From Icerya purchasi (Eukaryota; Arthropoda; Insecta; Hemiptera; Monophlebidae), in NCBI GenBank assembly GCA_039619475.1, contig CM077116.1:298200464-298264463 (forward strand): a stretch of 64,000 bases of DNA, given 5' to 3'. Both the position numbers and the translations under genes were made by a program. Shown here in pieces: positions 1-64,000 of this stretch. The stretch's first letter is position 1; the number at the start of each line of letters is the position of its first letter. The notes below the pieces were generated by a model, which searched no databases, was not told the origin of the DNA, and worked only from the letters and a program-made list of their open reading frames with translations.

Positions 1-3
1 AAA

Positions 4-369
4 TTACTTATTAAATGAAAAATCTTCAACATTAGAATATTTGGAAATCATGATAAAATTCGCCGCGTGCATGAATTTTGATAAATTATCGTTGTTTAAT
101 GGAAAACAATTTACGTCTTTAAACAAGAATTTCCATTTGGCGCACTCATTAACGATATGGGTGACAGTTTTAGGAGCATTACCACAAGAACACAAATCGG
201 TGTCTGCTAGATGGAAATGATGCAGATAACTTTGGAATCTACCATGTCCAGTAAGAAATTGCGTCACATACGCATTAATATTATTAATTTTGATTGGATT
301 GGTTTTAACCTCGGGAACGAAACTAAATGTTAATCTTCCAGTTGAGCTATTGTTCCAGCTATTTTTCAT
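4..369 (-). pseudogene. LINE ORF2 C-terminal fragment (R1-like tail)
   Basis: A 121-codon open stretch reads like the region after RNase H at the C-terminus of a non-LTR retrotransposon ORF2. It contains TQFLTGHGRFQSYLHHF followed by a Cys/His cluster: LCSCGNAPKTVTHIVNEC (C-x-C-x8-H-x4-C). In R1/Jockey-superfamily elements this tail is a zinc-finger-like nucleic-acid-binding segment. RT and RNase H are absent upstream, where the sequence changes into an unrelated LINE at about position 388, so this is a truncated fragment. Its 3' end lies beyond the left edge of the window. Seen: the Cys/His spacing and the open frame. Inferred: the clade. It has no start context of its own and should not be read as a host gene. 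Confidence 0.6.
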
Positions 370-387
370 TTCAATAAATCTATTGTT

Positions 388-1480
388 TAGAAACCGTATG
401 ATCCGTTAATATTGCGGTATCCCAATATAGTTTAATTGTTTTGTTTTCTAACACTCTTTTTGCGTTATATTTGTAATATGGCTGATTAACGGTTATTAAA
501 TTGTATCTTTTTTCATATTTTTTGATGAATTATTTTTGTTACGTTATTGTATCCTTCTGTATATTCTGTTGCTACTGGCAGGCAACAACCTCCTGTTATG
601 TGCTCTATAATTTCCCTTGTTTGGTGGTATTTTCTACACTGATCGTTGCGCATATTCTTATCTTTAATTATATATTTTTGGTAGTTTTTTGTTGATGTTA
701 CTTGATCCTGTATGATGAGTAAAAAGCCTTCCCTAGCCTTTGTATTTATTCTACGGTGGTATGCTGATGTATGGTACTGTTCGGGTATTTTGTTTATTAT
801 TTGAATATTTGTGTGTGTATACTTATGTTCATGCAGTTTTAGGAGGCTCTCTCTTCTAGTAGGATTTATTTCGTTCCATTTTATTGTATAGGTTTCTAAA
901 GTTTCTCGAGCTTTCCTTCTATGCTACTGATCCCTTCTACTGATTTTATTATTGTTTGACCTGTTGGTTTATCTGCTAAATTCATTTCGTTTGTTGGTTT
1001 ATTATTTACTTTTATATTTTGGTGTATATCTTTTTCTTTTAGCTTAGTTAACTGTTTTGATACATTTTCTTTTATTGTTTCTCTTTCGAGAACTGTTAAA
1101 CGGTTATTGTTTATAATAACTCTTTTTTGATCTGCTAACTTTTGTTCGGTAATGTTTGAATATTCTGGGCATTTTTCTTGAAACATTTTTAGAAGTTGTG
1201 TCCGATTTAACAGGTATCTTTCTATTTTTGTAATGTAATGGTAGCATCACATGACGTGATTATTCGTTTATTTGGTCCATGTCATGCGTTGCCTAGGTTT
1301 CCCCGCTTTAGTGGTTACCGACTGATTTGTTGGTAAAACATCTTTTGCAGGTTCTCTTATATTGTATGAATTTTCGTTGTTTAGATACCGAGCTATACGA
1401 AGGCGATATCTAGTACTTTTGTTTAGGTTTAAATTATTATCTTCGCTCATATTTGTTCCCGCGAAGATTGGAAGAAAATA
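388..1480 (-). pseudogene. Decayed LINE ORF, internally deleted (TEQ-LADQ type)
   Basis: Read on the minus strand from about 1,450, an N-terminal segment ends in PRQRMTWTK. It then runs on through several stop codons into FQEKCPEYSNITEQKLADQK and a Lys/Glu-rich stretch. From about 895 to 390 the frame resumes with EGFLLIIQDQVTSTKNYQKY, a degenerate Cys/His finger (DQCRKYHQT, HITGGCC) and IIHQKI, ending near LYWDTAILTDHT. From memory, this order matches a LINE family common in arthropods: a Myb-like WTxE start, an NVTEQRLADQ block, and a C-terminal IQDQV-NYxKxI-finger block. The catalytic RT core between about 900 and 880 is missing, so the copy has a large internal deletion as well as nonsense codons. 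It is a non-functional relic. Confidence 0.6.
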
Positions 1481-1528
1481 ACAGTCCGCTGTGGCAGTGC
1501 TCCGTACCACGGTAATCCTATGTACTCG

Positions 1529-1541
1529 GGGGGGGGGGGGC
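1529..1541. repeat. G/C homopolymer run
   Basis: An uninterrupted G-run lies inside the LINE-flanking sequence. Such runs are common sites of length error and serve only as a marker here. Confidence 0.8.
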
Positions 1542-1679
1542 AGAAGCTCCGTTCGCGATACCTCTGTTTCCTTAGGTTCTATGCAGTCATCGTCACGGGT
1601 CGCGTTATAACTTAGCTTAAGGATTTTTAGAGAAGAAAAATGTGGACAGAAGGAAAGGAAAACCCTTAGACCTCGCATA

Positions 1680-1857
1680 CAATAATAGCATCAGGGACAG
1701 AAAAATACAAGAGTTGGTCAAGGGAGACCAGAAAAGATGAAGTGAAAGGTGCCTCACCCAATGACTAGTTATAGACTAGCGAAACAAGGTGAGGAACAGA
1801 CGCCATACCTATACTCACTAGTTGTGAGCCCCTGAGGGTTTATTATTATTATTATTG
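1680..1857 (+). repeat. LINE-like 3' end with TTA-repeat tail
   Basis: A moderately G+C-balanced block ends in GTGAGCCCCTGAGGG followed by about six TTA units (1,839-1,857). It contains a small hairpin, CTCACTAGTTGTGAG, just before the tail. A short microsatellite tail directly after a conserved-looking 3' end is typical of LINEs that use a tandem-repeat tail instead of poly(A). No coding frame is left, and the identity is inferred. Confidence 0.35.
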
Positions 1858-2199
1858 TTCAATTAATAAATTATTTAGTGAAAATTATCTGGTATTATAT
1901 GATCTGTAAATGGCTTATCTTAGAAAAAATTTTTTAAACAGCAATCTAGAAACTAAGCGGCTTCTGGCGGATGAACTTGAACCAGGTAGGCTTAAACGCT
2001 ATAAACCTAAATACCTCATGTAAATTGTTGCTTTACGTTTACTGTTTTAATTCCTAAAAACCAGCCGTTAGGCTAAGTTTGTTTTTGCACCACATTATCT
2101 TTCCTTTTTCTACTTTTTGTTGTATTTATTACTTTTTTAAGCGTGAGGGTCCTTAGAGGCTTTGCTCAGTCAGAATGAGATTAAAATAGTCTTGCTTTC

Positions 2200-3515
2200 A
2201 AAAACATGGCTTAAATAGGATACTCATTTCATCTGTAAAAACTATTATGCGATCAGATCTGATCGGGGTGATGGATACGGTGGCACTGAAATTCTTATTA
2301 AAAAATACAATGAATTTACTAAACACAATGTTCAACTTCCTCTCTCTTCCTTACTCCATCCCTTGAACATAGTTCATATTTCAATACCTTCCAAGTTTTC
2401 TGATCCCCCTCACAGAATATCTGTCTACATTCCTCTGTCTTATAGCCTCCAGGACCCTTCTTTTTTACTCTTCCTTAATTCAATTGTTCATCCCCTTATC
2501 GTTGGAGGTGATTTGAACACTCGCTCGCCGCTCTGGGGCTGCTCATACTACAACCAAAATGGTGTCATTCTAGAAGGTTTTTTTCCTTCACAATAATTTA
2601 GTTTTACTTAATGATTCTTCGCCTACCTTTTTTCAGAAACGCTTCAGTTACTAGTTCTCTTGATCTTACCTTCTTCCATCAGTTTGCAACTTAGCTGGAA
2701 AACTTTGGATGGTACCTTTAGAAGTGATCACGTCTCTATTCTTATTTCCTTTTCTGATTTCTCTTATCTTACTGTTTCCAAACCTGCTCTTAATCCTCAG
2801 TGGAATCTAACCTGGGCCGACTGGGCTAATACAGCTCAGTGGTAGATTCCTACGTCTCAAGAATACAAGACGTCTATGATTCTCAGCGGCAATACAACTC
2901 TTTCATTCTAGCCATTACTAATACTCTATTTTTGTCGTGTCCCTCTTCCCGTATTCCCTCTCAAGCCAAACATAAATCCTCTTCCTATTTATAGTGGAAC
3001 GATGAGTGTAAACGTGCTTATAACTTTAGTTCACGGACGTTCAGAACCTTTCATTCCAATTCTACTTTGGAGAACTTTCTAGTACACAAACGGGATAACG
3101 CCAAAACTAGATCTACAATAAAAGCCGCTACGAGAACGTCATGGAGGCAGTACTGCTCTTCTTTTACACGAAATACCCCTCTCTCTTCTTCTCTGATGAC
3201 AACCTTTCTACCTTTATTGATTCAATTGCTCCCCTTATGTTCCAGGCCTCGAAAAAACCACGTTATCGTCAACTCATATTCTCTCTCCTCATTTTCTTAC
3301 CTCTTCTTTTCATATTAATGAGCTTTAATTTGCCTTACATAAGGCGTCTAAATCCTAAACTGGAATCGATGGAATTCCCTGTCTTGTTCTCCAAAATATT
3401 TCTGACGGTGCTTTTCAGTTCCTGAATTCGTTGTTTAATTTCTTTGTTGATACATGCAGTACTGCTTCCTCTTGGAACACATTTATTGTCATCTCCATTC
3501 ACAAAAAAACCCGCT
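2200..3515 (+). pseudogene. Decayed LINE ORF2: endonuclease and start of RT
   Basis: Broken plus-strand reading frames follow the order of the intact LINE ORF2 at 59,020-62,772. They start with a SKTWL-like stretch near 2,205 and RSDRGDGYGG near 2,250. Next come IVGGDLNTRSPLWGCS (2,500-2,545), which is the apurinic-type endonuclease block, and FRSDHVSIL (2,718-2,744), the catalytic SDH block. Near 3,430 the segment SSWNTFIVI matches the stretch just before the RT fingers of the intact copy. Stop codons and frameshifts occur throughout and the copy stops at about 3,515 in unrelated sequence. Seen: conserved blocks in the right order. It cannot encode a working protein. Confidence 0.75.
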
Positions 3516-3575
3516 GTAAATGCGATAGGAGGAATAGGACACGAAACGAATTCAAAGTCAATAGCTAAAAAAAAC
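3508..3575 (+). repeat. ~70-bp repeat, inverted partner at 22,390-22,455
   Basis: The stretch around GGAGGAATAGGACAC matches the reverse complement of 22,390-22,455 at roughly 80% over about 66 bases. Both copies lie outside the big palindrome and are not at mirror-image positions (offset about 470 bp), so they are dispersed copies of a small repeat and not an extension of the arms. Confidence 0.6.
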
Positions 3576-3916
3576 AATCTAAAGGGAGACGAGGAGCACA
3601 ATGGTTAATTAATTCATTTGGGAAGCAGGTTAGGACAATACGTTTCTTTTTTCGATTTCCTACCCTTTTTTTCAGCTCATTGCATCCTTCGTGAGTCACG
3701 ACTACGTTTGTGGTACGAACTGTGTTTGTTGATGGTAGATTTGCATCATGTGAAAAAATGTTTATTTTAATTTCCTTTAATATTTTTATGTAGCCGTATT
3801 CGCTAAACGATTTCGCTTTTAATAGTATGTTTTCTGTGGAAGAGACGTTTTCCAGTTTTGTTCATTTTAGATCTGGTCAGTAATTCTTATTTACCGTTAT
3901 GCAACAGACGAAAAAA
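3576..3916. other. No gene seen
   Basis: AT-rich sequence ends in an A-run (about 3,911-3,926) just before the short LINE derivative. No coding frame, RNA gene or repeat was recognised. Confidence 0.6.
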
Positions 3917-3924
3917 AAAAAAAA

Positions 3925-3980
3925 AAGGAAAAATGGCCGCTCGTCTTTACCAGAGTTATTGTTAGTCCGTTCATTGTAGT
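3925..3980 (+). mobile_element. Short LINE derivative, 5' part (split by the palindrome)
   Basis: GGCCGCTCGTCTTTACCAGAG and the following bases align with 51,745-51,790, the start of a LINE 5' untranslated region (CCGCTCGTGCTTGCG, then TACCTGAGTAATCACCAGTC). The alignment resumes at 21,519 on the far side of the palindromic element. The giant element therefore inserted into this LINE copy about 55 bases from its 5' end. Confidence 0.6.
3966..3980 (+). repeat. Target-site duplication, left copy
   Basis: TCCGTTCATTGTAGT is repeated exactly at 21,519-21,533 in the same orientation. The last four or five bases overlap the apparent terminal inverted repeat, so the true duplication is 11-15 bp. 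Confidence 0.75.
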
Positions 3981-4340
3981 CGATAAACCAGATGACTGGC
4001 CGTTCCGCTAATCCGAACCCCAATTCCTGTCCCGGAAGCGAAAATTCACCCCAGACCGGTAATCCGAACTCAAAATTCACCCCAATTCATGTCCAGGTGG
4101 CCAAAATTCACCCAAGTTTCCCCCGATTCCTCCGAGTTTCCCCCGGACGGTTCCCGTGCATATCCGCTGATCCGAACGTCCAAACAGTGTCCCGAGGTCA
4201 ATAAACTGTCCAAAGTGTTATTCCGGGGCGCAAGTAACCCCAATTAGTGTCCAGGTGCTGAAAGTTCCCCCCAGTTCCGCAAATTTCTCCGAAATTCCCC
4301 AGTACACGTCCCGCTCGTTTCCGATAAACCGAACCGATTA
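3981..4340 (+). repeat. Subterminal short-motif cluster, left end
   Basis: The first ~350 bases of the arm carry short repeated motifs: CCCCAATTNNTGTCCNGG at 4,018, 4,080 and 4,238, and AAAATTCACCC(C)A at 4,041, 4,072 and 4,103. ATCCGAAC and CCGATAAACCGAAC also recur and echo the terminal CGATAAACC. Clusters like this near transposon tips are usually binding sites for the mobilising protein; that role is inferred. Confidence 0.6.
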
Positions 4341-4554
4341 TTAATTAACATAAGTATATTAATTAATGTCCGAAAGTAACCCAAGTCTCCGCTGACCCCG
4401 CCCGTCCTGCTATGGTACTGCAATTTTTTTTCAAAATTCCAAGGCCTAAGTAAGAAAATTCCAAAATTTAACCGCAATATATTATTTAAAGCGTAAATCT
4501 AACCTATAACTCCAGTTCACACCTCTCACACGTATATTTCGTTCCCGCGCACGC

Positions 4555-5105
4555 TCCGGTCGCCGTCGCGAAAGCGCACGCGCCGATCCCACGCATATTC
4601 CGATGTCCACAGCGATATCCCGCGCACACACGCGCTCCGTTCCCGATACCGCGATTGTTTTAATATATTTCAAAGTCTAAATTTTAATTTTCCCGATTCC
4701 CCGATCTTACTGCCATATGCCAAGACGCACGTCCCGATCCCGCGCATATATCCAATATAACGTTCTCCGCCGCAAAAGCGCACACGCCGATCCCACGCAT
4801 ATTCCGATGTCCACAGCGATATCCCGCGCACACACGCGCTCCGTTCCCGATACCGCGATTATTTCTTTAATATTTCAAAGCCTAAGTATACATAATATAA
4901 AATTAGCCGAAGTATATTTTTTATTTTCCTGATTTCCCGATCTTACTGCCATATGCTAAAGCGCTCGTCCCGATCTCGCGCATATATCTAACACAGCGTT
5001 ATTTTCCGCGAAAGCGCACGCGCCGATCCACCGCATATATCCAATATAACGTTAGCTGCGTGGAAGCGCACGCGCTGTTCCCCCGCACGTGTCCTCCGTT
5101 TACGC
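4555..5105 (+). repeat. CpG-rich ~204-bp tandem repeats, left end
   Basis: The block beginning AAAGCGCACGCGCCGATCC starts at 4,571 and recurs at 4,775 (period 204). It recurs in shortened form at 5,011 and 5,062. Within it, CCCGCGCATATATCCAATAT and TTACTGCCATATGC recur. CpG density is far above the flanks and the arm interior, which is odd if the surrounding AT-rich genome loses CpG through methylation. Confidence 0.75.
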
Positions 5106-5394
5106 TGCCACAATTTTTTTTAATTATTATTTTTTTTCACATAATAACCCAATCCCTGCTCTGTTGTCTAAACCTAACCGATTATCCAAAACATTTACAA
5201 ATTAACAAATCAAGTATTTCTGTAGTTTAAAACTATCCTTAGTCTCCTTTACCCCTTCCACCATCTTTTCCGATCGATTCCGTTGTTTTAATATCGAATA
5301 TATCGCATTCTATTTACTTTTACTACGACCATTAAACCCCCGATCGACGCTCTCGGCGCCTCCGTCATTTCATATTGAGAGGTAATTATTTTTT

Positions 5395-5755
5395 TATGTG
5401 ACCGCTATGAATGCACACCGTCCATTCCCGTACACCCATCTGATGTCGTTAGTTCCCATACCGTTCATAATAACTTTTATTCAACTCCAAGTATTATGGA
5501 ATTATTCCAATTATATATTTTCTTCACTTCCGATCATTTCTTCTGACCGTTCATAATATTTTTATTTTTCTCCGGTTCTAAAAATAAATCCTACAATGTC
5601 TTCAACGCGATGAATGCGCACACATCTGCCGTCGTTAGTTCCCATACCGTTCATAATAACTTTTTTCAACTCCAAGTATTATGGAATTATTCTAACTATA
5701 TTTTTTTTTTCGCTCCCGATCGTTTCTCCCGAACGTTCATAATTTTTTTCCAGAC
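5395..5755 (+). repeat. AT-rich ~186-bp repeat pair (CCGTTCATAAT module), left arm
   Basis: GTTAGTTCCCATACCGTTCA occurs at 5,448 and 5,634. Each copy is followed by CTCCAAGTATTATGGAATTA and a CGATC-TTTCT-C-GA-CGTTCATAAT block. Weaker copies lie near 7,015-7,100 and 9,270-9,350. These are dispersed element-specific modules with no coding potential. Confidence 0.7.
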
Positions 5756-7227
5756 ATAGGTATTCAAAAATGAAATCGAGTATAATTTTATTTAACACGG
5801 TTTCATAATTTCCCTCTCCATCCCCTATTCATCCAACACAAATTACAATTCTTTCATAATATATGTTCTAGACCCAGTCAATCAATCAACTCTCGCAGAA
5901 GTGTAGACGTTGCCTCCAACAACCATTTTACTATCAATTATTGTATATTATTGTTAGATTATTTTTCCAAAAAGTCTTTTGAAATTTTTTTCCGTTCGTA
6001 CATTTTTTTTGATTTTATTTGCATGACATCCATTTCCATGCCATACACGGTTCCCTAACAATTATAATATGTTTTATTTATTTTTCAACTCCTCCCAGAC
6101 TTACATACACGCCATATTGTCACACTCACAGATAGGTTCCTTATTAATCGTGAACATTTTTTTTTTTTGTATTATCCGCGGGAGCATATCACATCAGACC
6201 CACACATATCCACACACAGTTATTATATTTAATTTTTAATTATCGATCTTTAATTATTTTTACTGGTATTATTTTTCCGACACATTCACCCAGTCATACA
6301 TACTTTACATCTTTTAACATTTTGATAGAGAAAATCTCAGGGCACTAAATAATTTTTATCAACATCGTAACTAAGTTTAATATTATACACATCTCAGTAT
6401 AATTATTAAACGAAGGAACTATTATTTTCATTGACGATATTGTTGCTACAAACATTAATCGTCCTTTTCCAGGTATAGTCAACCTCTTCATGTATTCGGC
6501 TCGTCTTTCTATCAACCTTTGACCGCTCAATACCCCCCCCCCCCCGCTATTTACCGTTATTCGCTAGAAGAATATTTTTTTAGACATGTTGAAATACACA
6601 CATACACATAAAAAAATCGACATCAACGTCATCGAACACTGATCTCGACATTTCCAAGAAATTCAATCGCTGCTCCACAGTCTAAGATGTCTCCGCCCGC
6701 CTCACCAGTCGTTCGTAACATTATTGAAGCGCCTGTCATGTACTGTTATTTACGACCTTTTACAACATACAAATCCACGACATGTATACACCTTTTCTAG
6801 AAAGCATGGTGAAAATGGACAATCTCTCCCGATGAAAACCAGCTTGAATGATGTACCGTTATTTCATTCATTTTGCAGAAGGTTAATTTAAGGCCATGCA
6901 CCTTTTCTACTAATAAATAAGCAAATGTAACCTTTAAACCTTTCTACCTTTTTGCAATCAATTTACTGATTGTACATACTTTTTATATTTTTTTCCACAT
7001 ACTCCTTGATCGTCACAACCGCCACAAAAGCGCACCATCCATTCCCACACACTCATCTGCTACCGTTAGATCCCATATCATTCATAGTAATTTTTTCGAT
7101 TCTATTAGTTTAAGAATATTTCATTTTTTTTGTTGTTGTTTTTTTCTAACTGTAACATTTTTTTTTTTTTGAAATCTTTCGTATTATATTTTTTCTCCCA
7201 TATGGCTGTCACGTAGTCGTAGCGAAA
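5756..7227 (+). other. Arm interior, no gene seen
   Basis: AT-rich, poly(T)-rich sequence. Short frames occur, but they repeat in the other arm only because the arms are identical, and they show no domain. A C13 run lies at 6,533-6,545. Confidence 0.6.
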
Positions 7228-7659
7228 AATGCTCCGTTCATAACCTTGCATGCATGTTGCCTTGCATGTTGCCATACCGATCTATTAGATCGTGCGACAA
7301 TGTTATTGAGTCTGCTGAAACAGGATCTTCCTCTTCATATCTTCTGTAGAAAACGGTTTACATGTACACACCTACACTCAAACACACATATCTTCATCTC
7401 CCCTTGACGATGTCTTTCAATCACCTCTATAACCAAAGGAATGTGGTTTTTCTGGTACAACCCTCCCTTTTCAAAGGCGAGCATCGAGGTAGATTGTTGA
7501 ACGGATCTGATCGTGCAGGCAGTATTAGTTTTATGTTAAACGTGTGCATTTTGTAGAATCTGTGTTCTTCACGCGTTATTAAAAATTTACTGTAACGGTA
7601 AAAGTAATAATTTTCTACGTTTCTTTTTTAGTAAAAAGTTAAAAAAATATTAATCAAAC
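7228..7659 (+). promoter_or_regulatory. Upstream cassette of the 334-codon gene, left arm
   Basis: This region is strongly similar to 9,390-9,901, upstream of the other gene. Shared blocks include TTAGATCGTGCGACAATGTT, GAGTCTGCTGAAACAGG, GGTTTACATGTACACACC, CCAAAGGAATGTGGTTTTT, CGGATCTGATCGTGCAGGC and TGTTCTTCACGCGTTATTAA. GATCGTGC appears twice per cassette. Both cassettes end in a pyrimidine-rich tract and AG (7,630-7,631) about 28 bases before the ATG, like a 3' splice site. It is probably promoter plus 5' leader, possibly with a leader intron. A conserved short frame (LVQPSLFKG, NGSDRAGSIS) crosses the block. Confidence 0.6.
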
Positions 7660-8664
7660 ATGAATAACAATACCGATTCGATTGATATTAAAGCAGACGA
7701 ATTTATTCAGAATTCATTTTCGAATGATACTGACTCGCATTCGTCTTTTTCACCTCAAACACCGCAATATGATGAAGGTTATACATCAGAAGAATCAACA
7801 CCCCTTGTACGTAAAATCGTTGGTCCTGTATTATTATCAGAACAAGTGGATATAGCGGAATATTTTGTAGATATCAGCGTCCATATAGATTGTGATTATG
7901 GGTTTCGAGTAACTGAACTAGCAATGATTGATATGTCTGGAGGGAAGTGTTTGCATACGCTGTATAAGCCAAGCAGAGCATGGCATGCATCAAAAATGCT
8001 ACATTTACAATGTTCTTCAGTGAGTTATTACTTGAAGAACCCTTCATTATTTCCCTGTCGTGAAGAAATATTCATCGCGCGCGATATATTCACGATATTG
8101 TCCCAAAAACCGAGGGCTCGCGTATATGTTTTAACAGTATATGCTAAACTTACACTAATGGAACTTAACGAAAAGTCTGAATTGTTGCGTGATTTAGACT
8201 ACGAAATCGTTAATATGGATCAAGTCTTTCGATTATCTAGTATTGAGAATCTACATGAAGAGTATTTTGGTATAAGCAATTTGATAACTTGTAAACACCA
8301 TAATGAGAATGATAGTTTTCATTGTGCGGTGAAAAACGTTATGGTGATGAAGGCATGGTACGATCATGTCATCCGTCCGCTGAAGCTTATGAATAATCTC
8401 AATATAAATGATTTAAGTCAGTTGTTCATTACAACCACCAAAGAAATGATAATTACGTTATTTCCAAGTTGTGTTGGAGACATTTATACATTTTTACCAG
8501 ATAGACTAAAACAGGATGATACGATAAAATCACTTCTACCATGTTTTGAACATGAGAATGATGAAGAATATTATTTCGATGACGATATATTTCTGCATAG
8601 TACTCGAAATTGTATGAAAGTAAAAGATTGTATCGACTGCCAACGTACAATTCGCGCAGATTAA
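7660..8664 (+). CDS. 334-aa protein, divergent RNase H/DEDD-like family, left arm
   Basis: Intact ORF starting MNNNTDS; the start is fixed by the match to the sister gene at 9,902. Residues 1-24 are the shared leader (ADEFIQNSFSNDTDS), and residues 25-60 are Ser/Thr-rich. The body has YFVDISVHID (about 69-78), FRVTELAMID, LYKPSRAWHA, then RVYVLTVYAK, YEIVNMDQVF and CKHHNENDSFHCAVKNVMVM near 220-240. From memory this order (FVDIQ.., .KEL.I, FKPP, IYVKG.EK, VIDLE, C-H---CA-RNV--LK-WY) matches a large arthropod family that looks like a DEDD/RNase H-fold nuclease. The family's usual His-Gly-x-x-Trp block is not recognisable here, so activity is doubtful. The C-terminus is acidic, then HSTRNCMKVKDCIDCQ. 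It is identical to the right-arm copy. An uncharacterised element gene is the safe reading. Confidence 0.75.
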   Translation: MNNNTDSIDIKADEFIQNSFSNDTDSHSSFSPQTPQYDEGYTSEESTPLVRKIVGPVLLSEQVDIAEYFVDISVHIDCDYGFRVTELAMIDMSGGKCLHTLYKPSRAWHASKMLHLQCSSVSYYLKNPSLFPCREEIFIARDIFTILSQKPRARVYVLTVYAKLTLMELNEKSELLRDLDYEIVNMDQVFRLSSIENLHEEYFGISNLITCKHHNENDSFHCAVKNVMVMKAWYDHVIRPLKLMNNLNINDLSQLFITTTKEMIITLFPSCVGDIYTFLPDRLKQDDTIKSLLPCFEHENDEEYYFDDDIFLHSTRNCMKVKDCIDCQRTIRAD

Positions 8665-9389
8665 AAATTCATTAATTCGATCGTTTTTAACAATTTTGTA
8701 TATTTTTTCTGTATATTTTTGTGTGTATTTGTACATATATATTTTTTTTCAGACCGTTCGTTTTTATGTTTTCTTTAAAATTTTTTAAATATATTTTTAT
8801 ACACATGTAAATATTGTTTTGTATATATTTTGTATATATTTTTTCCCTCAATATCTATTCATTCTCATATTGTATATATTTTTGCTAATTATTTTTAATC
8901 TTTTTCCGATCCTTTCCGATTTCTGTTTATTTAATTTATTTAGCGATCTATCCTTCTCTCCCCCTCTTAACTTAAAGTACTGGTAATGACGAAATTTTCA
9001 AAAATCTGAACCAGTCGAGTATAATGTATATATAATTATTTAATTTTCGAATATATTTCCACATAATTTGTTCATATCTGTTTAGATTAAAAAATTAGAT
9101 TTTTGTCTGTAATACACCATTTTTTTATTTTTTTTGTGTGTAATAAGCGAATTTAACTGTTATACTTTTTCACGTACATCACGTATTTCCGCAGCTGTGA
9201 GAGTTTTCATCTGTTTGTAAGATACAACCTCTGACTCTAAATGTTCTCTAAATATTTTTTTTTTCGAGCCTAAATATTATAGAAATAGCCGAAGTATATT
9301 TTTTTCGTTTCTGACCATTTCTTCCGACCGTTCATAATTTTATATTTTTTCTCCAGTATGTATGCTCACTATCGTAGCGTAAATGTGCG
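8665..9389 (+). other. Gap between the two left-arm genes
   Basis: Very AT-rich 3' region with repeated TATATTTT and TGTATATATT stretches but no clear AATAAA close to the stop. At about 9,240-9,350 it holds a degenerate copy of the CCGTTCATAAT module. No gene was seen. Confidence 0.5.
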
Positions 9390-9901
9390 TCGCTCATAAC
9401 CTTACATGCATGTTGCCATACCGTTGTATTAGATCGTGCGACAATGTTATAGAGTCTGCTGAAACAGGTTCTTCCTCTTCATATCTTTTGTAGAACACGG
9501 TTTACATGTACACACCAACACACACCAACACACACATATAACCCAAAGAACACCTGCAAACTTCGTTCAGACACACCTGCAACCATCTTTCACCAAAGGA
9601 ATGTGGTTTTTTCTGGTGCAACCCTCCCTTTTCAAAGGCATGCTTCGAGCTCGAATGTCGAACGGATCTGATCGTGCAGGCAGTATTAGTGTTATGTTAA
9701 ACGTGTGGAATTTGTTGAAGCTGTGTTCTTCACGCGTTATTAAAATATTCTCAAGAACGATAAAGTCTGTAATTTCATACGTCTTTTCTCTTTTTCGTTC
9801 GCTCTTTATTTTCTGTCTTTTTTCTTTCTTATTGCACGTTATTCTTTTCGCTCTTATTTTCTCTCATTTTTTTAGTATAAATATTACAATAATAATCGAA
9901 T
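9390..9901 (+). promoter_or_regulatory. Upstream cassette of the 282-codon gene, left arm
   Basis: A paralogue of 7,228-7,659 with the same ordered blocks, including CGGATCTGATCGTGCAGGC and TGTTCTTCACGCGTTATTAA. A (CACACCAA)n tract at 9,510-9,543 is ten bases shorter than in the right arm. The pyrimidine tract CTCTCATTTTTTTAG ends at 9,875, 26 bases before the ATG, matching the spacing in the other cassette. Confidence 0.6.
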
Positions 9902-10750
9902 ATGAATAACAATACCGAATCGAATGTCGATAATGTCGCGGATTTCATTCAAAATTTTTTCGTAAATGATAATGATAATGCAATGTTTCCGGACGATTTT
10001 CCAAATATACATATGCCGCCACCACCACCACCAGCAGAAGAAACATCATTACAAGGGCCTTCGCTACATTCATTCTCAGATTTCATTCCATTGGCTACAT
10101 CAACACCTTTAGCATCACCGGTAATGTCACAAGATTTGCAAACTCCGTCGTTAACGCAAGTACCTTTGGTAAATGATGAAAAAGAATATAGCACAACAAT
10201 GTTGGAATTACCCAAAGAAATATTTAACCGAAAAGCAGTCGTCTATGTTAAAGACCCTAACGATCCAGAAAATAAAAATAGTTTCATGTATGCGGTTTTA
10301 GCAAAATTTACATCAAAACCATCATCGATGTGGCAGTACAATATTCTACAGAAAGTATACGATTTCAGCTTTATTCACTTACCGATCCAATCGCTGGCTG
10401 ATATTGAAACGTTTGAAAGAATAAACGCTGTATCAATCAACTTATACAAGCTGCTAGAAACCGACTATACAGATCAAAGTACATTCAACTACAAAATAAA
10501 AGTCGTGTACGCCTTCCGAAAAAATCACAGTTTGTTAAATCATAAACATCACACAAACATATTATATTGGGGATCTAATGGAAATTATCAATTCGCATGG
10601 ATAAAAAAATTCAGTCGATTGTTGCGGATCCAGTCGCCGAAAGCGAAATTTGTATGCTGGTCATGTCTCGATTCCATGAATACCGATTACGAACATAATA
10701 ATACTCACAGATGTGACGCAGTCAGTTGGCGTAATATGCACTACATGTAA
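9902..10750 (+). CDS. 282-aa protein, DNA-polymerase-B-element N-terminal domain relative, left arm
   Basis: Intact ORF starting MNNNTES with the shared leader ADFIQNFFVNDND. A Pro-rich segment (six prolines near residue 40) and a Ser/Thr/Pro-rich linker follow to about residue 95. The body has KDPNDPENKNSFMYAVLAKF, then YDFSFIHLPIQSLADIETFE and INAVSINLYKL. After these come NILYWGSNGNYQFAWIKKFS and a terminal finger CWSCLDSMN-x6-NNTHRC. From memory this is the domain found before type-B DNA polymerases in large eukaryotic DNA elements: N-x-x-CF-x-x-[AS]-[IV]-LA, YxxxxNxxGIxFPV, DIPKFExxNxISINVY, HY-x-[LW]-IKxxxxLL, then C-x2-C...H...C. Here the Cys is Ser and the HY histidine is Gln. If the fold is peptidase-like, this copy would be inactive. 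No polymerase follows; the protein ends after the finger. The zinc-finger spacing supports nucleic-acid or partner binding. Confidence 0.75.
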   Translation: MNNNTESNVDNVADFIQNFFVNDNDNAMFPDDFPNIHMPPPPPPAEETSLQGPSLHSFSDFIPLATSTPLASPVMSQDLQTPSLTQVPLVNDEKEYSTTMLELPKEIFNRKAVVYVKDPNDPENKNSFMYAVLAKFTSKPSSMWQYNILQKVYDFSFIHLPIQSLADIETFERINAVSINLYKLLETDYTDQSTFNYKIKVVYAFRKNHSLLNHKHHTNILYWGSNGNYQFAWIKKFSRLLRIQSPKAKFVCWSCLDSMNTDYEHNNTHRCDAVSWRNMHYM

Positions 10751-10753
10751 TTA

Positions 10754-10759
10754 AATAAA
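10754..10759 (+). terminator. AATAAA polyadenylation signal, left arm
   Basis: AATAAA lies four bases after the TAA of the 282-codon gene and is followed by T/G-rich sequence. It is mirrored at 14,726-14,731. Confidence 0.5.
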
Positions 10760-11089
10760 GACGTATTTTTTGTATTCATAGATGTATTTTTATTTTTCAA
10801 AAAAATCTTTTTACTTTGTTTCATACAAATTAATGTAATCTATATAATATAATAAATATTTTCATATGTATACATTTTTGTTTTTATTTTCCATAAACTT
10901 AAAATTCCAATTTTACTATTGTTGTTAATATATTCCAAACTCCAGTTTGTATTAAATCCTCTCGCTCCTTATGTTGAACAGACGAATCAATATTATTTAA
11001 CTGTTCAGTTAAGTGTATGCAGAGTCTTTTTATCTTGCTTAACTTTAAAGATATATGTTAGATTCTTTTTTCATTTGACAGTGTAAACG

Positions 11090-11480
11090 TTTTCTTCTTT
11101 TACAATTTTCTTATGCTTTATCACTATTACAACATTTTTCATCATTTTCTAACTAATTGTAAACATTTTTCCACTATTTCGTAACATGTTCTTATGTTTT
11201 AGGACTTTTTGCCCTATTTTTTTCACCAATTTATACTATTTCGAAGCATTTCATATGACTGAACGCTACTTAAGAAGTTTTTCGATAATTATCACCATTC
11301 CTCGCAATATTCATATGTTTTAACGCTTTTTACACTATTTTTCACAAATTCATGACATTTCGATTCATTTCTAATGTTTGAACGACTCATATGCAGTTTT
11401 TCGACAATTTTTCACCGTTCATCACTATATTTTTTTATGTTGTATCACCTTTTATGAAGTCTTCATCAAATTTTACCTTC
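11090..11480 (+). repeat. Degenerate ~60-75-bp tandem repeats, left arm
   Basis: About five diverged units recur, with the pattern CATATG(A), TTTCG, then TTTCAC and a spacer, then CG-TTTTT. They are best seen on the minus strand as CATATGAA-n-CGAAATA-n-GTGAAAAA-n-AAAAGCGTT. The frames here are by-products of the repeat. Confidence 0.6.
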
Positions 11481-12004
11481 ATTCAACAATATTTTCGTTA
11501 TTGTACCCCTTTGAACTGTTGTTTTACCCTAAAAGTGAGTGTATATCTAATTTGTTATAATTAAGAAAGAATGTAATGTATATTACAAATTTCCTTTCCT
11601 GGGAGTATGATTGTGTGTGCAGAATAATAAACTCTGGTAAGAAGCAGACTGTATCCACCATCAAGCAGGGTGTGTAATGCGTGGTAATTAACTCTGGCAT
11701 TGCACACATTGCAGGGTAGTTATGATATGTTTGAGCAAAAATTAGTTGTTGTATATCATTCATGTTAGTCATTAAATGTTCACACTGAGAGATGCAAGGA
11801 GGGCGTCAGCATATGAAACATTACGATTTTTATAATTATAATATACACTAAGCATGTATGTATTACAACGACCACATCAACTCTGTTAAGGACGGGAATG
11901 TTTGGAGGTAGATAGTGAACCGTTACATTAGAAGAGGAACATGGGTACATACATGGAAACATCATTAGCGATATTACATCACTTGTATGTCATCAAATTT
12001 AACT
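11481..12004 (+). other. Arm region with no gene; diverged ~200-bp module
   Basis: Contains the mirror of a module (about 11,605-11,795) that also appears, diverged and in the opposite orientation, at 12,885-13,080. Short open frames are shared with the other arm only through the palindrome. Confidence 0.5.
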
Positions 12005-12262
12005 AAAATGTTGCGTCCATAGTAAAAAATGCGAGGATTTTTCCTAAGAGGTTAAATTTTATGTCTAAGATGGCGAATATAATAAAATTGATGCGATTTT
12101 AGCTGAAGATGGGGTATTTTACACTAAAATCGTTGTTTTACACCTAAAGTGAGATTATTTGGGGAGATAAACGGTCTTTTTTCATGTAAAATTTTATGTT
12201 TTTTCTAAATGTGGCTATTTTTTGTCCTAAATGGAGTAATTTCTGTGTGAATGGCACTTTTT
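12005..12262 (+). repeat. Degenerate ~20-40-bp repeats (CTAAxxTGGxxTATTTT), left arm
   Basis: Successive variants of CTAAGATGGCGAATATAATA, TGAAGATGGGGTATTTTACA, CTAAATGTGGCTATTTTTTG and CCTAAATGGAGTAATTTC form a loose tandem array. It is mirrored at 13,223-13,480. Confidence 0.6.
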
Positions 12263-12453
12263 AGACTGGCCTATATACTTCTTGATGTGATATTCCATTC
12301 ATTGTGAAGCTATGCTTTGAAAGGGTTTGTGTCTGGTTGTGGGAACTTTCCAAACTTTTCTGATGCATCGATTATAGTATAATAGTTGTTGTGTGTTAGT
12401 GAGTAGATGGTGTTTGGATGGGAATAATAAATAGGGGTAAGAGGTGGAGTGTA

Positions 12454-13031
12454 TATGAATATGTGTAGATATGCACATTCACATATATGAGGTAAAAAGT
12501 AGCAAAGATGTACACATTAAATAATTTGGGGTTTTTACTCGAGGTCTGTAATAATTCTAAACCTTCTAGTTTGGATCATTGATTGAAGAAACGTATGCAA
12601 TTTCATATATAATATGATTCTTAAATTTTATTAAAATTTCTAAGTAAATTTGTTGTTTACTTCTATTTGTAAAGATTTGTATTATGTTGAGTGTGTTTAA
12701 GATATATTGCTTTATTTGTATGTAAAGACTGTTGAAATAATTAAAATTACTTTACATTATGAACTTTGTACCATGAAAATTATCAAAAAACATTATAAGA
12801 GTCGTTCAAAACATAAAAAAAAAATGGTGATTACAAATTAGTGAAAAATAATGTAATGATTGCATGGATCTTGATGATGACGAGTCCATCGCGTCTCTCA
12901 GTGTGATCTTTTAATGTAAAATCCTGAACGAGATACAACAACTAATTTTGACTTAACATATTATAACTGACTTGCAATGTGTTTAAATGATAGAGTTAAT
13001 TATCAAACAGTACTCTCCTTGCTTGATGTGG
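12454..13031. other. Unique centre of the palindrome
   Basis: The only part of the element without an inverted partner. It is AT-rich with no plausible coding frame. From about 12,885 it is a diverged direct copy of the arm sequence from about 13,690 (CTCTCAGTGTGA, ATACAACAACTAATTTT, GAGTTAATTA, CTTGCTTGATG), offset about 800 bp. Near 12,800 (GAGTCGTTCAAAACATAA) it matches the array at 14,095. The centre is thus built from the same modules as the arms. Confidence 0.7.
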
Positions 13032-13222
13032 TACACTCCACCTCTTACCCCTATTTATTATTCTCATCCAAACACCATCTACTCACTAACACACAACAAC
13101 TATTATACTATAATCGATGCATCAGAAAAGTTTGGAAAGTTCCCACAACCAGACACAAACCCTTTCAAAGCATAGCTTCACAATGAATGGAATATCACAT
13201 CAAGAAGTATATAGGCCAGTCT

Positions 13223-13480
13223 AAAAAGTGCCATTCACACAGAAATTACTCCATTTAGGACAAAAAATAGCCACATTTAGAAAAAACATAAAATTTTACA
13301 TGAAAAAAGACCGTTTATCTCCCCAAATAATCTCACTTTAGGTGTAAAACAACGATTTTAGTGTAAAATACCCCATCTTCAGCTAAAATCGCATCAATTT
13401 TATTATATTCGCCATCTTAGACATAAAATTTAACCTCTTAGGAAAAATCCTCGCATTTTTTACTATGGACGCAACATTTT
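13223..13480 (-). repeat. Degenerate ~20-40-bp repeats, right arm
   Basis: Mirror copy of 12,005-12,262. Confidence 0.6.
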
Positions 13481-14004
13481 AGTTAAATTTGATGACATAC
13501 AAGTGATGTAATATCGCTAATGATGTTTCCATGTATGTACCCATGTTCCTCTTCTAATGTAACGGTTCACTATCTACCTCCAAACATTCCCGTCCTTAAC
13601 AGAGTTGATGTGGTCGTTGTAATACATACATGCTTAGTGTATATTATAATTATAAAAATCGTAATGTTTCATATGCTGACGCCCTCCTTGCACCTCTCAG
13701 TGTGAACATTTAATGACTAACATGAATGATATACAACAACTAATTTTTGCTCAAACATATCATAACTACCCTGCAATGTGTGCAATGCCAGAGTTAATTA
13801 CCACGCATTACACACCCTGCTTGATGGTGGATACAGTCTGCTTCTTACCAGAGTTTATTATTCTGCACACACAATCATACTCCCAGGAAAGGAAATTTGT
13901 AATATACATTACATTCTTTCTTAATTATAACAAATTAGATATACACTCACTTTTAGGGTAAAACAACAGTTCAAAGGGGTACAATAACGAAAATATTGTT
14001 GAAT

Positions 14005-14395
14005 GAAGGTAAAATTTGATGAAGACTTCATAAAAGGTGATACAACATAAAAAAATATAGTGATGAACGGTGAAAAATTGTCGAAAAACTGCATATGAGT
14101 CGTTCAAACATTAGAAATGAATCGAAATGTCATGAATTTGTGAAAAATAGTGTAAAAAGCGTTAAAACATATGAATATTGCGAGGAATGGTGATAATTAT
14201 CGAAAAACTTCTTAAGTAGCGTTCAGTCATATGAAATGCTTCGAAATAGTATAAATTGGTGAAAAAAATAGGGCAAAAAGTCCTAAAACATAAGAACATG
14301 TTACGAAATAGTGGAAAAATGTTTACAATTAGTTAGAAAATGATGAAAAATGTTGTAATAGTGATAAAGCATAAGAAAATTGTAAAAGAAGAAAA
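14005..14395 (-). repeat. Degenerate ~60-75-bp tandem repeats, right arm
   Basis: Mirror copy of 11,090-11,480. Units begin near CATATGA at about 14,092, 14,168 and 14,229, and CATAAGAA at about 14,289. Confidence 0.6.
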
Positions 14396-14725
14396 CGTTT
14401 ACACTGTCAAATGAAAAAAGAATCTAACATATATCTTTAAAGTTAAGCAAGATAAAAAGACTCTGCATACACTTAACTGAACAGTTAAATAATATTGATT
14501 CGTCTGTTCAACATAAGGAGCGAGAGGATTTAATACAAACTGGAGTTTGGAATATATTAACAACAATAGTAAAATTGGAATTTTAAGTTTATGGAAAATA
14601 AAAACAAAAATGTATACATATGAAAATATTTATTATATTATATAGATTACATTAATTTGTATGAAACAAAGTAAAAAGATTTTTTTGAAAAATAAAAATA
14701 CATCTATGAATACAAAAAATACGTC

Positions 14726-14731
14726 TTTATT
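14726..14731 (-). terminator. AATAAA polyadenylation signal, right arm
   Basis: TTTATT on the plus strand, four bases downstream of the minus-strand stop codon of the 282-codon gene. Confidence 0.5.
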
Positions 14732-14734
14732 TAA

Positions 14735-15583
14735 TTACATGTAGTGCATATTACGCCAACTGACTGCGTCACATCTGTGAGTATTATTATGTTCGTAATC
14801 GGTATTCATGGAATCGAGACATGACCAGCATACAAATTTCGCTTTCGGCGACTGGATCCGCAACAATCGACTGAATTTTTTTATCCATGCGAATTGATAA
14901 TTTCCATTAGATCCCCAATATAATATGTTTGTGTGATGTTTATGATTTAACAAACTGTGATTTTTTCGGAAGGCGTACACGACTTTTATTTTGTAGTTGA
15001 ATGTACTTTGATCTGTATAGTCGGTTTCTAGCAGCTTGTATAAGTTGATTGATACAGCGTTTATTCTTTCAAACGTTTCAATATCAGCCAGCGATTGGAT
15101 CGGTAAGTGAATAAAGCTGAAATCGTATACTTTCTGTAGAATATTGTACTGCCACATCGATGATGGTTTTGATGTAAATTTTGCTAAAACCGCATACATG
15201 AAACTATTTTTATTTTCTGGATCGTTAGGGTCTTTAACATAGACGACTGCTTTTCGGTTAAATATTTCTTTGGGTAATTCCAACATTGTTGTGCTATATT
15301 CTTTTTCATCATTTACCAAAGGTACTTGCGTTAACGACGGAGTTTGCAAATCTTGTGACATTACCGGTGATGCTAAAGGTGTTGATGTAGCCAATGGAAT
15401 GAAATCTGAGAATGAATGTAGCGAAGGCCCTTGTAATGATGTTTCTTCTGCTGGTGGTGGTGGTGGCGGCATATGTATATTTGGAAAATCGTCCGGAAAC
15501 ATTGCATTATCATTATCATTTACGAAAAAATTTTGAATGAAATCCGCGACATTATCGACATTCGATTCGGTATTGTTATTCAT
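14735..15583 (-). CDS. 282-aa protein, right-arm copy
   Basis: Encodes the same 282 residues as the left-arm gene at 9,902-10,750, with no amino-acid difference that I could see. It keeps the shared MNNNTES leader, the proline run, the NSFMYAVLAKF block with Ser where relatives have Cys, the NYQFAWIKKF block with Gln where relatives have His, and the terminal CWSC...HNNTHRC finger. It faces its twin across the centre, so the two copies are transcribed convergently about 4 kb apart. Perfect identity of a non-essential-looking duplicate means either a very recent origin of the palindrome or continuing gene conversion between arms. Confidence 0.75.
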   Translation of the reverse strand: MNNNTESNVDNVADFIQNFFVNDNDNAMFPDDFPNIHMPPPPPPAEETSLQGPSLHSFSDFIPLATSTPLASPVMSQDLQTPSLTQVPLVNDEKEYSTTMLELPKEIFNRKAVVYVKDPNDPENKNSFMYAVLAKFTSKPSSMWQYNILQKVYDFSFIHLPIQSLADIETFERINAVSINLYKLLETDYTDQSTFNYKIKVVYAFRKNHSLLNHKHHTNILYWGSNGNYQFAWIKKFSRLLRIQSPKAKFVCWSCLDSMNTDYEHNNTHRCDAVSWRNMHYM

Positions 15584-16105
15584 ATTCGATTATTATTGTA
15601 ATATTTATACTAAAAAAATGAGAGAAAATAAGAGCGAAAAGAATAACGTGCAATAAGAAAGAAAAAAGACAGAAAATAAAGAGCGAACGAAAAAGAGAAA
15701 AGACGTATGAAATTACAGACTTTATCGTTCTTGAGAATATTTTAATAACGCGTGAAGAACACAGCTTCAACAAATTCCACACGTTTAACATAACACTAAT
15801 ACTGCCTGCACGATCAGATCCGTTCGACATTCGAGCTCGAAGCATGCCTTTGAAAAGGGAGGGTTGCACCAGAAAAAACCACATTCCTTTGGTGAAAGAT
15901 GGTTGCAGGTGTGTCTGAACGAAGTTTGCAGGTGTTCTTTGGGTTATATGTGTGTGTATGTGTGTGTTGGTGTGTGTTGGTGTGTACATGTAAACCGTGT
16001 TCTACAAAAGATATGAAGAGGAAGAACCTGTTTCAGCAGACTCTATAACATTGTCGCACGATCTAATACAACGGTATGGCAACATGCATGTAAGGTTATG
16101 AGCGA
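15584..16105 (-). promoter_or_regulatory. Upstream cassette of the 282-codon gene, right arm
   Basis: Mirror of 9,390-9,901 with ten extra bases in the CA-rich tract (15,945-15,985). The longer tract opens a 137-codon upstream frame through the conserved LVQPSLFKG and NGSDRAGSIS blocks, which the left arm has only in shorter form. Confidence 0.6.
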
Positions 16106-16830
16106 CGCACATTTACGCTACGATAGTGAGCATACATACTGGAGAAAAAATATAAAATTATGAACGGTCGGAAGAAATGGTCAGAAACGAAAAAAATATA
16201 CTTCGGCTATTTCTATAATATTTAGGCTCGAAAAAAAAAATATTTAGAGAACATTTAGAGTCAGAGGTTGTATCTTACAAACAGATGAAAACTCTCACAG
16301 CTGCGGAAATACGTGATGTACGTGAAAAAGTATAACAGTTAAATTCGCTTATTACACACAAAAAAAATAAAAAAATGGTGTATTACAGACAAAAATCTAA
16401 TTTTTTAATCTAAACAGATATGAACAAATTATGTGGAAATATATTCGAAAATTAAATAATTATATATACATTATACTCGACTGGTTCAGATTTTTGAAAA
16501 TTTCGTCATTACCAGTACTTTAAGTTAAGAGGGGGAGAGAAGGATAGATCGCTAAATAAATTAAATAAACAGAAATCGGAAAGGATCGGAAAAAGATTAA
16601 AAATAATTAGCAAAAATATATACAATATGAGAATGAATAGATATTGAGGGAAAAAATATATACAAAATATATACAAAACAATATTTACATGTGTATAAAA
16701 ATATATTTAAAAAATTTTAAAGAAAACATAAAAACGAACGGTCTGAAAAAAAATATATATGTACAAATACACACAAAAATATACAGAAAAAATATACAAA
16801 ATTGTTAAAAACGATCGAATTAATGAATTT

Positions 16831-17835
16831 TTAATCTGCGCGAATTGTACGTTGGCAGTCGATACAATCTTTTACTTTCATACAATTTCGAGTACTATGC
16901 AGAAATATATCGTCATCGAAATAATATTCTTCATCATTCTCATGTTCAAAACATGGTAGAAGTGATTTTATCGTATCATCCTGTTTTAGTCTATCTGGTA
17001 AAAATGTATAAATGTCTCCAACACAACTTGGAAATAACGTAATTATCATTTCTTTGGTGGTTGTAATGAACAACTGACTTAAATCATTTATATTGAGATT
17101 ATTCATAAGCTTCAGCGGACGGATGACATGATCGTACCATGCCTTCATCACCATAACGTTTTTCACCGCACAATGAAAACTATCATTCTCATTATGGTGT
17201 TTACAAGTTATCAAATTGCTTATACCAAAATACTCTTCATGTAGATTCTCAATACTAGATAATCGAAAGACTTGATCCATATTAACGATTTCGTAGTCTA
17301 AATCACGCAACAATTCAGACTTTTCGTTAAGTTCCATTAGTGTAAGTTTAGCATATACTGTTAAAACATATACGCGAGCCCTCGGTTTTTGGGACAATAT
17401 CGTGAATATATCGCGCGCGATGAATATTTCTTCACGACAGGGAAATAATGAAGGGTTCTTCAAGTAATAACTCACTGAAGAACATTGTAAATGTAGCATT
17501 TTTGATGCATGCCATGCTCTGCTTGGCTTATACAGCGTATGCAAACACTTCCCTCCAGACATATCAATCATTGCTAGTTCAGTTACTCGAAACCCATAAT
17601 CACAATCTATATGGACGCTGATATCTACAAAATATTCCGCTATATCCACTTGTTCTGATAATAATACAGGACCAACGATTTTACGTACAAGGGGTGTTGA
17701 TTCTTCTGATGTATAACCTTCATCATATTGCGGTGTTTGAGGTGAAAAAGACGAATGCGAGTCAGTATCATTCGAAAATGAATTCTGAATAAATTCGTCT
17801 GCTTTAATATCAATCGAATCGGTATTGTTATTCAT
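16831..17835 (-). CDS. 334-aa protein, right-arm copy
   Basis: Encodes the same 334 residues as 7,660-8,664. The features are those of the left copy: a shared leader to about residue 24, a Ser/Thr-rich linker, then the FVDISVHID, TELAMID, VYVLTVYAK and CKHHNENDSFHCAVKNV blocks of the suspected RNase H/DEDD-like family. It is transcribed toward the centre of the palindrome, upstream of the 282-codon gene and on the same strand. The two genes are about 1.25 kb apart with separate cassettes, so they look like independent transcription units and not an operon. Confidence 0.75.
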   Translation of the reverse strand: MNNNTDSIDIKADEFIQNSFSNDTDSHSSFSPQTPQYDEGYTSEESTPLVRKIVGPVLLSEQVDIAEYFVDISVHIDCDYGFRVTELAMIDMSGGKCLHTLYKPSRAWHASKMLHLQCSSVSYYLKNPSLFPCREEIFIARDIFTILSQKPRARVYVLTVYAKLTLMELNEKSELLRDLDYEIVNMDQVFRLSSIENLHEEYFGISNLITCKHHNENDSFHCAVKNVMVMKAWYDHVIRPLKLMNNLNINDLSQLFITTTKEMIITLFPSCVGDIYTFLPDRLKQDDTIKSLLPCFEHENDEEYYFDDDIFLHSTRNCMKVKDCIDCQRTIRAD

Positions 17836-18267
17836 GTTTGATTAATATTTTTTTAACTTTTTACTAAAAAAGAAACGTAGAAAATTATTACTTTTACCGT
17901 TACAGTAAATTTTTAATAACGCGTGAAGAACACAGATTCTACAAAATGCACACGTTTAACATAAAACTAATACTGCCTGCACGATCAGATCCGTTCAACA
18001 ATCTACCTCGATGCTCGCCTTTGAAAAGGGAGGGTTGTACCAGAAAAACCACATTCCTTTGGTTATAGAGGTGATTGAAAGACATCGTCAAGGGGAGATG
18101 AAGATATGTGTGTTTGAGTGTAGGTGTGTACATGTAAACCGTTTTCTACAGAAGATATGAAGAGGAAGATCCTGTTTCAGCAGACTCAATAACATTGTCG
18201 CACGATCTAATAGATCGGTATGGCAACATGCAAGGCAACATGCATGCAAGGTTATGAACGGAGCATT
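17836..18267 (-). promoter_or_regulatory. Upstream cassette of the 334-codon gene, right arm
   Basis: Mirror of 7,228-7,659 with the same conserved blocks and the same AG-ended pyrimidine tract about 28 bases before the ATG. Confidence 0.6.
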
Positions 18268-19737
18268 TTTCGCTACGACTACGTGACAGCCATATGGGAG
18301 AAAAAATATAATACGAAAGATTTCAAAAAAAAAAAAATGTTACAGTTAGAAAAAAACAACAACAAAAAAAATGAAATATTCTTAAACTAATAGAATCGAA
18401 AAAATTACTATGAATGATATGGGATCTAACGGTAGCAGATGAGTGTGTGGGAATGGATGGTGCGCTTTTGTGGCGGTTGTGACGATCAAGGAGTATGTGG
18501 AAAAAAATATAAAAAGTATGTACAATCAGTAAATTGATTGCAAAAAGGTAGAAAGGTTTAAAGGTTACATTTGCTTATTTATTAGTAGAAAAGGTGCATG
18601 GCCTTAAATTAACCTTCTGCAAAATGAATGAAATAACGGTACATCATTCAAGCTGGTTTTCATCGGGAGAGATTGTCCATTTTCACCATGCTTTCTAGAA
18701 AAGGTGTATACATGTCGTGGATTTGTATGTTGTAAAAGGTCGTAAATAACAGTACATGACAGGCGCTTCAATAATGTTACGAACGACTGGTGAGGCGGGC
18801 GGAGACATCTTAGACTGTGGAGCAGCGATTGAATTTCTTGGAAATGTCGAGATCAGTGTTCGATGACGTTGATGTCGATTTTTTTATGTGTATGTGTGTA
18901 TTTCAACATGTCTAAAAAAATATTCTTCTAGCGAATAACGGTAAATAGCGGGGGGGGGGGGTATTGAGCGGTCAAAGGTTGATAGAAAGACGAGCCGAAT
19001 ACATGAAGAGGTTGACTATACCTGGAAAAGGACGATTAATGTTTGTAGCAACAATATCGTCAATGAAAATAATAGTTCCTTCGTTTAATAATTATACTGA
19101 GATGTGTATAATATTAAACTTAGTTACGATGTTGATAAAAATTATTTAGTGCCCTGAGATTTTCTCTATCAAAATGTTAAAAGATGTAAAGTATGTATGA
19201 CTGGGTGAATGTGTCGGAAAAATAATACCAGTAAAAATAATTAAAGATCGATAATTAAAAATTAAATATAATAACTGTGTGTGGATATGTGTGGGTCTGA
19301 TGTGATATGCTCCCGCGGATAATACAAAAAAAAAAATGTTCACGATTAATAAGGAACCTATCTGTGAGTGTGACAATATGGCGTGTATGTAAGTCTGGGA
19401 GGAGTTGAAAAATAAATAAAACATATTATAATTGTTAGGGAACCGTGTATGGCATGGAAATGGATGTCATGCAAATAAAATCAAAAAAAATGTACGAACG
19501 GAAAAAAATTTCAAAAGACTTTTTGGAAAAATAATCTAACAATAATATACAATAATTGATAGTAAAATGGTTGTTGGAGGCAACGTCTACACTTCTGCGA
19601 GAGTTGATTGATTGACTGGGTCTAGAACATATATTATGAAAGAATTGTAATTTGTGTTGGATGAATAGGGGATGGAGAGGGAAATTATGAAACCGTGTTA
19701 AATAAAATTATACTCGATTTCATTTTTGAATACCTAT
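18268..19737 (-). other. Right-arm interior, no gene seen
   Basis: Mirror of 5,756-7,227. A G12 run at 18,950-18,961 faces the C13 run of the left arm. Confidence 0.6.
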
Positions 19738-20098
19738 GTCTGGAAAAAAATTATGAACGTTCGGGAGAAACGATCGGGAGCGAAAAAAAAAATATAGTTA
19801 GAATAATTCCATAATACTTGGAGTTGAAAAAAGTTATTATGAACGGTATGGGAACTAACGACGGCAGATGTGTGCGCATTCATCGCGTTGAAGACATTGT
19901 AGGATTTATTTTTAGAACCGGAGAAAAATAAAAATATTATGAACGGTCAGAAGAAATGATCGGAAGTGAAGAAAATATATAATTGGAATAATTCCATAAT
20001 ACTTGGAGTTGAATAAAAGTTATTATGAACGGTATGGGAACTAACGACATCAGATGGGTGTACGGGAATGGACGGTGTGCATTCATAGCGGTCACATA
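19738..20098 (-). repeat. AT-rich ~186-bp repeat pair, right arm
   Basis: Mirror of 5,395-5,755. TGAACGGTATGGGAACTAAC occurs near 19,840 and 20,026. Confidence 0.7.
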
Positions 20099-20387
20099 AA
20101 AAAATAATTACCTCTCAATATGAAATGACGGAGGCGCCGAGAGCGTCGATCGGGGGTTTAATGGTCGTAGTAAAAGTAAATAGAATGCGATATATTCGAT
20201 ATTAAAACAACGGAATCGATCGGAAAAGATGGTGGAAGGGGTAAAGGAGACTAAGGATAGTTTTAAACTACAGAAATACTTGATTTGTTAATTTGTAAAT
20301 GTTTTGGATAATCGGTTAGGTTTAGACAACAGAGCAGGGATTGGGTTATTATGTGAAAAAAAATAATAATTAAAAAAAATTGTGGCA

Positions 20388-20938
20388 GCGTAAACGGAGG
20401 ACACGTGCGGGGGAACAGCGCGTGCGCTTCCACGCAGCTAACGTTATATTGGATATATGCGGTGGATCGGCGCGTGCGCTTTCGCGGAAAATAACGCTGT
20501 GTTAGATATATGCGCGAGATCGGGACGAGCGCTTTAGCATATGGCAGTAAGATCGGGAAATCAGGAAAATAAAAAATATACTTCGGCTAATTTTATATTA
20601 TGTATACTTAGGCTTTGAAATATTAAAGAAATAATCGCGGTATCGGGAACGGAGCGCGTGTGTGCGCGGGATATCGCTGTGGACATCGGAATATGCGTGG
20701 GATCGGCGTGTGCGCTTTTGCGGCGGAGAACGTTATATTGGATATATGCGCGGGATCGGGACGTGCGTCTTGGCATATGGCAGTAAGATCGGGGAATCGG
20801 GAAAATTAAAATTTAGACTTTGAAATATATTAAAACAATCGCGGTATCGGGAACGGAGCGCGTGTGTGCGCGGGATATCGCTGTGGACATCGGAATATGC
20901 GTGGGATCGGCGCGTGCGCTTTCGCGACGGCGACCGGA
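20388..20938 (-). repeat. CpG-rich ~204-bp tandem repeats, right end
   Basis: Mirror of 4,555-5,105. The repeated GCGCGTGTGTGCGCGGGATA block lies near 20,654 and 20,858. Confidence 0.75.
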
Positions 20939-21149
20939 GCGTGCGCGGGAACGAAATATACGTGTGAGAGGTGTGAACTGGAGTTATAGGTTAGATTTAC
21001 GCTTTAAATAATATATTGCGGTTAAATTTTGGAATTTTCTTACTTAGGCCTTGGAATTTTGAAAAAAAATTGCAGTACCATAGCAGGACGGGCGGGGTCA
21101 GCGGAGACTTGGGTTACTTTCGGACATTAATTAATATACTTATGTTAAT

Positions 21150-21512
21150 TAATAATCGGTTCGGTTTATCGGAAACGAGCGGGACGTGTACTGGGGAATT
21201 TCGGAGAAATTTGCGGAACTGGGGGGAACTTTCAGCACCTGGACACTAATTGGGGTTACTTGCGCCCCGGAATAACACTTTGGACAGTTTATTGACCTCG
21301 GGACACTGTTTGGACGTTCGGATCAGCGGATATGCACGGGAACCGTCCGGGGGAAACTCGGAGGAATCGGGGGAAACTTGGGTGAATTTTGGCCACCTGG
21401 ACATGAATTGGGGTGAATTTTGAGTTCGGATTACCGGTCTGGGGTGAATTTTCGCTTCCGGGACAGGAATTGGGGTTCGGATTAGCGGAACGGCCAGTCG
21501 CCTGGTTTATCG
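21150..21512 (-). repeat. Subterminal short-motif cluster, right end
   Basis: Mirror of the left-end cluster. CCTGGACACTAATTGGGG, CCTGGACATGAATTGGGG and CCGGGACAGGAATTGGGG occur near 21,238, 21,396 and 21,458. Confidence 0.6.
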
Positions 21513-21518
21513 ACTACT

Positions 21519-21533
21519 TCCGTTCATTGTAGT
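21519..21533 (+). repeat. Target-site duplication, right copy
   Basis: Exact 15-bp match to 3,966-3,980. One or two bases separate it from the last base of the arm, depending on how the end is set. Confidence 0.75.
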
Positions 21534-22060
21534 AAGTCCGCTCTTTGTTGTTATTGTTTGTTTATCACGTGTGTAGTTTGTTTTTTCCGTTGCCAACTTT
21601 GTTGTGCATTTCGTATTTTAACGTTTTTACATCCGAATTTCTTGATTATTTTGTTGAAAATAGCCCTTTCCGGGGCTCGTTTGTCATTTTCGTATAAGTA
21701 AATGTCGCCTTATTAAGCAGTTATTACCAAGTGTTTTATTCGGTATTATAATTTTTTTTAGTATTTTAAACTAACCGTAAACAGTATTTTTTTTCAATGT
21801 TCTTTTCCTTCACCTGAGCGCTCTCTCCTAGAACGTTCTACTCTGTATTCTAGTCTTCTGCGTCTTGGCCTTCCTACTCCTTATAGTGCCCACTCCATTC
21901 TTGCACTCCCCTCTCTCAATATAGTTCCTTTGTTGGCCTTCTTTATCTCCTCAATTTCTAATCTTTTCCTTATATAAGGTACAATTCCTTGCGTTGGGTA
22001 AGTTCCACTGTTGTTGACGTGCCCAAAAAATAAAATTAAAAAAAAAAATAAAATACTTTA
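21519..22060 (+). mobile_element. Short LINE derivative, main part
   Basis: Bases 21,540-21,790 align with the LINE 5' region at 51,800-52,060 (TTGTTTGT, GTAGTTTGT, CATCCGAATTTCTT, AAAATAGCCCTTTC). After about 21,800 the sequence jumps to a LINE 3' end. GTCTTCTGCGTCTTGGCCTT and CTTTGTTGGCCTTCTTT correspond to the end of ORF2 near 62,650-62,740 of the intact copy, and an A-rich tail ends near 22,060. With 3,925-3,980 this makes a roughly 600-bp non-autonomous deletion derivative that keeps only the two LINE ends. Confidence 0.65.
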
Positions 22061-22762
22061 AATTTTTATAACCTTTCTACCTGTTATTGTGTGTACTATA
22101 TATTTTCGCTTTCATCCGTAGACACTGTTTTCCTATTTCGATACGGTCAATATTGCTGCATGTATTAAAATTTAATCTGCTTCATCTTCAATTTTTAATT
22201 GCTGAATTACCTCAGTAGCGTTGCGGAGAAAAAAAAACGCAAAAATTTCTAGTTTGTTTTTTTCTTCCTTTCCGCGGGGACCTTTTGTTACTAGAAATTG
22301 TCGAGTTTATCATTCGTGTTATCCTAGCCCGTTTCCGAAATAAATGAATATCGTGTCAGACTGCACGACCAGCTTTAGTAAATTATTATTTGTTAGTTAT
22401 TTACTTTAAACTTCGCTTTGTGTCCTATTCCTCCTTTCGCATTTACAGCGGGTCTGAGACTGTGAGTCAGTGAGAAATATGTGAACACGAATTTACCGGT
22501 TGAGAAGAAAACGGTTCGCTGGAGGAAAAGCTGGAGGACGCATTATTATCAGTCATTCGTGAAACAAACTAACAGAAAATACTTTTCAACAACAGTCACA
22601 GATGTTCTAGTGTTTTAAAGTTTTAGCTGAAAAGAAGTAACCTTCTCGCTTGATTACCTGAACCGGCAATTCGTTCCTCTAGCACGTCCACTTCTCACTA
22701 AAATGGGGATACAGCGTTAATACAATTCGATTTCTCGTCCCTTCAAGAACAAAAGTAACACC

Positions 22763-22765
<3 letters not shown>
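22061..22765. other. No gene seen; dispersed 70-bp repeat
   Basis: AT-rich non-coding sequence with the inverted partner of the 3,508-3,575 repeat at 22,390-22,455. Confidence 0.6.

Positions 22766-22794
<29 letters not shown>
22766..22794 (+). repeat. Poly(A) run, 29 A
   Basis: Likely the tail of a heavily truncated retroposon. The upstream sequence was not recognised. Confidence 0.6.
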
Positions 22795-22799
<5 letters not shown>

Positions 22800-23287
22800 A
22801 AACTTCAACAGAAAACGATCCTTACAAAAAAAACACGCTTTATTAACTTTTCGATAAACAAAACAGTCGGCAAACTCCACTAGTTCCACTTAAAACCGTA
22901 TGAATTACACCAGCAATAGCAAATTTTTCTCTATGGAGAGTTTTTTGAAATCAGAAAAGTTTTCCTTAAATATAGATAAATCTATATCTGTTTGTTAAGT
23001 TTTATAAATATAAAATAAAAAAGTACCTCAATGACAATTAAAAATAACTGACTTTAATAAATTAAAATAAATAAATTTAAGGAAACCTTTTTCGGGCACA
23101 ACCCATCATCTACTAATAATACAGAGTGTACTCATTTGTGTTTTTAGTTTCAATCGAGTGTACTGTGTCTATTGTATGATGGACTATGACCGAAAACGTT
23201 TTCTTAAATCGAGGTATTCATTTTAATTTATTAAAGTTAATACTTATCTTTATTATTAAGCTATTTATTCATTTTAAATTTGCCTCG
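22795..23287. other. No gene seen
   Basis: AT-rich sequence with no coding frame or repeat recognised. Confidence 0.5.
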
Positions 23288-23537
23288 ATGCATATCGTCA
23301 GTTTCAATGAACAGATACATACATAAGCAATTGGATTGCAAATAAATAATATGAAAATCAATTAAATAATGGTCCAACGTTGCAATTACTTAATGCTGAA
23401 TGAAAACTCGCTGAACGTAAATATAACAAGTAACTGCAACGTTGGACAATTATTTAATTCATTTTCATTTATTTATTTGCAGTTTGATTGCTAAATACAT
23501 ATATGTGTGTCTGTTCACTGAAACTGACGATATGCAT
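23288..23537. mobile_element. 250-bp fold-back element
   Basis: An inverted repeat of about 105 bp per arm with a loop of about 30 bp. The outer 19 bases ATGCATATCGTCAGTTTCA are perfectly mirrored at 23,519-23,537. Inner blocks such as CCAACGTTGCA (23,375) and TGCAACGTTGG (23,435) also pair. Its right half recurs, diverged, at 24,596-24,676. Size and structure fit a MITE or fold-back transposon. Confidence 0.7.
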
Positions 23538-23832
23538 ATTTTCTATTGCTTTCCGCGCGAGATTTGTACTTATTGTCTCCGAATCTCGATTATTCGATAG
23601 TTCGATCGTCCGTGAAACTCAGCTATCGCAGTCGTACCTTTTATGTTGCTGTTTTTATTTTCCGTTTACTTTGAAGGTAGCTCATCGGAAACAAGAATGA
23701 ACAATGTACTGAGACATCGGAAAAATTATCACACTTTTTAATTTAGATAACGTGCGCGAGGATTGTTTGAAGTGCGCGTAAAAAATTATCATCGTACTAC
23801 AATAATAACCGAGGAATATTTCTTTTTATTCG
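23538..23832. other. No gene seen
   Basis: Short gap between two fold-back elements. A 70-codon frame has no recognisable domain. Confidence 0.5.
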
Positions 23833-24534
23833 CACATATAACATTTATTATCATTAAATTGGAAACATAAATTGACCTCACTTAAACTTTTCTTGTAATT
23901 ATAAAACTTAGCTATTTTTGATAAACAATTCAAATATTCGAAAAAAAAACCCATTTAAAACCCATTTAAAAACTATTTAAAAACTATGTCCGACCGGTTT
24001 TGTCTAGATTATTAATGGACTAAAATTTATCGGATTTGTCGTTGATATATTGCCGTTATATTATAGTGTAGTTTAAATTTAATAAACAAAGGGAAAAAGG
24101 AACCATGTTTAAATTGTAATTAATCTACCGGCGATAATTCGAATAATAGATTTTTATTACTATTATATTTGATTGTATATTTAAAGTTACGTTTTTAAGT
24201 TTATATTATATCGTAGTAATAAAAATCCATTATTCGAAATATTGCCGGTAGATTAATTACAATTTAAACATGGCTCTTTTTAAACTACACTGCGTAATAT
24301 AATGTGACAATACATCAACGACAAATCCAATAAATTTTAGTCCATGAATACATGTGTAATCTAGACGAAACCGGTCGGACATGATTTTTAAATGTTTTTT
24401 AAATAATTTTAATTGTGTTTTTTTGCGAATGTTTTAATTGTTTTTTTAAAAACGTCTAAGTTTTATAATTACAACAAAAGTTTAAGTGACGGCAATTTAT
24501 GTTTCCAATTTAAAAACAATAAATGTTATATTAT

Positions 24535-24541
<7 letters not shown>
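23833..24541. mobile_element. ~710-bp fold-back element
   Basis: Arms 23,833-24,163 and 24,213-24,541 pair through blocks such as GTCCGACCGGTTTTGTCTAG with CTAGACGAAACCGGTCGGAC, and TCTACCGGCGATAATTCGAA with its near mirror near 24,230. The loop is about 50 bp. The arms have diverged by scattered substitutions and indels, so this copy is older than the giant palindrome. Confidence 0.75.

Positions 24542-24574
<33 letters not shown>
24539..24574 (+). repeat. (TG)n microsatellite
   Basis: About 18 uninterrupted TG units directly at the right end of the fold-back element. Confidence 0.9.
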
Positions 24575-24577
<3 letters not shown>

Positions 24578-24595
24578 AGTGAATAAAATTTCGTT

Positions 24596-24676
24596 TAACG
24601 TAAATATAAAACATTAAGTAACTGCAATGTTAGACATATATTTAATTTTCATTTATTTATTTGTGTATTTTCAGTT
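24596..24676 (+). repeat. Partial copy of the 250-bp fold-back element
   Basis: AACGTAAATATAA, GTAACTGCAA and TTTAATTTTCATTTATTT match 23,414-23,482 in the same orientation with substitutions. Confidence 0.6.
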
Positions 24677-25640
24677 TACAGTACGTAGAAACTAATATGG
24701 ACATTTGGATTGCATTAGTCTAAGAATTAAACATTTTTCACGGTTCTAATTTGTCCTAATAGCGTAATCTTGCGTATAAATTCATATTATAGAATATTGT
24801 CGCAAATACTGCATAATCAGAATGGCCGAATAGAGAGCTGATCACGATGCTCGAAATCGGAACGGCTAATTGAAAGTAGCGATGAATTATTTGCGATAGA
24901 AAAACTTAATCGCCGTTTGATCAGAGACACTTGCCTTGTTCATCGGGAACTTCAACGAATGCCCGAAAACATTCGCAATATATACGATGCAACTCGGTAA
25001 ATTACGCACGCGATTACGTTGTCAATGAAGACGGTTTGATTTATATCTTAATATTAACCAAACTGATCCGCTCAGGTAGAATCGTCAATGACAGATATTC
25101 ACATTAAAAAACTCGAAATATAGACACTCGACCGAGAATGATTTAGACGACGGCGACATTTCTTATCGGATTGACTCAACACTGCAATCGGACAGCTATA
25201 AAAAGTCTGCGCGTAACAGGGATCGTATTAGGCGTATATTCGGTGGTAAAATTAAAAAAAAAAAATAATAAAAAACCTATTCAAAGCGAACTCGGCTGAT
25301 TACCTTTGGAAATACCGATGCAGAGGGAATTCAGTGTCACCCTCTTACTCTCGTTCAATGATAAATTCCCTCTCATTCGAATTCGGTACAAATACGAAAA
25401 AGGATTTGTTAACAAACGTTTCTCTCATCCCCGTGGCAATTTTTCATTCATCAGCCTCTTGAGGACCGGCTCCGCTTTCCTATATATATCCCCGGCAGAT
25501 CTCCTACGGCTTATTCTTTCTCAAACTTATTATCCCGGCAGTCTGTGTCGTTTTATACATTTTTTTCGTCATGCTCATCATTGCATCGAAATGATTTTAT
25601 ACGCGGAATTTCTCTGACTTACATCGAGACAAACAATCTT
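24677..25640. other. No gene seen
   Basis: Contains a 103-codon frame (25,306-25,617) without recognisable motifs. Local G+C is higher than in the surroundings. No function is proposed. Confidence 0.5.
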
Positions 25641-26570
25641 CTTCTTTTTCATTTGTCCTATCCGCTTAGCGAACGTTCGCGACCAATGTGTTTAATAACT
25701 TCCTATTACGCGCTACGTCCATCAGATCCTTTCTATTATTGATGCCGGTCCAGCTCCAGCTTTTTACATTATCCAGCTAAGACATTCTTTTTCGCCCTTC
25801 GCCAACCTTTCCTTGTAATATCAATTGTAGAAGTTCATATTTGGGTTTCTCTCATAACGCGGCCTGGATAATTAATTTTCCGCTTTTTAATTAAGGTTAG
25901 CAGTTCCTGGATTTGTTGCAAACGTCGTAGCACCTCATCATTAGTTACTTTTTGAGTCAGGCTGATTTTCAAGAGCCGTCGTTCAAATGTTTCAATCTTT
26001 TTTGATGCGGCTGCCGTGAGTGCCCACGTTTCAGCTGCGTATGTTACTGTAGCCCATATACAGTATCCTAATAATCAGGTGTAGTTTTAATTCTGTATTA
26101 ATATCATGACCGCACAATATTGAGTTTCAGGAATGCGTTTCATGCTACCTTTATTCCGTATTTAATTTCCATATCTGAGTTTGCCTTCTCTGTAATCAAA
26201 CGTCCGAAATATGTTTGCAAACTTTTTCTATCTTCTCTTCTTCTATCGTAATTTCTTCATTCTCTTCTCGTTTCTTTCCAGATATACATATTCGTATATT
26301 TAGTTTTATTAAAACTTATTTTCATTCCAAAATCAGTTTTAAACGTCTCTGCGTACATCTTGAATTAATCTTTGTAGGCCTTCTCGAGAACTAGCGCAAT
26401 AATTGCAGCATCATCGGCAAATCTAATATTATTAATGAGTTCGCTATTTACATAAAAATTCAGCAACTGGTTCGAATCTGAGTATACGTTGAACAGCACT
26501 GGGGTAGCATTCCTGTTTTACTTCATATTTGATTTTTATACCGTGTGTTTCCTCATTTCCAACTCTACAT
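25640..26570 (-). pseudogene. RTE-like LINE reverse transcriptase, 3' part
   Basis: On the minus strand, broken frames give a recognisable RT palm. The catalytic block FADDAA lies at about 26,400-26,420. It follows a GMLPQ-like stretch near 26,510 and precedes FGMKISFNKTKY (about 26,310-26,345). Farther on come a KRIPETQY-like thumb stretch and, near 25,690-25,770, WTGIN followed by VARNRK. That ending is typical of the C-terminus of RTE-type and related LINE proteins with no RNase H. Stops and frameshifts are frequent, so the copy is dead and old. The start of the ORF is missing; sequence beyond 26,570 is unrelated. Confidence 0.6.
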
Positions 26571-26630
26571 TTTTTTAATTGCTTCGAAAATTCCGATCAT
26601 CTTTTGTAATAGTATATACATTAATAGTAT

Positions 26631-26652
26631 AAAAAAAAAAAAAAAAAAAAAA
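26631..26652 (+). repeat. Poly(A) run, 22 A
   Basis: Probable tail of a lost retroposon. No body was recognised on the 5' side. Confidence 0.6.
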
Positions 26653-28082
26653 GGGTAAATTTTAATAAATTGGACAGTGCAATCGTACTTATGAAGAAGA
26701 AGTTTGTAGTAACGAATATTGACGGTCAATAGCGAACTGAGAATTGAAAATATACAGCTTTACTATAAAACTTATTTTTCTTGTAGTTCCGACTTCGCAA
26801 TGAAGACTGGCGACCATCACACGTACAACTTGTTCCAACGTGCAATTCTTTTGAGTACTTTTTCTAGTTCCCTATTTAATTTTTGATGTTCATGTTTGCA
26901 CAACCCTCTTCATTTTTCCCTTGCGAAAAACTCGTATTAAACCAGATTTTTCATTCCGGTATATGTGACACGATAGAGTATAAGGATGCTTTTCTCTATT
27001 TAATGTCCAGTAATAGTTTTCAGTTCCGTATCTACTGTATGCGATTCTTCTTGCCGCATGATTTTCGTCATTCTTTGTAGAAGCCGCATTTGAACTGTTT
27101 TTTTGTTTTGTTTTTTTCAGATAACGCGATAGCCCAGAGTGTTCAGCTTCTGAAGGACCGGAAACTCGAAAAAGATACGCGCGTCAATCCCGTACAAGAA
27201 AAGTGATCGAAGAGCCCGAATTATGAAGAGTCGAATGTACTAGATTAAAAAGCGAAATGTGCGAGAAACGTTCGTACAGGCACATCTAGTTCTTTACAAG
27301 TATGACTCTGATTTTGCCTATCTCAATAACAGTTCAGATAGCGTTCGATAAAAATCACTTTCTACGTGTCATCATTTCACACTACGGATACATAAAAGGA
27401 GGAAAAATACTGGAAAAAAATTTCCTTACTGAATTCCCCGATACTAACATATGTTTTCTCTCGAAGGACTGCCACCCTAACCTACGGCGATCTATATATC
27501 TTTCCGTTTTTTTTTTTTTTAAAATCCGCAATATTTTTATCTGTCAATTCAGCCCTACCCGCCGTCTCAACCATAGGGTGCCATGACTTCTCTTCTTTCT
27601 TTTTCGTTTTTCTCTTATTTCCTCTCCATTTTGTTCTTTCTTTCCAGATGATTGCAGTATGCCAATCATACTTTTTACGAATGATCCGCTTTTTCCGCCG
27701 AATGCTTGTGCTGTTATGTTCAGCTTTTAAGCCGTCCTTTTCCTAATACAATGCTTCCTTCATTCATTCGCTACCTGTATCTCCATTCAAGTGTCTCCTT
27801 CCTTTCTTCAATTTTTAATCGCATTAAAATCGAATTTCTTCCCCACTGATGATTTCTCGAATTGTAACGTTGGTTCAGTGTCTTCGGTGGGTATAACGAA
27901 AAAAAAAAAAAAATGTTATTTATTTTTTGCCTAATCATAATATCTGTATGCCTAAGAAGTTTTACTTCAACCACGTGAAAAGGTTACATGTACTAATTCA
28001 TTAAAGAAAAAAAGGAAAAAGTTTTGTAATTGCATAGGTTTTGTTTGTCTGTATATAACGAAGTGGCGATCACGTATTTTTT
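26653..28082. other. Mostly non-coding; one candidate exon
   Basis: AT-rich with T- and A-runs (27,508-27,521 and 27,899-27,914). Apart from the candidate exon at 27,121-27,206 nothing was recognised. Confidence 0.4.
27121..27206 (+). CDS. Candidate host-gene terminal exon (speculative)
   Basis: A long T-rich tract ending TTTTTTTCAG (27,120) is followed by 27 in-frame codons reading AIAQSVQLLKDRKLEKDTRV and then NPVQEK before TGA at 27,204-27,206. The first two bases would complete a codon split by the intron. The peptide is strongly hydrophilic and amphipathic, unlike random AT-rich translation, and local base composition is richer in G+C than the sequence before it. No protein family is recognised and no partner exon was found in the window. 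It could be chance. Confidence 0.25.
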
Positions 28083-28340
28083 ATAATTAGACTTCGGTTA
28101 AATCACAGCTTGCTTCCTGTTTTGCTCTTCCGTTTCTCCACTACCCGGTCACCTCTTTGCCCGTTTGAGATCCGTCGGAAGCAAATTTCATTTGTGAAGG
28201 GCGAATCACATTTTACTTGAATGTCCTTTCATTTCTTTAGGGCGCGCGATAATCTGTTCGCGTCTTGGCCTTCCTAAGCCTTACAGTGACTCACAGCATC
28301 CGTTTTCTTTTCCTTCTCCCCGGTTAATCCTTTGTTATCT

Positions 28341-28341
<1 letters not shown>
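28083..28341 (+). pseudogene. LINE ORF2 3' fragment, part 1 (host of nested insertion)
   Basis: Matches 62,474-62,740 of the intact LINE (AATTAGACTTCGGTTAAA, CACAGCTTGCTTCCTG, GTCTTGGCCTTCCTA, CCTTTGTTATCTTC) at roughly 85%. It is interrupted by a minus-strand LINE and continues at 29,996. Small indels destroy the frame. It is truncated at its 5' end. Confidence 0.8.
28331..28341 (+). repeat. Target-site duplication of nested LINE, left
   Basis: TTTGTTATCTT is repeated at 29,996-30,006. Confidence 0.8.
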
Positions 28342-28375
<34 letters not shown>

Positions 28376-29995
28376 GGAACGCCAACCAAGGGCAAATGAC
28401 CCATCATCAAAGAATTACGAAAACAGGATTAAATTTTGATATATAAAGAAATAGAGGAAATGAACTCCGCTAAGATTGGAACAACATCTGGTGAAGGAAA
28501 GGATAATGTAGTCGCATGAAGAGGATGGAAAAGGGGAGGATATAGTCTGCAAGACGCTCATGGAGTCAGAACAAATAAGGTATTTATTATTATAGGAGGA
28601 AAGTGCAATGAACAGAACTGCACGGAGTATTGCATACGATTCTGCAGTGAAAATGGAACAGAAGGAAGGAAGTTTATAAAGTTCGTAGTGTGGAAGAGAA
28701 GAAATAAGAAAGGAAGCTCCGACCCCCTCATCGCTTTTGGAACGATCCGTAAAGAGGACAGACGAAGAAGGAAATAGAGACCTCAAAGCTCCGTTGTACT
28801 CGCTTAAAGCGATAGAAGGTGAACATTTAGTATGAGAAGGAAGGAAAAACAAAAATTAGGAGGATATAAAAAATCTATAAAGCTGAATGTAAAGAACGGG
28901 AGTTTATGATATGTGTAGATAAATGAAGAATAAGGAGCAAGGCGTCGAGAGACATGAGAAAGAATAGGAATCTTCAGGGGAGAAAATCGCCAATTGGCCA
29001 GGATGTAGGAATAGGCAGAAACTAATTTAGAAGACTTAATAGGAAGACGTTTTATGAGGAAGCGATCCCCAAGAAAGGATCTACGAATGTGTAAAGGATG
29101 AATGTTGGCTTCTGAAAGTACTGCAGGAATGGGGGAGGATTTCAGATTTCAGAACACCGAGGCAAAGACGAAGACATGAATTTTGGACTTTATCGAGTTT
29201 GGAAAGAAGATATTTAGGAGCATTGCCATAAATGAAGGAACAATAATCAAGTTTGGAACGAATAGTAGATTTATATAGAATAAGAAGAACACTGGGGTCG
29301 CCACCCTATTTGTGTGGAGAAAGAGCCTTTAATAAATTAGTTCTTTTAAGACAGGAAGTATATAGGTAGGAAATATGTTCGCGAAAGGATAAACGACTAT
29401 CTAGGAAAACGCCAAGATAGCAGAAGGACCTAACTAATGGAATAGATAAATTGTTCAAAGAGACATTAATTAAGGAGAATTATAGGGACGAAAGGAAAAA
29501 ACCATACAAACAGATTTAGAGGATGAAATGGTTAGATGGATGTTGGATAGAGCGGATTCAAGCAAGTTCAACGAATTATTGAGTTCATCTTTAGCAGAGA
29601 GGATGGAAGTTGAAGAGTAATAAATAAGAATATCATGAGCGAAAAGGAGTGTAGAGGCTGAAACGGGAAGAGAAGCTATTTCAAGCGAATAGATATTAAA
29701 AAGAGTAGGACTCAAACATGACCCTTGAGGAAGGCCACGGAATACACATCTAGAGCCAGAGAAGGAAGGAGTGGAAAGATAAATGGTTCTACTTTGAAAG
29801 AGCTGAATTATCCGGGAAGAAAGTTGAACAGGAATGCCAATAGAAATCATCTTATTTTTATGGGATGGAAGATGAACCTTATCGAAAGCAGAAACTACAT
29901 CAACAAAGGCAGCGATCGTGTATTTTCTTTCGAGAAGAGCTTTATATATGTCAGAAAGAAAAAGGCTGATGCAGTCAGAAGGACCAAGACCAGGC
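28342..29995 (-). mobile_element. 5'-truncated LINE inserted in another LINE
   Basis: A minus-strand element with a T-run of about 31 (28,343-28,374; its poly(A) tail) and an 11-bp target duplication. On its coding strand it starts inside RT. It carries FRGLPQGSCLSPTLFNIY, then LFAHDILIYYSS (the catalytic pair FADD has become FAHD near 29,635-29,647), then RNase H with FTDRSKSDEG instead of TDGSKS. A 557-bp deletion, relative to the sister copy at 41,682-43,303, removes the end of RNase H and most of the C-terminal region. The deletion ends lie at the repeated heptamer CCTTTCC. It is a young but defective copy. Confidence 0.85.
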
Positions 29996-30116
29996 TTTGT
30001 TATCTTTCATTCTAATATTTTTCCTATATAATCATTAATGCCGTGTCGTACCTTTGCATTGGTAAACATCCTTAGCCTACATGCCCAAAAAACAAAAAAA
30101 AAAACAAAAAAAAAAT
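29996..30116 (+). pseudogene. LINE 3' end, part 2, with A-rich tail
   Basis: Continues 28,083-28,341 after the nested insertion: TTTTTCCTATATAATCATTA, CTTAGCCTACATGCCC and an interrupted A-rich tail (about 30,088-30,116) match 62,757-62,846. The first 11 bases are the duplicated target. Confidence 0.8.
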
Positions 30117-32990
30117 ATCTATATATTTACTCTTTGTTATTGTTGAATATTTTGACTGTGTACGATTTCATTACTATTTTTTTTTACTCCTATTACTGGT
30201 CTAACATAATGCTGCGAAAAAATAAAAAAAACAAAACAAAAGGAAGTACAATAGGCATAAACTTTTGTTTAGTAGTGACTCTACCTACAAAGTGGAAAAC
30301 AAAACAAACCTTTAGAAAAACCGATTTGTTTTAAAATAACTTATTTACTTAGGAAAAGTGACACTGCTATATTTCGAAAAGCAAAAGAAAAAGAAAAACA
30401 TGTTGATCTTTTAAATGTACCAATCAGCATAAAAAGCAGATGGTTTTTCTTGAATGATAATTTAAAAAGAAGCAATCAATAAACTACTATACACTCTGGT
30501 CATTCGGTCAATGTTCCTTGCTGGTGAGCCAAGAGAAAGAAAAAAAACATTTGCGAAATAACGGGGCGCGCAGCTCCACATAATCGGTAGACGAGTGTAT
30601 TTCTATCGCGATGTAGTGGCTCGTTTTTAAATTATCAATTCTTCAGAGTATTTCATTAGCGGAAACCCCCGCGATTTCGTAATTAATAAACCGTAACTAA
30701 GATCTTTTAGTTTTTGAAGGTTATTAATTAAGAAGTAGGGCGAATTGTTTCGTAATATTTTTAAGTGAAAACGTTTTTACGCAGAAAACAAAGTTGTTTA
30801 TTTTATTAATTGAACTTTGACGCAAGCAAAGTGTACAATAGTCTTATGTAAGTGAAAAAGCTAAAAATGAAAAAAAAAAGAAGCGTAAGAAAAAGAAAGG
30901 CGTTTCTTTCCGTCGAAGCTAATTTTCACCTCGTTATTTCTAAACTTTGCCACGATTAAACTTTAAAACACACAGTTCACCATCATCTCAGTTCTCGGAA
31001 GGGTAAAAGTGCTCCCCCTGGGTGCTAACAGTCGAGGTACGCAACAATCCGCTCTAGACTAGGTTAGTTGCCGGAAGCGAATATATGGGCGAAATACGCG
31101 ATATAGTGTTCTTTGACGTTCCGTTTGCGCGACATATAGCCCCCGTTTCGGAGATTAGATTTGATTTATGATCGGTTTCTGAAATGAACGAGGTGCGCAT
31201 TAATATGCTATCGAATCAAAGAACAGCTGAGGAATCCTTGGGGAAGGGGGGGGGGGGTGCTAATGAGTCACTCGATCGGTTCGAAATGAGCGCGTACCAC
31301 CGTTCATTATTGCCGTTTGTTCCGATACGTCCCGGTCGCGCGGAATTTTATTTTCTGAGCGGTAAGCCGCCTGCATGATGGAGCTACCGACCGAATTTAT
31401 CGCTGTTGTCGGATAAATTGCGAGCGAAGGAACCGAAAAATTTCAGCAAATTCCCTTTTCAGTGTCTGGGGGCGTTTGGAAATTTATGTTTTTCGCCGTT
31501 TATTATTATTCCGTTTTCGTTATCGCGCCGCGATGCATAAATCGGATTACGGATGCCGTCTTCGATTCTTATGTAAATTTTGTCGACCGTGTTCTTACAC
31601 GCATTGACCAGCATCATCGGTTGTTTTACAGCGTGCATAGCGCGCAAGAAGAATAAAAGATATGGTTCCCGTATGCGTGTCGATGGCGGCGCACGTTGGA
31701 ATTGTCGTGGTCGCAAAGGCGTACAGTGTGTGCAAAACCGGTGCGACGAGAGGACGAGGAAGAGACTTGTGTCAGTCGAGGCTATCGTTTGCCAAATACT
31801 CGCCACGTCGGTCGGAATATTTCTGTTTACTTAACAAAGCGTCGAAGGAATTCCGGCAAACCCCGCCTATCGTAAACTTTACCGTAGCGTTTCGCGCTAT
31901 GTCGTCAGGGTCGGGGCTAACGCTTAAAACGCTCCAGGCTTTTCAGCGAGAAAAACAGATAGGCGGCAATGTGAAATGTGCCGGGAAAGGACAAACGAGA
32001 GAAAGAGGGTCGAGCAAGAGAGTTTAAATATCGCGAAAGGCAGAGAGCTCTCTTTGAAGGTCTCGCCGCCACTTCATTATATCAGGCGGACCGGTACCCG
32101 TAAGCGCTTCATTCTGGAATTCGGCGCTAATGCGAAAGTTTGCGCTAATTGTCAGCATTGGCAAATTTTGACGTTGTCAACTTTGTTCGTTATTCCGCAG
32201 TTTCGGCTCTGTCTTATTATTTTTTTATTACTTTCTTTTCCCTCCATCCGGTCGACAATGTTTTAGCTCTAACCCGCTTTCTCATCCAGTACGATAATCA
32301 AATTATCGCCATAACGCGAATGGTAAACAATTTCCTTAATTACGCGACCACCTAATTAAACGCTTTTCCTTTTACTGCCTTCTTTTTATCTCTCTTTTGT
32401 CTACCCTTGCACGGTTTTTCTTACATTTTTTTTTCTTTTCTTACAAATTCTAATAAAATAGTTTTAATAAAGCAATATCCGAATAATGTAATATTCGATC
32501 GCGTAATTTACGTAAGTTTTGTCTTTTCTCTTTTCGAATTTGTTAACACGATGATAAATTCGAATCACTTTCTTTGATAACAGTTAATGTCGATGGAAAA
32601 TAGCATCTCGCTGCATCTAATATACTTTACATTATATATTTAATATTTACATTTATAAGCTTCGTTGTAGCATGTCAGTACGGTCTAGTTTCTCTGTCTA
32701 ATTGTCAAGACAATGAAGATTTAACGACGAAGCTAATCCGTACTTTATATTTATTTTATTCTTTGTTTCTTAATTTACAACCCCGAAATATTACAATGAA
32801 GTGTGCAAATACATATAATACAAGTGCCAGTGGTATTTATTTGTTTCAATATTAAAATTTCATTATTCACTTCTTAATACACACTAACAGCGTGTTATAA
32901 ATTTTATAACGACTGAGATTGTTTATGATTACGTCCTCAGAGATACCACGGCAGAATTTTAAGTTCCGTGAAAAATAACTGTACAGATAT
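30117..32990. other. No gene supported
   Basis: AT-rich to about 30,900, then a richer stretch (about 31,000-32,300) with many CpG and several overlapping frames of 64-121 codons on both strands. None has a recognisable domain or a clear splice structure. A G-run lies at 31,247-31,256. This could be intronic or regulatory host DNA. Confidence 0.4.
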
Positions 32991-32999
32991 AGGTACTAC

Positions 33000-33290
33000 A
33001 CTAGGTAATTGTTATATGCAATACTAGTGTAGACGCACTACTACGCTTGGAACTGATTGTTCGAATCGTTTGTTATTGCGATACAAATGCAGTCCCGTGT
33101 TTGTCTACCTACTACACATTAATTAGCGCGTATATGGTGCTATACGTGGTGGTTTGCTATTGCCTTCCACATGACTACTCTAGCGGTTAATCTAATTAAT
33201 TATTTTGTAACATCTGTCGTCGCCGACGATCGAACTCAAGACTTCTGTACCAGAAGTCGAGGAGTGCTGCAGCAACTAGGCTATCGTGAC
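33000..33290 (-). mobile_element. tRNA-derived SINE
   Basis: On the minus strand, 33,290-33,218 is a tRNA-like head. Box A is TAGCCTAGTTG (plus 33,273-33,283) and box B is GAGTTCGATCG (plus 33,227-33,237), spaced as in a tRNA gene. Downstream the body contains GTGGAAGGCAATAGCAAACC (plus about 33,145-33,169), a conserved block I recall from insect SINE and SINE-like repeats. The arms do not fold into a good cloverleaf, so this is not a working tRNA gene. The 3' end is uncertain. Confidence 0.6.
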
Positions 33291-35239
33291 TACTATATTA
33301 TATATACATACATACATATGTATATTAGTTAGGACGGCCTCTATTGAAAAATATGTCCCAATTTTATGTAACGTTTGTTATATTTTAGTTTTTACCAATT
33401 TACAAAAAGAAAGAGTTTATACGTTCGTCGCGTATGTTTTTTCTTTTTTTTATGTTTGTTCGTGCATAACTCATATTTATATAGACACCGATTTTACTGA
33501 TTCTTTGCAGACTATATTGCTAATTTAATAATACCATCGAAACGCAAAAAAAGGTATTATTTATATGTGTTGTAGTATGTTAAGTTGTTTCGGTAGTTTA
33601 ATAAAATTTATGGTTTAAATTATTGGTTGTATTTTTTTTTTTTCTATTATATCAAATTGGGACATTTTTTCGTTATAAAATCTAATGGTGGCCGGCGTAA
33701 GAATTACGTTGTAAATTTTGATCATTTTATACAGAGTATAGGAGATAAAGAGACAGAAATGTAAGCAAGCGGCTTCAAGAGACATAGCCCTTTCCGAGGC
33801 CAAAATTACCGAATTTTTATATATATATATATATATTTATTTTGGCTATATATAGGCCCATTTCTGGAAAGCCAATTCACGCTGTAAGATCCGTCCTCCA
33901 AACGTTCGGGTCTCACAGCGTTTTACCGTTTTTGACCGATTTTCATGATGTACAGATTACCACGTGCCTTTTGGCAAATTTTGGTGTGGGTCTCACAATG
34001 ACGATATACTTCTATGTATATATATATATATATATATATTTAGTTCGGCAGCTTTTAAGTAGAGAATGCTTTACAGATTGTTTAAATGCTTCGTGATTTA
34101 TGATGTCATACAGTTCTTGCAAAGCCCATCACTATGGCAACACTATATTTGTATATACAAACAGACTCGAGATATTGTAACGTTTACGTGAGATCCAGCA
34201 AGTACAACATTTCCACGTAATTTAAAAGATACATTACTGTAAAGATTACTAAAGAATGTTGCGAGACTAATCAAGTGGTCATTTAAACATATGACACTGG
34301 CACCTGATACTGTTTGATATACTTGATTAATATTACATGAAATACACATTGTAAAGTTTTAAATTATTTTATTATTTTAAAGGGTCGTAACGGTTTAAAA
34401 GACTGAAAATTCAATTTTAATAATATTTGCTATAAAAGATAAAATTTTTAAAATATACCAAGTGGGCAGTTAGACACACTGTTTACTTTTCATAAATTAT
34501 TCTGGTTTAGATTAAGTAACTATGACCAAAATACTTATATAATTAAGATGCGTAAATAATCAAAGTTGAAGCTTCATTTGCAAATTAATGAATAATAATA
34601 TCTTATTCCTCTGTCATGTTTAATAATAAGATATATTTTTGATAATGTAATAGAACTTAAAGAAATAATACTAAACATTCAATATATTCAAACTCTCACA
34701 TGCAAATTAAATTTGAATTTTGTATTTACACTTTTTTTGTCATGCAATTTATCCATTTAACCAGTATTGCCAATTAATTAGATTCATTTACGTGTATCTA
34801 AACTTTATATTTATTTTCTTTACTTTTTATTTGATCTTGTTTTTTTCATTATTGAGCTTGTTAGAAAGGACATTAACCCAACAACGTATGAAAATTAGGA
34901 TTAAAATAAGTAACACTTGAAGTGGTTTTCATTTTCCTCTAAATCATCAATTACTTTAATTTCATCAAATTCTTTCCTCTATATTGTTTTCTTTTTTTCG
35001 AGTGGTCTTTGACCACTTTAGACGTTTGATAAATATCTTGGCTTAACCTGACAATTGTATATAAAATTAGTTACCTAAAATGGTTAGCGATACTGTGTCA
35101 TTTTTTAATACATTTTAAAGAAATATAATATGAAATAGGAACAGAATCAAAAGTTCTCTTTTTTCTTTTCATCTAAATTTTGTCAACAGAGAGCATTGGT
35201 CCAACAAATGCATGAAACAAACGAAACAAGTTGAAAATA
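33291..35239. other. No gene seen; AT microsatellites
   Basis: Very AT-rich. (TA)n tracts lie at about 33,817-33,837 and 34,016-34,040. No coding frame with a domain was found. Confidence 0.6.
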
Positions 35240-35620
35240 ATTGTTTTTCATTTGATGTGGAACTAATGAAAACTTCTAAAATAGGAATAACTGAGATGAT
35301 AAGTAAAGAAAGAACATGAAAGGCATTATTATACAGAGCAGGAAGATTAAGTCTTACGAGTTGAGAATTAAATAAATCACGTTCAAGGGATAGACTGGAA
35401 CATCCAAAAAATATGTGATCTCTATCACAAACATAATAGGAATTATCCGGATATATGTATTATACAAAAGCTAGATTTAGTCAAGACAAAGTGTACTAGA
35501 GAAGAATGAAAATAGCTGATGAGAGAAATGAAGGCAAGGCAGTTTAGTATCTATAGATCGGCAGACGAGAGGAATAACAAAATCAAGTGCTTAGCGCCAG
35601 GATGGTAACCAATAAAGTTC
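35240..35620 (-). pseudogene. LINE ORF2 C-terminal fragment
   Basis: The minus strand reads YYVCDRDHIFFGCSSLSLER, then a LVRLNLPALYN stretch and VIPILEVFISS. This matches FVCDANHIFLECPSISSER, LLRLGLPTPYS and VIPLLASFVCS at the end of the intact LINE at 62,580-62,750. The Cys-Asp-x-x-His finger is preserved. The frames upstream are broken and no poly(A) tail remains. Confidence 0.65.
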
Positions 35621-36699
35621 ATCTGAGGTGCGATTATTGCTGATTAAAATAGGTTTGGAAATTTATTTATTTTTTTTCCCGATTAATTACGATGGTTTAA
35701 CAAAATTTAATAATTTTAATTATATTTGAAAATTTCTGCATACACAAAAATATTTCAAAAAAACAACTTAACATTATACGATATATTTTGATAAATGTTT
35801 GAACCCCAATATTTACCATTCATATATTTTTATACAAATGATGCTAATTAGAGTCCAATATTAAATTTGTCTAGAAATTATGTAATTAATATGCGATTAA
35901 AATTTATTCAATGAACTGTTAATTTGCAAAGTCGTCAGTATAAAGCTTGATATGAAAAAATTCATTATTAGTTTAAACAGCAAATTAAACACTATGACTC
36001 TTCCCCTAATGCAAAACAAATAATTTTGTTTTCAAAATCATTGAAGCTTTTGGACCTATTTCCTTTTTTTATATAAAAATCCAATTTATTATTGCTGACT
36101 AGTAAACTCTTTAACCAATGATTTACTAATGTCTCAGCGAATTTTTCAATCTTTCTTTGATTTAACCACATAGCTACAGAGACAATGAAATAAAAAAATT
36201 TAAAACAGATTAAATGAATAAAGCACAAAAACAATATTTAGAAAAATTATGATGAAAATCGTTCTAGGATGAAGTCGTTGAAAAAAAGAAAAAATAAAGT
36301 TATTAAAAGTTTACTTTGATGTAGTGTATTAAAGTTAATTTCTTTTCGAAAATCTTGTGTGGTGTTTTTGCTAAATGAGACCAAAATATTTCAATCCGTC
36401 ACTAACAAAAACATACATGTAATTTTAAATATGTATGAATAATAAACTTCCCAGTTTTTGCTAAATTAAAAATTAAATCTGGTCGGATTTTCATAGTAAG
36501 CAACAATAAAAAATTCTGCATGTAAAAAATCGCAAACACAAAATTTATGAAAAAAACTTCAAATTTCCACGTTATTCGCAGAAGTATCAGTACATATATA
36601 TGTCTTTGAGATTTAATATATTCAAAAAAATAGCTACCGTGTAGAATTATTTTTGTAAGTAAGAAAGAATAAATCTCGAAACGTACCGTTAATTTTTAA
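35621..36699. other. No gene seen
   Basis: Very AT-rich sequence without recognisable frames or repeats. Confidence 0.6.
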
Positions 36700-36718
36700 A
36701 TTTTATTTTTATTTTGTA

Positions 36719-37416
36719 TTATCTATCATCATTTACAACATTCGAATTAACAGTATTGCAAGTTATAGATAATAATGGACGATGGCTGCTGTAATATGCT
36801 ATGTATTCACGTGTTTCGAGATGATCGATGTAACGAGAGAATACGGCATCAATTATTTTTCTGCTTCGTGAAGTGGATATGGCGAGGTCGTTGTTTAGTT
36901 GTAATCCTAACTGGGTTTGCATAAATCCAATAAATTCCGGTCAGTAAGGTCCTCTTAAATCCAAATTAAAATCTGCACTAACGAGCATCGGTATATCGTG
37001 ATAATTATGTTTTTCAGGTACCTTTAATTTAGGACTGTACGCCATAAGATTTAAGACGATCAATTGTTGAATTTTCTCAAACGATGTATTCCGTGAGATA
37101 TAAACTGATGCGAATTGATTGTTGTCTCGACCGAGCAAAATTCGCCCACACCGTCACGACATGTCGCGATTTGATCCACGCTCATATTATTTTGATCAAA
37201 CTTCCGTAAATCGTTTTTAATATTGTTAGACTGCAATGCGTCGGAAACAGTTATGTTTTCGCAAATGGCGACACCGCCAGAACGAATGGTATTCCTTTTA
37301 AATTGAGTGCGAAATCCTGGTATTTCAACAGAACAATCGTTTTCTATCCACGTTTCAGACAAGGCAAGAAATTTACATCGCGGATTAATCGCTAGTTGAA
37401 TCGAGCAAGTGTGCAT
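36719..37416 (-). pseudogene. Helentron-type endonuclease domain (decayed)
   Basis: Broken minus-strand frames form an apurinic-type endonuclease/exonuclease/phosphatase domain. In order they are FLALSETWIE and RSGGVAICE (37,260-37,380), then VYISRNTSFEKIQQLI, PMLVSADFNLDL (about 36,950-36,995), TSRSRKIIDAVFSRYI and YYSSHRPLLSI (about 36,740-36,870). In active enzymes the block is GDFN with a Glu in SETW and a C-terminal S/D-H pair. Here GDFN has become ADFN. The domain follows helicase motifs on the same strand (37,590-38,020), the order known from Helentrons (Helitron2 elements with a C-terminal endonuclease). Frameshifts and stops make it a pseudogene. Confidence 0.65.
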
Positions 37417-37589
37417 TTAGCGATTGAGTGTTGAATGTACACAACGAGAGCGGCGTGGAATCCGTCTGCGTAGAACGATTGAGAAAATTCCGGCACTGAT
37501 CGTCTACCGTTTGTAAATGATGTCGTTCGAGACGAGTAAACTCGTTCCTTTAAGGATCTCGATTCAGTTCTCCGCGCTGGCGATAGAAT

Positions 37590-38210
37590 GTGTGATCACA
37601 CCATCGTGATTCATTAGGAATAGTCCAGCGAAGTGACGCGAGAAAGGGCTACATAAATGGGCTGCTGTTCGTGATGCTGTACTCGTAAATGAGCGTGTGT
37701 AGCGCCTTGTGATTTGTGTATAGTAGTTGCACAGGCTTCGACACGGGAGGACTTTTATAAGTAACGATTTTACTGTTTGTTTGCACGTTGCAAGTACGTT
37801 GAGTTATCGGTATCCACGAATGATCCATGTTCGGATTTGCAAGTGCGTGTGCCTGGGCTTTTGAGCGCAGTAAACGGTCGATTTTTGAATGGTTGAAAGC
37901 AGAATCGTTTTATGGCACTTGTTTCCATGTTGCGTTCGATGTAGCGTAAAGTGCCGATTGCGCCGTTGAAGAGACCATCTAGCATGTCAATATTCGCTCT
38001 GATCATATACGGTTTACCAATTTGAAGGCGAACGATCTTGCCTTTATGTGATTCCTGCGGCGAATCGGCCATTGATTTTGGTTCTACATTGCAAACTTTT
38101 CGTTTTTTATTCATTTGCCGTTGTCGCCACTCACGGCTTCGTTCGGCACCACTCTTCGAAGCTGGTTTATTCAAATCGATGAATCGAAAGAAACGCTTCA
38201 AACTTCTCAT
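37590..38210 (-). pseudogene. Helitron (PIF1-like) helicase C-terminal motifs
   Basis: The minus strand reads LQIGKPYMIRANIDMLDGLF with NGAIGTLRYIE following (about 37,940-38,030). This is the signature of PIF1/Helitron helicases (LKIGAPVM...NID...DGLVNGxxGxL). It then reads ATTIHKSQGATHAHL (37,689-37,735) and IYVALSRVTSL (about 37,627-37,667), helicase motifs V and VI. The frames are broken between motifs. The upstream part carries a basic ERSREWRQRQMNKKRK stretch. It is fused almost directly to the C-terminal helicase part, so the Rep nuclease and helicase motifs I-IV are missing. It is an internally deleted rolling-circle element. Confidence 0.7.
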
Positions 38211-38335
38211 TTTCGATAGTGTTGGAACCGAAATGTGTTTCCTTCATGAACTGAAGGAATTCAATGCTGTTCTAAAATTCCTCGTCCCTCTGGCGTTTAC
38301 GTGATTCTTGCGTCGAATCGGACATTGATTTTGAT
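38047..38335 (+). repeat. 33-bp direct repeat flanking a 220-bp segment
   Basis: GTGATTC(C/T)TGCG(G/T)CGAATCGG starts near 38,047 and again near 38,300, each followed by ATTGATTTTG. It lies at the upstream edge of the Helitron remnant and suggests a local duplication. Confidence 0.55.
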
Positions 38336-38344
38336 TATCTATTA

Positions 38345-41300
38345 TTATTTTTTATTTTTTACGAGTCACGAAGTTGAATATAATTTACACATAAATTAAA
38401 TCGAGTGAACAGTCAATTACGTAAAAATTACGTATCGAATTGCCTAGCAAAAATTAAATCGCCACGTACCATTGCAAGTGCTGGGTTTTTAATTCTAAAT
38501 TTTGAGAATTGTCGCGCAAAACCTTCAGACAGCAAGAAAAAAGTTTTACAAAATTATCTGTGGAATGTTAAAATGTTTTACGAAATTAGAAAGAGAACGT
38601 TGCGTTTTTCGTTTCGTTGCGTTTTTTAGGTTGACCCCCAGCCCAAAGACATATATATGTCAAAATGCGAAAAAAAACTGATTTGAGTCTCGTAGCGTTA
38701 AGAGGAAAACTGCAGTGATAGCATCTGCCGAATAGTATCATGCGGCAACAATGTCCGACTTCGTAGAGTCTGTATAAAATCTTAGGGGGTCTCGCATGTA
38801 AGAGTCTACCTCCCGGGTCTCGTATAATACATTATAGAACGGCAAAATTTGTAAATTTTATTTTTAAATTTAGCTTACCTCTCTACGGTTCCTATGATTC
38901 ACACGAATAATTACATTACAAAAAACATAATTTTGTTATTCCAGCACTTTAAATAAGCCCGGGTTCCAGTAGATGAATAGTGAATTCTAACTATCTTTTT
39001 TCTCGATCTTTTTATATGCGCCTCCATTAACATCGATTTCGACAACTTAATCATTTCTTGCCGACAACAGAACGGCGAACGCGCACACACACACACACAT
39101 TTTCTCTCTCACCACATACTTAATATTTCTTCTAGGTATTAAACACGTATTAGTCTTAATGATATTCTCTACTGTACACATCACAATACACTCTTGATGC
39201 AACATCGGGAAATTAAGTGCAACGATCTCTGACTGAGGCATGTAAGATTGAAGTATATAAAGGCAATCACTAATTTGTCGTCAATAGGTTGCTGCTCAGG
39301 GCGCACCCTTATTTTCCGAGAACCACCGGTAACCGGTTCAGAGTATTTTCTGAAAGCCCACCTGCTTTTACGGAATGAGTTTTTTCTTACAATGCCCGAG
39401 TTCCGAAGTGAAAAACAGTTCGACTGGTCATAATCAATCGAATCTGTACTAATTCCATCAGCTAGAAACGATTCTGTTAAACCTGTTTTTTGTAAGCTTT
39501 TTTGAGCTATCTGTAATAAGAATTACGACCGTTATGATTAGTGCTGCAGAGACGAGACCAACCTGCGATCTGCAATTAAATGTAACATTTGAAGCGCTAC
39601 AAACGTATTTTCAAGCGAGCTAACAATTTCTGCCGAAAATGAGAGAACTACGAATTTCTTTCACTTCGGATACTGAGCGAAAATAAATGATGATAGAGCT
39701 AACAGCATGACCAGCCTATTTCGCCTACTCGGTAATTATTATAAATAATTCGACGACTGCCTTCTCGCGAGTCATTTAAAATCAAATGTAACATTGTGTA
39801 TGTTTGAATTCACAGTTTTTCAGATCAAAAAAATCTTTTCTAATTGTCAGTGTACACGGACATTATAAAATATAATGTCCGTGTATATGACAGTAGTGAT
39901 AGCGATGTCTAGGAATTTCATAAATAAGTAGACAACGATTTTTATAAGTATCACGGAAATACAGCGCTCGTACAATGGGTAGAAAAAGTCCGAGGCGGCT
40001 ATTTGAATATAAATAAAATAGTCAGTCGAATTTACTTTTCGGAAAAGTGCCAAATTTCCCTTCCCCTTTTTTTCTTCCGAATTTACTTATTTAGTTTCCT
40101 GATTGTTTCCGCGTTCTCGTAAAAAAAAAAGAAATTTTCTCATCTTTCTCTGTTTACTGTTTTCATACGTAAGAACATTTTTTTAATCTGTTCGTCGCTA
40201 AATCAAATTGCATCGAGTTTTCCATCATCCGACACAATTATTGTATGTAGTAACTTTAATTTGCATGTTATACGTTGCTATAAGACAAATGACGAACATA
40301 ATCGATTAATAATTGGTAACGTCGCTCTTTGACAAAAGTAATTAATTTTTTTTTCTTTCTATCTTTTTTGATTGATAACAAATCGATTTCGATAGTAAAT
40401 GTTCACAAAATCGCACAAACGTTTAGAACTTAATTAAGAGCAATTTCGCAGCCTCGGCTGATACCATCGCGGTACCTTCAAACGAGTGGGTGATTAGTTT
40501 TCCGTTATAATAGCTGTTTTCTAAACGTTAACGTTCGTAGTAATTTCTGAAATGCGGAAACTGGAAATAAGAGTAATTTCGTACTTGGCTAAGTTGAAAA
40601 TATTTCACTACGATAATAATAATAGTACCGAGTTGAATATTATTACGGGGCGGAAAGTTCTATAAGATGTTGATGATGCGATGATTAATCTTCCAGAAAT
40701 ATTTGCATACTGATCGACACCGTCACCATAAATCACGGTTGATGAATGAATTAAAGCTACTTTTTTCGTTACCACATTCGCAATGCCATCTCTTGCCGGT
40801 TTCAGTTCAATATATTTAGTTTCCTTTTGTTGGAGTACAGCCAGATCGTATCCTATTCACTGTCTCCTGAATAGGTTACTTTTGATCTGTAACCGCTGTA
40901 ACTTTTTCCTGCTCGCTCATCACACTGCAGACTGTTCACGGATACTAAAAGTCGTGCAATCGTTTCGATCTTTCCTACTGCCAGCTTTTTGCCTTAGTAC
41001 TAATCGAAGCAATGCCCGGTTCATATGGCGACCGTACCCGTACCAGGTAGATGTATCTCGCAACTGATATTCACAATGGCAATCCTGCAGTGCACATTAC
41101 TTTAGCATTTGTTCCCTGTGAGTTTCTAAATAATTCCATTTCCAGTTAAAGTCTGTCTTTTTGCTTTTCCATAATGGCGCTCAGTAGGCTTTTGTTCAAT
41201 GCTACTCTTGAGTAATGGACCAGAATTTTACTTCCTACCGTCTATTTCGTTTTACTCACTGTGTCTCGCGGCAGATCTGGCCTTTGTTAGTTTCAGGGTT

Positions 41301-41680
41301 AGTCAATTTTGTGCGTAATACGCGTCCAGTTAGTCCGTCATTTCTGTCAGAGTAGTTTCTGTTACTTCAAGCTTTAACAGTTTATTTCGTTTTGTGTCCT
41401 ATACAGTCGTATCGGTATTGTAGCTAGAGTTAAACGATCTCTTTCTGGTATATTATGATTTTTTTGAAAAATATAAACCTTAATACCGTAGCGAGCTTTG
41501 ACTAAAACTTAATGAAAAAAATTCACGAATTCATTGTGTTAAAAATCATATCCTAAGAGATGGTAGGGAAAAAAGTACGCACCCGGTTTCAATGAACTGT
41601 ACGAAAATTTATGCGGTAAATTTGAAAAAGCAGCTGACTTAGGACTGCGAACGAACAGAGACGGAAGAAATGGATAGATA
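38345..41680. other. No gene seen; a few simple repeats
   Basis: AT-rich non-coding sequence. It includes GACATATATATGTC (38,648-38,661), an (AC)n tract (about 39,083-39,099) and the hairpin at 39,853-39,885. Frames of up to 94 codons show no domain. Confidence 0.5.
39853..39885. repeat. Perfect 15-bp stem hairpin
   Basis: TACACGGACATTATA, three-base loop AAA, then the exact reverse complement. It is the tightest small hairpin noticed outside the mobile elements. Confidence 0.8.
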
Positions 41681-41681
41681 G

Positions 41682-43303
41682 AATTTTCCTAGACAGTCGT
41701 TTATCCTTTCGCGAACATATTTCCTACCTATATACTTCCTGTCTTAAGAGAACTAATTTATTAAAGGCTCTTTCTCCACACAAATGGGGTGGCGACCCCA
41801 GTGTTCTTCTTATTCTATATAAATCTACTATTCGTTCCAAACTTGATTATTGTTCCTTCATTTATGGCAATGCTCCTAAATATCTTCTTTCCAAACTCGA
41901 TAAAGTCCAAAATTCATGTCTTCGTCTTTGCCTCGGTGTTCTGAAATCTGAAATCCTCCCCCATTCCTGCAGTACTTTCAGAAGCCAACATTCATCCTTT
42001 ACACATTCGTAGATCCTTTCTTGGGGATCGCTTCCTCATAAAACGTCTTCCTATTAAGTCTTCTAAATTAGTTTCTGCCTATTCCTACATCCTGGCCAAT
42101 TGGCGATTTTCTCCCCTGAAGATTCCTATTCTTTCTCATGTCTCTCGACGCCTTGCTCCTTATTCTTCATTTATCTACACATATCATAAACTCCCGTTCT
42201 TTACATTCAGCTTTATAGATTTTTTATATCCTCCTAATTTTTGTTTTTCCTTCCTTCTCATACTAAATGTTCACCTTCTATCGCTTTAAGCGAGTACAAC
42301 GGAGCTTTGAGGTCTCTATTTCCTTCTTCGTCTGTCCTCTTTACGGATCGTTCCAAAAGCGATGAGGGGGTCGGAGCTTCCTTTCTTATTTCTTCTCTTC
42401 CACACTACGAACTTTATAAACTTCCTTCCTTCTGTTCCATTTTCACTGCAGAATCGTATGCAATACTCCGTGCAGTTCTGTTCATTGCACTTTCCTCCTA
42501 TAATAATAAATACCTTATTTGTTCTGACTCCATGAGCGTCTTGCAGACTATATCCTCCCCTTTTCCATCCTCTTCATGCGACTACATTATCCTTTCCATT
42601 CGTTCCTTAATTGCAAATCTCTTCTTAGTTCGTTCCATTCAAATCGATCTTCTTTGGATTCCCAGTCATAGCGGCATCGCAGGCAACAATCTAGTTGACT
42701 CGTTTGCTCGCTCTGCTTCCTATAACGGCAAATTTGTCAATAAATTTCCTGCCAATAATATCCTCTTACCATCCAAACGAGCACACCTCAAATCATGATC
42801 GGATACCTACATTACCTCCTTTTCCAATCCTCATTCCTTTTACAAACTCTTGCAACCTCTTCCTTCATCACGTTCCTGGTTTGCTGATTTCCCTGGTTTC
42901 GGCCGTTCCGTTATTTCCTCCATAACACGTCTTCGTCTCAACCATAATTGTCTTCCTTCGTCTCTCTTTCGTTTTTCTATTGTTTCTTCCCCATACTGTA
43001 ATTTTCATCCCTCGGATCATGACTGTGTTGTTGATGCAAATCATATCCTTTTTGAATGCTCTCTTCTTGTGCAGCAGTGTTCCCTCCTCTACACTAAGCT
43101 TCTCCACCTAAAACTACCTACTCCTTTTTGTGCTTCCTACATACTTTCCTTTCCTTCACCAGATGTTGTTCCAATCTTAGCGGAGTTCATTTCCTCTATT
43201 TCTTTATATATCAAAATTTAATCCTGTTTTCGTAATTCTTTGATGATGGGTCATTTGCCCTTGGTTGGCGTTCCCAAAAAAAAAAAAAAAAAAAAAAAAA
43301 AAA
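41682..43303 (+). mobile_element. 5'-truncated LINE, sister of 28,342-29,995
   Basis: Starts after the RT catalytic site (the sequence after GTCGTTTATCCTTTCGCG matches 29,380-29,410 inverted) and ends in a poly(A) tail at 43,275-43,303. It keeps the RNase H domain: FTDRSKSDEGVGASF (TDG is TDR), AESYAILRAVLFI, CSDSMSVLQTI and LLWIPSHSGIAGNNLVDSFA. One frameshift near 42,790 then leads to the C-terminal finger CNFHPSDHDCVVDANHILFE. It is nearly identical to the minus-strand copy, so both come from a recently active source. Confidence 0.85.
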
Positions 43304-44069
43304 CTTTGTGTCATAAAAGTGGTGACGCTACTTGGCAATATGCTGGCAGACAAATCGCATCATAGAGTGATTCGAAAACATGTCGATTTTCTTAAATTTA
43401 TTAGTTTCGCAACGTATGCATTGTGAATTATTATATTTGTTACTTGAGGTCTTTTATACTCATTTATAATTTATATACAAAATATTAATTAAAAAATATA
43501 CAAACATATATGCGAAGCTGCAAGACGAAGAATTTAGAAAGATTCTTCAACTCGTATTCTATGGTTTCTAGATTGTTTTTTTTTTGCAATCAACTTATTT
43601 TCGTACCAAGAATATAGTAAAAATATGAAAATTCCGCTAACTTTAAATTAAAACGGTCAGATTTTCAAAAAAATGTACCCAACAATTTGTAAACAAAAAA
43701 CCTAAAAATAAAAGTTCACAGTCTATTCTGTAAAAGTTATAGTGTTTCTTTCTTTTAACTTTTTTTTTTCTTTTTTTTTCTTAATCGACGCAGTTTTGTC
43801 CTTAGAATATGGAAAAAGTACAAAATCGCCAGAATTTTAAAACTGAATTACTTAATTAGAATTCCGTACACATATAATGTACGGAACCCAAATAAGATGG
43901 TTCAGAAACGATAAAAATATCAAATAAAAATGACTAATTCATGACCGGTTTGACTTATAAACTTCAAATTTGGAACATAAATTACAATTAAAATTCTCCT
44001 TATATCGATCTATAACTTCAAGATGACCGATTACTCCGGGCGGTAAAAAACCCAAAAAATCGCCAAGAA
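43304..44069. other. No gene seen
   Basis: AT-rich, poly(T)-rich gap between two LINE fragments. Confidence 0.6.
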
Positions 44070-45570
44070 TATATCATACGGTATTTTCTCAACAGCCGAC
44101 TCACTTTCCATGAACACATTAACTATCTCTACAATTCCTCCCTCAAAAGACTCAATCTTCTGATAGCCCTATCTTCATTCAAATAGGGTGGTGACCCTTT
44201 TATTCTCCTAATCCTTTACAAAGCTATAATTTGTTCCAGGATTGATTAAAAATTCCACTAAATCTCTCCTCGCCAAACTGGACAAAGTTCAAAACTGTTG
44301 CCTTCGGTTGTGCATTGGAGCGCTAAAATCTTTTCCTTTTCCTGTTATTCTCTCTGAATCTGTAATGCAACCACTTTTTATCCGCAGATCGCAGCTTGGT
44401 TATAATTTTCTAATTAAACGACTTTCTGTGTCCTCATCTAATCTTATCTCTTCCTATCTTAGTATTAAAAACCAATAGCGTTTTGTTTCTCATAAAATCC
44501 CGATCTCTTCTCTTGTAGCAGCTCGAGTTTCCAATTTTTCGCCTCATGTCTTTTCTTATTCCAAGCTTCCTTAATTTTCCCATGACTTCACCAGCATTTG
44601 GCAGACTATTAATCTTTTCTCTTTCCCTCTCCGGTCAGCTCTATCGCAAATTCTACAATCCTAGCCCTATTCCTCCAATTGCTTGATACATCTTTTCCTT
44701 TTTAACTTACATTCTTTACTGACGGTTCTAAAAATCAGAACGGGGCGGGCGGCGCGTTTACCTCCCTCTTAATGCATCACTTTGAATACTTCAAGCTCCC
44801 TTCCTTCTGTTCTATCTTCACAGCGAAGTCTATCTCCATTTTACGCGCAATCTTCTTCATTCCATCCATAAGAGGTATCAGTAAATGTCTCATTGTCTCC
44901 GATTCCAAAAGTGTCCTTCAAGCTATTTCTTCTCCTCCTTCTTATTCCTCCAACTCTATTATTCTCTCAATTCGTTTTCTGATATCAAATCTACTCTCAT
45001 CCCGCTCTATTATTATTGGCCTTTTGTGGGTTTCTAGCTATTCTGGCATCGAGGGCAACGAGTTAGCAGATTTTTTAGTCCTTTACTCTGTAATTTTCTT
45101 ACCTCGGACATCCTCCTTCTTTCCTCAGCTAATCATTCTCGACTATGGTCGGACATCTATCCTTCTTTATTTTCTAGTCCCGCCTCTCATTATCTTTAAA
45201 TTCAGCCGGTTCCCTGTTCTCAGCCGTGGTTTCAACCATTTTTTTATCAACGTTCCGCGATCGTTTCCTTAATCAGACTACGTTTTAATCACTCCCTTTT
45301 ACCCTCTTCACGTTTTCGTTTTTTCCTGTCCTCCTCTTCTGATTGTCCCCTTCATAGTTCCATCTCTCCTCCCATATGTGATGCAAACCACATATTCTTT
45401 GAATGCCCTGCTTTTGATTCTGAACGCTCTGTTTTGTACTCCAAAATCTTAACACTGGGTCTTCCTGTTCCTTATAATTCTTCCTTTGTCCTTTCCTTTC
45501 CATCTACAGATATAATTCCTGTACTTCAATCATTCCTAAGCTCTATTTCTAATAGTCTCTCTATTTAACC
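44070..45570 (+). pseudogene. LINE ORF2 3' part, older relative
   Basis: Broken plus-strand frames correspond to ORF2 from after the RT palm to the end. They start with LDKVQNCCLRLCIGALKSFP (44,277-44,335) and FFTDGSKNQNGAGGAF (about 44,716-44,765, intact RNase H start). Next come FCSIFTAKSISILRAI, VSDSKSVLQAIS, LLWVSSYSGIEGNELADFL (HSG is YSG) and, near 45,375-45,565, the finger ICDANHIFFEC with the end IIPVLQSFLSSISN. No poly(A) tail is left. It is more diverged than the 41.7-kb copy and represents another subfamily. Confidence 0.7.
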
Positions 45571-46462
45571 CTTTCCATAATTTCCGTAGCTGTTGGGTCA
45601 AAGCCGCTCGCGCGCCCGAAAGATAATATATAAAATAATATTATTATTATTTTATATTTTAAAAAATAAATAAATAAATAAACTGTTTGTAATAAAGATA
45701 TTTCAGAATGGAATGAATTGTAAATATCATTGAATTGTTGTTTAAGATTTTTTATTATATACACTCATTTTTATGACAATAAACCAATAATAAAATGTAA
45801 TAATAATATCCCTTTTTGAAAAAACTAATTTTAAATTCATATGGCCAGGAAAAGCATGTATTAAACAAATAATGAAAATTAATAAATAATCCTACATAGA
45901 GTCACTTACTATAGAACATAAAAAAATTCAATAAAAGTGTCTTAAGCGAAAGAAGTGCGTTCGAGTTTCGTTGCCGAGTATGATGCTCAAAGTAGTGTAC
46001 TAGCATACACTTGGCGGGTATTTCAATGTTACCGAAAAAAATCATATTGCCACCCTCCCCTGTTGCCCCCTCCCATCCTCAAGCAGTAAATTCGTTTCTG
46101 TTTCATCTCTGCATACGTTCACATCCGTTCTTTGTTTTCGACCTGTTTTGATCCAGACGGTCCACGCAGTGATAGCGCAGCGAGTGTTACATTTAATTCG
46201 CGATGGACTGAAGGTCAATGTGAGGTTCCCTGATTTCGTGATGCTAGCATGTTTTGGTTGTTTTATGATAGGACTTCTTTCGCTCGACAGACTATATATC
46301 TTTGTTGTCTATATAAAATAATAATTATTTATTCTAGAAGATAATGTAAAAATTGAACTCAATTAACAAATATTTTGTCTGATCCTATCTGTGTGATCAA
46401 GGCCGCTTTTCATATTGCTGCGGTCCCGAACGCCTCCAACTGTCAGTAGTTTAATATGTTAT
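45571..46462. other. No gene seen
   Basis: AT-rich with (AATA)n-like runs near 45,660-45,685. Confidence 0.6.
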
Positions 46463-46555
46463 ATTTTTTTTATTTTTTTTTTTAAATTTAAGAAGGGGTA
46501 CTAAACCACTCGCTGCATGTAACTACCTCGGTTATCGCAGTGAGTGGACCCACGT

Positions 46556-49500
46556 TTAAAACATACTCCTTAGCTCGCTAGCCTGAACGAAAGTCATAAG
46601 ATTGTTCAAAGCAGTAGGGGTATTTGAGAGGATGTCTTCAATCGATGTGATCTGGCCTCGCCGTAACCCATTTAGACGTGTGCATTTCAGCAAGATATGC
46701 GAAACTGACGGGTATTTATCGGTAGAACAAAGTGGGCAGGTACTTGGCTTTGGGGCTTGTTTGAGGATATAGTCGTGGGAAAAGGACGTATGTCCCGTTC
46801 TCAGGCGATTGATTGCCGAAAACACTTTGCGTTCTGTTCCGACTGGAGGCCACCATGGCTCCGTCGTAGGCTTCAGTTCCTTGAGGAAGGTCGACTGAGA
46901 CATCCAGTCATGACTCCACTGTGCGAAGACCGTATCTGACAGGAAACCTCTCAGAGATAATGGACCAAAAGCAAATAACGGCATTGGGCACATCATGAAT
47001 GACCGAGCGACCAGGTCAACCCGCTCATTCCCCGGAACACCGACATGACTGGGGACCCATAAAAAAACAACTCGGCATCCCCTTCGGCTCAGCTGGTATA
47101 AGATAGCCAGGACTTCTAGGACTATTGGTGATTCCGGGTGATCTGACTGCAAAGCACGTATGGACTGCAAGGAATCAGTCACCAGTAAGATTTCGAGCGG
47201 TTGGGATCTCAGTTCTAAGTATGCCTGAAGACAAAACAACACAGCATACATTTCAGCTTCCGCAATGGATACAACGTTGTTCAACCGCATGCCCTTTGCG
47301 ATTCCGTCTATTTCGAAAGCGCATGCCGCTGGGGCAGCCTTGGACTCATTAGCTTTGGATCCATCAGTGTATGCTTTCGAGAACGTAGTATATTTATTAA
47401 TAATATTTAGTGCCCTGTGCCCTCGCAGCGCCGGTGGGTGATTATTGTCAGTGAGAGTTGTGATAGCTTCTACCTGAAAAGAAGCCCAGGGTGGGGGTAA
47501 TTTTGAAAAGTCCGTTCTGGGTGTTAAGTTGGGCTTTATGTTATTTTGCAACAAGATTGCATTGACTTCAGGTAGGTTATCCTTGGGAAAATCAGGCTCC
47601 GTAGTTACGTCGCAATGATTCTCCGCAGCCCATGAAAGCATATCGCGATAAGTGAAGAACTTTCTGTTGTAAGACAACGGTGGTATACCAGCTAACGAAC
47701 ATAGGCTTTTAGCTGGAGATGTACGATGGGCGCCAAGTATCATGCGAATAGCGGCGTTATGGATTGGGTCCAGTGTTTTTAACAGGGAACCACTCGCTGA
47801 CGAGTACACCTGACTCCCATAATGGATTTTGCTGAGGACCAGTGCTTTATAAATATTTAAGAGAAACTTTGGCTGAACATTAAATTTGGGATTTGACAAG
47901 AACTTGATTACCCTTAAAGACTGAAGGGATTTAGTTTTTAAATCAGATATAAAGGGCTTCCACTTCAGGTTGGCGTCCATCAAGATGCCTAGGAAAGTTG
48001 CTGTTGTTTTATAAGGAATTGGACTATTGTTCACTTGTAGTGATGGCGGATTCTGAACAGGACGACCTCTATGGAACACAACGTATTGAGACTTCTGAGA
48101 GGAGAAATCCAGTCCATTCTTTCCTGACCATTGCTGCAATCTATTAATTGTATTTTGCAGGATAGACTGGGCCAAGGAAGGGATGTTAGACGCCACGGAT
48201 GTGTTTAGATCATCTATATATAGGCGAGCACTTACTGGAGGCCTGATGCAGTCAACAATATCGTTTATATAGAGGATAAACAGGGTAGCACTTAAGGCGG
48301 AACCTTGAGGTACCCCGTTCTCTATTGGAACTTTTCTCGATATCGAGGAGCCAATTCGGATTTGAATCCATCTATCGCTCAGATAGTTGTGAATGTATCG
48401 CCCCAGCTTACCGCCCACCCCGACCGCTTTTAATTTCCGAAGCAAGTGTTGCCTCGATACGCGGTCGAATGCCTTCTCCATATCGAAGAATACTGCATAA
48501 AGGTGGTGTCGACGATGAAAGGCAGATACAATTTGTCTTTGAAGGCTCAATAAATGATTAATGGTTGACTTTGATTTTCGGCCTCCAGCTTGAATTGGTG
48601 ATAGGACAGCGTTTGCTTCAAGGAAATGCAGAAGTCACCTGTTCACCATCTTTTCCATCGTTTTAGACAGGACAGACAACAATGATATTGGTCGGTAACT
48701 TTCAACTTGGAAAGGATTTTTATTCACCGTTGGGATAGGAATGACGGTCGCAACTTTCCATGCATCCGGAATAGCCCCAGCTGACCATATCTGATTATAT
48801 ATATTCAGTAGGAATTCCTTAACATGGCCCGGGAGATATTTCAACATGTAAGGGTGTATCGAATCTTCACCGGGTGCACTGTTCCTGGTGTGATACTTAA
48901 GTTGGAACTCTAGTTCAGCCATAGAAAAGGGGCAGTTATAAGGATCGTCAGCATTGGAATCGAAATTAATGGATTGTTGCTCATAAAGTGTTTTTTGCTG
49001 TTGGAAATTGCTGGAATACTTCAGTGCCGAGAATTCTGTGGAAAAATAATGTGCAAATGCTTCTGCAACATCTCTAGTCTCTGTTATGTGAACTCCATTG
49101 ACTTTTAATGTTGGGTGCGTACGGGTACTATTGCTGTTACTAATAGTTCTGATTTTTTCCCACATTACGTGAGCATTAACTGTTTGAGGAATTGATGCTG
49201 CAAAAGAATTCCGCGACTCCTGTTTTTTGCTGCGGATGAGGTCTCGGGCAGCTGCTCTACACTTCTTAAATGTGATTAGGTCCTCAACCTTTCCAGTTGA
49301 CTTATATTTCCTGAGAGCCCGTTTTCGCTCTGTTATCGCTTCTTTAATGTCATCGCACCACCACGGAACTGGTCTGCTCCGCTTTCTTTGTGATACTTTT
49401 GGAATTGTTGCGTTGGCTGCCTCCGAAATCACATTTTTTACGACATTTATATTGATTTCTATTTACTCTGTTGGTTGAGGAAGAGTTGTCACTCTCTTCG

Positions 49501-50263
49501 AATATGCTTCCCAATCTGCTCTTTGAAAAATGAAACGCGATATTAATCCATCAAGCTGGTTGGGTGTCACTGTACTTTTAAACTCTATTATTATAGGAAA
49601 GTGGTCGCTCGAGCATAAGTCATCCATCACCCGTAGGGAAAATTTAGGGGCCAGCATGCTTGAGCACAGGGCTAGATCTATCGTTGAGAAAGTGTGATGC
49701 GTAAAATTAAAATGGGTGGGTGAAGTTGTAGTGAGTAACACCAGGTCGCTATTAATCACAATATCGGATAATACTCGTCCATGCTGATTTGAGGACAATG
49801 AGCCCCATAATGGCGAGTGAGCATTAAAGTCTCCGAGGAGCATTGCATCACTTCCGAGCGCACTGATGAGGGAATCCATTTGGCTGCGGGTTACCTCGCT
49901 TCCAGGAGGTAGGTAGCAATTGAAAATTTTTACTTCTGACGAGGAAAGAGAAGGGATGTTGACTCGTATAGTTACAGCTTGAAAAGTGGTTGTAATTGGT
50001 ATCTGTTGCGCTGGTAGTGACGTGTGCACTAGCGTCGCCACACCACCACTCGCTCTCTCCCCGTTTGGATTATCATACCAGAAAATATTATAATTCTTAA
50101 TGGACGTTCTGGCATCTGGCTTAAGTCTGGTTTCTTGCAGGCATACTATTAGTGGAGAAATCTCGGCTATTAGCTGTTCTAATTCGGCCCTATTGCTTGC
50201 GAAACTTCGACAGTTCCACTGCATTATCACTCCTTTATTTTCCAAATCCATTTTTATTTTCAT
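46556..50263 (-). pseudogene. LINE ORF2: endonuclease, RT, RNase H (two nonsense codons)
   Basis: One frame from ATG at 50,263 to TAA at 46,556. The endonuclease comes first (MQWNCRSFASNRAEL, LQETRL, LLGDFNAHSPLWGSL, CSSDHFPIII). The RT follows (PGEDSIHPYML, VIPIPTVNKNPFQVESYRPI, AFDRVSRQHLL, NGVPQGSALSATLF, LYIDDLNTS near 48,210). RNase H has AYTDGSKANES, AEAEMYAVLF, VTDSLQSIRAL and WVPSHVGVPGNERVDLVA, and a C-terminal finger STCPLCSTDKYPSVSHILLKC closes the protein. The RT box is YIDD where most relatives have YADD. In-frame stops are TAA at 49,463-49,465, between endonuclease and RT, and TGA at 48,635-48,637, consistent with CGA decaying to TGA. It is otherwise intact, so inactivation looks recent. 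The family's usual role is target-primed reverse transcription of its own RNA. Confidence 0.85.
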
Positions 50264-50342
50264 GAAAAAAAAAAAAAAAAAAAATTACTGTAATATTAAA
50301 GCTCTTACCGTGGGGCCGCTGAGAGTGTCTTATTTAGCAACG

Positions 50343-50999
50343 TTATGGTGAGGAGTCTTTATTATCTGCACGAAGTTCATCGTTATTTATCTTGTCTGGT
50401 GCGTTTTGCATTTTTGAAATTTTATTTAGTTCTTTTATTATACGAGTGCATCTATTTTTAGCGTTTGGAGCATTTAAAAATGGTTTTACCGTTGATAACA
50501 TGTGTATGAGACCATCTTTGTCCTCGGTGTAATCATTGGCATAATTTATAAAATCGGGGTCTGAACATACATTTTTCATAAATAACTTGAACTCCTCATA
50601 GTTCATATATAAAGGGGAGTTTTTGCTGTTAAAGAGGTGTTTAGCCCCAGCAATTATTTTTTCTACTTCTACCGATTTATTGGGCTTTTGAGTAGGGTTG
50701 GTGGCCGCTGTGGTCGATGTAGTCGACTGCGCCGAATCCATTTGTATCGTCATGGTCACAGTCTCCTGCATCTTTCCCTCCGAATCTTCATTTTCCATAC
50801 TCTTCCGCTTGGTTTCTGGCTGGAAAGAAATATTCGGCTGTAACTGATCTGCGACGGGGGGTGGCGGCGATATTGTATGGAGGCGTTTCTGGGCTGCGCT
50901 AGCTTGATCATGGGTACTTTCATCCACACTATGCCTCTGTTCGTCCTGTTGCATCGTTATAAATACCCTTTTTTTAATCAAAATTAAATTTACACGCAT
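50343..50999 (-). CDS. LINE ORF1 (gag-like, no zinc knuckle)
   Basis: A 218-codon frame ending 79 bases before the ORF2 ATG on the same strand. The N-terminal half is low-complexity: Gln/Ser/Thr/Pro-rich, with PPPPVADQLQP and a Thr-rich stretch. From about residue 105 a charged, probably helical domain follows: SVEVEKIIAGAKHLFNS, MNYEEFKLFMKN, DPDFINYANDYTEDKDGLIH and CTRIIKELNKISK. There are no CCHC knuckles, unlike the gag of the 56-62 kb LINE. The true start may be the internal Met near 50,954 (MQQDEQRHSVDE). Its position next to ORF2 is the main evidence that it is the ORF1 RNA-binding protein; the fold is not recognised. Confidence 0.6.
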   Translation of the reverse strand: MRVNLILIKKRVFITMQQDEQRHSVDESTHDQASAAQKRLHTISPPPPVADQLQPNISFQPETKRKSMENEDSEGKMQETVTMTIQMDSAQSTTSTTAATNPTQKPNKSVEVEKIIAGAKHLFNSKNSPLYMNYEEFKLFMKNVCSDPDFINYANDYTEDKDGLIHMLSTVKPFLNAPNAKNRCTRIIKELNKISKMQNAPDKINNDELRADNKDSSP

Positions 51000-51119
51000 C
51001 TCGCGTAAATAACATCACATCGAACGCGATAGCAACAAACGCACATTGAATAAACATAACAAAAGGATCTAAATATCTAAACATACCTTACAACGTTGAA
51101 AAATATATCGATTTTTAAA

Positions 51120-51672
51120 AAACTCGAATTCGATACTAATTTCTTGCTAACAATATCCTTTCTCCATCTAAGCAAGCACACCTCAAATCCTGATCGAATA
51201 TCTACATTACCTGCTTTTCTAATCCTCATTTTCCGGTTACAAACTAGTACATCCTCTTCCCTCGTCACGATCTTGGTTTGCTGATTTTCCTGGTCTCAGT
51301 CGTTCCATTATTTCCTCCGTGACACGTCTTCGTTTCAACCATAACTGCATATTTTCGTCTCTTTTTCGTTTTTCTATTGATTCTTATTCACATTGTATTT
51401 TTCATCCTTCGGATCATGACTACGTTTGTGATGCGAATCATATTCTTTTTGAATGTTCTCTTCGTGTGCAGGAGCGCTCCCTTCACTACACTAAGTTCTT
51501 ACGTCTTAAACTAAACTGCCTACTCCTTATTGTGCTTCCTACTTCTTTCACCAGATGCTGTTTCAGCTTTAGCAGAGTTTATTTCCTCTATTTCTCTATA
51601 TATTAAAATTTAATCCTTTTGTTCGTAATTCTTGGATAATGATTGCTCTTGGTTGACGTTCCCAAAAAAGCG
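51120..51672 (+). pseudogene. LINE ORF2 C-terminal fragment (41.7-kb subfamily)
   Basis: Aligns with 42,745-43,275 (ACAATATCCTTTCTCCATCT, CACACCTCAAATCCTGATCG, GATTTTCCTGGTCTCAGTCG, DANHILFECSL, CTTGGTTGACGTTCCC) with many substitutions and small deletions. It is 5'-truncated and ends in a short A-rich stretch. It lacks any complete domain. Confidence 0.75.
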
Positions 51673-51736
51673 AAGAAGAAAAAAAAATTTACGGAAATGT
51701 TTTTTTACGAGTACGAAGTCTAAAAAAAAAGTACTA

Positions 51737-52060
51737 GTTTGTTCCCGATCCGCTCGTGCTTGCGATCCAGTCTTACCTGAGTAATCACCAGTCGGTTTTT
51801 TTTTTGTTCCTTTTTTTATTGTTGTTGTTTGTGAACGATTGTAGTTTGTATTTCTATTGTCAAATTTGTCGTACATTCCACAGTTTAATATTTCTACATT
51901 CGAATTAAAAAAAACATTCGAATTTCTTAATTATTTTGTCCAAAAATAGCCCTTTCAACGGCTAGTTCGTCATTTATTCGATAGTCTCCGGAATTTCAAG
52001 TGTTTTAAAATTTCCCATAAACAATCATTAAACTGATATATCTCTTTATAACTTTTTGTT
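51737..52060 (+). mobile_element. LINE 5' untranslated region fragment
   Basis: Homologous to 3,925-3,980 plus 21,540-21,790: CCGCTCGTGC, TGTTGTTTGTGAACGATTG, GAATTTCTTAATTATTTTGT and AAAATAGCCCTTTC. No ORF follows, so this is a solitary 5' end. It lies right behind a LINE 3' end (51,672), perhaps marking a tandem or deleted full copy. Confidence 0.6.
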
Positions 52061-54717
52061 TTTTTTTCAATTAGTAGACACCATCTTTAACACATCTGAT
52101 TTCATTCGTTCAGTTTACAATTGTTGTTTTCGCGTTTGGAGTTGTGCCAATCTACATTTTCGCTTCGTTTAAATGTGAAGTATTCTAGATTAGCCTGCGA
52201 AATGTTACAATGGTCCAATCCTTTAGTGTATGATTTAACGATAACATCATTCTTGCGTTAAGAGAGGGCAATATGAAAAAAATATCACGAAAAACCGTTG
52301 CGAAACATGTAGACAAAAAGTCAAAAATTGTTAAAATTACGTAATCAGTTGACGTTTATTCTTCTCTATAAGGATTTTAGACTTTGTTCAAAATATTACA
52401 CAAACTAATTGTTCCAAACAAGTTGTAAATTCGCGACAAGCGTCCGCAAACGAAACGTATAGAACTCAGATATAGAATAGATTGGACGATTATAGAATTA
52501 TAAAAGACTTGTATTAAAATCTTAAGTTTTATCTCGCAGAACAGTGGCAATACAATACGCTTAGATTATTGCACTGCGATAGCGTATGGTAGGACAGACG
52601 TATAATATATGATAAAAATATTACACAAGACGTAAACAAAGATTTTGACCTAGAAATCAACATTAAAACACAAACTAAAGGTACTTTCATTACCATCACT
52701 CCGGCGCAGAAAACGTACAGCTATCAATCGATAAAGAAATTATTATTGAAGAAATAAAAAAGTTTCTTTGGTTCTTTTGCAGGTAGAAAAGCAACATTAG
52801 ATGATGTACTGTGCCGGTGCGATACTGCGTCTTCTGCAAGTTAAGTATTCCAAAGGATTCTTATTGTACGGGTAAGTCCTTGTCCTGCTAAAAAAATGGT
52901 GCGAGACTTGTCCTGTAGCGTTGGGGCTGCCAGTTCCTTGTTCGGCTGTGCGATGCTCGTGCAACATTTGGCTACCTACCTCAGTTTGTACTCCGGAAGC
53001 TTTAGTTTTGGGGACTGGGAATTTCTTTGTGCTGATGTGACGCTAGTGTGATACTAGGTCTCCCGCATACTTATAGTATTTTAACAGTGCCTGTAGAGAA
53101 AACATTTAGTTGATAAGGGAGTTGCAGAATTGTTGAGCTGGGTAATTTTTGGTTCATAACACTGAAGATAGAGGGTAAGGTGGTTAACTCTTATTCGTGG
53201 GTTTGTAGGAAAGAGAGCGTGGTCGCGTGACTAAATATTGGCTTCCGATTATCCCAGGTCGTCCCATGTTTCCTACCTACTTCCATATGGCCAGAATTTA
53301 GAGCAGCATAATAACAGGTAGTTTTCAGTGTAAAATGCCGATTCGTTCCATTCTGTATGCTTTGATCGATGTAAACGAGTAGTGATTGCTATAATCATCA
53401 CACTGTAGATGAATCTACTATATATTAATAATATTATTAAAGCAATTTTTAGTAGTACGTAATTATTTTTAAAATGTATTAATATTATATAGTATTATTT
53501 TCAACAAATGGCATATCGTTATTATTAATAATAAACTTTTGTTATGATAAAGGATAATATTTTTATCTATCATTAGCAGTGTGGTGAATCCTGGTGCTTT
53601 TGCCGGTACTTCTCAAAACTAAAACCAAAGGCCACTGTTTTTTTTTTTATTTAAAAAAAATTAAAAACTAATTTGGATGCCCACAATTAGTCTAATTAAA
53701 GATAAACTAACAGAGTCACCTTTGATCGATTTCGCGATTGTTCGTAATCGCACCTTCGAAAAGAATCGAGTGTTCCAAAAATTAATTTGATCTACGGTGT
53801 CTCGAATGAAGCAGTACGACGTTATAACAGCGCTTATTGGTCTCTCGCTAATTTAATAACCCAAGCGGGATTATATAGAGGGACGATTAAAACAACGGTA
53901 GCGTACAGTGGACAAGTTGTTTAAATTTCGGATTAGTTCATCATTTTGAAAGAAACATCGCATTTCAAAGCGTGCTAAGCGGAACTGTGAAATAAGAAAA
54001 ATGAACTAAATGTAGAATAATTATTCGACAGTAGGGAGAGAAACAACACAGGTATAATGCGTGGCGCGTCGACAAAGCAAAAACGGAATTCATTGAACAG
54101 GAAATGTTATTGGTTCGTTTGGCCGTTTGTTTTTTGTTTTATCTTTTTTCGCAAAAATAGCGAGGAGTACACGGTTCGCTGTGTTTTCTTCGAAGAAAAC
54201 ACTTATTGCAGTTTCCAAGAGGAAATTAGGCGAGAGCGATTCGGCGACATGTTGGATTAAGTTTTCAAATTAAATTGGACGATTAAAGAAACTCGCTGTA
54301 ATCCGGTTTAACGAAGAGGAAATATTGAAAACAAATTTAAGTATTCTCGCGATTTTGTTTTACATTTCACTGCTTTCCTCGCAACTTACATCACCCCATC
54401 CCCCGCTATCTGCGCTTTTAACATTGCACCAATTATATGCTGCAAAATGGATTCTAGTCGTTTACTATTCGCTGCAATGCTTGGCCGGAAGTGTGAATTT
54501 TCCCTTTATTCTTTCAGTTTTTTACGAATTTTACCAATCCTCCCCGCTAACTAAAATCTTTTCCTGTTCTTGCATCTTTTTAATTACCTTTTAGATTTTA
54601 TGGAATTTTCGTTTATGCAAAATCCTCTCTCTCTCTCTCTCTCCCTGTAGTTTTTTTCTCTTTCTTTTCTATTACTATTATAATTACAATTACAATTACT
54701 ATTATTATTATTATTAT

Positions 54718-54752
<35 letters not shown>

Positions 54753-54975
54753 TTTTAGTTGGTTTTCAGGTCGCATTCATTTTTAAGTATAAATTTTCTG
54801 CGAGTTCAAGTGCCGTTATTAACTAATTTGTGTTTACAAGGTTTTATTGAAGTACGCAGATCAAATTTAGTGTTTATATTGCTTGGTAAATTGAGGTAAA
54901 TAATTCGATAGTTACTTCATTATTGCTTTGGTCTATAAGAAAATTCTTACGTTATTACACGAATAATAGATCGAA
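52061..54975. other. No gene seen; microsatellites
   Basis: AT-rich non-coding DNA. (CT)n lies at 54,624-54,643, (ATT)n at about 54,678-54,718 and (TAG)n (about 11 units) at 54,718-54,752. Frames of up to 89 codons show no domain. Confidence 0.55.
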
Positions 54976-55800
54976 ATGTTGCCAATGTGTGCAAAACGTT
55001 CCACTGACTTGTCCATTGACGGAGAATATGTGACTTGTGGTCAGTGCGCGAGAACGCTTCACTTTGGTAACTGCAGTGGTCTGGCCCAAGGGATATGGCG
55101 TGGAATGTCAAAGAAAAACAAACAGTCATGGACCTGTAAAGAATGTAGGCTACCTATAGGAAAATCGATGGCCGAATCAGGGACTACTGAATCAATTTCA
55201 TCAGACACTGCATTATTACTCACAATAAGATCTGAACTGCGGGAAACCAGGGAAACACTAAATGAGCAAATTTCTAAGATGCAGAAAGGTTTTGAAGGTA
55301 AACTGAAAAATTTGCTTGATGTAATTAAACCATCAACTCAGGAAAATGCTGAAATATGTCAAATGAATATGTCACTGCAAAATAGGGTCCAAAACTTAGA
55401 GCAAAGAACTCGTATAAATAATGTTATTATTTCGAATATACCGGTGACACCAAATGAAAATTTAGTGGACTTGACTGTTGCGGTGGGACGAGTTACGGGA
55501 ACAGAAATTTCGCCTTCGGATGTGGACGCGTGTCATCGTCTTTCAAAAGGACCACGCCAGAGCTATCCGAATATTGTGGTAAGATTCAGCCGGCGTATCA
55601 TAAAGGCAGAATTAATACAGAATAGAAAAAAAATTAAACCAACACTTAAGTGCATTGGGTTCGATAATAACACAGCACAGTTCTATGTCCGAGAGCAACT
55701 CACCCAAGAATATTCACAGATTTCCGCCTCTGCTTGCAAATTGCGAAATAGTGGTTGGAAATTTATTTGGTCGCGCGAGAGGAACATTTTGGCCAGGTAA
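54976..55800 (+). CDS. Orphan LINE ORF1-type protein (PHD-like finger, coiled coil, FP/L1-like domain)
   Basis: A 274-codon frame from ATG. The N-terminus has a PHD-like zinc finger: Cys residues in MLPMCAKR, YVTCGQCARTLHFGNCSGL and WTCKECRLP fit C4HC3 spacing. Residues about 80-150 are a coiled coil (RSELRETRETLNEQISKMQK and on to NRVQNLEQRTR). The rest resembles the baculovirus-FP/L1-ORF1p fold: NNVIISNIPVTPNENL, VGRVTGTEISPSDVDACHRL, VVRFSRRIIKAELIQ and QLTQEYSQISASACKLR, ending in FIWSRERNILAR. The TAA at 55,798 is probably premature, because the next 16 codons (SESTPAIQIFSEEQITG) look like the family's usual tail. This layout is known as ORF1 of CR1- and Jockey-like LINEs. No matching ORF2 follows; (TA)n and unrelated DNA do. 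It is either a truncated LINE or a captured ORF1. Confidence 0.65.
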   Translation: MLPMCAKRSTDLSIDGEYVTCGQCARTLHFGNCSGLAQGIWRGMSKKNKQSWTCKECRLPIGKSMAESGTTESISSDTALLLTIRSELRETRETLNEQISKMQKGFEGKLKNLLDVIKPSTQENAEICQMNMSLQNRVQNLEQRTRINNVIISNIPVTPNENLVDLTVAVGRVTGTEISPSDVDACHRLSKGPRQSYPNIVVRFSRRIIKAELIQNRKKIKPTLKCIGFDNNTAQFYVREQLTQEYSQISASACKLRNSGWKFIWSRERNILAR

Positions 55801-55858
55801 TCAGAATCCACTCCTGCGATTCAGATATTCTCCGAAGAACAAATTACAGGTCTTCTAA

Positions 55859-56429
55859 ATATAAAATGACGAAACTACATATTAGTAGAAAATTCAAATT
55901 CCAGATACGTTTTATATATTAAGTTAATATATATATATATATATGTAATGTCGTGGTATCTTTGAGGTGATGTGGATCTCTTCATCGATCTGATTAATTC
56001 TTCTACGTATTTGAACTTATGTGCAGGTCTCTATGGCATTAGAATGCCTCTTCGGTCAACTGTTAGTTTTCTGTTTTGGTTCTATCTATTTGGAGATGGA
56101 TTATTTCTTCTACATCACCTGGTGTATGTTTTCTACTTCAAACACCGTCTGTTCCGCTACTGGCTTACAGGTTTTTATACGTTTACATTTCATACATTAA
56201 CAATACTATATGGAATCTACAGGGTTAATATTTATATTACCATTTCTAGTTGCTTCATTTCGACACTTGGCTTAATGGTTTATGAACTTTCTAATTGTAC
56301 TAATTTTATTAACCACTCAGCATGTTTGCACTAACTATTATAGTTGTATTATAATCATAATTGTTTCAATGTGGTCATTTCCTTGCAATTTTAATAACTA
56401 TAGTGTGTTTACATATATTAAAGTCGGTT
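55859..56429. other. No gene supported
   Basis: Contains (TA)n at 55,925-55,944 and a 120-codon hydrophobic frame (55,972-56,334) rich in Phe/Tyr/Leu with no recognisable family. This may be unrelated DNA or an extended LINE 5' region. Confidence 0.4.
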
Positions 56430-56735
56430 TTTCGTGCGTTGATTGCTGTCTTCGATTCTCTCGCGTTATCAGTTTAATCACAACGCGACTCCGTCGTTCA
56501 TCACACCAGATAACTCGGTGAGATCGTTCATTGTTCTTTTTCTCTTATTTCTCTACCGTTTATATTTCGATTTATTTCTTCTCCGCGTACTTTTATTCGA
56601 CCAGTGGTCATTATTATTTTATGTTACTATTATTTATTTAGTTAGTAGTATATTTCATTTCTAGATATTATTATTTTTTTTTTCTCTCTCCCTTTTCTTT
56701 TGTTTTGTGTCTCCAATTCTTCTATATTACTGTAG

Positions 56736-58377
56736 ATGAGCGTGTCCAAGGGGGGCCGCACGGCGGCCTCCTCTACTGGGCTCAAGCCCTCTAAAACGGA
56801 TCTGTCGTTGAATTTAATGGAGGTTGCTGATGCTCCTCCAAAACGTAAACCGTCGAGCCCACTATCCCCTGTGGCGACACTGCCCTCAAAAGACTTGCGA
56901 TTGTCGCAGTCTAACCCTTCCGAGTCTAATAACAGTTCTTCTAGCAGCGATGAACATAATGGAAATAGGGTTAATAATAATAATGTCAACATTACTCAGA
57001 ATACACTTCTAAATAATAACATTGTCACTAAGAGTAGCGATCTCGTTAATGAAATATTCGAATCTAATAACAATATCGCCAATAATAATAATAATAATAT
57101 TTCAACAAACGTCATCAATAAGAATGGAGATAATCCCAATATTAGCGAAAGCAATAGGAGTCCTAATCCTGAGACTTATCCTCAGAACCACCCGGGTCCT
57201 TATTCAGTTATAGTCGAGCACACCTCGGCTGACGCTAATATAGGTAATTACCACCCCCTGGCTTTGGCCAAACTTCTTAGTTCCGTTTCTTCTTCTTTTA
57301 CAGATATTACTCCGCGAGGAAAAAATCGCGTTGCTGTCGTTTTCTCTTCTTCTTCCGCAGCCAACTCTTTTCTTCAAAATATTAATTTTCTTACTAAGCA
57401 TAATCTTAAAGCATTTATCCCTGTTACCTCATTATATAGGTTAGGCGTGATCTCAGGTATTCATCCTTCCTTCTCTGAAAATGACATTTTAGAGGACCTA
57501 GATTCACCTGATGTCCCGGTAATCTCAGTCAGAAGAATCCTGCGCACTGCCGAAGGCAAGAAGGTTCCAACGAATTCGGTTGAACTTAAGTTCTCCAAAA
57601 CCGTCCTTCCTAACTTCATTTCCATCTTTAAACTTCGTTTTCCTGTCTCTCCGAGTGTTAAACCTCCAATGCAGTGTGCTAAGTGTTTCCTGTTCGGACA
57701 TATTGCTAGACACTGCCGGAGTTCTTCAGTTGTTTGTTCCCATTGTTCCCAAAAAACATTCCGTCTCAGAATGTATTGATCTTCATAACCCCCCCTTATG
57801 CCGAAACTGCAAGGGCGCACATTGTTCCAACGACCGTAGTTGTCCGGAATGGACTAAACAAAGGGACATCAAAAAAATAATGTCCTTTGAAAACGTTTCC
57901 TTTCAGGAGGCTTCAGTCATTAGAAGCAATTCTTATTCTACACAAGCTTTCTCATATGCCAACCGAGCCGCTATCCCTCCTTCTAAAGCTAGTGTTCCTC
58001 TCAATATTTCTATCCCTAATCCACAACTTCCCCTCAAGTCCCCCACTTTTCGTAAACAGAGCAAATCGAAAGCGCCTCATAAATCTATTCCTCAATTTCC
58101 TCCTCTCCCTTCCAATCAAATTCCGTACCCGTCCAGGGGCTGGGCTCTCACTCAACATAACTCAAGCGACAATTCCTCCTACGCTGACTTAAATATATCC
58201 TTACCTTCCTCATCCTCGGACGGGATACCGACCAATGCGTCGGGTTCATCCCCATCCGCCATCAGTAACCTATCCGCAGCAATTTTAGAACTGCTTTCTT
58301 CCCACAATATAGCTTCCTCTCCTAACTTTGTCACATCTCTTTCTGCATTTCTCTCTAGTAACTTACATTTCTGCTAA
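56736..58377 (+). pseudogene. LINE ORF1 (gag with zinc knuckles), frameshifted
   Basis: The frame opens at ATG 56,736 (MSVSKGGRTAASST). A long Asn/Ser-rich, disordered N-terminal part with poly-Asn stretches follows to about residue 130. An RRM-like gag core comes next: PGPYSVIVEHTSAD, KNRVAVVFSSSSAANSFL, GVISGIHPSFSENDILEDL and VPTNSVELKFSKTVLP. The zinc knuckles are CAKCFLFGHIARHC, CSHCSQKHSVSEC and CRNCKGAHCSNDRSCPEW. The second knuckle is only intact if one A of the six-A run at 57,751-57,756 is ignored; upstream and downstream frames differ by +1 there. The C-terminal part (from about 57,900) is Ser/Pro-rich. In this family the protein coats the LINE RNA and aids target-primed reverse transcription. 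The break is most likely a one-base insertion. Confidence 0.85.
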
Positions 58378-59035
58378 TTCTTATTTTACTTTCTTCTTTG
58401 TTGTATCCCTCTGGATTATTGTTATGTTTTGTTATCGAGCAACCCACAGTATTATAGGTATTTCTTCCGCGCTGTTTCTCCGCTATGGCACTTTGGTCGG
58501 GAGAACCGCTGTGGGATGGCCTAACCCCATCTTCGCACAGTGGAGCCTCTCGAGGATAGCCATTGTAAAGCTAATCGCATTCGATTATGCTTATAGGACA
58601 AGTTACCAGAAATATAGGCTCATCAAGAATAGCACTCGTTTGGAGAATTTCTCCATGGTAGCTATTAATCGCATTTATGACGATTTGCCTTTCTGGGCGG
58701 CGATTCTATTAACCAACCGCGTATGCGTTCCGCTACGTCTTCGACTGGCAACCGAAAATAAGGATCGTTATGCCGTACTGTGGATTGTCTTGTGGTGCAA
58801 ACTGACAGTAACTTCCAAGATAGAGGTTAAGGCCTCTAACCTTTGGTATGTCTCTCCTGAATATACTCTTTGCTGGATTGCTGCGGATTCATTTTTCCAT
58901 TATCTGTATTGTTTCTGCCCTAGTCCTGTTGGCTGCATGGTTCGCCTTTACCAATTGGCTTCTGCTTCTTGCGTTGGCGTTCTGGTCCAGCCATTCGTCT
59001 CATCCTACGAATTCTTTTCATGTCTCATAAGTTGA
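58328..59035 (+). CDS. Open frame in the ORF1-ORF2 spacer (235 codons, uncertain)
   Basis: A 235-codon frame fills the whole spacer. It overlaps the end of ORF1 by 50 bases and ends with a TGA 13 bases past the likely ORF2 ATG (59,020). It has hydrophobic segments near its start (FFFVVSLWIIVMFCY) and several Cys residues, but no domain is recognised. The real translated part, if any, may begin at an internal Met. A stop-free 700-base stretch in AT-rich DNA is unlikely by chance, but it might reflect RNA-structure constraint. The overlap at the ORF2 start would suit termination-reinitiation coupling. This is an inference only. Confidence 0.3.
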   Translation: MSHLFLHFSLVTYISANSYFTFFFVVSLWIIVMFCYRATHSIIGISSALFLRYGTLVGRTAVGWPNPIFAQWSLSRIAIVKLIAFDYAYRTSYQKYRLIKNSTRLENFSMVAINRIYDDLPFWAAILLTNRVCVPLRLRLATENKDRYAVLWIVLWCKLTVTSKIEVKASNLWYVSPEYTLCWIAADSFFHYLYCFCPSPVGCMVRLYQLASASCVGVLVQPFVSSYEFFSCLIS

Positions 59036-62000
59036 ATATTCTCCAATGGAATTGTCGGAGCCTGAGAGCCAACAAACAGGCCTTGGAAGGGATTCTTGAC
59101 TCTTACTTCATCCATATTGCTCTGTTGTCCGAAACTTGGCTTACTGAGTCCATGAGTATATCCATTCGTGGATTTAAGTTAATCCGTTCTGATCGGGCGG
59201 ATGGATATGGCGGCGCCGCCATATTGATAAGGAATGATATTTATTTTCACGTTCACGATCACTCCGCTTATTTTCCTTCTGACGTTCGGTCACCAAACCT
59301 GGTGCATATCTCTGTTCCTAATATTCATCCTCAACCAGTCCATATTATCTCAACATACGTCCCTCCGCATTTTGATCTCCACAATTTTCCTTTTACATTA
59401 TTGTCCAATTTTCTTTCTTTTCCCTTTATTTTTGGTGGTGACTGGAACGCTCACTCTCCTCTATGGGGCTCGGTTGGCTACAACTGTAATGGTCGTGTTC
59501 TTGAAAATTTCATCTCTAACAATAGCTTCGTTATTCTTAACGATCATTCTCCGACGTTCTTTAGAGGCGCGCAGACTTGCAGTTCGGTTGACATTTCCTT
59601 CACTTCTCCCAACTTCGGTCTCAGCTGTCATTGGAGAACCTTGCAGGGTACCTTCGGTAGTGACCATGTTCCAATTATTCTTTCCTTTCACGATCTTCGT
59701 CCTCCTCCTGATCCCAGTTGTTCCAGAGTTCCTCATGCTTCCAAATGGTACCTAACCAAAGTTGATTGGGATAAATTTCGGGCTGGAGTCGATTCCGCCC
59801 TCCCCAACATACATTCCCAAACAGATCCTGTTCTTCAATACAACAGGTTCATCGACTCGATTACCTCGACGTTGTCGGCCTTTTCTCCTCCTATCCGCTT
59901 CTCTAAAAAGAACCCTAATCTTCTTGCTTCTTCCCTATGGTGGAACAACGATTGTTCGGTCGCTTTTAGAGACAGTTCTTTGAAGTTCAGAGCCTTCCGT
60001 TCCTGCTCTTCCTTCGATAATTTCATAGCTTATAGGGAGGCCAATGCTAAGGCCAGATTTATTCTCAAAAAGAGCAAAAAAGATGCGTGGAAGAAATTCT
60101 GTTCATCATTCTCTAGATCCACCTCCCTCTCTCATCTTTGGAAAATGGCGAAAGCCTTTCAGTCCCCACGGTCCGAACGTCCCTCCTATTACAACCTTCC
60201 TTCGGAGAAGCTCATCTCTTTTCTGGACTCAATTGCTCCCTTATACGTTCCATCCTTGGAGGAAATATGTCCTCCGGCGTTCCCACCTACATCCTCTATG
60301 CACGTTCTGTCCTCCGATTTTAACATCAATGAACTCCATTCTTCCTTAAAGAATTGATCCTCCTCCTCTAGTCCGGGAGTAGACGGCATTCCTTTCCTGG
60401 TTATTAAGAGCTTATCAATCTCCGCACTGAATACCTTGCTTTCTATCTACAACTCCTTCTTGCATACCTGTACTACGCCACCAATTTGGAACTCCTTTAT
60501 TGTTATTCCTATTCCAAAAAAGAATGCTAATTCTTTCCGTCCTATTTCCTTGGCTTCGTGTTTTAGAAAATTGTTTGAACAAATGATTAATAAACGCCTA
60601 GTCTGGTGGCTGGAATTCAACAATATTCTTCCCAGTAACATGTTCGGTTTCCGTACGGGACTGGGAACGGCGGACTGTTTATCGTTGTTTTTATCTGACG
60701 TGTACAAATCCCTTATTCGCAAAGAATACACTGTCTCTGCTTTCCTTGATGTTACCTCCGCATTCGATCATGTTCACTTACCTTCTCTTCTACATAAAAT
60801 GTGTTCCATTAATGTTCCTTTACAGGTCGCTTCCTTAATTCTCAAGCTTTTCTACAATAGATCAATTCAGCTCTCCACTCCCTTCTTCTCGGAGTCTAGA
60901 GTGGTCTTTCGGGGTCTTCCGCAAGGATCATGTCTTAGCCCTACTCTCTTTAACATCTATTTCCATAGCCTAGCTACTCTTCGGATATCATCTACTTCCT
61001 TATTCTTTGCCGATGATATACTCATCTACTCTTCCTCAGTTAATCTTTCTTCCGCCGTCATGGAGCTTAACAACTCTCTTTTCTCTCTGGATAATGTGTT
61101 ATCCGATCTTCACCTTTTTACTTCTCCTGAGAAATCAGCAGCTATGGTTTTCACTTATCGTCCTTATAGTCGTTCCTCAGTCAATCTATCCGTGTGCCAT
61201 CTTCCTATTCCTTTAGTTAGTTCTGTCTCCTACCTTGGCATTGTTCTTAGCAGTAACTTGTCCTTTCATCATCACATAAATTATCTCTATACGTCGGCTC
61301 TCAAGAGGATTAATTGGTTGAAGGCTCTCTCCTCCCGTAATTGGGGTGGGGATCCTTATATCCTTCTGATGCTATACAGGGCCACTATCCTTTCTAAATT
61401 CGATTATTGCTCGTTCCTTTACGCCAGTGCTCCTAAATATCTTCTCCTTAAACTTGATAAAATCCATAATATGTGTCTTCGTCTTTGTATCGGTGCCTTG
61501 AACTCCTCTCCTATTGCAGCCATTTTGGCAGAAACTGGTTCCTGTCCTTTATTCATCCGAAGACTTTATCTAGGTGAACGATTTCTGATTAAACGTCTTC
61601 ATATTTCCAATTCCTACTTACTTAATTCCTACTGGTTTATATTCAACAACTGGCGTTTCTCTCCTCGTAAAACCCCAATCCTTTCCTTGATTTCTTCACG
61701 ACTCAGGGCCTTCTCTCCTTTTGTTATATCCTACAGCAAATGCCCTTATTTTACCTATAATTTCCTAGATTTTATTTACTCACCCAGTTTACTTTTTCTT
61801 CCTTCGTATGTCAAGTCTCTTCCCTCTCCCACTGCTCATAACGAATTTAACTATGTTTTATCCTCGCTCTTTCCTTCGTATACCTTAATTTTTACAGATG
61901 GTTCAAAGTCAGCTTTGGGGGTTGGAGCGGCTTTTACTTTGCCGGATTTCGGCTATTCTGAGTCGTTCAAACTCCCCTCGTTCTCCTCCATATTCCTAGC

Positions 62001-62772
62001 CGAATCTATTGCGATCTTACAGGCAATCCTTTTTATAGCCTCCTCTAACAACATATCCAAGGTTCTCTTATCTTCTGATTCAAAAGGCGTTTTACAAGCC
62101 ATTGCTACTCCCTTTCCTAAACCATCCGCTGATCCTATCGTGCTTCACATACGTTCCTTAATTTCAAATCTATTTCATTCCCGTTCTGTCCGTATTGATC
62201 TATTGTGGATTCCTAGTCATTGTGGAATTTCGGGCAACGAGTTAGTCGACTCGTTGGCACGTTCGGCTGCTTTAAACGGTCGCTTTATTAGGCATTTCCC
62301 AGCTCAAAGTCTTCTTACTCTTTCCTCGCGTTGCCATCGTGACTGTTGGTCTGATCTCTATCCTTCTTCTTTTTCCAATCCTGCTTCCTTTTACTTATCC
62401 ATACAACCCACTCCTCCTCTTTTTCCGTGGTTTGTTGATTTCCCCAACATGAGGCGGTCAACTATTTCATCCATAATTAGACTTCGGTTAAACCACAGCT
62501 TGCTTCCTGCTTCGCTCTTTCGTTTCTCCATTACTCAGTCTCCTCTTTGTCCATTTGATCCGTTAGAAGCAAACTTCGTTTGTGATGCGAACCACATTTT
62601 CCTTGAATGTCCTTCCATTTCTTCAGAACGCGCGATACTGTATTCCGGTCTTTTGCGTCTTGGCCTCCCTACGCCCTACAGCGCTCACAGCATCCTTTCT
62701 TTTCCGCCTCCTTTGGTTATTCCTTTGTTAGCTTCTTTCGTATGTTCCATTTGTAATATTTTTCCTTTATAA
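59020..62772 (+). pseudogene. LINE ORF2: endonuclease, RT, RNase H (one nonsense codon)
   Basis: One frame from ATG 59,020 (MSHKLNILQWNCRSL, preferred over the upstream Met at 58,969 because homology starts here) to TAA at 62,770. The endonuclease reads LLSETWL, RSDRADGYGGAA, FGGDWNAHSPLWGS and TFGSDHVPIIL. The RT reads PGVDGIPFLV, FIVIPIPKKNANSFRPI, FLDVTSAFDHVHLPSLL, FRGLPQGSCLSPTLF and LFFADDILIYSSS (61,006-61,044). RNase H reads FTDGSKSALGVGAAF, FLAESIAILQAI, SSDSKGVLQAI and LLWIPSHCGISGNELVDSLA, with all four catalytic acids present. The C-terminal finger is FVCDANHIFLEC. An in-frame TGA at 60,355-60,357 splits the endonuclease from the RT. Otherwise it is intact. The RNase H places it in the I/R1-like part of the Jockey superfamily. 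Confidence 0.88.
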
Positions 62773-62846
62773 TTATTAATACCATCATACCGTTGAAGTG
62801 AGTAACGTCCTTAGCCGACATGCTCAAAAAAAAAAAAAAAAAAAAA

Positions 62847-63257
62847 CTTAGGTGGACACAGGATTGCGGTTCTAACTTCTAATAGGCATGAATAGACTTA
62901 CTCCTGCGGTAATTATTAAAATTTTTTTACGAACGTTTATATGGATTTTGGGTTTTCTACGTTCGTTTTTATTCTATTTTAATTTAAAGTGTAAATAGTA
63001 TAAATAACGTAGTAAAGGTGTACATTTTAATTTCGAACAGTTTAGTTCGCCGATGTAAAATTAACTATAATGTGTATTTAGTTACTGCGCTTAACAATTT
63101 ACAGATTTCGTTGCGTATATTTTTTTCTTTTGTTTTCATTTTAGTTTCCTGCTATTTATGTCAGCTTAATGCTGATATTTATGAATACCTGTTTCGAAGT
63201 ATAATATATTATCGTTTGATTCGACAGGTCAGTTGTTTTTAAGTTAAATATGTTATG
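62847..63257. other. No gene seen
   Basis: AT-rich gap between two LINEs. Confidence 0.6.
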
Positions 63258-64000
63258 TTTTTTTTTTTCTTTTCTTGGGCGCGTCAACAAAGGACATTTA
63301 CCAAACACAAAGAACTGACAGAATGATGAAACGTAGGGATTTGTAAGTTATATCGGAAAACGATTAGAAACAGAAGAAATGAAGGTAGCCAATACAGGAA
63401 CAACAGAAGGAAAAGGAAGAGCTAGAATGTAGTGGGCACAGTAAGGAAACGGGAGGCCAAGGCCAAGCGAATTTTAGAATAAAGGACTGCGCGTTCCGAG
63501 GAGATAGAAGAGCATTCGAATAGAAGGTATTTACATCACAAATCAAATTTAGGATAGACGGATGGAAGGGACACAAGGGACACTGAACAATATTAAAACG
63601 AAAGAGGGAGACAGAAAACAGACTTTGATTAAAGCGTAGGCGAATTATGGAAGAAATAACAGAACGGCTGATGCAGGGAAAATTATTAAACCAGGAAGAA
63701 GTGGGTGGAGAGGGTTGTATAGCAAGGGAAAAGGAATTACAATTGGAGAAAAGAAACGGATAAGGATCAGTCCAAAAGTCATAGTGAAAACGATAAGAGA
63801 GAGAGGGCAAAGACATTGGGAGGGAAATCTGTCTATGAAACGGTCATTTACTGCAGCTAGATATAATAAAGAATAGGCAAGATCGTTACCAAGGATGCCA
63901 CAGTGGCCCGGAATCCAGAGCAGGTCAATTAGGATAGAACGGGATGTTAATGAACTATAAATTAAGGAACGAATATAAAGAATAATAGGATCTGACGAGG
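63258..64000 (-). mobile_element. LINE 3' end running off the right edge
   Basis: A T-run at 63,258-63,268 marks the poly(A) end. On the minus strand, sequence near 63,870-63,930 gives the RNase H end LIDLLWIPGHCGILGNDLA. A 150-codon frame follows (63,364-63,816): SYRFHYDFWTDPYPFLFSN, IIRLRFNQSLFSVSLFRF and CPLCPFHPSILNLICDVNT. This is the C-terminal region of ORF2 in the same superfamily as the 56-62 kb element. The frame is shifted between the two parts (the finger reads CDVNTF, not CDANHI), so it is a pseudogene. The 5' part lies outside the window. Confidence 0.75.

Follow-up and report, generated by a model that had tools for sequence, protein, structure and literature searches.

The 17.5-kb palindrome at positions 3976-21518 of the window (copy W; the window is the whole 64,000-nucleotide stretch of Icerya purchasi DNA that was analysed) is, with a probability of about 0.8, a copy of a palindromic (snap-back), non-autonomous and gene-bearing lineage of Polinton (Maverick) elements, which would have arisen by strand fold-back and been inserted by a Polinton integrase. 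The original prediction, made from the letters alone, was of a near-perfect palindromic mobile element. Its palindromic structure was corroborated (Table 1): the 8.48-kb arms are 99.81% identical, with four mismatches and three gaps over 8,488 alignment columns, corresponding to four substitutions (including a neighbouring pair at 3992-3993), two indels in homopolymers and a single 10-bp tandem unit. As predicted, each arm contains two intact genes, with ORFs of 334 and 282 aa, and the repeat-bearing ends are CpG-rich, with an observed/expected ratio of up to 2.2 versus 1.19 for the whole window. The 578-bp centre, originally regarded as unique, is single-copy in W, but it is the right arm's inner end and was lost from the left arm; its sequence was found in both arms of five other copies (E3, E5, E6, E9 and E10).

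Table 1. Features of copy W and its flanks, in window coordinates.
Feature	Position	Strand	Basis
Left palindrome arm	3976-12453	+	arm alignment
Right palindrome arm, with canonical ACTACT end	13032-21518	-	arm alignment
Single-copy centre, 578 bp; inner end of the right arm, missing from the left arm	12454-13031	-	comparison with other copies
Left flanking direct repeat TCCGTTCATTGTAGT, 15 bp	3966-3980	+	read from sequence
Right flanking direct repeat TCCGTTCATTGTAGT, beginning TCCGTT after the canonical end GACTACT	21519-21533	+	read from sequence
36-nt CpG-rich unit, six copies, subterminal; seventh copy at 7023-7058	4567-5094	+	
Leader/promoter-like repeat preceding P1, left arm; recurs before P2	7263-7587	+	
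Leader/promoter-like repeat preceding P2, left arm	9407-9749	+	
P1, 334 aa, left arm	7660-8664	+	homolog of E8 P1-like protein
P1, right arm, identical to left	16831-17835	-	
P2, 282 aa, left arm	9902-10750	+	resembles N-terminal part of Polinton PolB
P2, right arm, identical to left	14735-15583	-	
Terminal region common to W and palindromic Polinton E8, left; 95% over 716 columns	3976-4690	+	
Terminal region common to W and E8, right copy	20803-21517	-	
Homologous to the PolB-side end of L042; 88-89% DNA identity, two overlapping pieces, arm positions 31-1829	4006-5804	+	
89% identical to DNA just past the PolB 3' end in L042 (L042:1993-2242)	8798-9043	+	
39-residue fragment of E8 coiled-coil gene, 87% aa, between P1 and P2; mirror at 16246-16362	9133-9249	-	

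That W is a mobile element, as had been proposed, was borne out by ten further copies in the host genome (E1-E10, retrieved as halves); E8 is distinct in gene content, and W, E1-E7, E9 and E10 constitute the ten W-type copies. Fifteen terminus pairs were recognised, from which the palindrome test omits those at C2:413.4 and C2:70.07 Mb (read near the centre only) and at C1:317.7 and C2:75.7 Mb. All of E1-E10 were palindromic (17.9-19.6 kb), had 5'-AGTAGTC at 20/20 ends and were bounded by exact 6-bp target duplications (10/10), and their flanks were unlike each other. Hairpin reads can produce near-perfect palindromes, and an assembly or library fold-back artefact would generate W in this manner; however, the palindromes stop at element termini with duplications at 10/10 sites, their flanks are not mirrored and the centres differ among copies in length and content, making such an artefact highly improbable. 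The centre minisatellite is a poor mirror (46-76% over half-windows of 221-300 bp in E3, E4, E5, E9 and E10; 83% in E8). The arms of the ten other copies approach each other to within 0.1-1.7 kb, which does not agree with the proposal that very long terminal repeats had lost their middle.

Each arm bears one Polinton-type end, as would be expected if an 8.5-kb element had inserted twice, independently and in opposite orientations, but the inner boundary of W has no second end or duplication and a single duplication pair flanks the whole element. Moreover, the arms of the same copy were sisters in 10/10 W-type copies (8 mismatches in 34,880 sites; divergence between copies was 0.8-2.4%), so that two insertions are hardly credible. 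None of the eleven copies compared was a single arm bounded by an end on either side. When 2-kb samples of the ten unpaired ends were compared (blastn, 1e-20 over 200 bp; tblastn, 1e-5), four were W-type over 65-100% of the sample and one for 285 bp only, another had part of P1 continuing into a reverse transcriptase, and the remaining four were without similarity to W or E8.

The 15-bp flanking direct repeat that had been predicted is present on both sides of W, but it does not correspond to the size of the duplication in the ten other copies. The left junction of W is non-canonical and the element is aberrant at this end: the first 6 bp of the left repeat (TCCGTT) are presumed to be the target duplication, we infer that the GTAGT common to this repeat and to the element end is a microhomology, and the 15-bp repeat is probably the sum of both. 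Read on W alone, the repeat could be of 9, 10 or 15 bp, and a Foldback/Mutator-like transposon with giant TIRs and captured genes was at first favoured on the 9-10 bp reading. Long inverted arms, internal (here subterminal) repeats and a non-autonomous nature are shared with Tetris, as described in PMC4079207; the same description, however, gives Tetris TIRs of up to 1,735 bp, duplications of 8-10 bp and no conserved ORFs in three complete copies, and the duplications given for MULEs are of 8-11 bp (PMC6446971). The 6-bp duplications in 10/10 other copies led us to abandon this reading, which is also at odds with ends common to an element with a retroviral-type integrase (E8), and we consider it very improbable. 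No MULE transposase was recognised in P1, P2 and two short ORFs, which gave no Pfam match above the cut-off.

Polinton/Maverick terminal inverted repeats are known to begin with 5'-AG. Like the present family, these elements have inverted termini and 6-bp duplications, and their described size of 15-25 kb (PMC6431247) is shared as well. The ends and duplications of the family, together with the end sequence that W shares with E8 and with L042 (Table 1), place W with the Polintons/Mavericks and not in an unknown class. L042 is the one single-integrase Polinton that was sampled (C2:69.98 Mb), whose outermost left end is missing and whose PolB matched PF03175 (1.8e-8). The suspected link with DNA-polymerase-B elements was supported. 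Elements in this genome whose ends are of this kind possess an integrase, and the single copy that was sampled also has a polymerase. E8 is palindromic (arms of 8,945 bp, three mismatches) and has Polinton/Maverick genes in both arms: its left arm gave matches to the rve integrase (PF00665, 3.9e-12), Pox_A32 (A32-type ATPase, 5.8e-11), Peptidase_C5 (adenain-like protease, 1.3e-4), DJR-like (double-jelly-roll capsid, 5.2e-29 and 2.7e-14) and PLA2-like (1.1e-12), and the nine ORFs ahead of its P1-like ORF are present in the right arm at 100% aa identity.

In contrast to Polintons, W-type copies are palindromic over almost their full length, with the genes twice in mirror image, and the replication, insertion and capsid genes were not detected in them. 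The E8 integrase had no match in W or in 18 halves of nine W-type copies (1e-3), and the PolB ORFs, A32 ATPase, adenain-like protease and DJR capsid had none in W-type copies. Without a detectable integrase, the W-type is therefore a non-autonomous derivative and not a full Polinton, and it may be mobilised in trans, because neither an integrase nor a polymerase appeared in its copies. The W arm is not simply a folded half: it is a mosaic of right-end DNA and a piece of a left-half gene. No compared element qualified as the source Polinton of the W-type, because P1 and P2 differ by 70-75% in aa sequence from the Polinton genes with which they were compared, as against about 12% for the ends.

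The longest ATG-started ORF across 300 dinucleotide shuffles of the W arm was of 170 aa, versus the real 334 and 282 aa, and pN/pS was 0.45 for P1 (eight intact copies) and 0.38 for P2 (nine intact copies). P1 was 26% identical in aa to the E8 P1-like protein (E 3e-25, two-protein comparison). P2 was 30% identical (55.5 bits) to the N-terminal part of the L042 PolB in a match that reads through one stop in L042; the two ORFs of this PolB, searched separately, gave nothing at 1e-3, and no polymerase domain was found in P2. Searches of both proteins against Pfam (all matches below cut-off), PHROGs, NCBIfam, 5.8 billion proteins and viral contigs, and of P2 against genome contigs and phages, returned nothing useful, the best PDB match had an E of 0.19, and single-sequence AlphaFold models of P1 and P2 were uninformative (mean pLDDT 31.3 and 35.3). 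The match in the only contig hit by a motif scan, L001, was rejected, as it was out of frame with the overlying ORF; the L001 ORFs look phage-like.

We propose that a strand displaced or nicked while the element replicates outside the chromosome would fold back on itself and be copied as far as its end. The resulting self-complementary molecule would have one and the same terminus on either side, and a Polinton-supplied integrase would insert it with a 6-bp stagger. A hairpin or strand-switch origin, as originally suggested, fits the palindrome and is what we infer. A single arm might serve as the template for each new palindrome, or a hairpin intermediate might undergo repair of the mismatches between its paired arms, and either process would explain why arms of the same insertion are near-identical though copies differ. 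Later one-sided deletions near the centre would lower the symmetry, and would have left the 578-bp centre of W.

Y-chromosome palindromes keep arm identity by gene conversion between the arms, and frequent conversion after insertion, instead of hairpin copying at each round, might maintain Polinton-derived palindromes too. Conversion would yield within-copy identity at any age, and E1 has a sharp step from 95.6% to 99.83%, resembling a conversion tract (the outer 3.2 kb are about 91-96% identical, the inner 5.95 kb 99.83%). However, one-sided inner deletions are retained in 5/10 W-type copies (W, E1, E2, E4 and E7) despite the remaining arm being mostly near-identical, and we regard conversion as a possible but rather unlikely explanation. 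With fold-back copying, the E1 step could mean that copying or homogenising is sometimes incomplete, or that arms recombine. In line with the proposed reading, the broken P1 of E2 and E4 and the broken P2 of E7 are letter-identical in both arms.

Self-complementary molecules with one kind of terminus are described for adeno-associated virus, whose snapback genomes (5'-SBG and 3'-SBG) are subgenomes of either half, symmetric or with an asymmetric loop (PMC8235507). Those are subgenomic parvovirus particles, whereas the present elements are inserted in chromosomes between target duplications, and a single fold-back point recurs in more than one insertion. E8 is, like them, a self-complementary half genome with one terminus; the W-type has the other end and a mosaic interior. 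Cryptophyte Polinton-like viruses share the rve integrase and 6-bp duplications, but they are described with retained TIRs of 100 bp-8 kb, and palindromic architecture goes unmentioned in the passages drawn on (PMC12220804). A literature search of titles and abstract openings revealed no palindromic Polintons.

Snap-back genomes are known by-products of viral replication, and here they are chromosomal, multi-copy and equipped with conserved genes. It is about an even bet that the W-type represents an inherited lineage of replicons that are obligately self-complementary: a palindromic Polinton satellite regenerated from a single arm at each transposition round, in which selection maintains two proteins (one of them a PolB N-terminal domain standing alone) and for which full Polintons provide integrase and polymerase, so that snap-back defective genomes would have turned into a stable mobile-element family. 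The replication mode of Polintons has been hard to test, and fold-back points and arm identities constitute a record of it. The insertions further hint at an integrase that can use molecules bearing one end twice, and the W family offers a natural setting for long palindromes and convergent, dsRNA-prone transcription.

The E8 integrase had 119 scored genomic matches, with eight inverted pairs and 103 matches without a listed partner. Self-complementarity was absent from the central 3 kb of 2/8 pairs, and the ends of three palindromic pairs (C1:519, C2:283 and C2:466a) were not at the expected positions; the sequences retrieved leave out the eighth pair, C2:466.24. Target duplications were found in three further palindromic Polintons, two exact and one with 5/6 bases. 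Fold-back points differ among palindromic Polintons with integrase and capsid, one point being read at two insertions. In three palindromic elements with an integrase, the terminal arms agreed without a mismatch over 642, 451 and 473 bp, which is compatible with both copying and gene conversion.

The palindrome was located where the original prediction had placed it, with arms that were 99.81% identical over 8,488 columns and differed by 4 substitutions, 2 homopolymer indels and one 10-bp tandem unit. Each arm encoded P1 (334 aa) and P2 (282 aa), both read towards the centre, while the longest ATG ORF among 300 dinucleotide shuffles of the arm had 170 aa. The two genes had a leader and their first 26 residues in common and showed no further match by blastp, as though one expression cassette had been placed ahead of two unrelated genes. 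Features of the window and the genome are listed in the table.

The genome spans 1.10 Gb in 41 contigs, two of them giant (602 and 497 Mb), and the terminal 501 bp of the element served as the query for searching it. At least 67 matches were found, at least 40 of them long, and pairing by hand gave at least 15 inverted pairs with a spacing of 17.5-24.9 kb as well as at least 10 single ends; these counts are lower bounds because 40 of 1,994 candidates were scored. Besides the window copy, ten pairs (E1-E10) were retrieved with both of their halves. All ten copies were palindromic (17,893-19,633 bp), all 20 ends started with AGTAGTC and identical 6-bp flanks were present in every copy. Nine were window-like (W-type): each arm carried P1 and P2, although P1 was broken in two copies (E2, E4) and P2 in one (E7). 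The sole exception was E8.

Polintons are described as elements with DNA polymerase B (PolB) and integrase, of 15-25 kb (review PMC6431247), and rve integrases as producing 6-bp duplications (PMC12220804). The window arm matched E8 at 95% over its first 716 columns. In the left arm of E8 there was an rve integrase, whose chromodomain match was weak and fell below the cut-off, together with a Pox_A32-type ATPase, a PLA2-like protein and an adenovirus-type protease (22.2 bits against a cut-off of 21.3). The double-jelly-roll family was matched by two ORFs, indicating that the capsid gene was interrupted. In the right arm the nine ORFs preceding a P1-like one were recovered at 100% amino acid identity; the fold-back point lay inside the P1-like gene. 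The arms measured 8,945 bp, with 3 mismatches between them, and the centre about 141 bp.

The E8 integrase had at least 119 genomic matches at 86-100% identity (119 scored of 1,678 candidates), of which 16 formed, when paired by hand, eight inverted pairs and 103 had no partner among the matches listed. The single-integrase type is known from one sampled copy of these 103 (L042, L061), in which about 250 bp were missing at the extreme left and whose right end was 88-89% identical to the window arm. Beyond its P1-like gene this copy carried PolB, recognised by PF03175 (1.8e-8) together with a match to Endonuclease_7; the C-terminal ORF, to which no Pfam family matched, is taken to be PolB from its motifs. 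Elements of this genome with like ends carry integrase and, in the sampled copy, polymerase, and the link with PolB elements suspected in the original prediction was supported. P2 resembled the N-terminal part of the sampled PolB (30% aa, 55.5 bits, one stop read through), and P1 the P1-like protein (26%, E 3e-25).

When the window element and the 18 halves of the nine W-type copies were compared with the E8 integrase, ATPase, protease, capsid and PLA2 proteins and the PolB ORFs, no match was found at 1e-3; the E8 P1-like protein did match P1. Holding between P1 and P2 a fragment that matched 39-51 residues of the E8 coiled-coil gene (87% aa in the window) and after P1 a stretch 89% like the DNA immediately beyond the PolB 3' end, the W-type arm is, judged from its sequence, a mosaic of Polinton pieces.

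The 578-bp centre proved not to be unique, being present in both arms of E3, E5, E6, E9 and E10. The centre of E3, E4, E5, E9 and E10 was a TA-rich minisatellite (the innermost 231 bp of E6 lay outside the fetched sequence). Since its mirror identity was poor (46-76% in these five copies; 83% at the E8 centre), the minisatellite is, on sequence grounds, a spacer separating the mirrored arms. Inner sequence was lost on one side in the window copy, E1, E2, E4 and E7.

Palindromic Polinton-type elements exist with several fold-back points, one of them at two insertions, and with 6-bp duplications. Distances within the integrase pairs varied (11.1-15.0 kb), and 3 kb was read at each of six further pair centres. 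At C2:367 the fold lay ~0.6 kb before the PolB 3' end and the sequence was self-complementary throughout; C2:253 had a single-copy centre of ~1.1 kb; C2:283 and C2:466a folded at the same point, around a centre of 130 bp, so that palindromes appear to move as palindromes. The central 3 kb of C2:18.4 and C1:519 had no self-complementarity, and their palindrome call rests on the inverted integrase pair (plus identical ends for C2:18.4). Terminal arms were identical in three pairs (642, 451 and 473 bp), flanked by TATTCG/TATTCG, AGTGTC/AGTGTC and GACGGT/GACAGT.

In the 3.49-kb P1-P2 fragment of the ten W-type copies (the window and nine others), arms of the same copy showed 8 mismatches in 34,880 sites, and different copies differed by 0.81-2.36%. 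Two of the eight came from the window copy and were probably alignment effects, because over this fragment its arm alignment showed the 10-bp unit difference only. The two arms of a copy were sisters in the tree in all ten cases, and the broken genes of E2, E4 and E7 were letter-identical across both arms. Each copy, then, had a single template for both arms or underwent strong homogenisation. The main rival explanation is that chromosomal gene conversion made the arms identical; the uneven identity of E1 (91-96% in the outer 3.2 kb, 99.83% in the inner 5.95 kb) counts against complete homogenisation. The palindromes probably arose by snap-back copying during replication, with integration in trans and, after insertion, one-sided deletions. 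The nearest mechanistic parallel is the snapback genomes of AAV (PMC8235507); titles and abstract openings of the papers listed yielded no palindromic Polintons. P1 and P2 evolve under constraint: pooled pairs, which are non-independent, gave pN/pS values of 0.45 for P1 (8 intact copies) and 0.38 for P2 (9 intact copies).

As for the 15-bp flanking repeat of the window copy, the right end was canonical (ACTACT|TCCGTT), and on the left side the target was TCCGTTCATTGTAGT, continuing directly into CGATAAACC. On the simplest reading, the left end would have been joined via the common GTAGT, nine bases beyond TCCGTT.

Coordinates of the palindromic element, related copies and neighbouring features
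Feature	Sequence	Position	Observation
Left and right arms	window	3976-12453; 13032-21517	
Leaders and first residues of P1 and P2	window	7263-7740; 9407-9975	~350-bp leader; 17/27 columns identical over the first 26 residues
Inner arms and centre	window	11501-14000	CpG observed/expected 0.48-0.87, against about 1.0-2.2 elsewhere in the arms
Inverted repeat beyond both element ends	window	3509-3642; 22315-22453	74%
AT-rich self-complementary stretches, adjoining the element	window	22800-24700	Clustered; perhaps MITE-like hairpins
Stretch forming its own inverted repeat within these	window	23836-24531	78-79%
Two oppositely oriented LINE pieces	window	28347-29409; 41684-43303	98-99.6% match (918 and 167 columns)
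Part matched by right end of sampled single-integrase copy	window arm	31-1829	
Sampled single-integrase copy	C2	69.98 Mb	
22-kb copy (L031)	C2	70.08 Mb	Three copies of the window centre sequence in the central region, two in one orientation, one opposite
24.9-kb copy (L030:34-4920)	C2	413.42 Mb	~4.9 kb of tandem repeats at the centre; offset ~285 bp at 77%, ~580 bp at 96%
Two equally spaced integrase pairs side by side	C2	466225461-466253667	Hence, it seems, two adjacent palindromic Polintons
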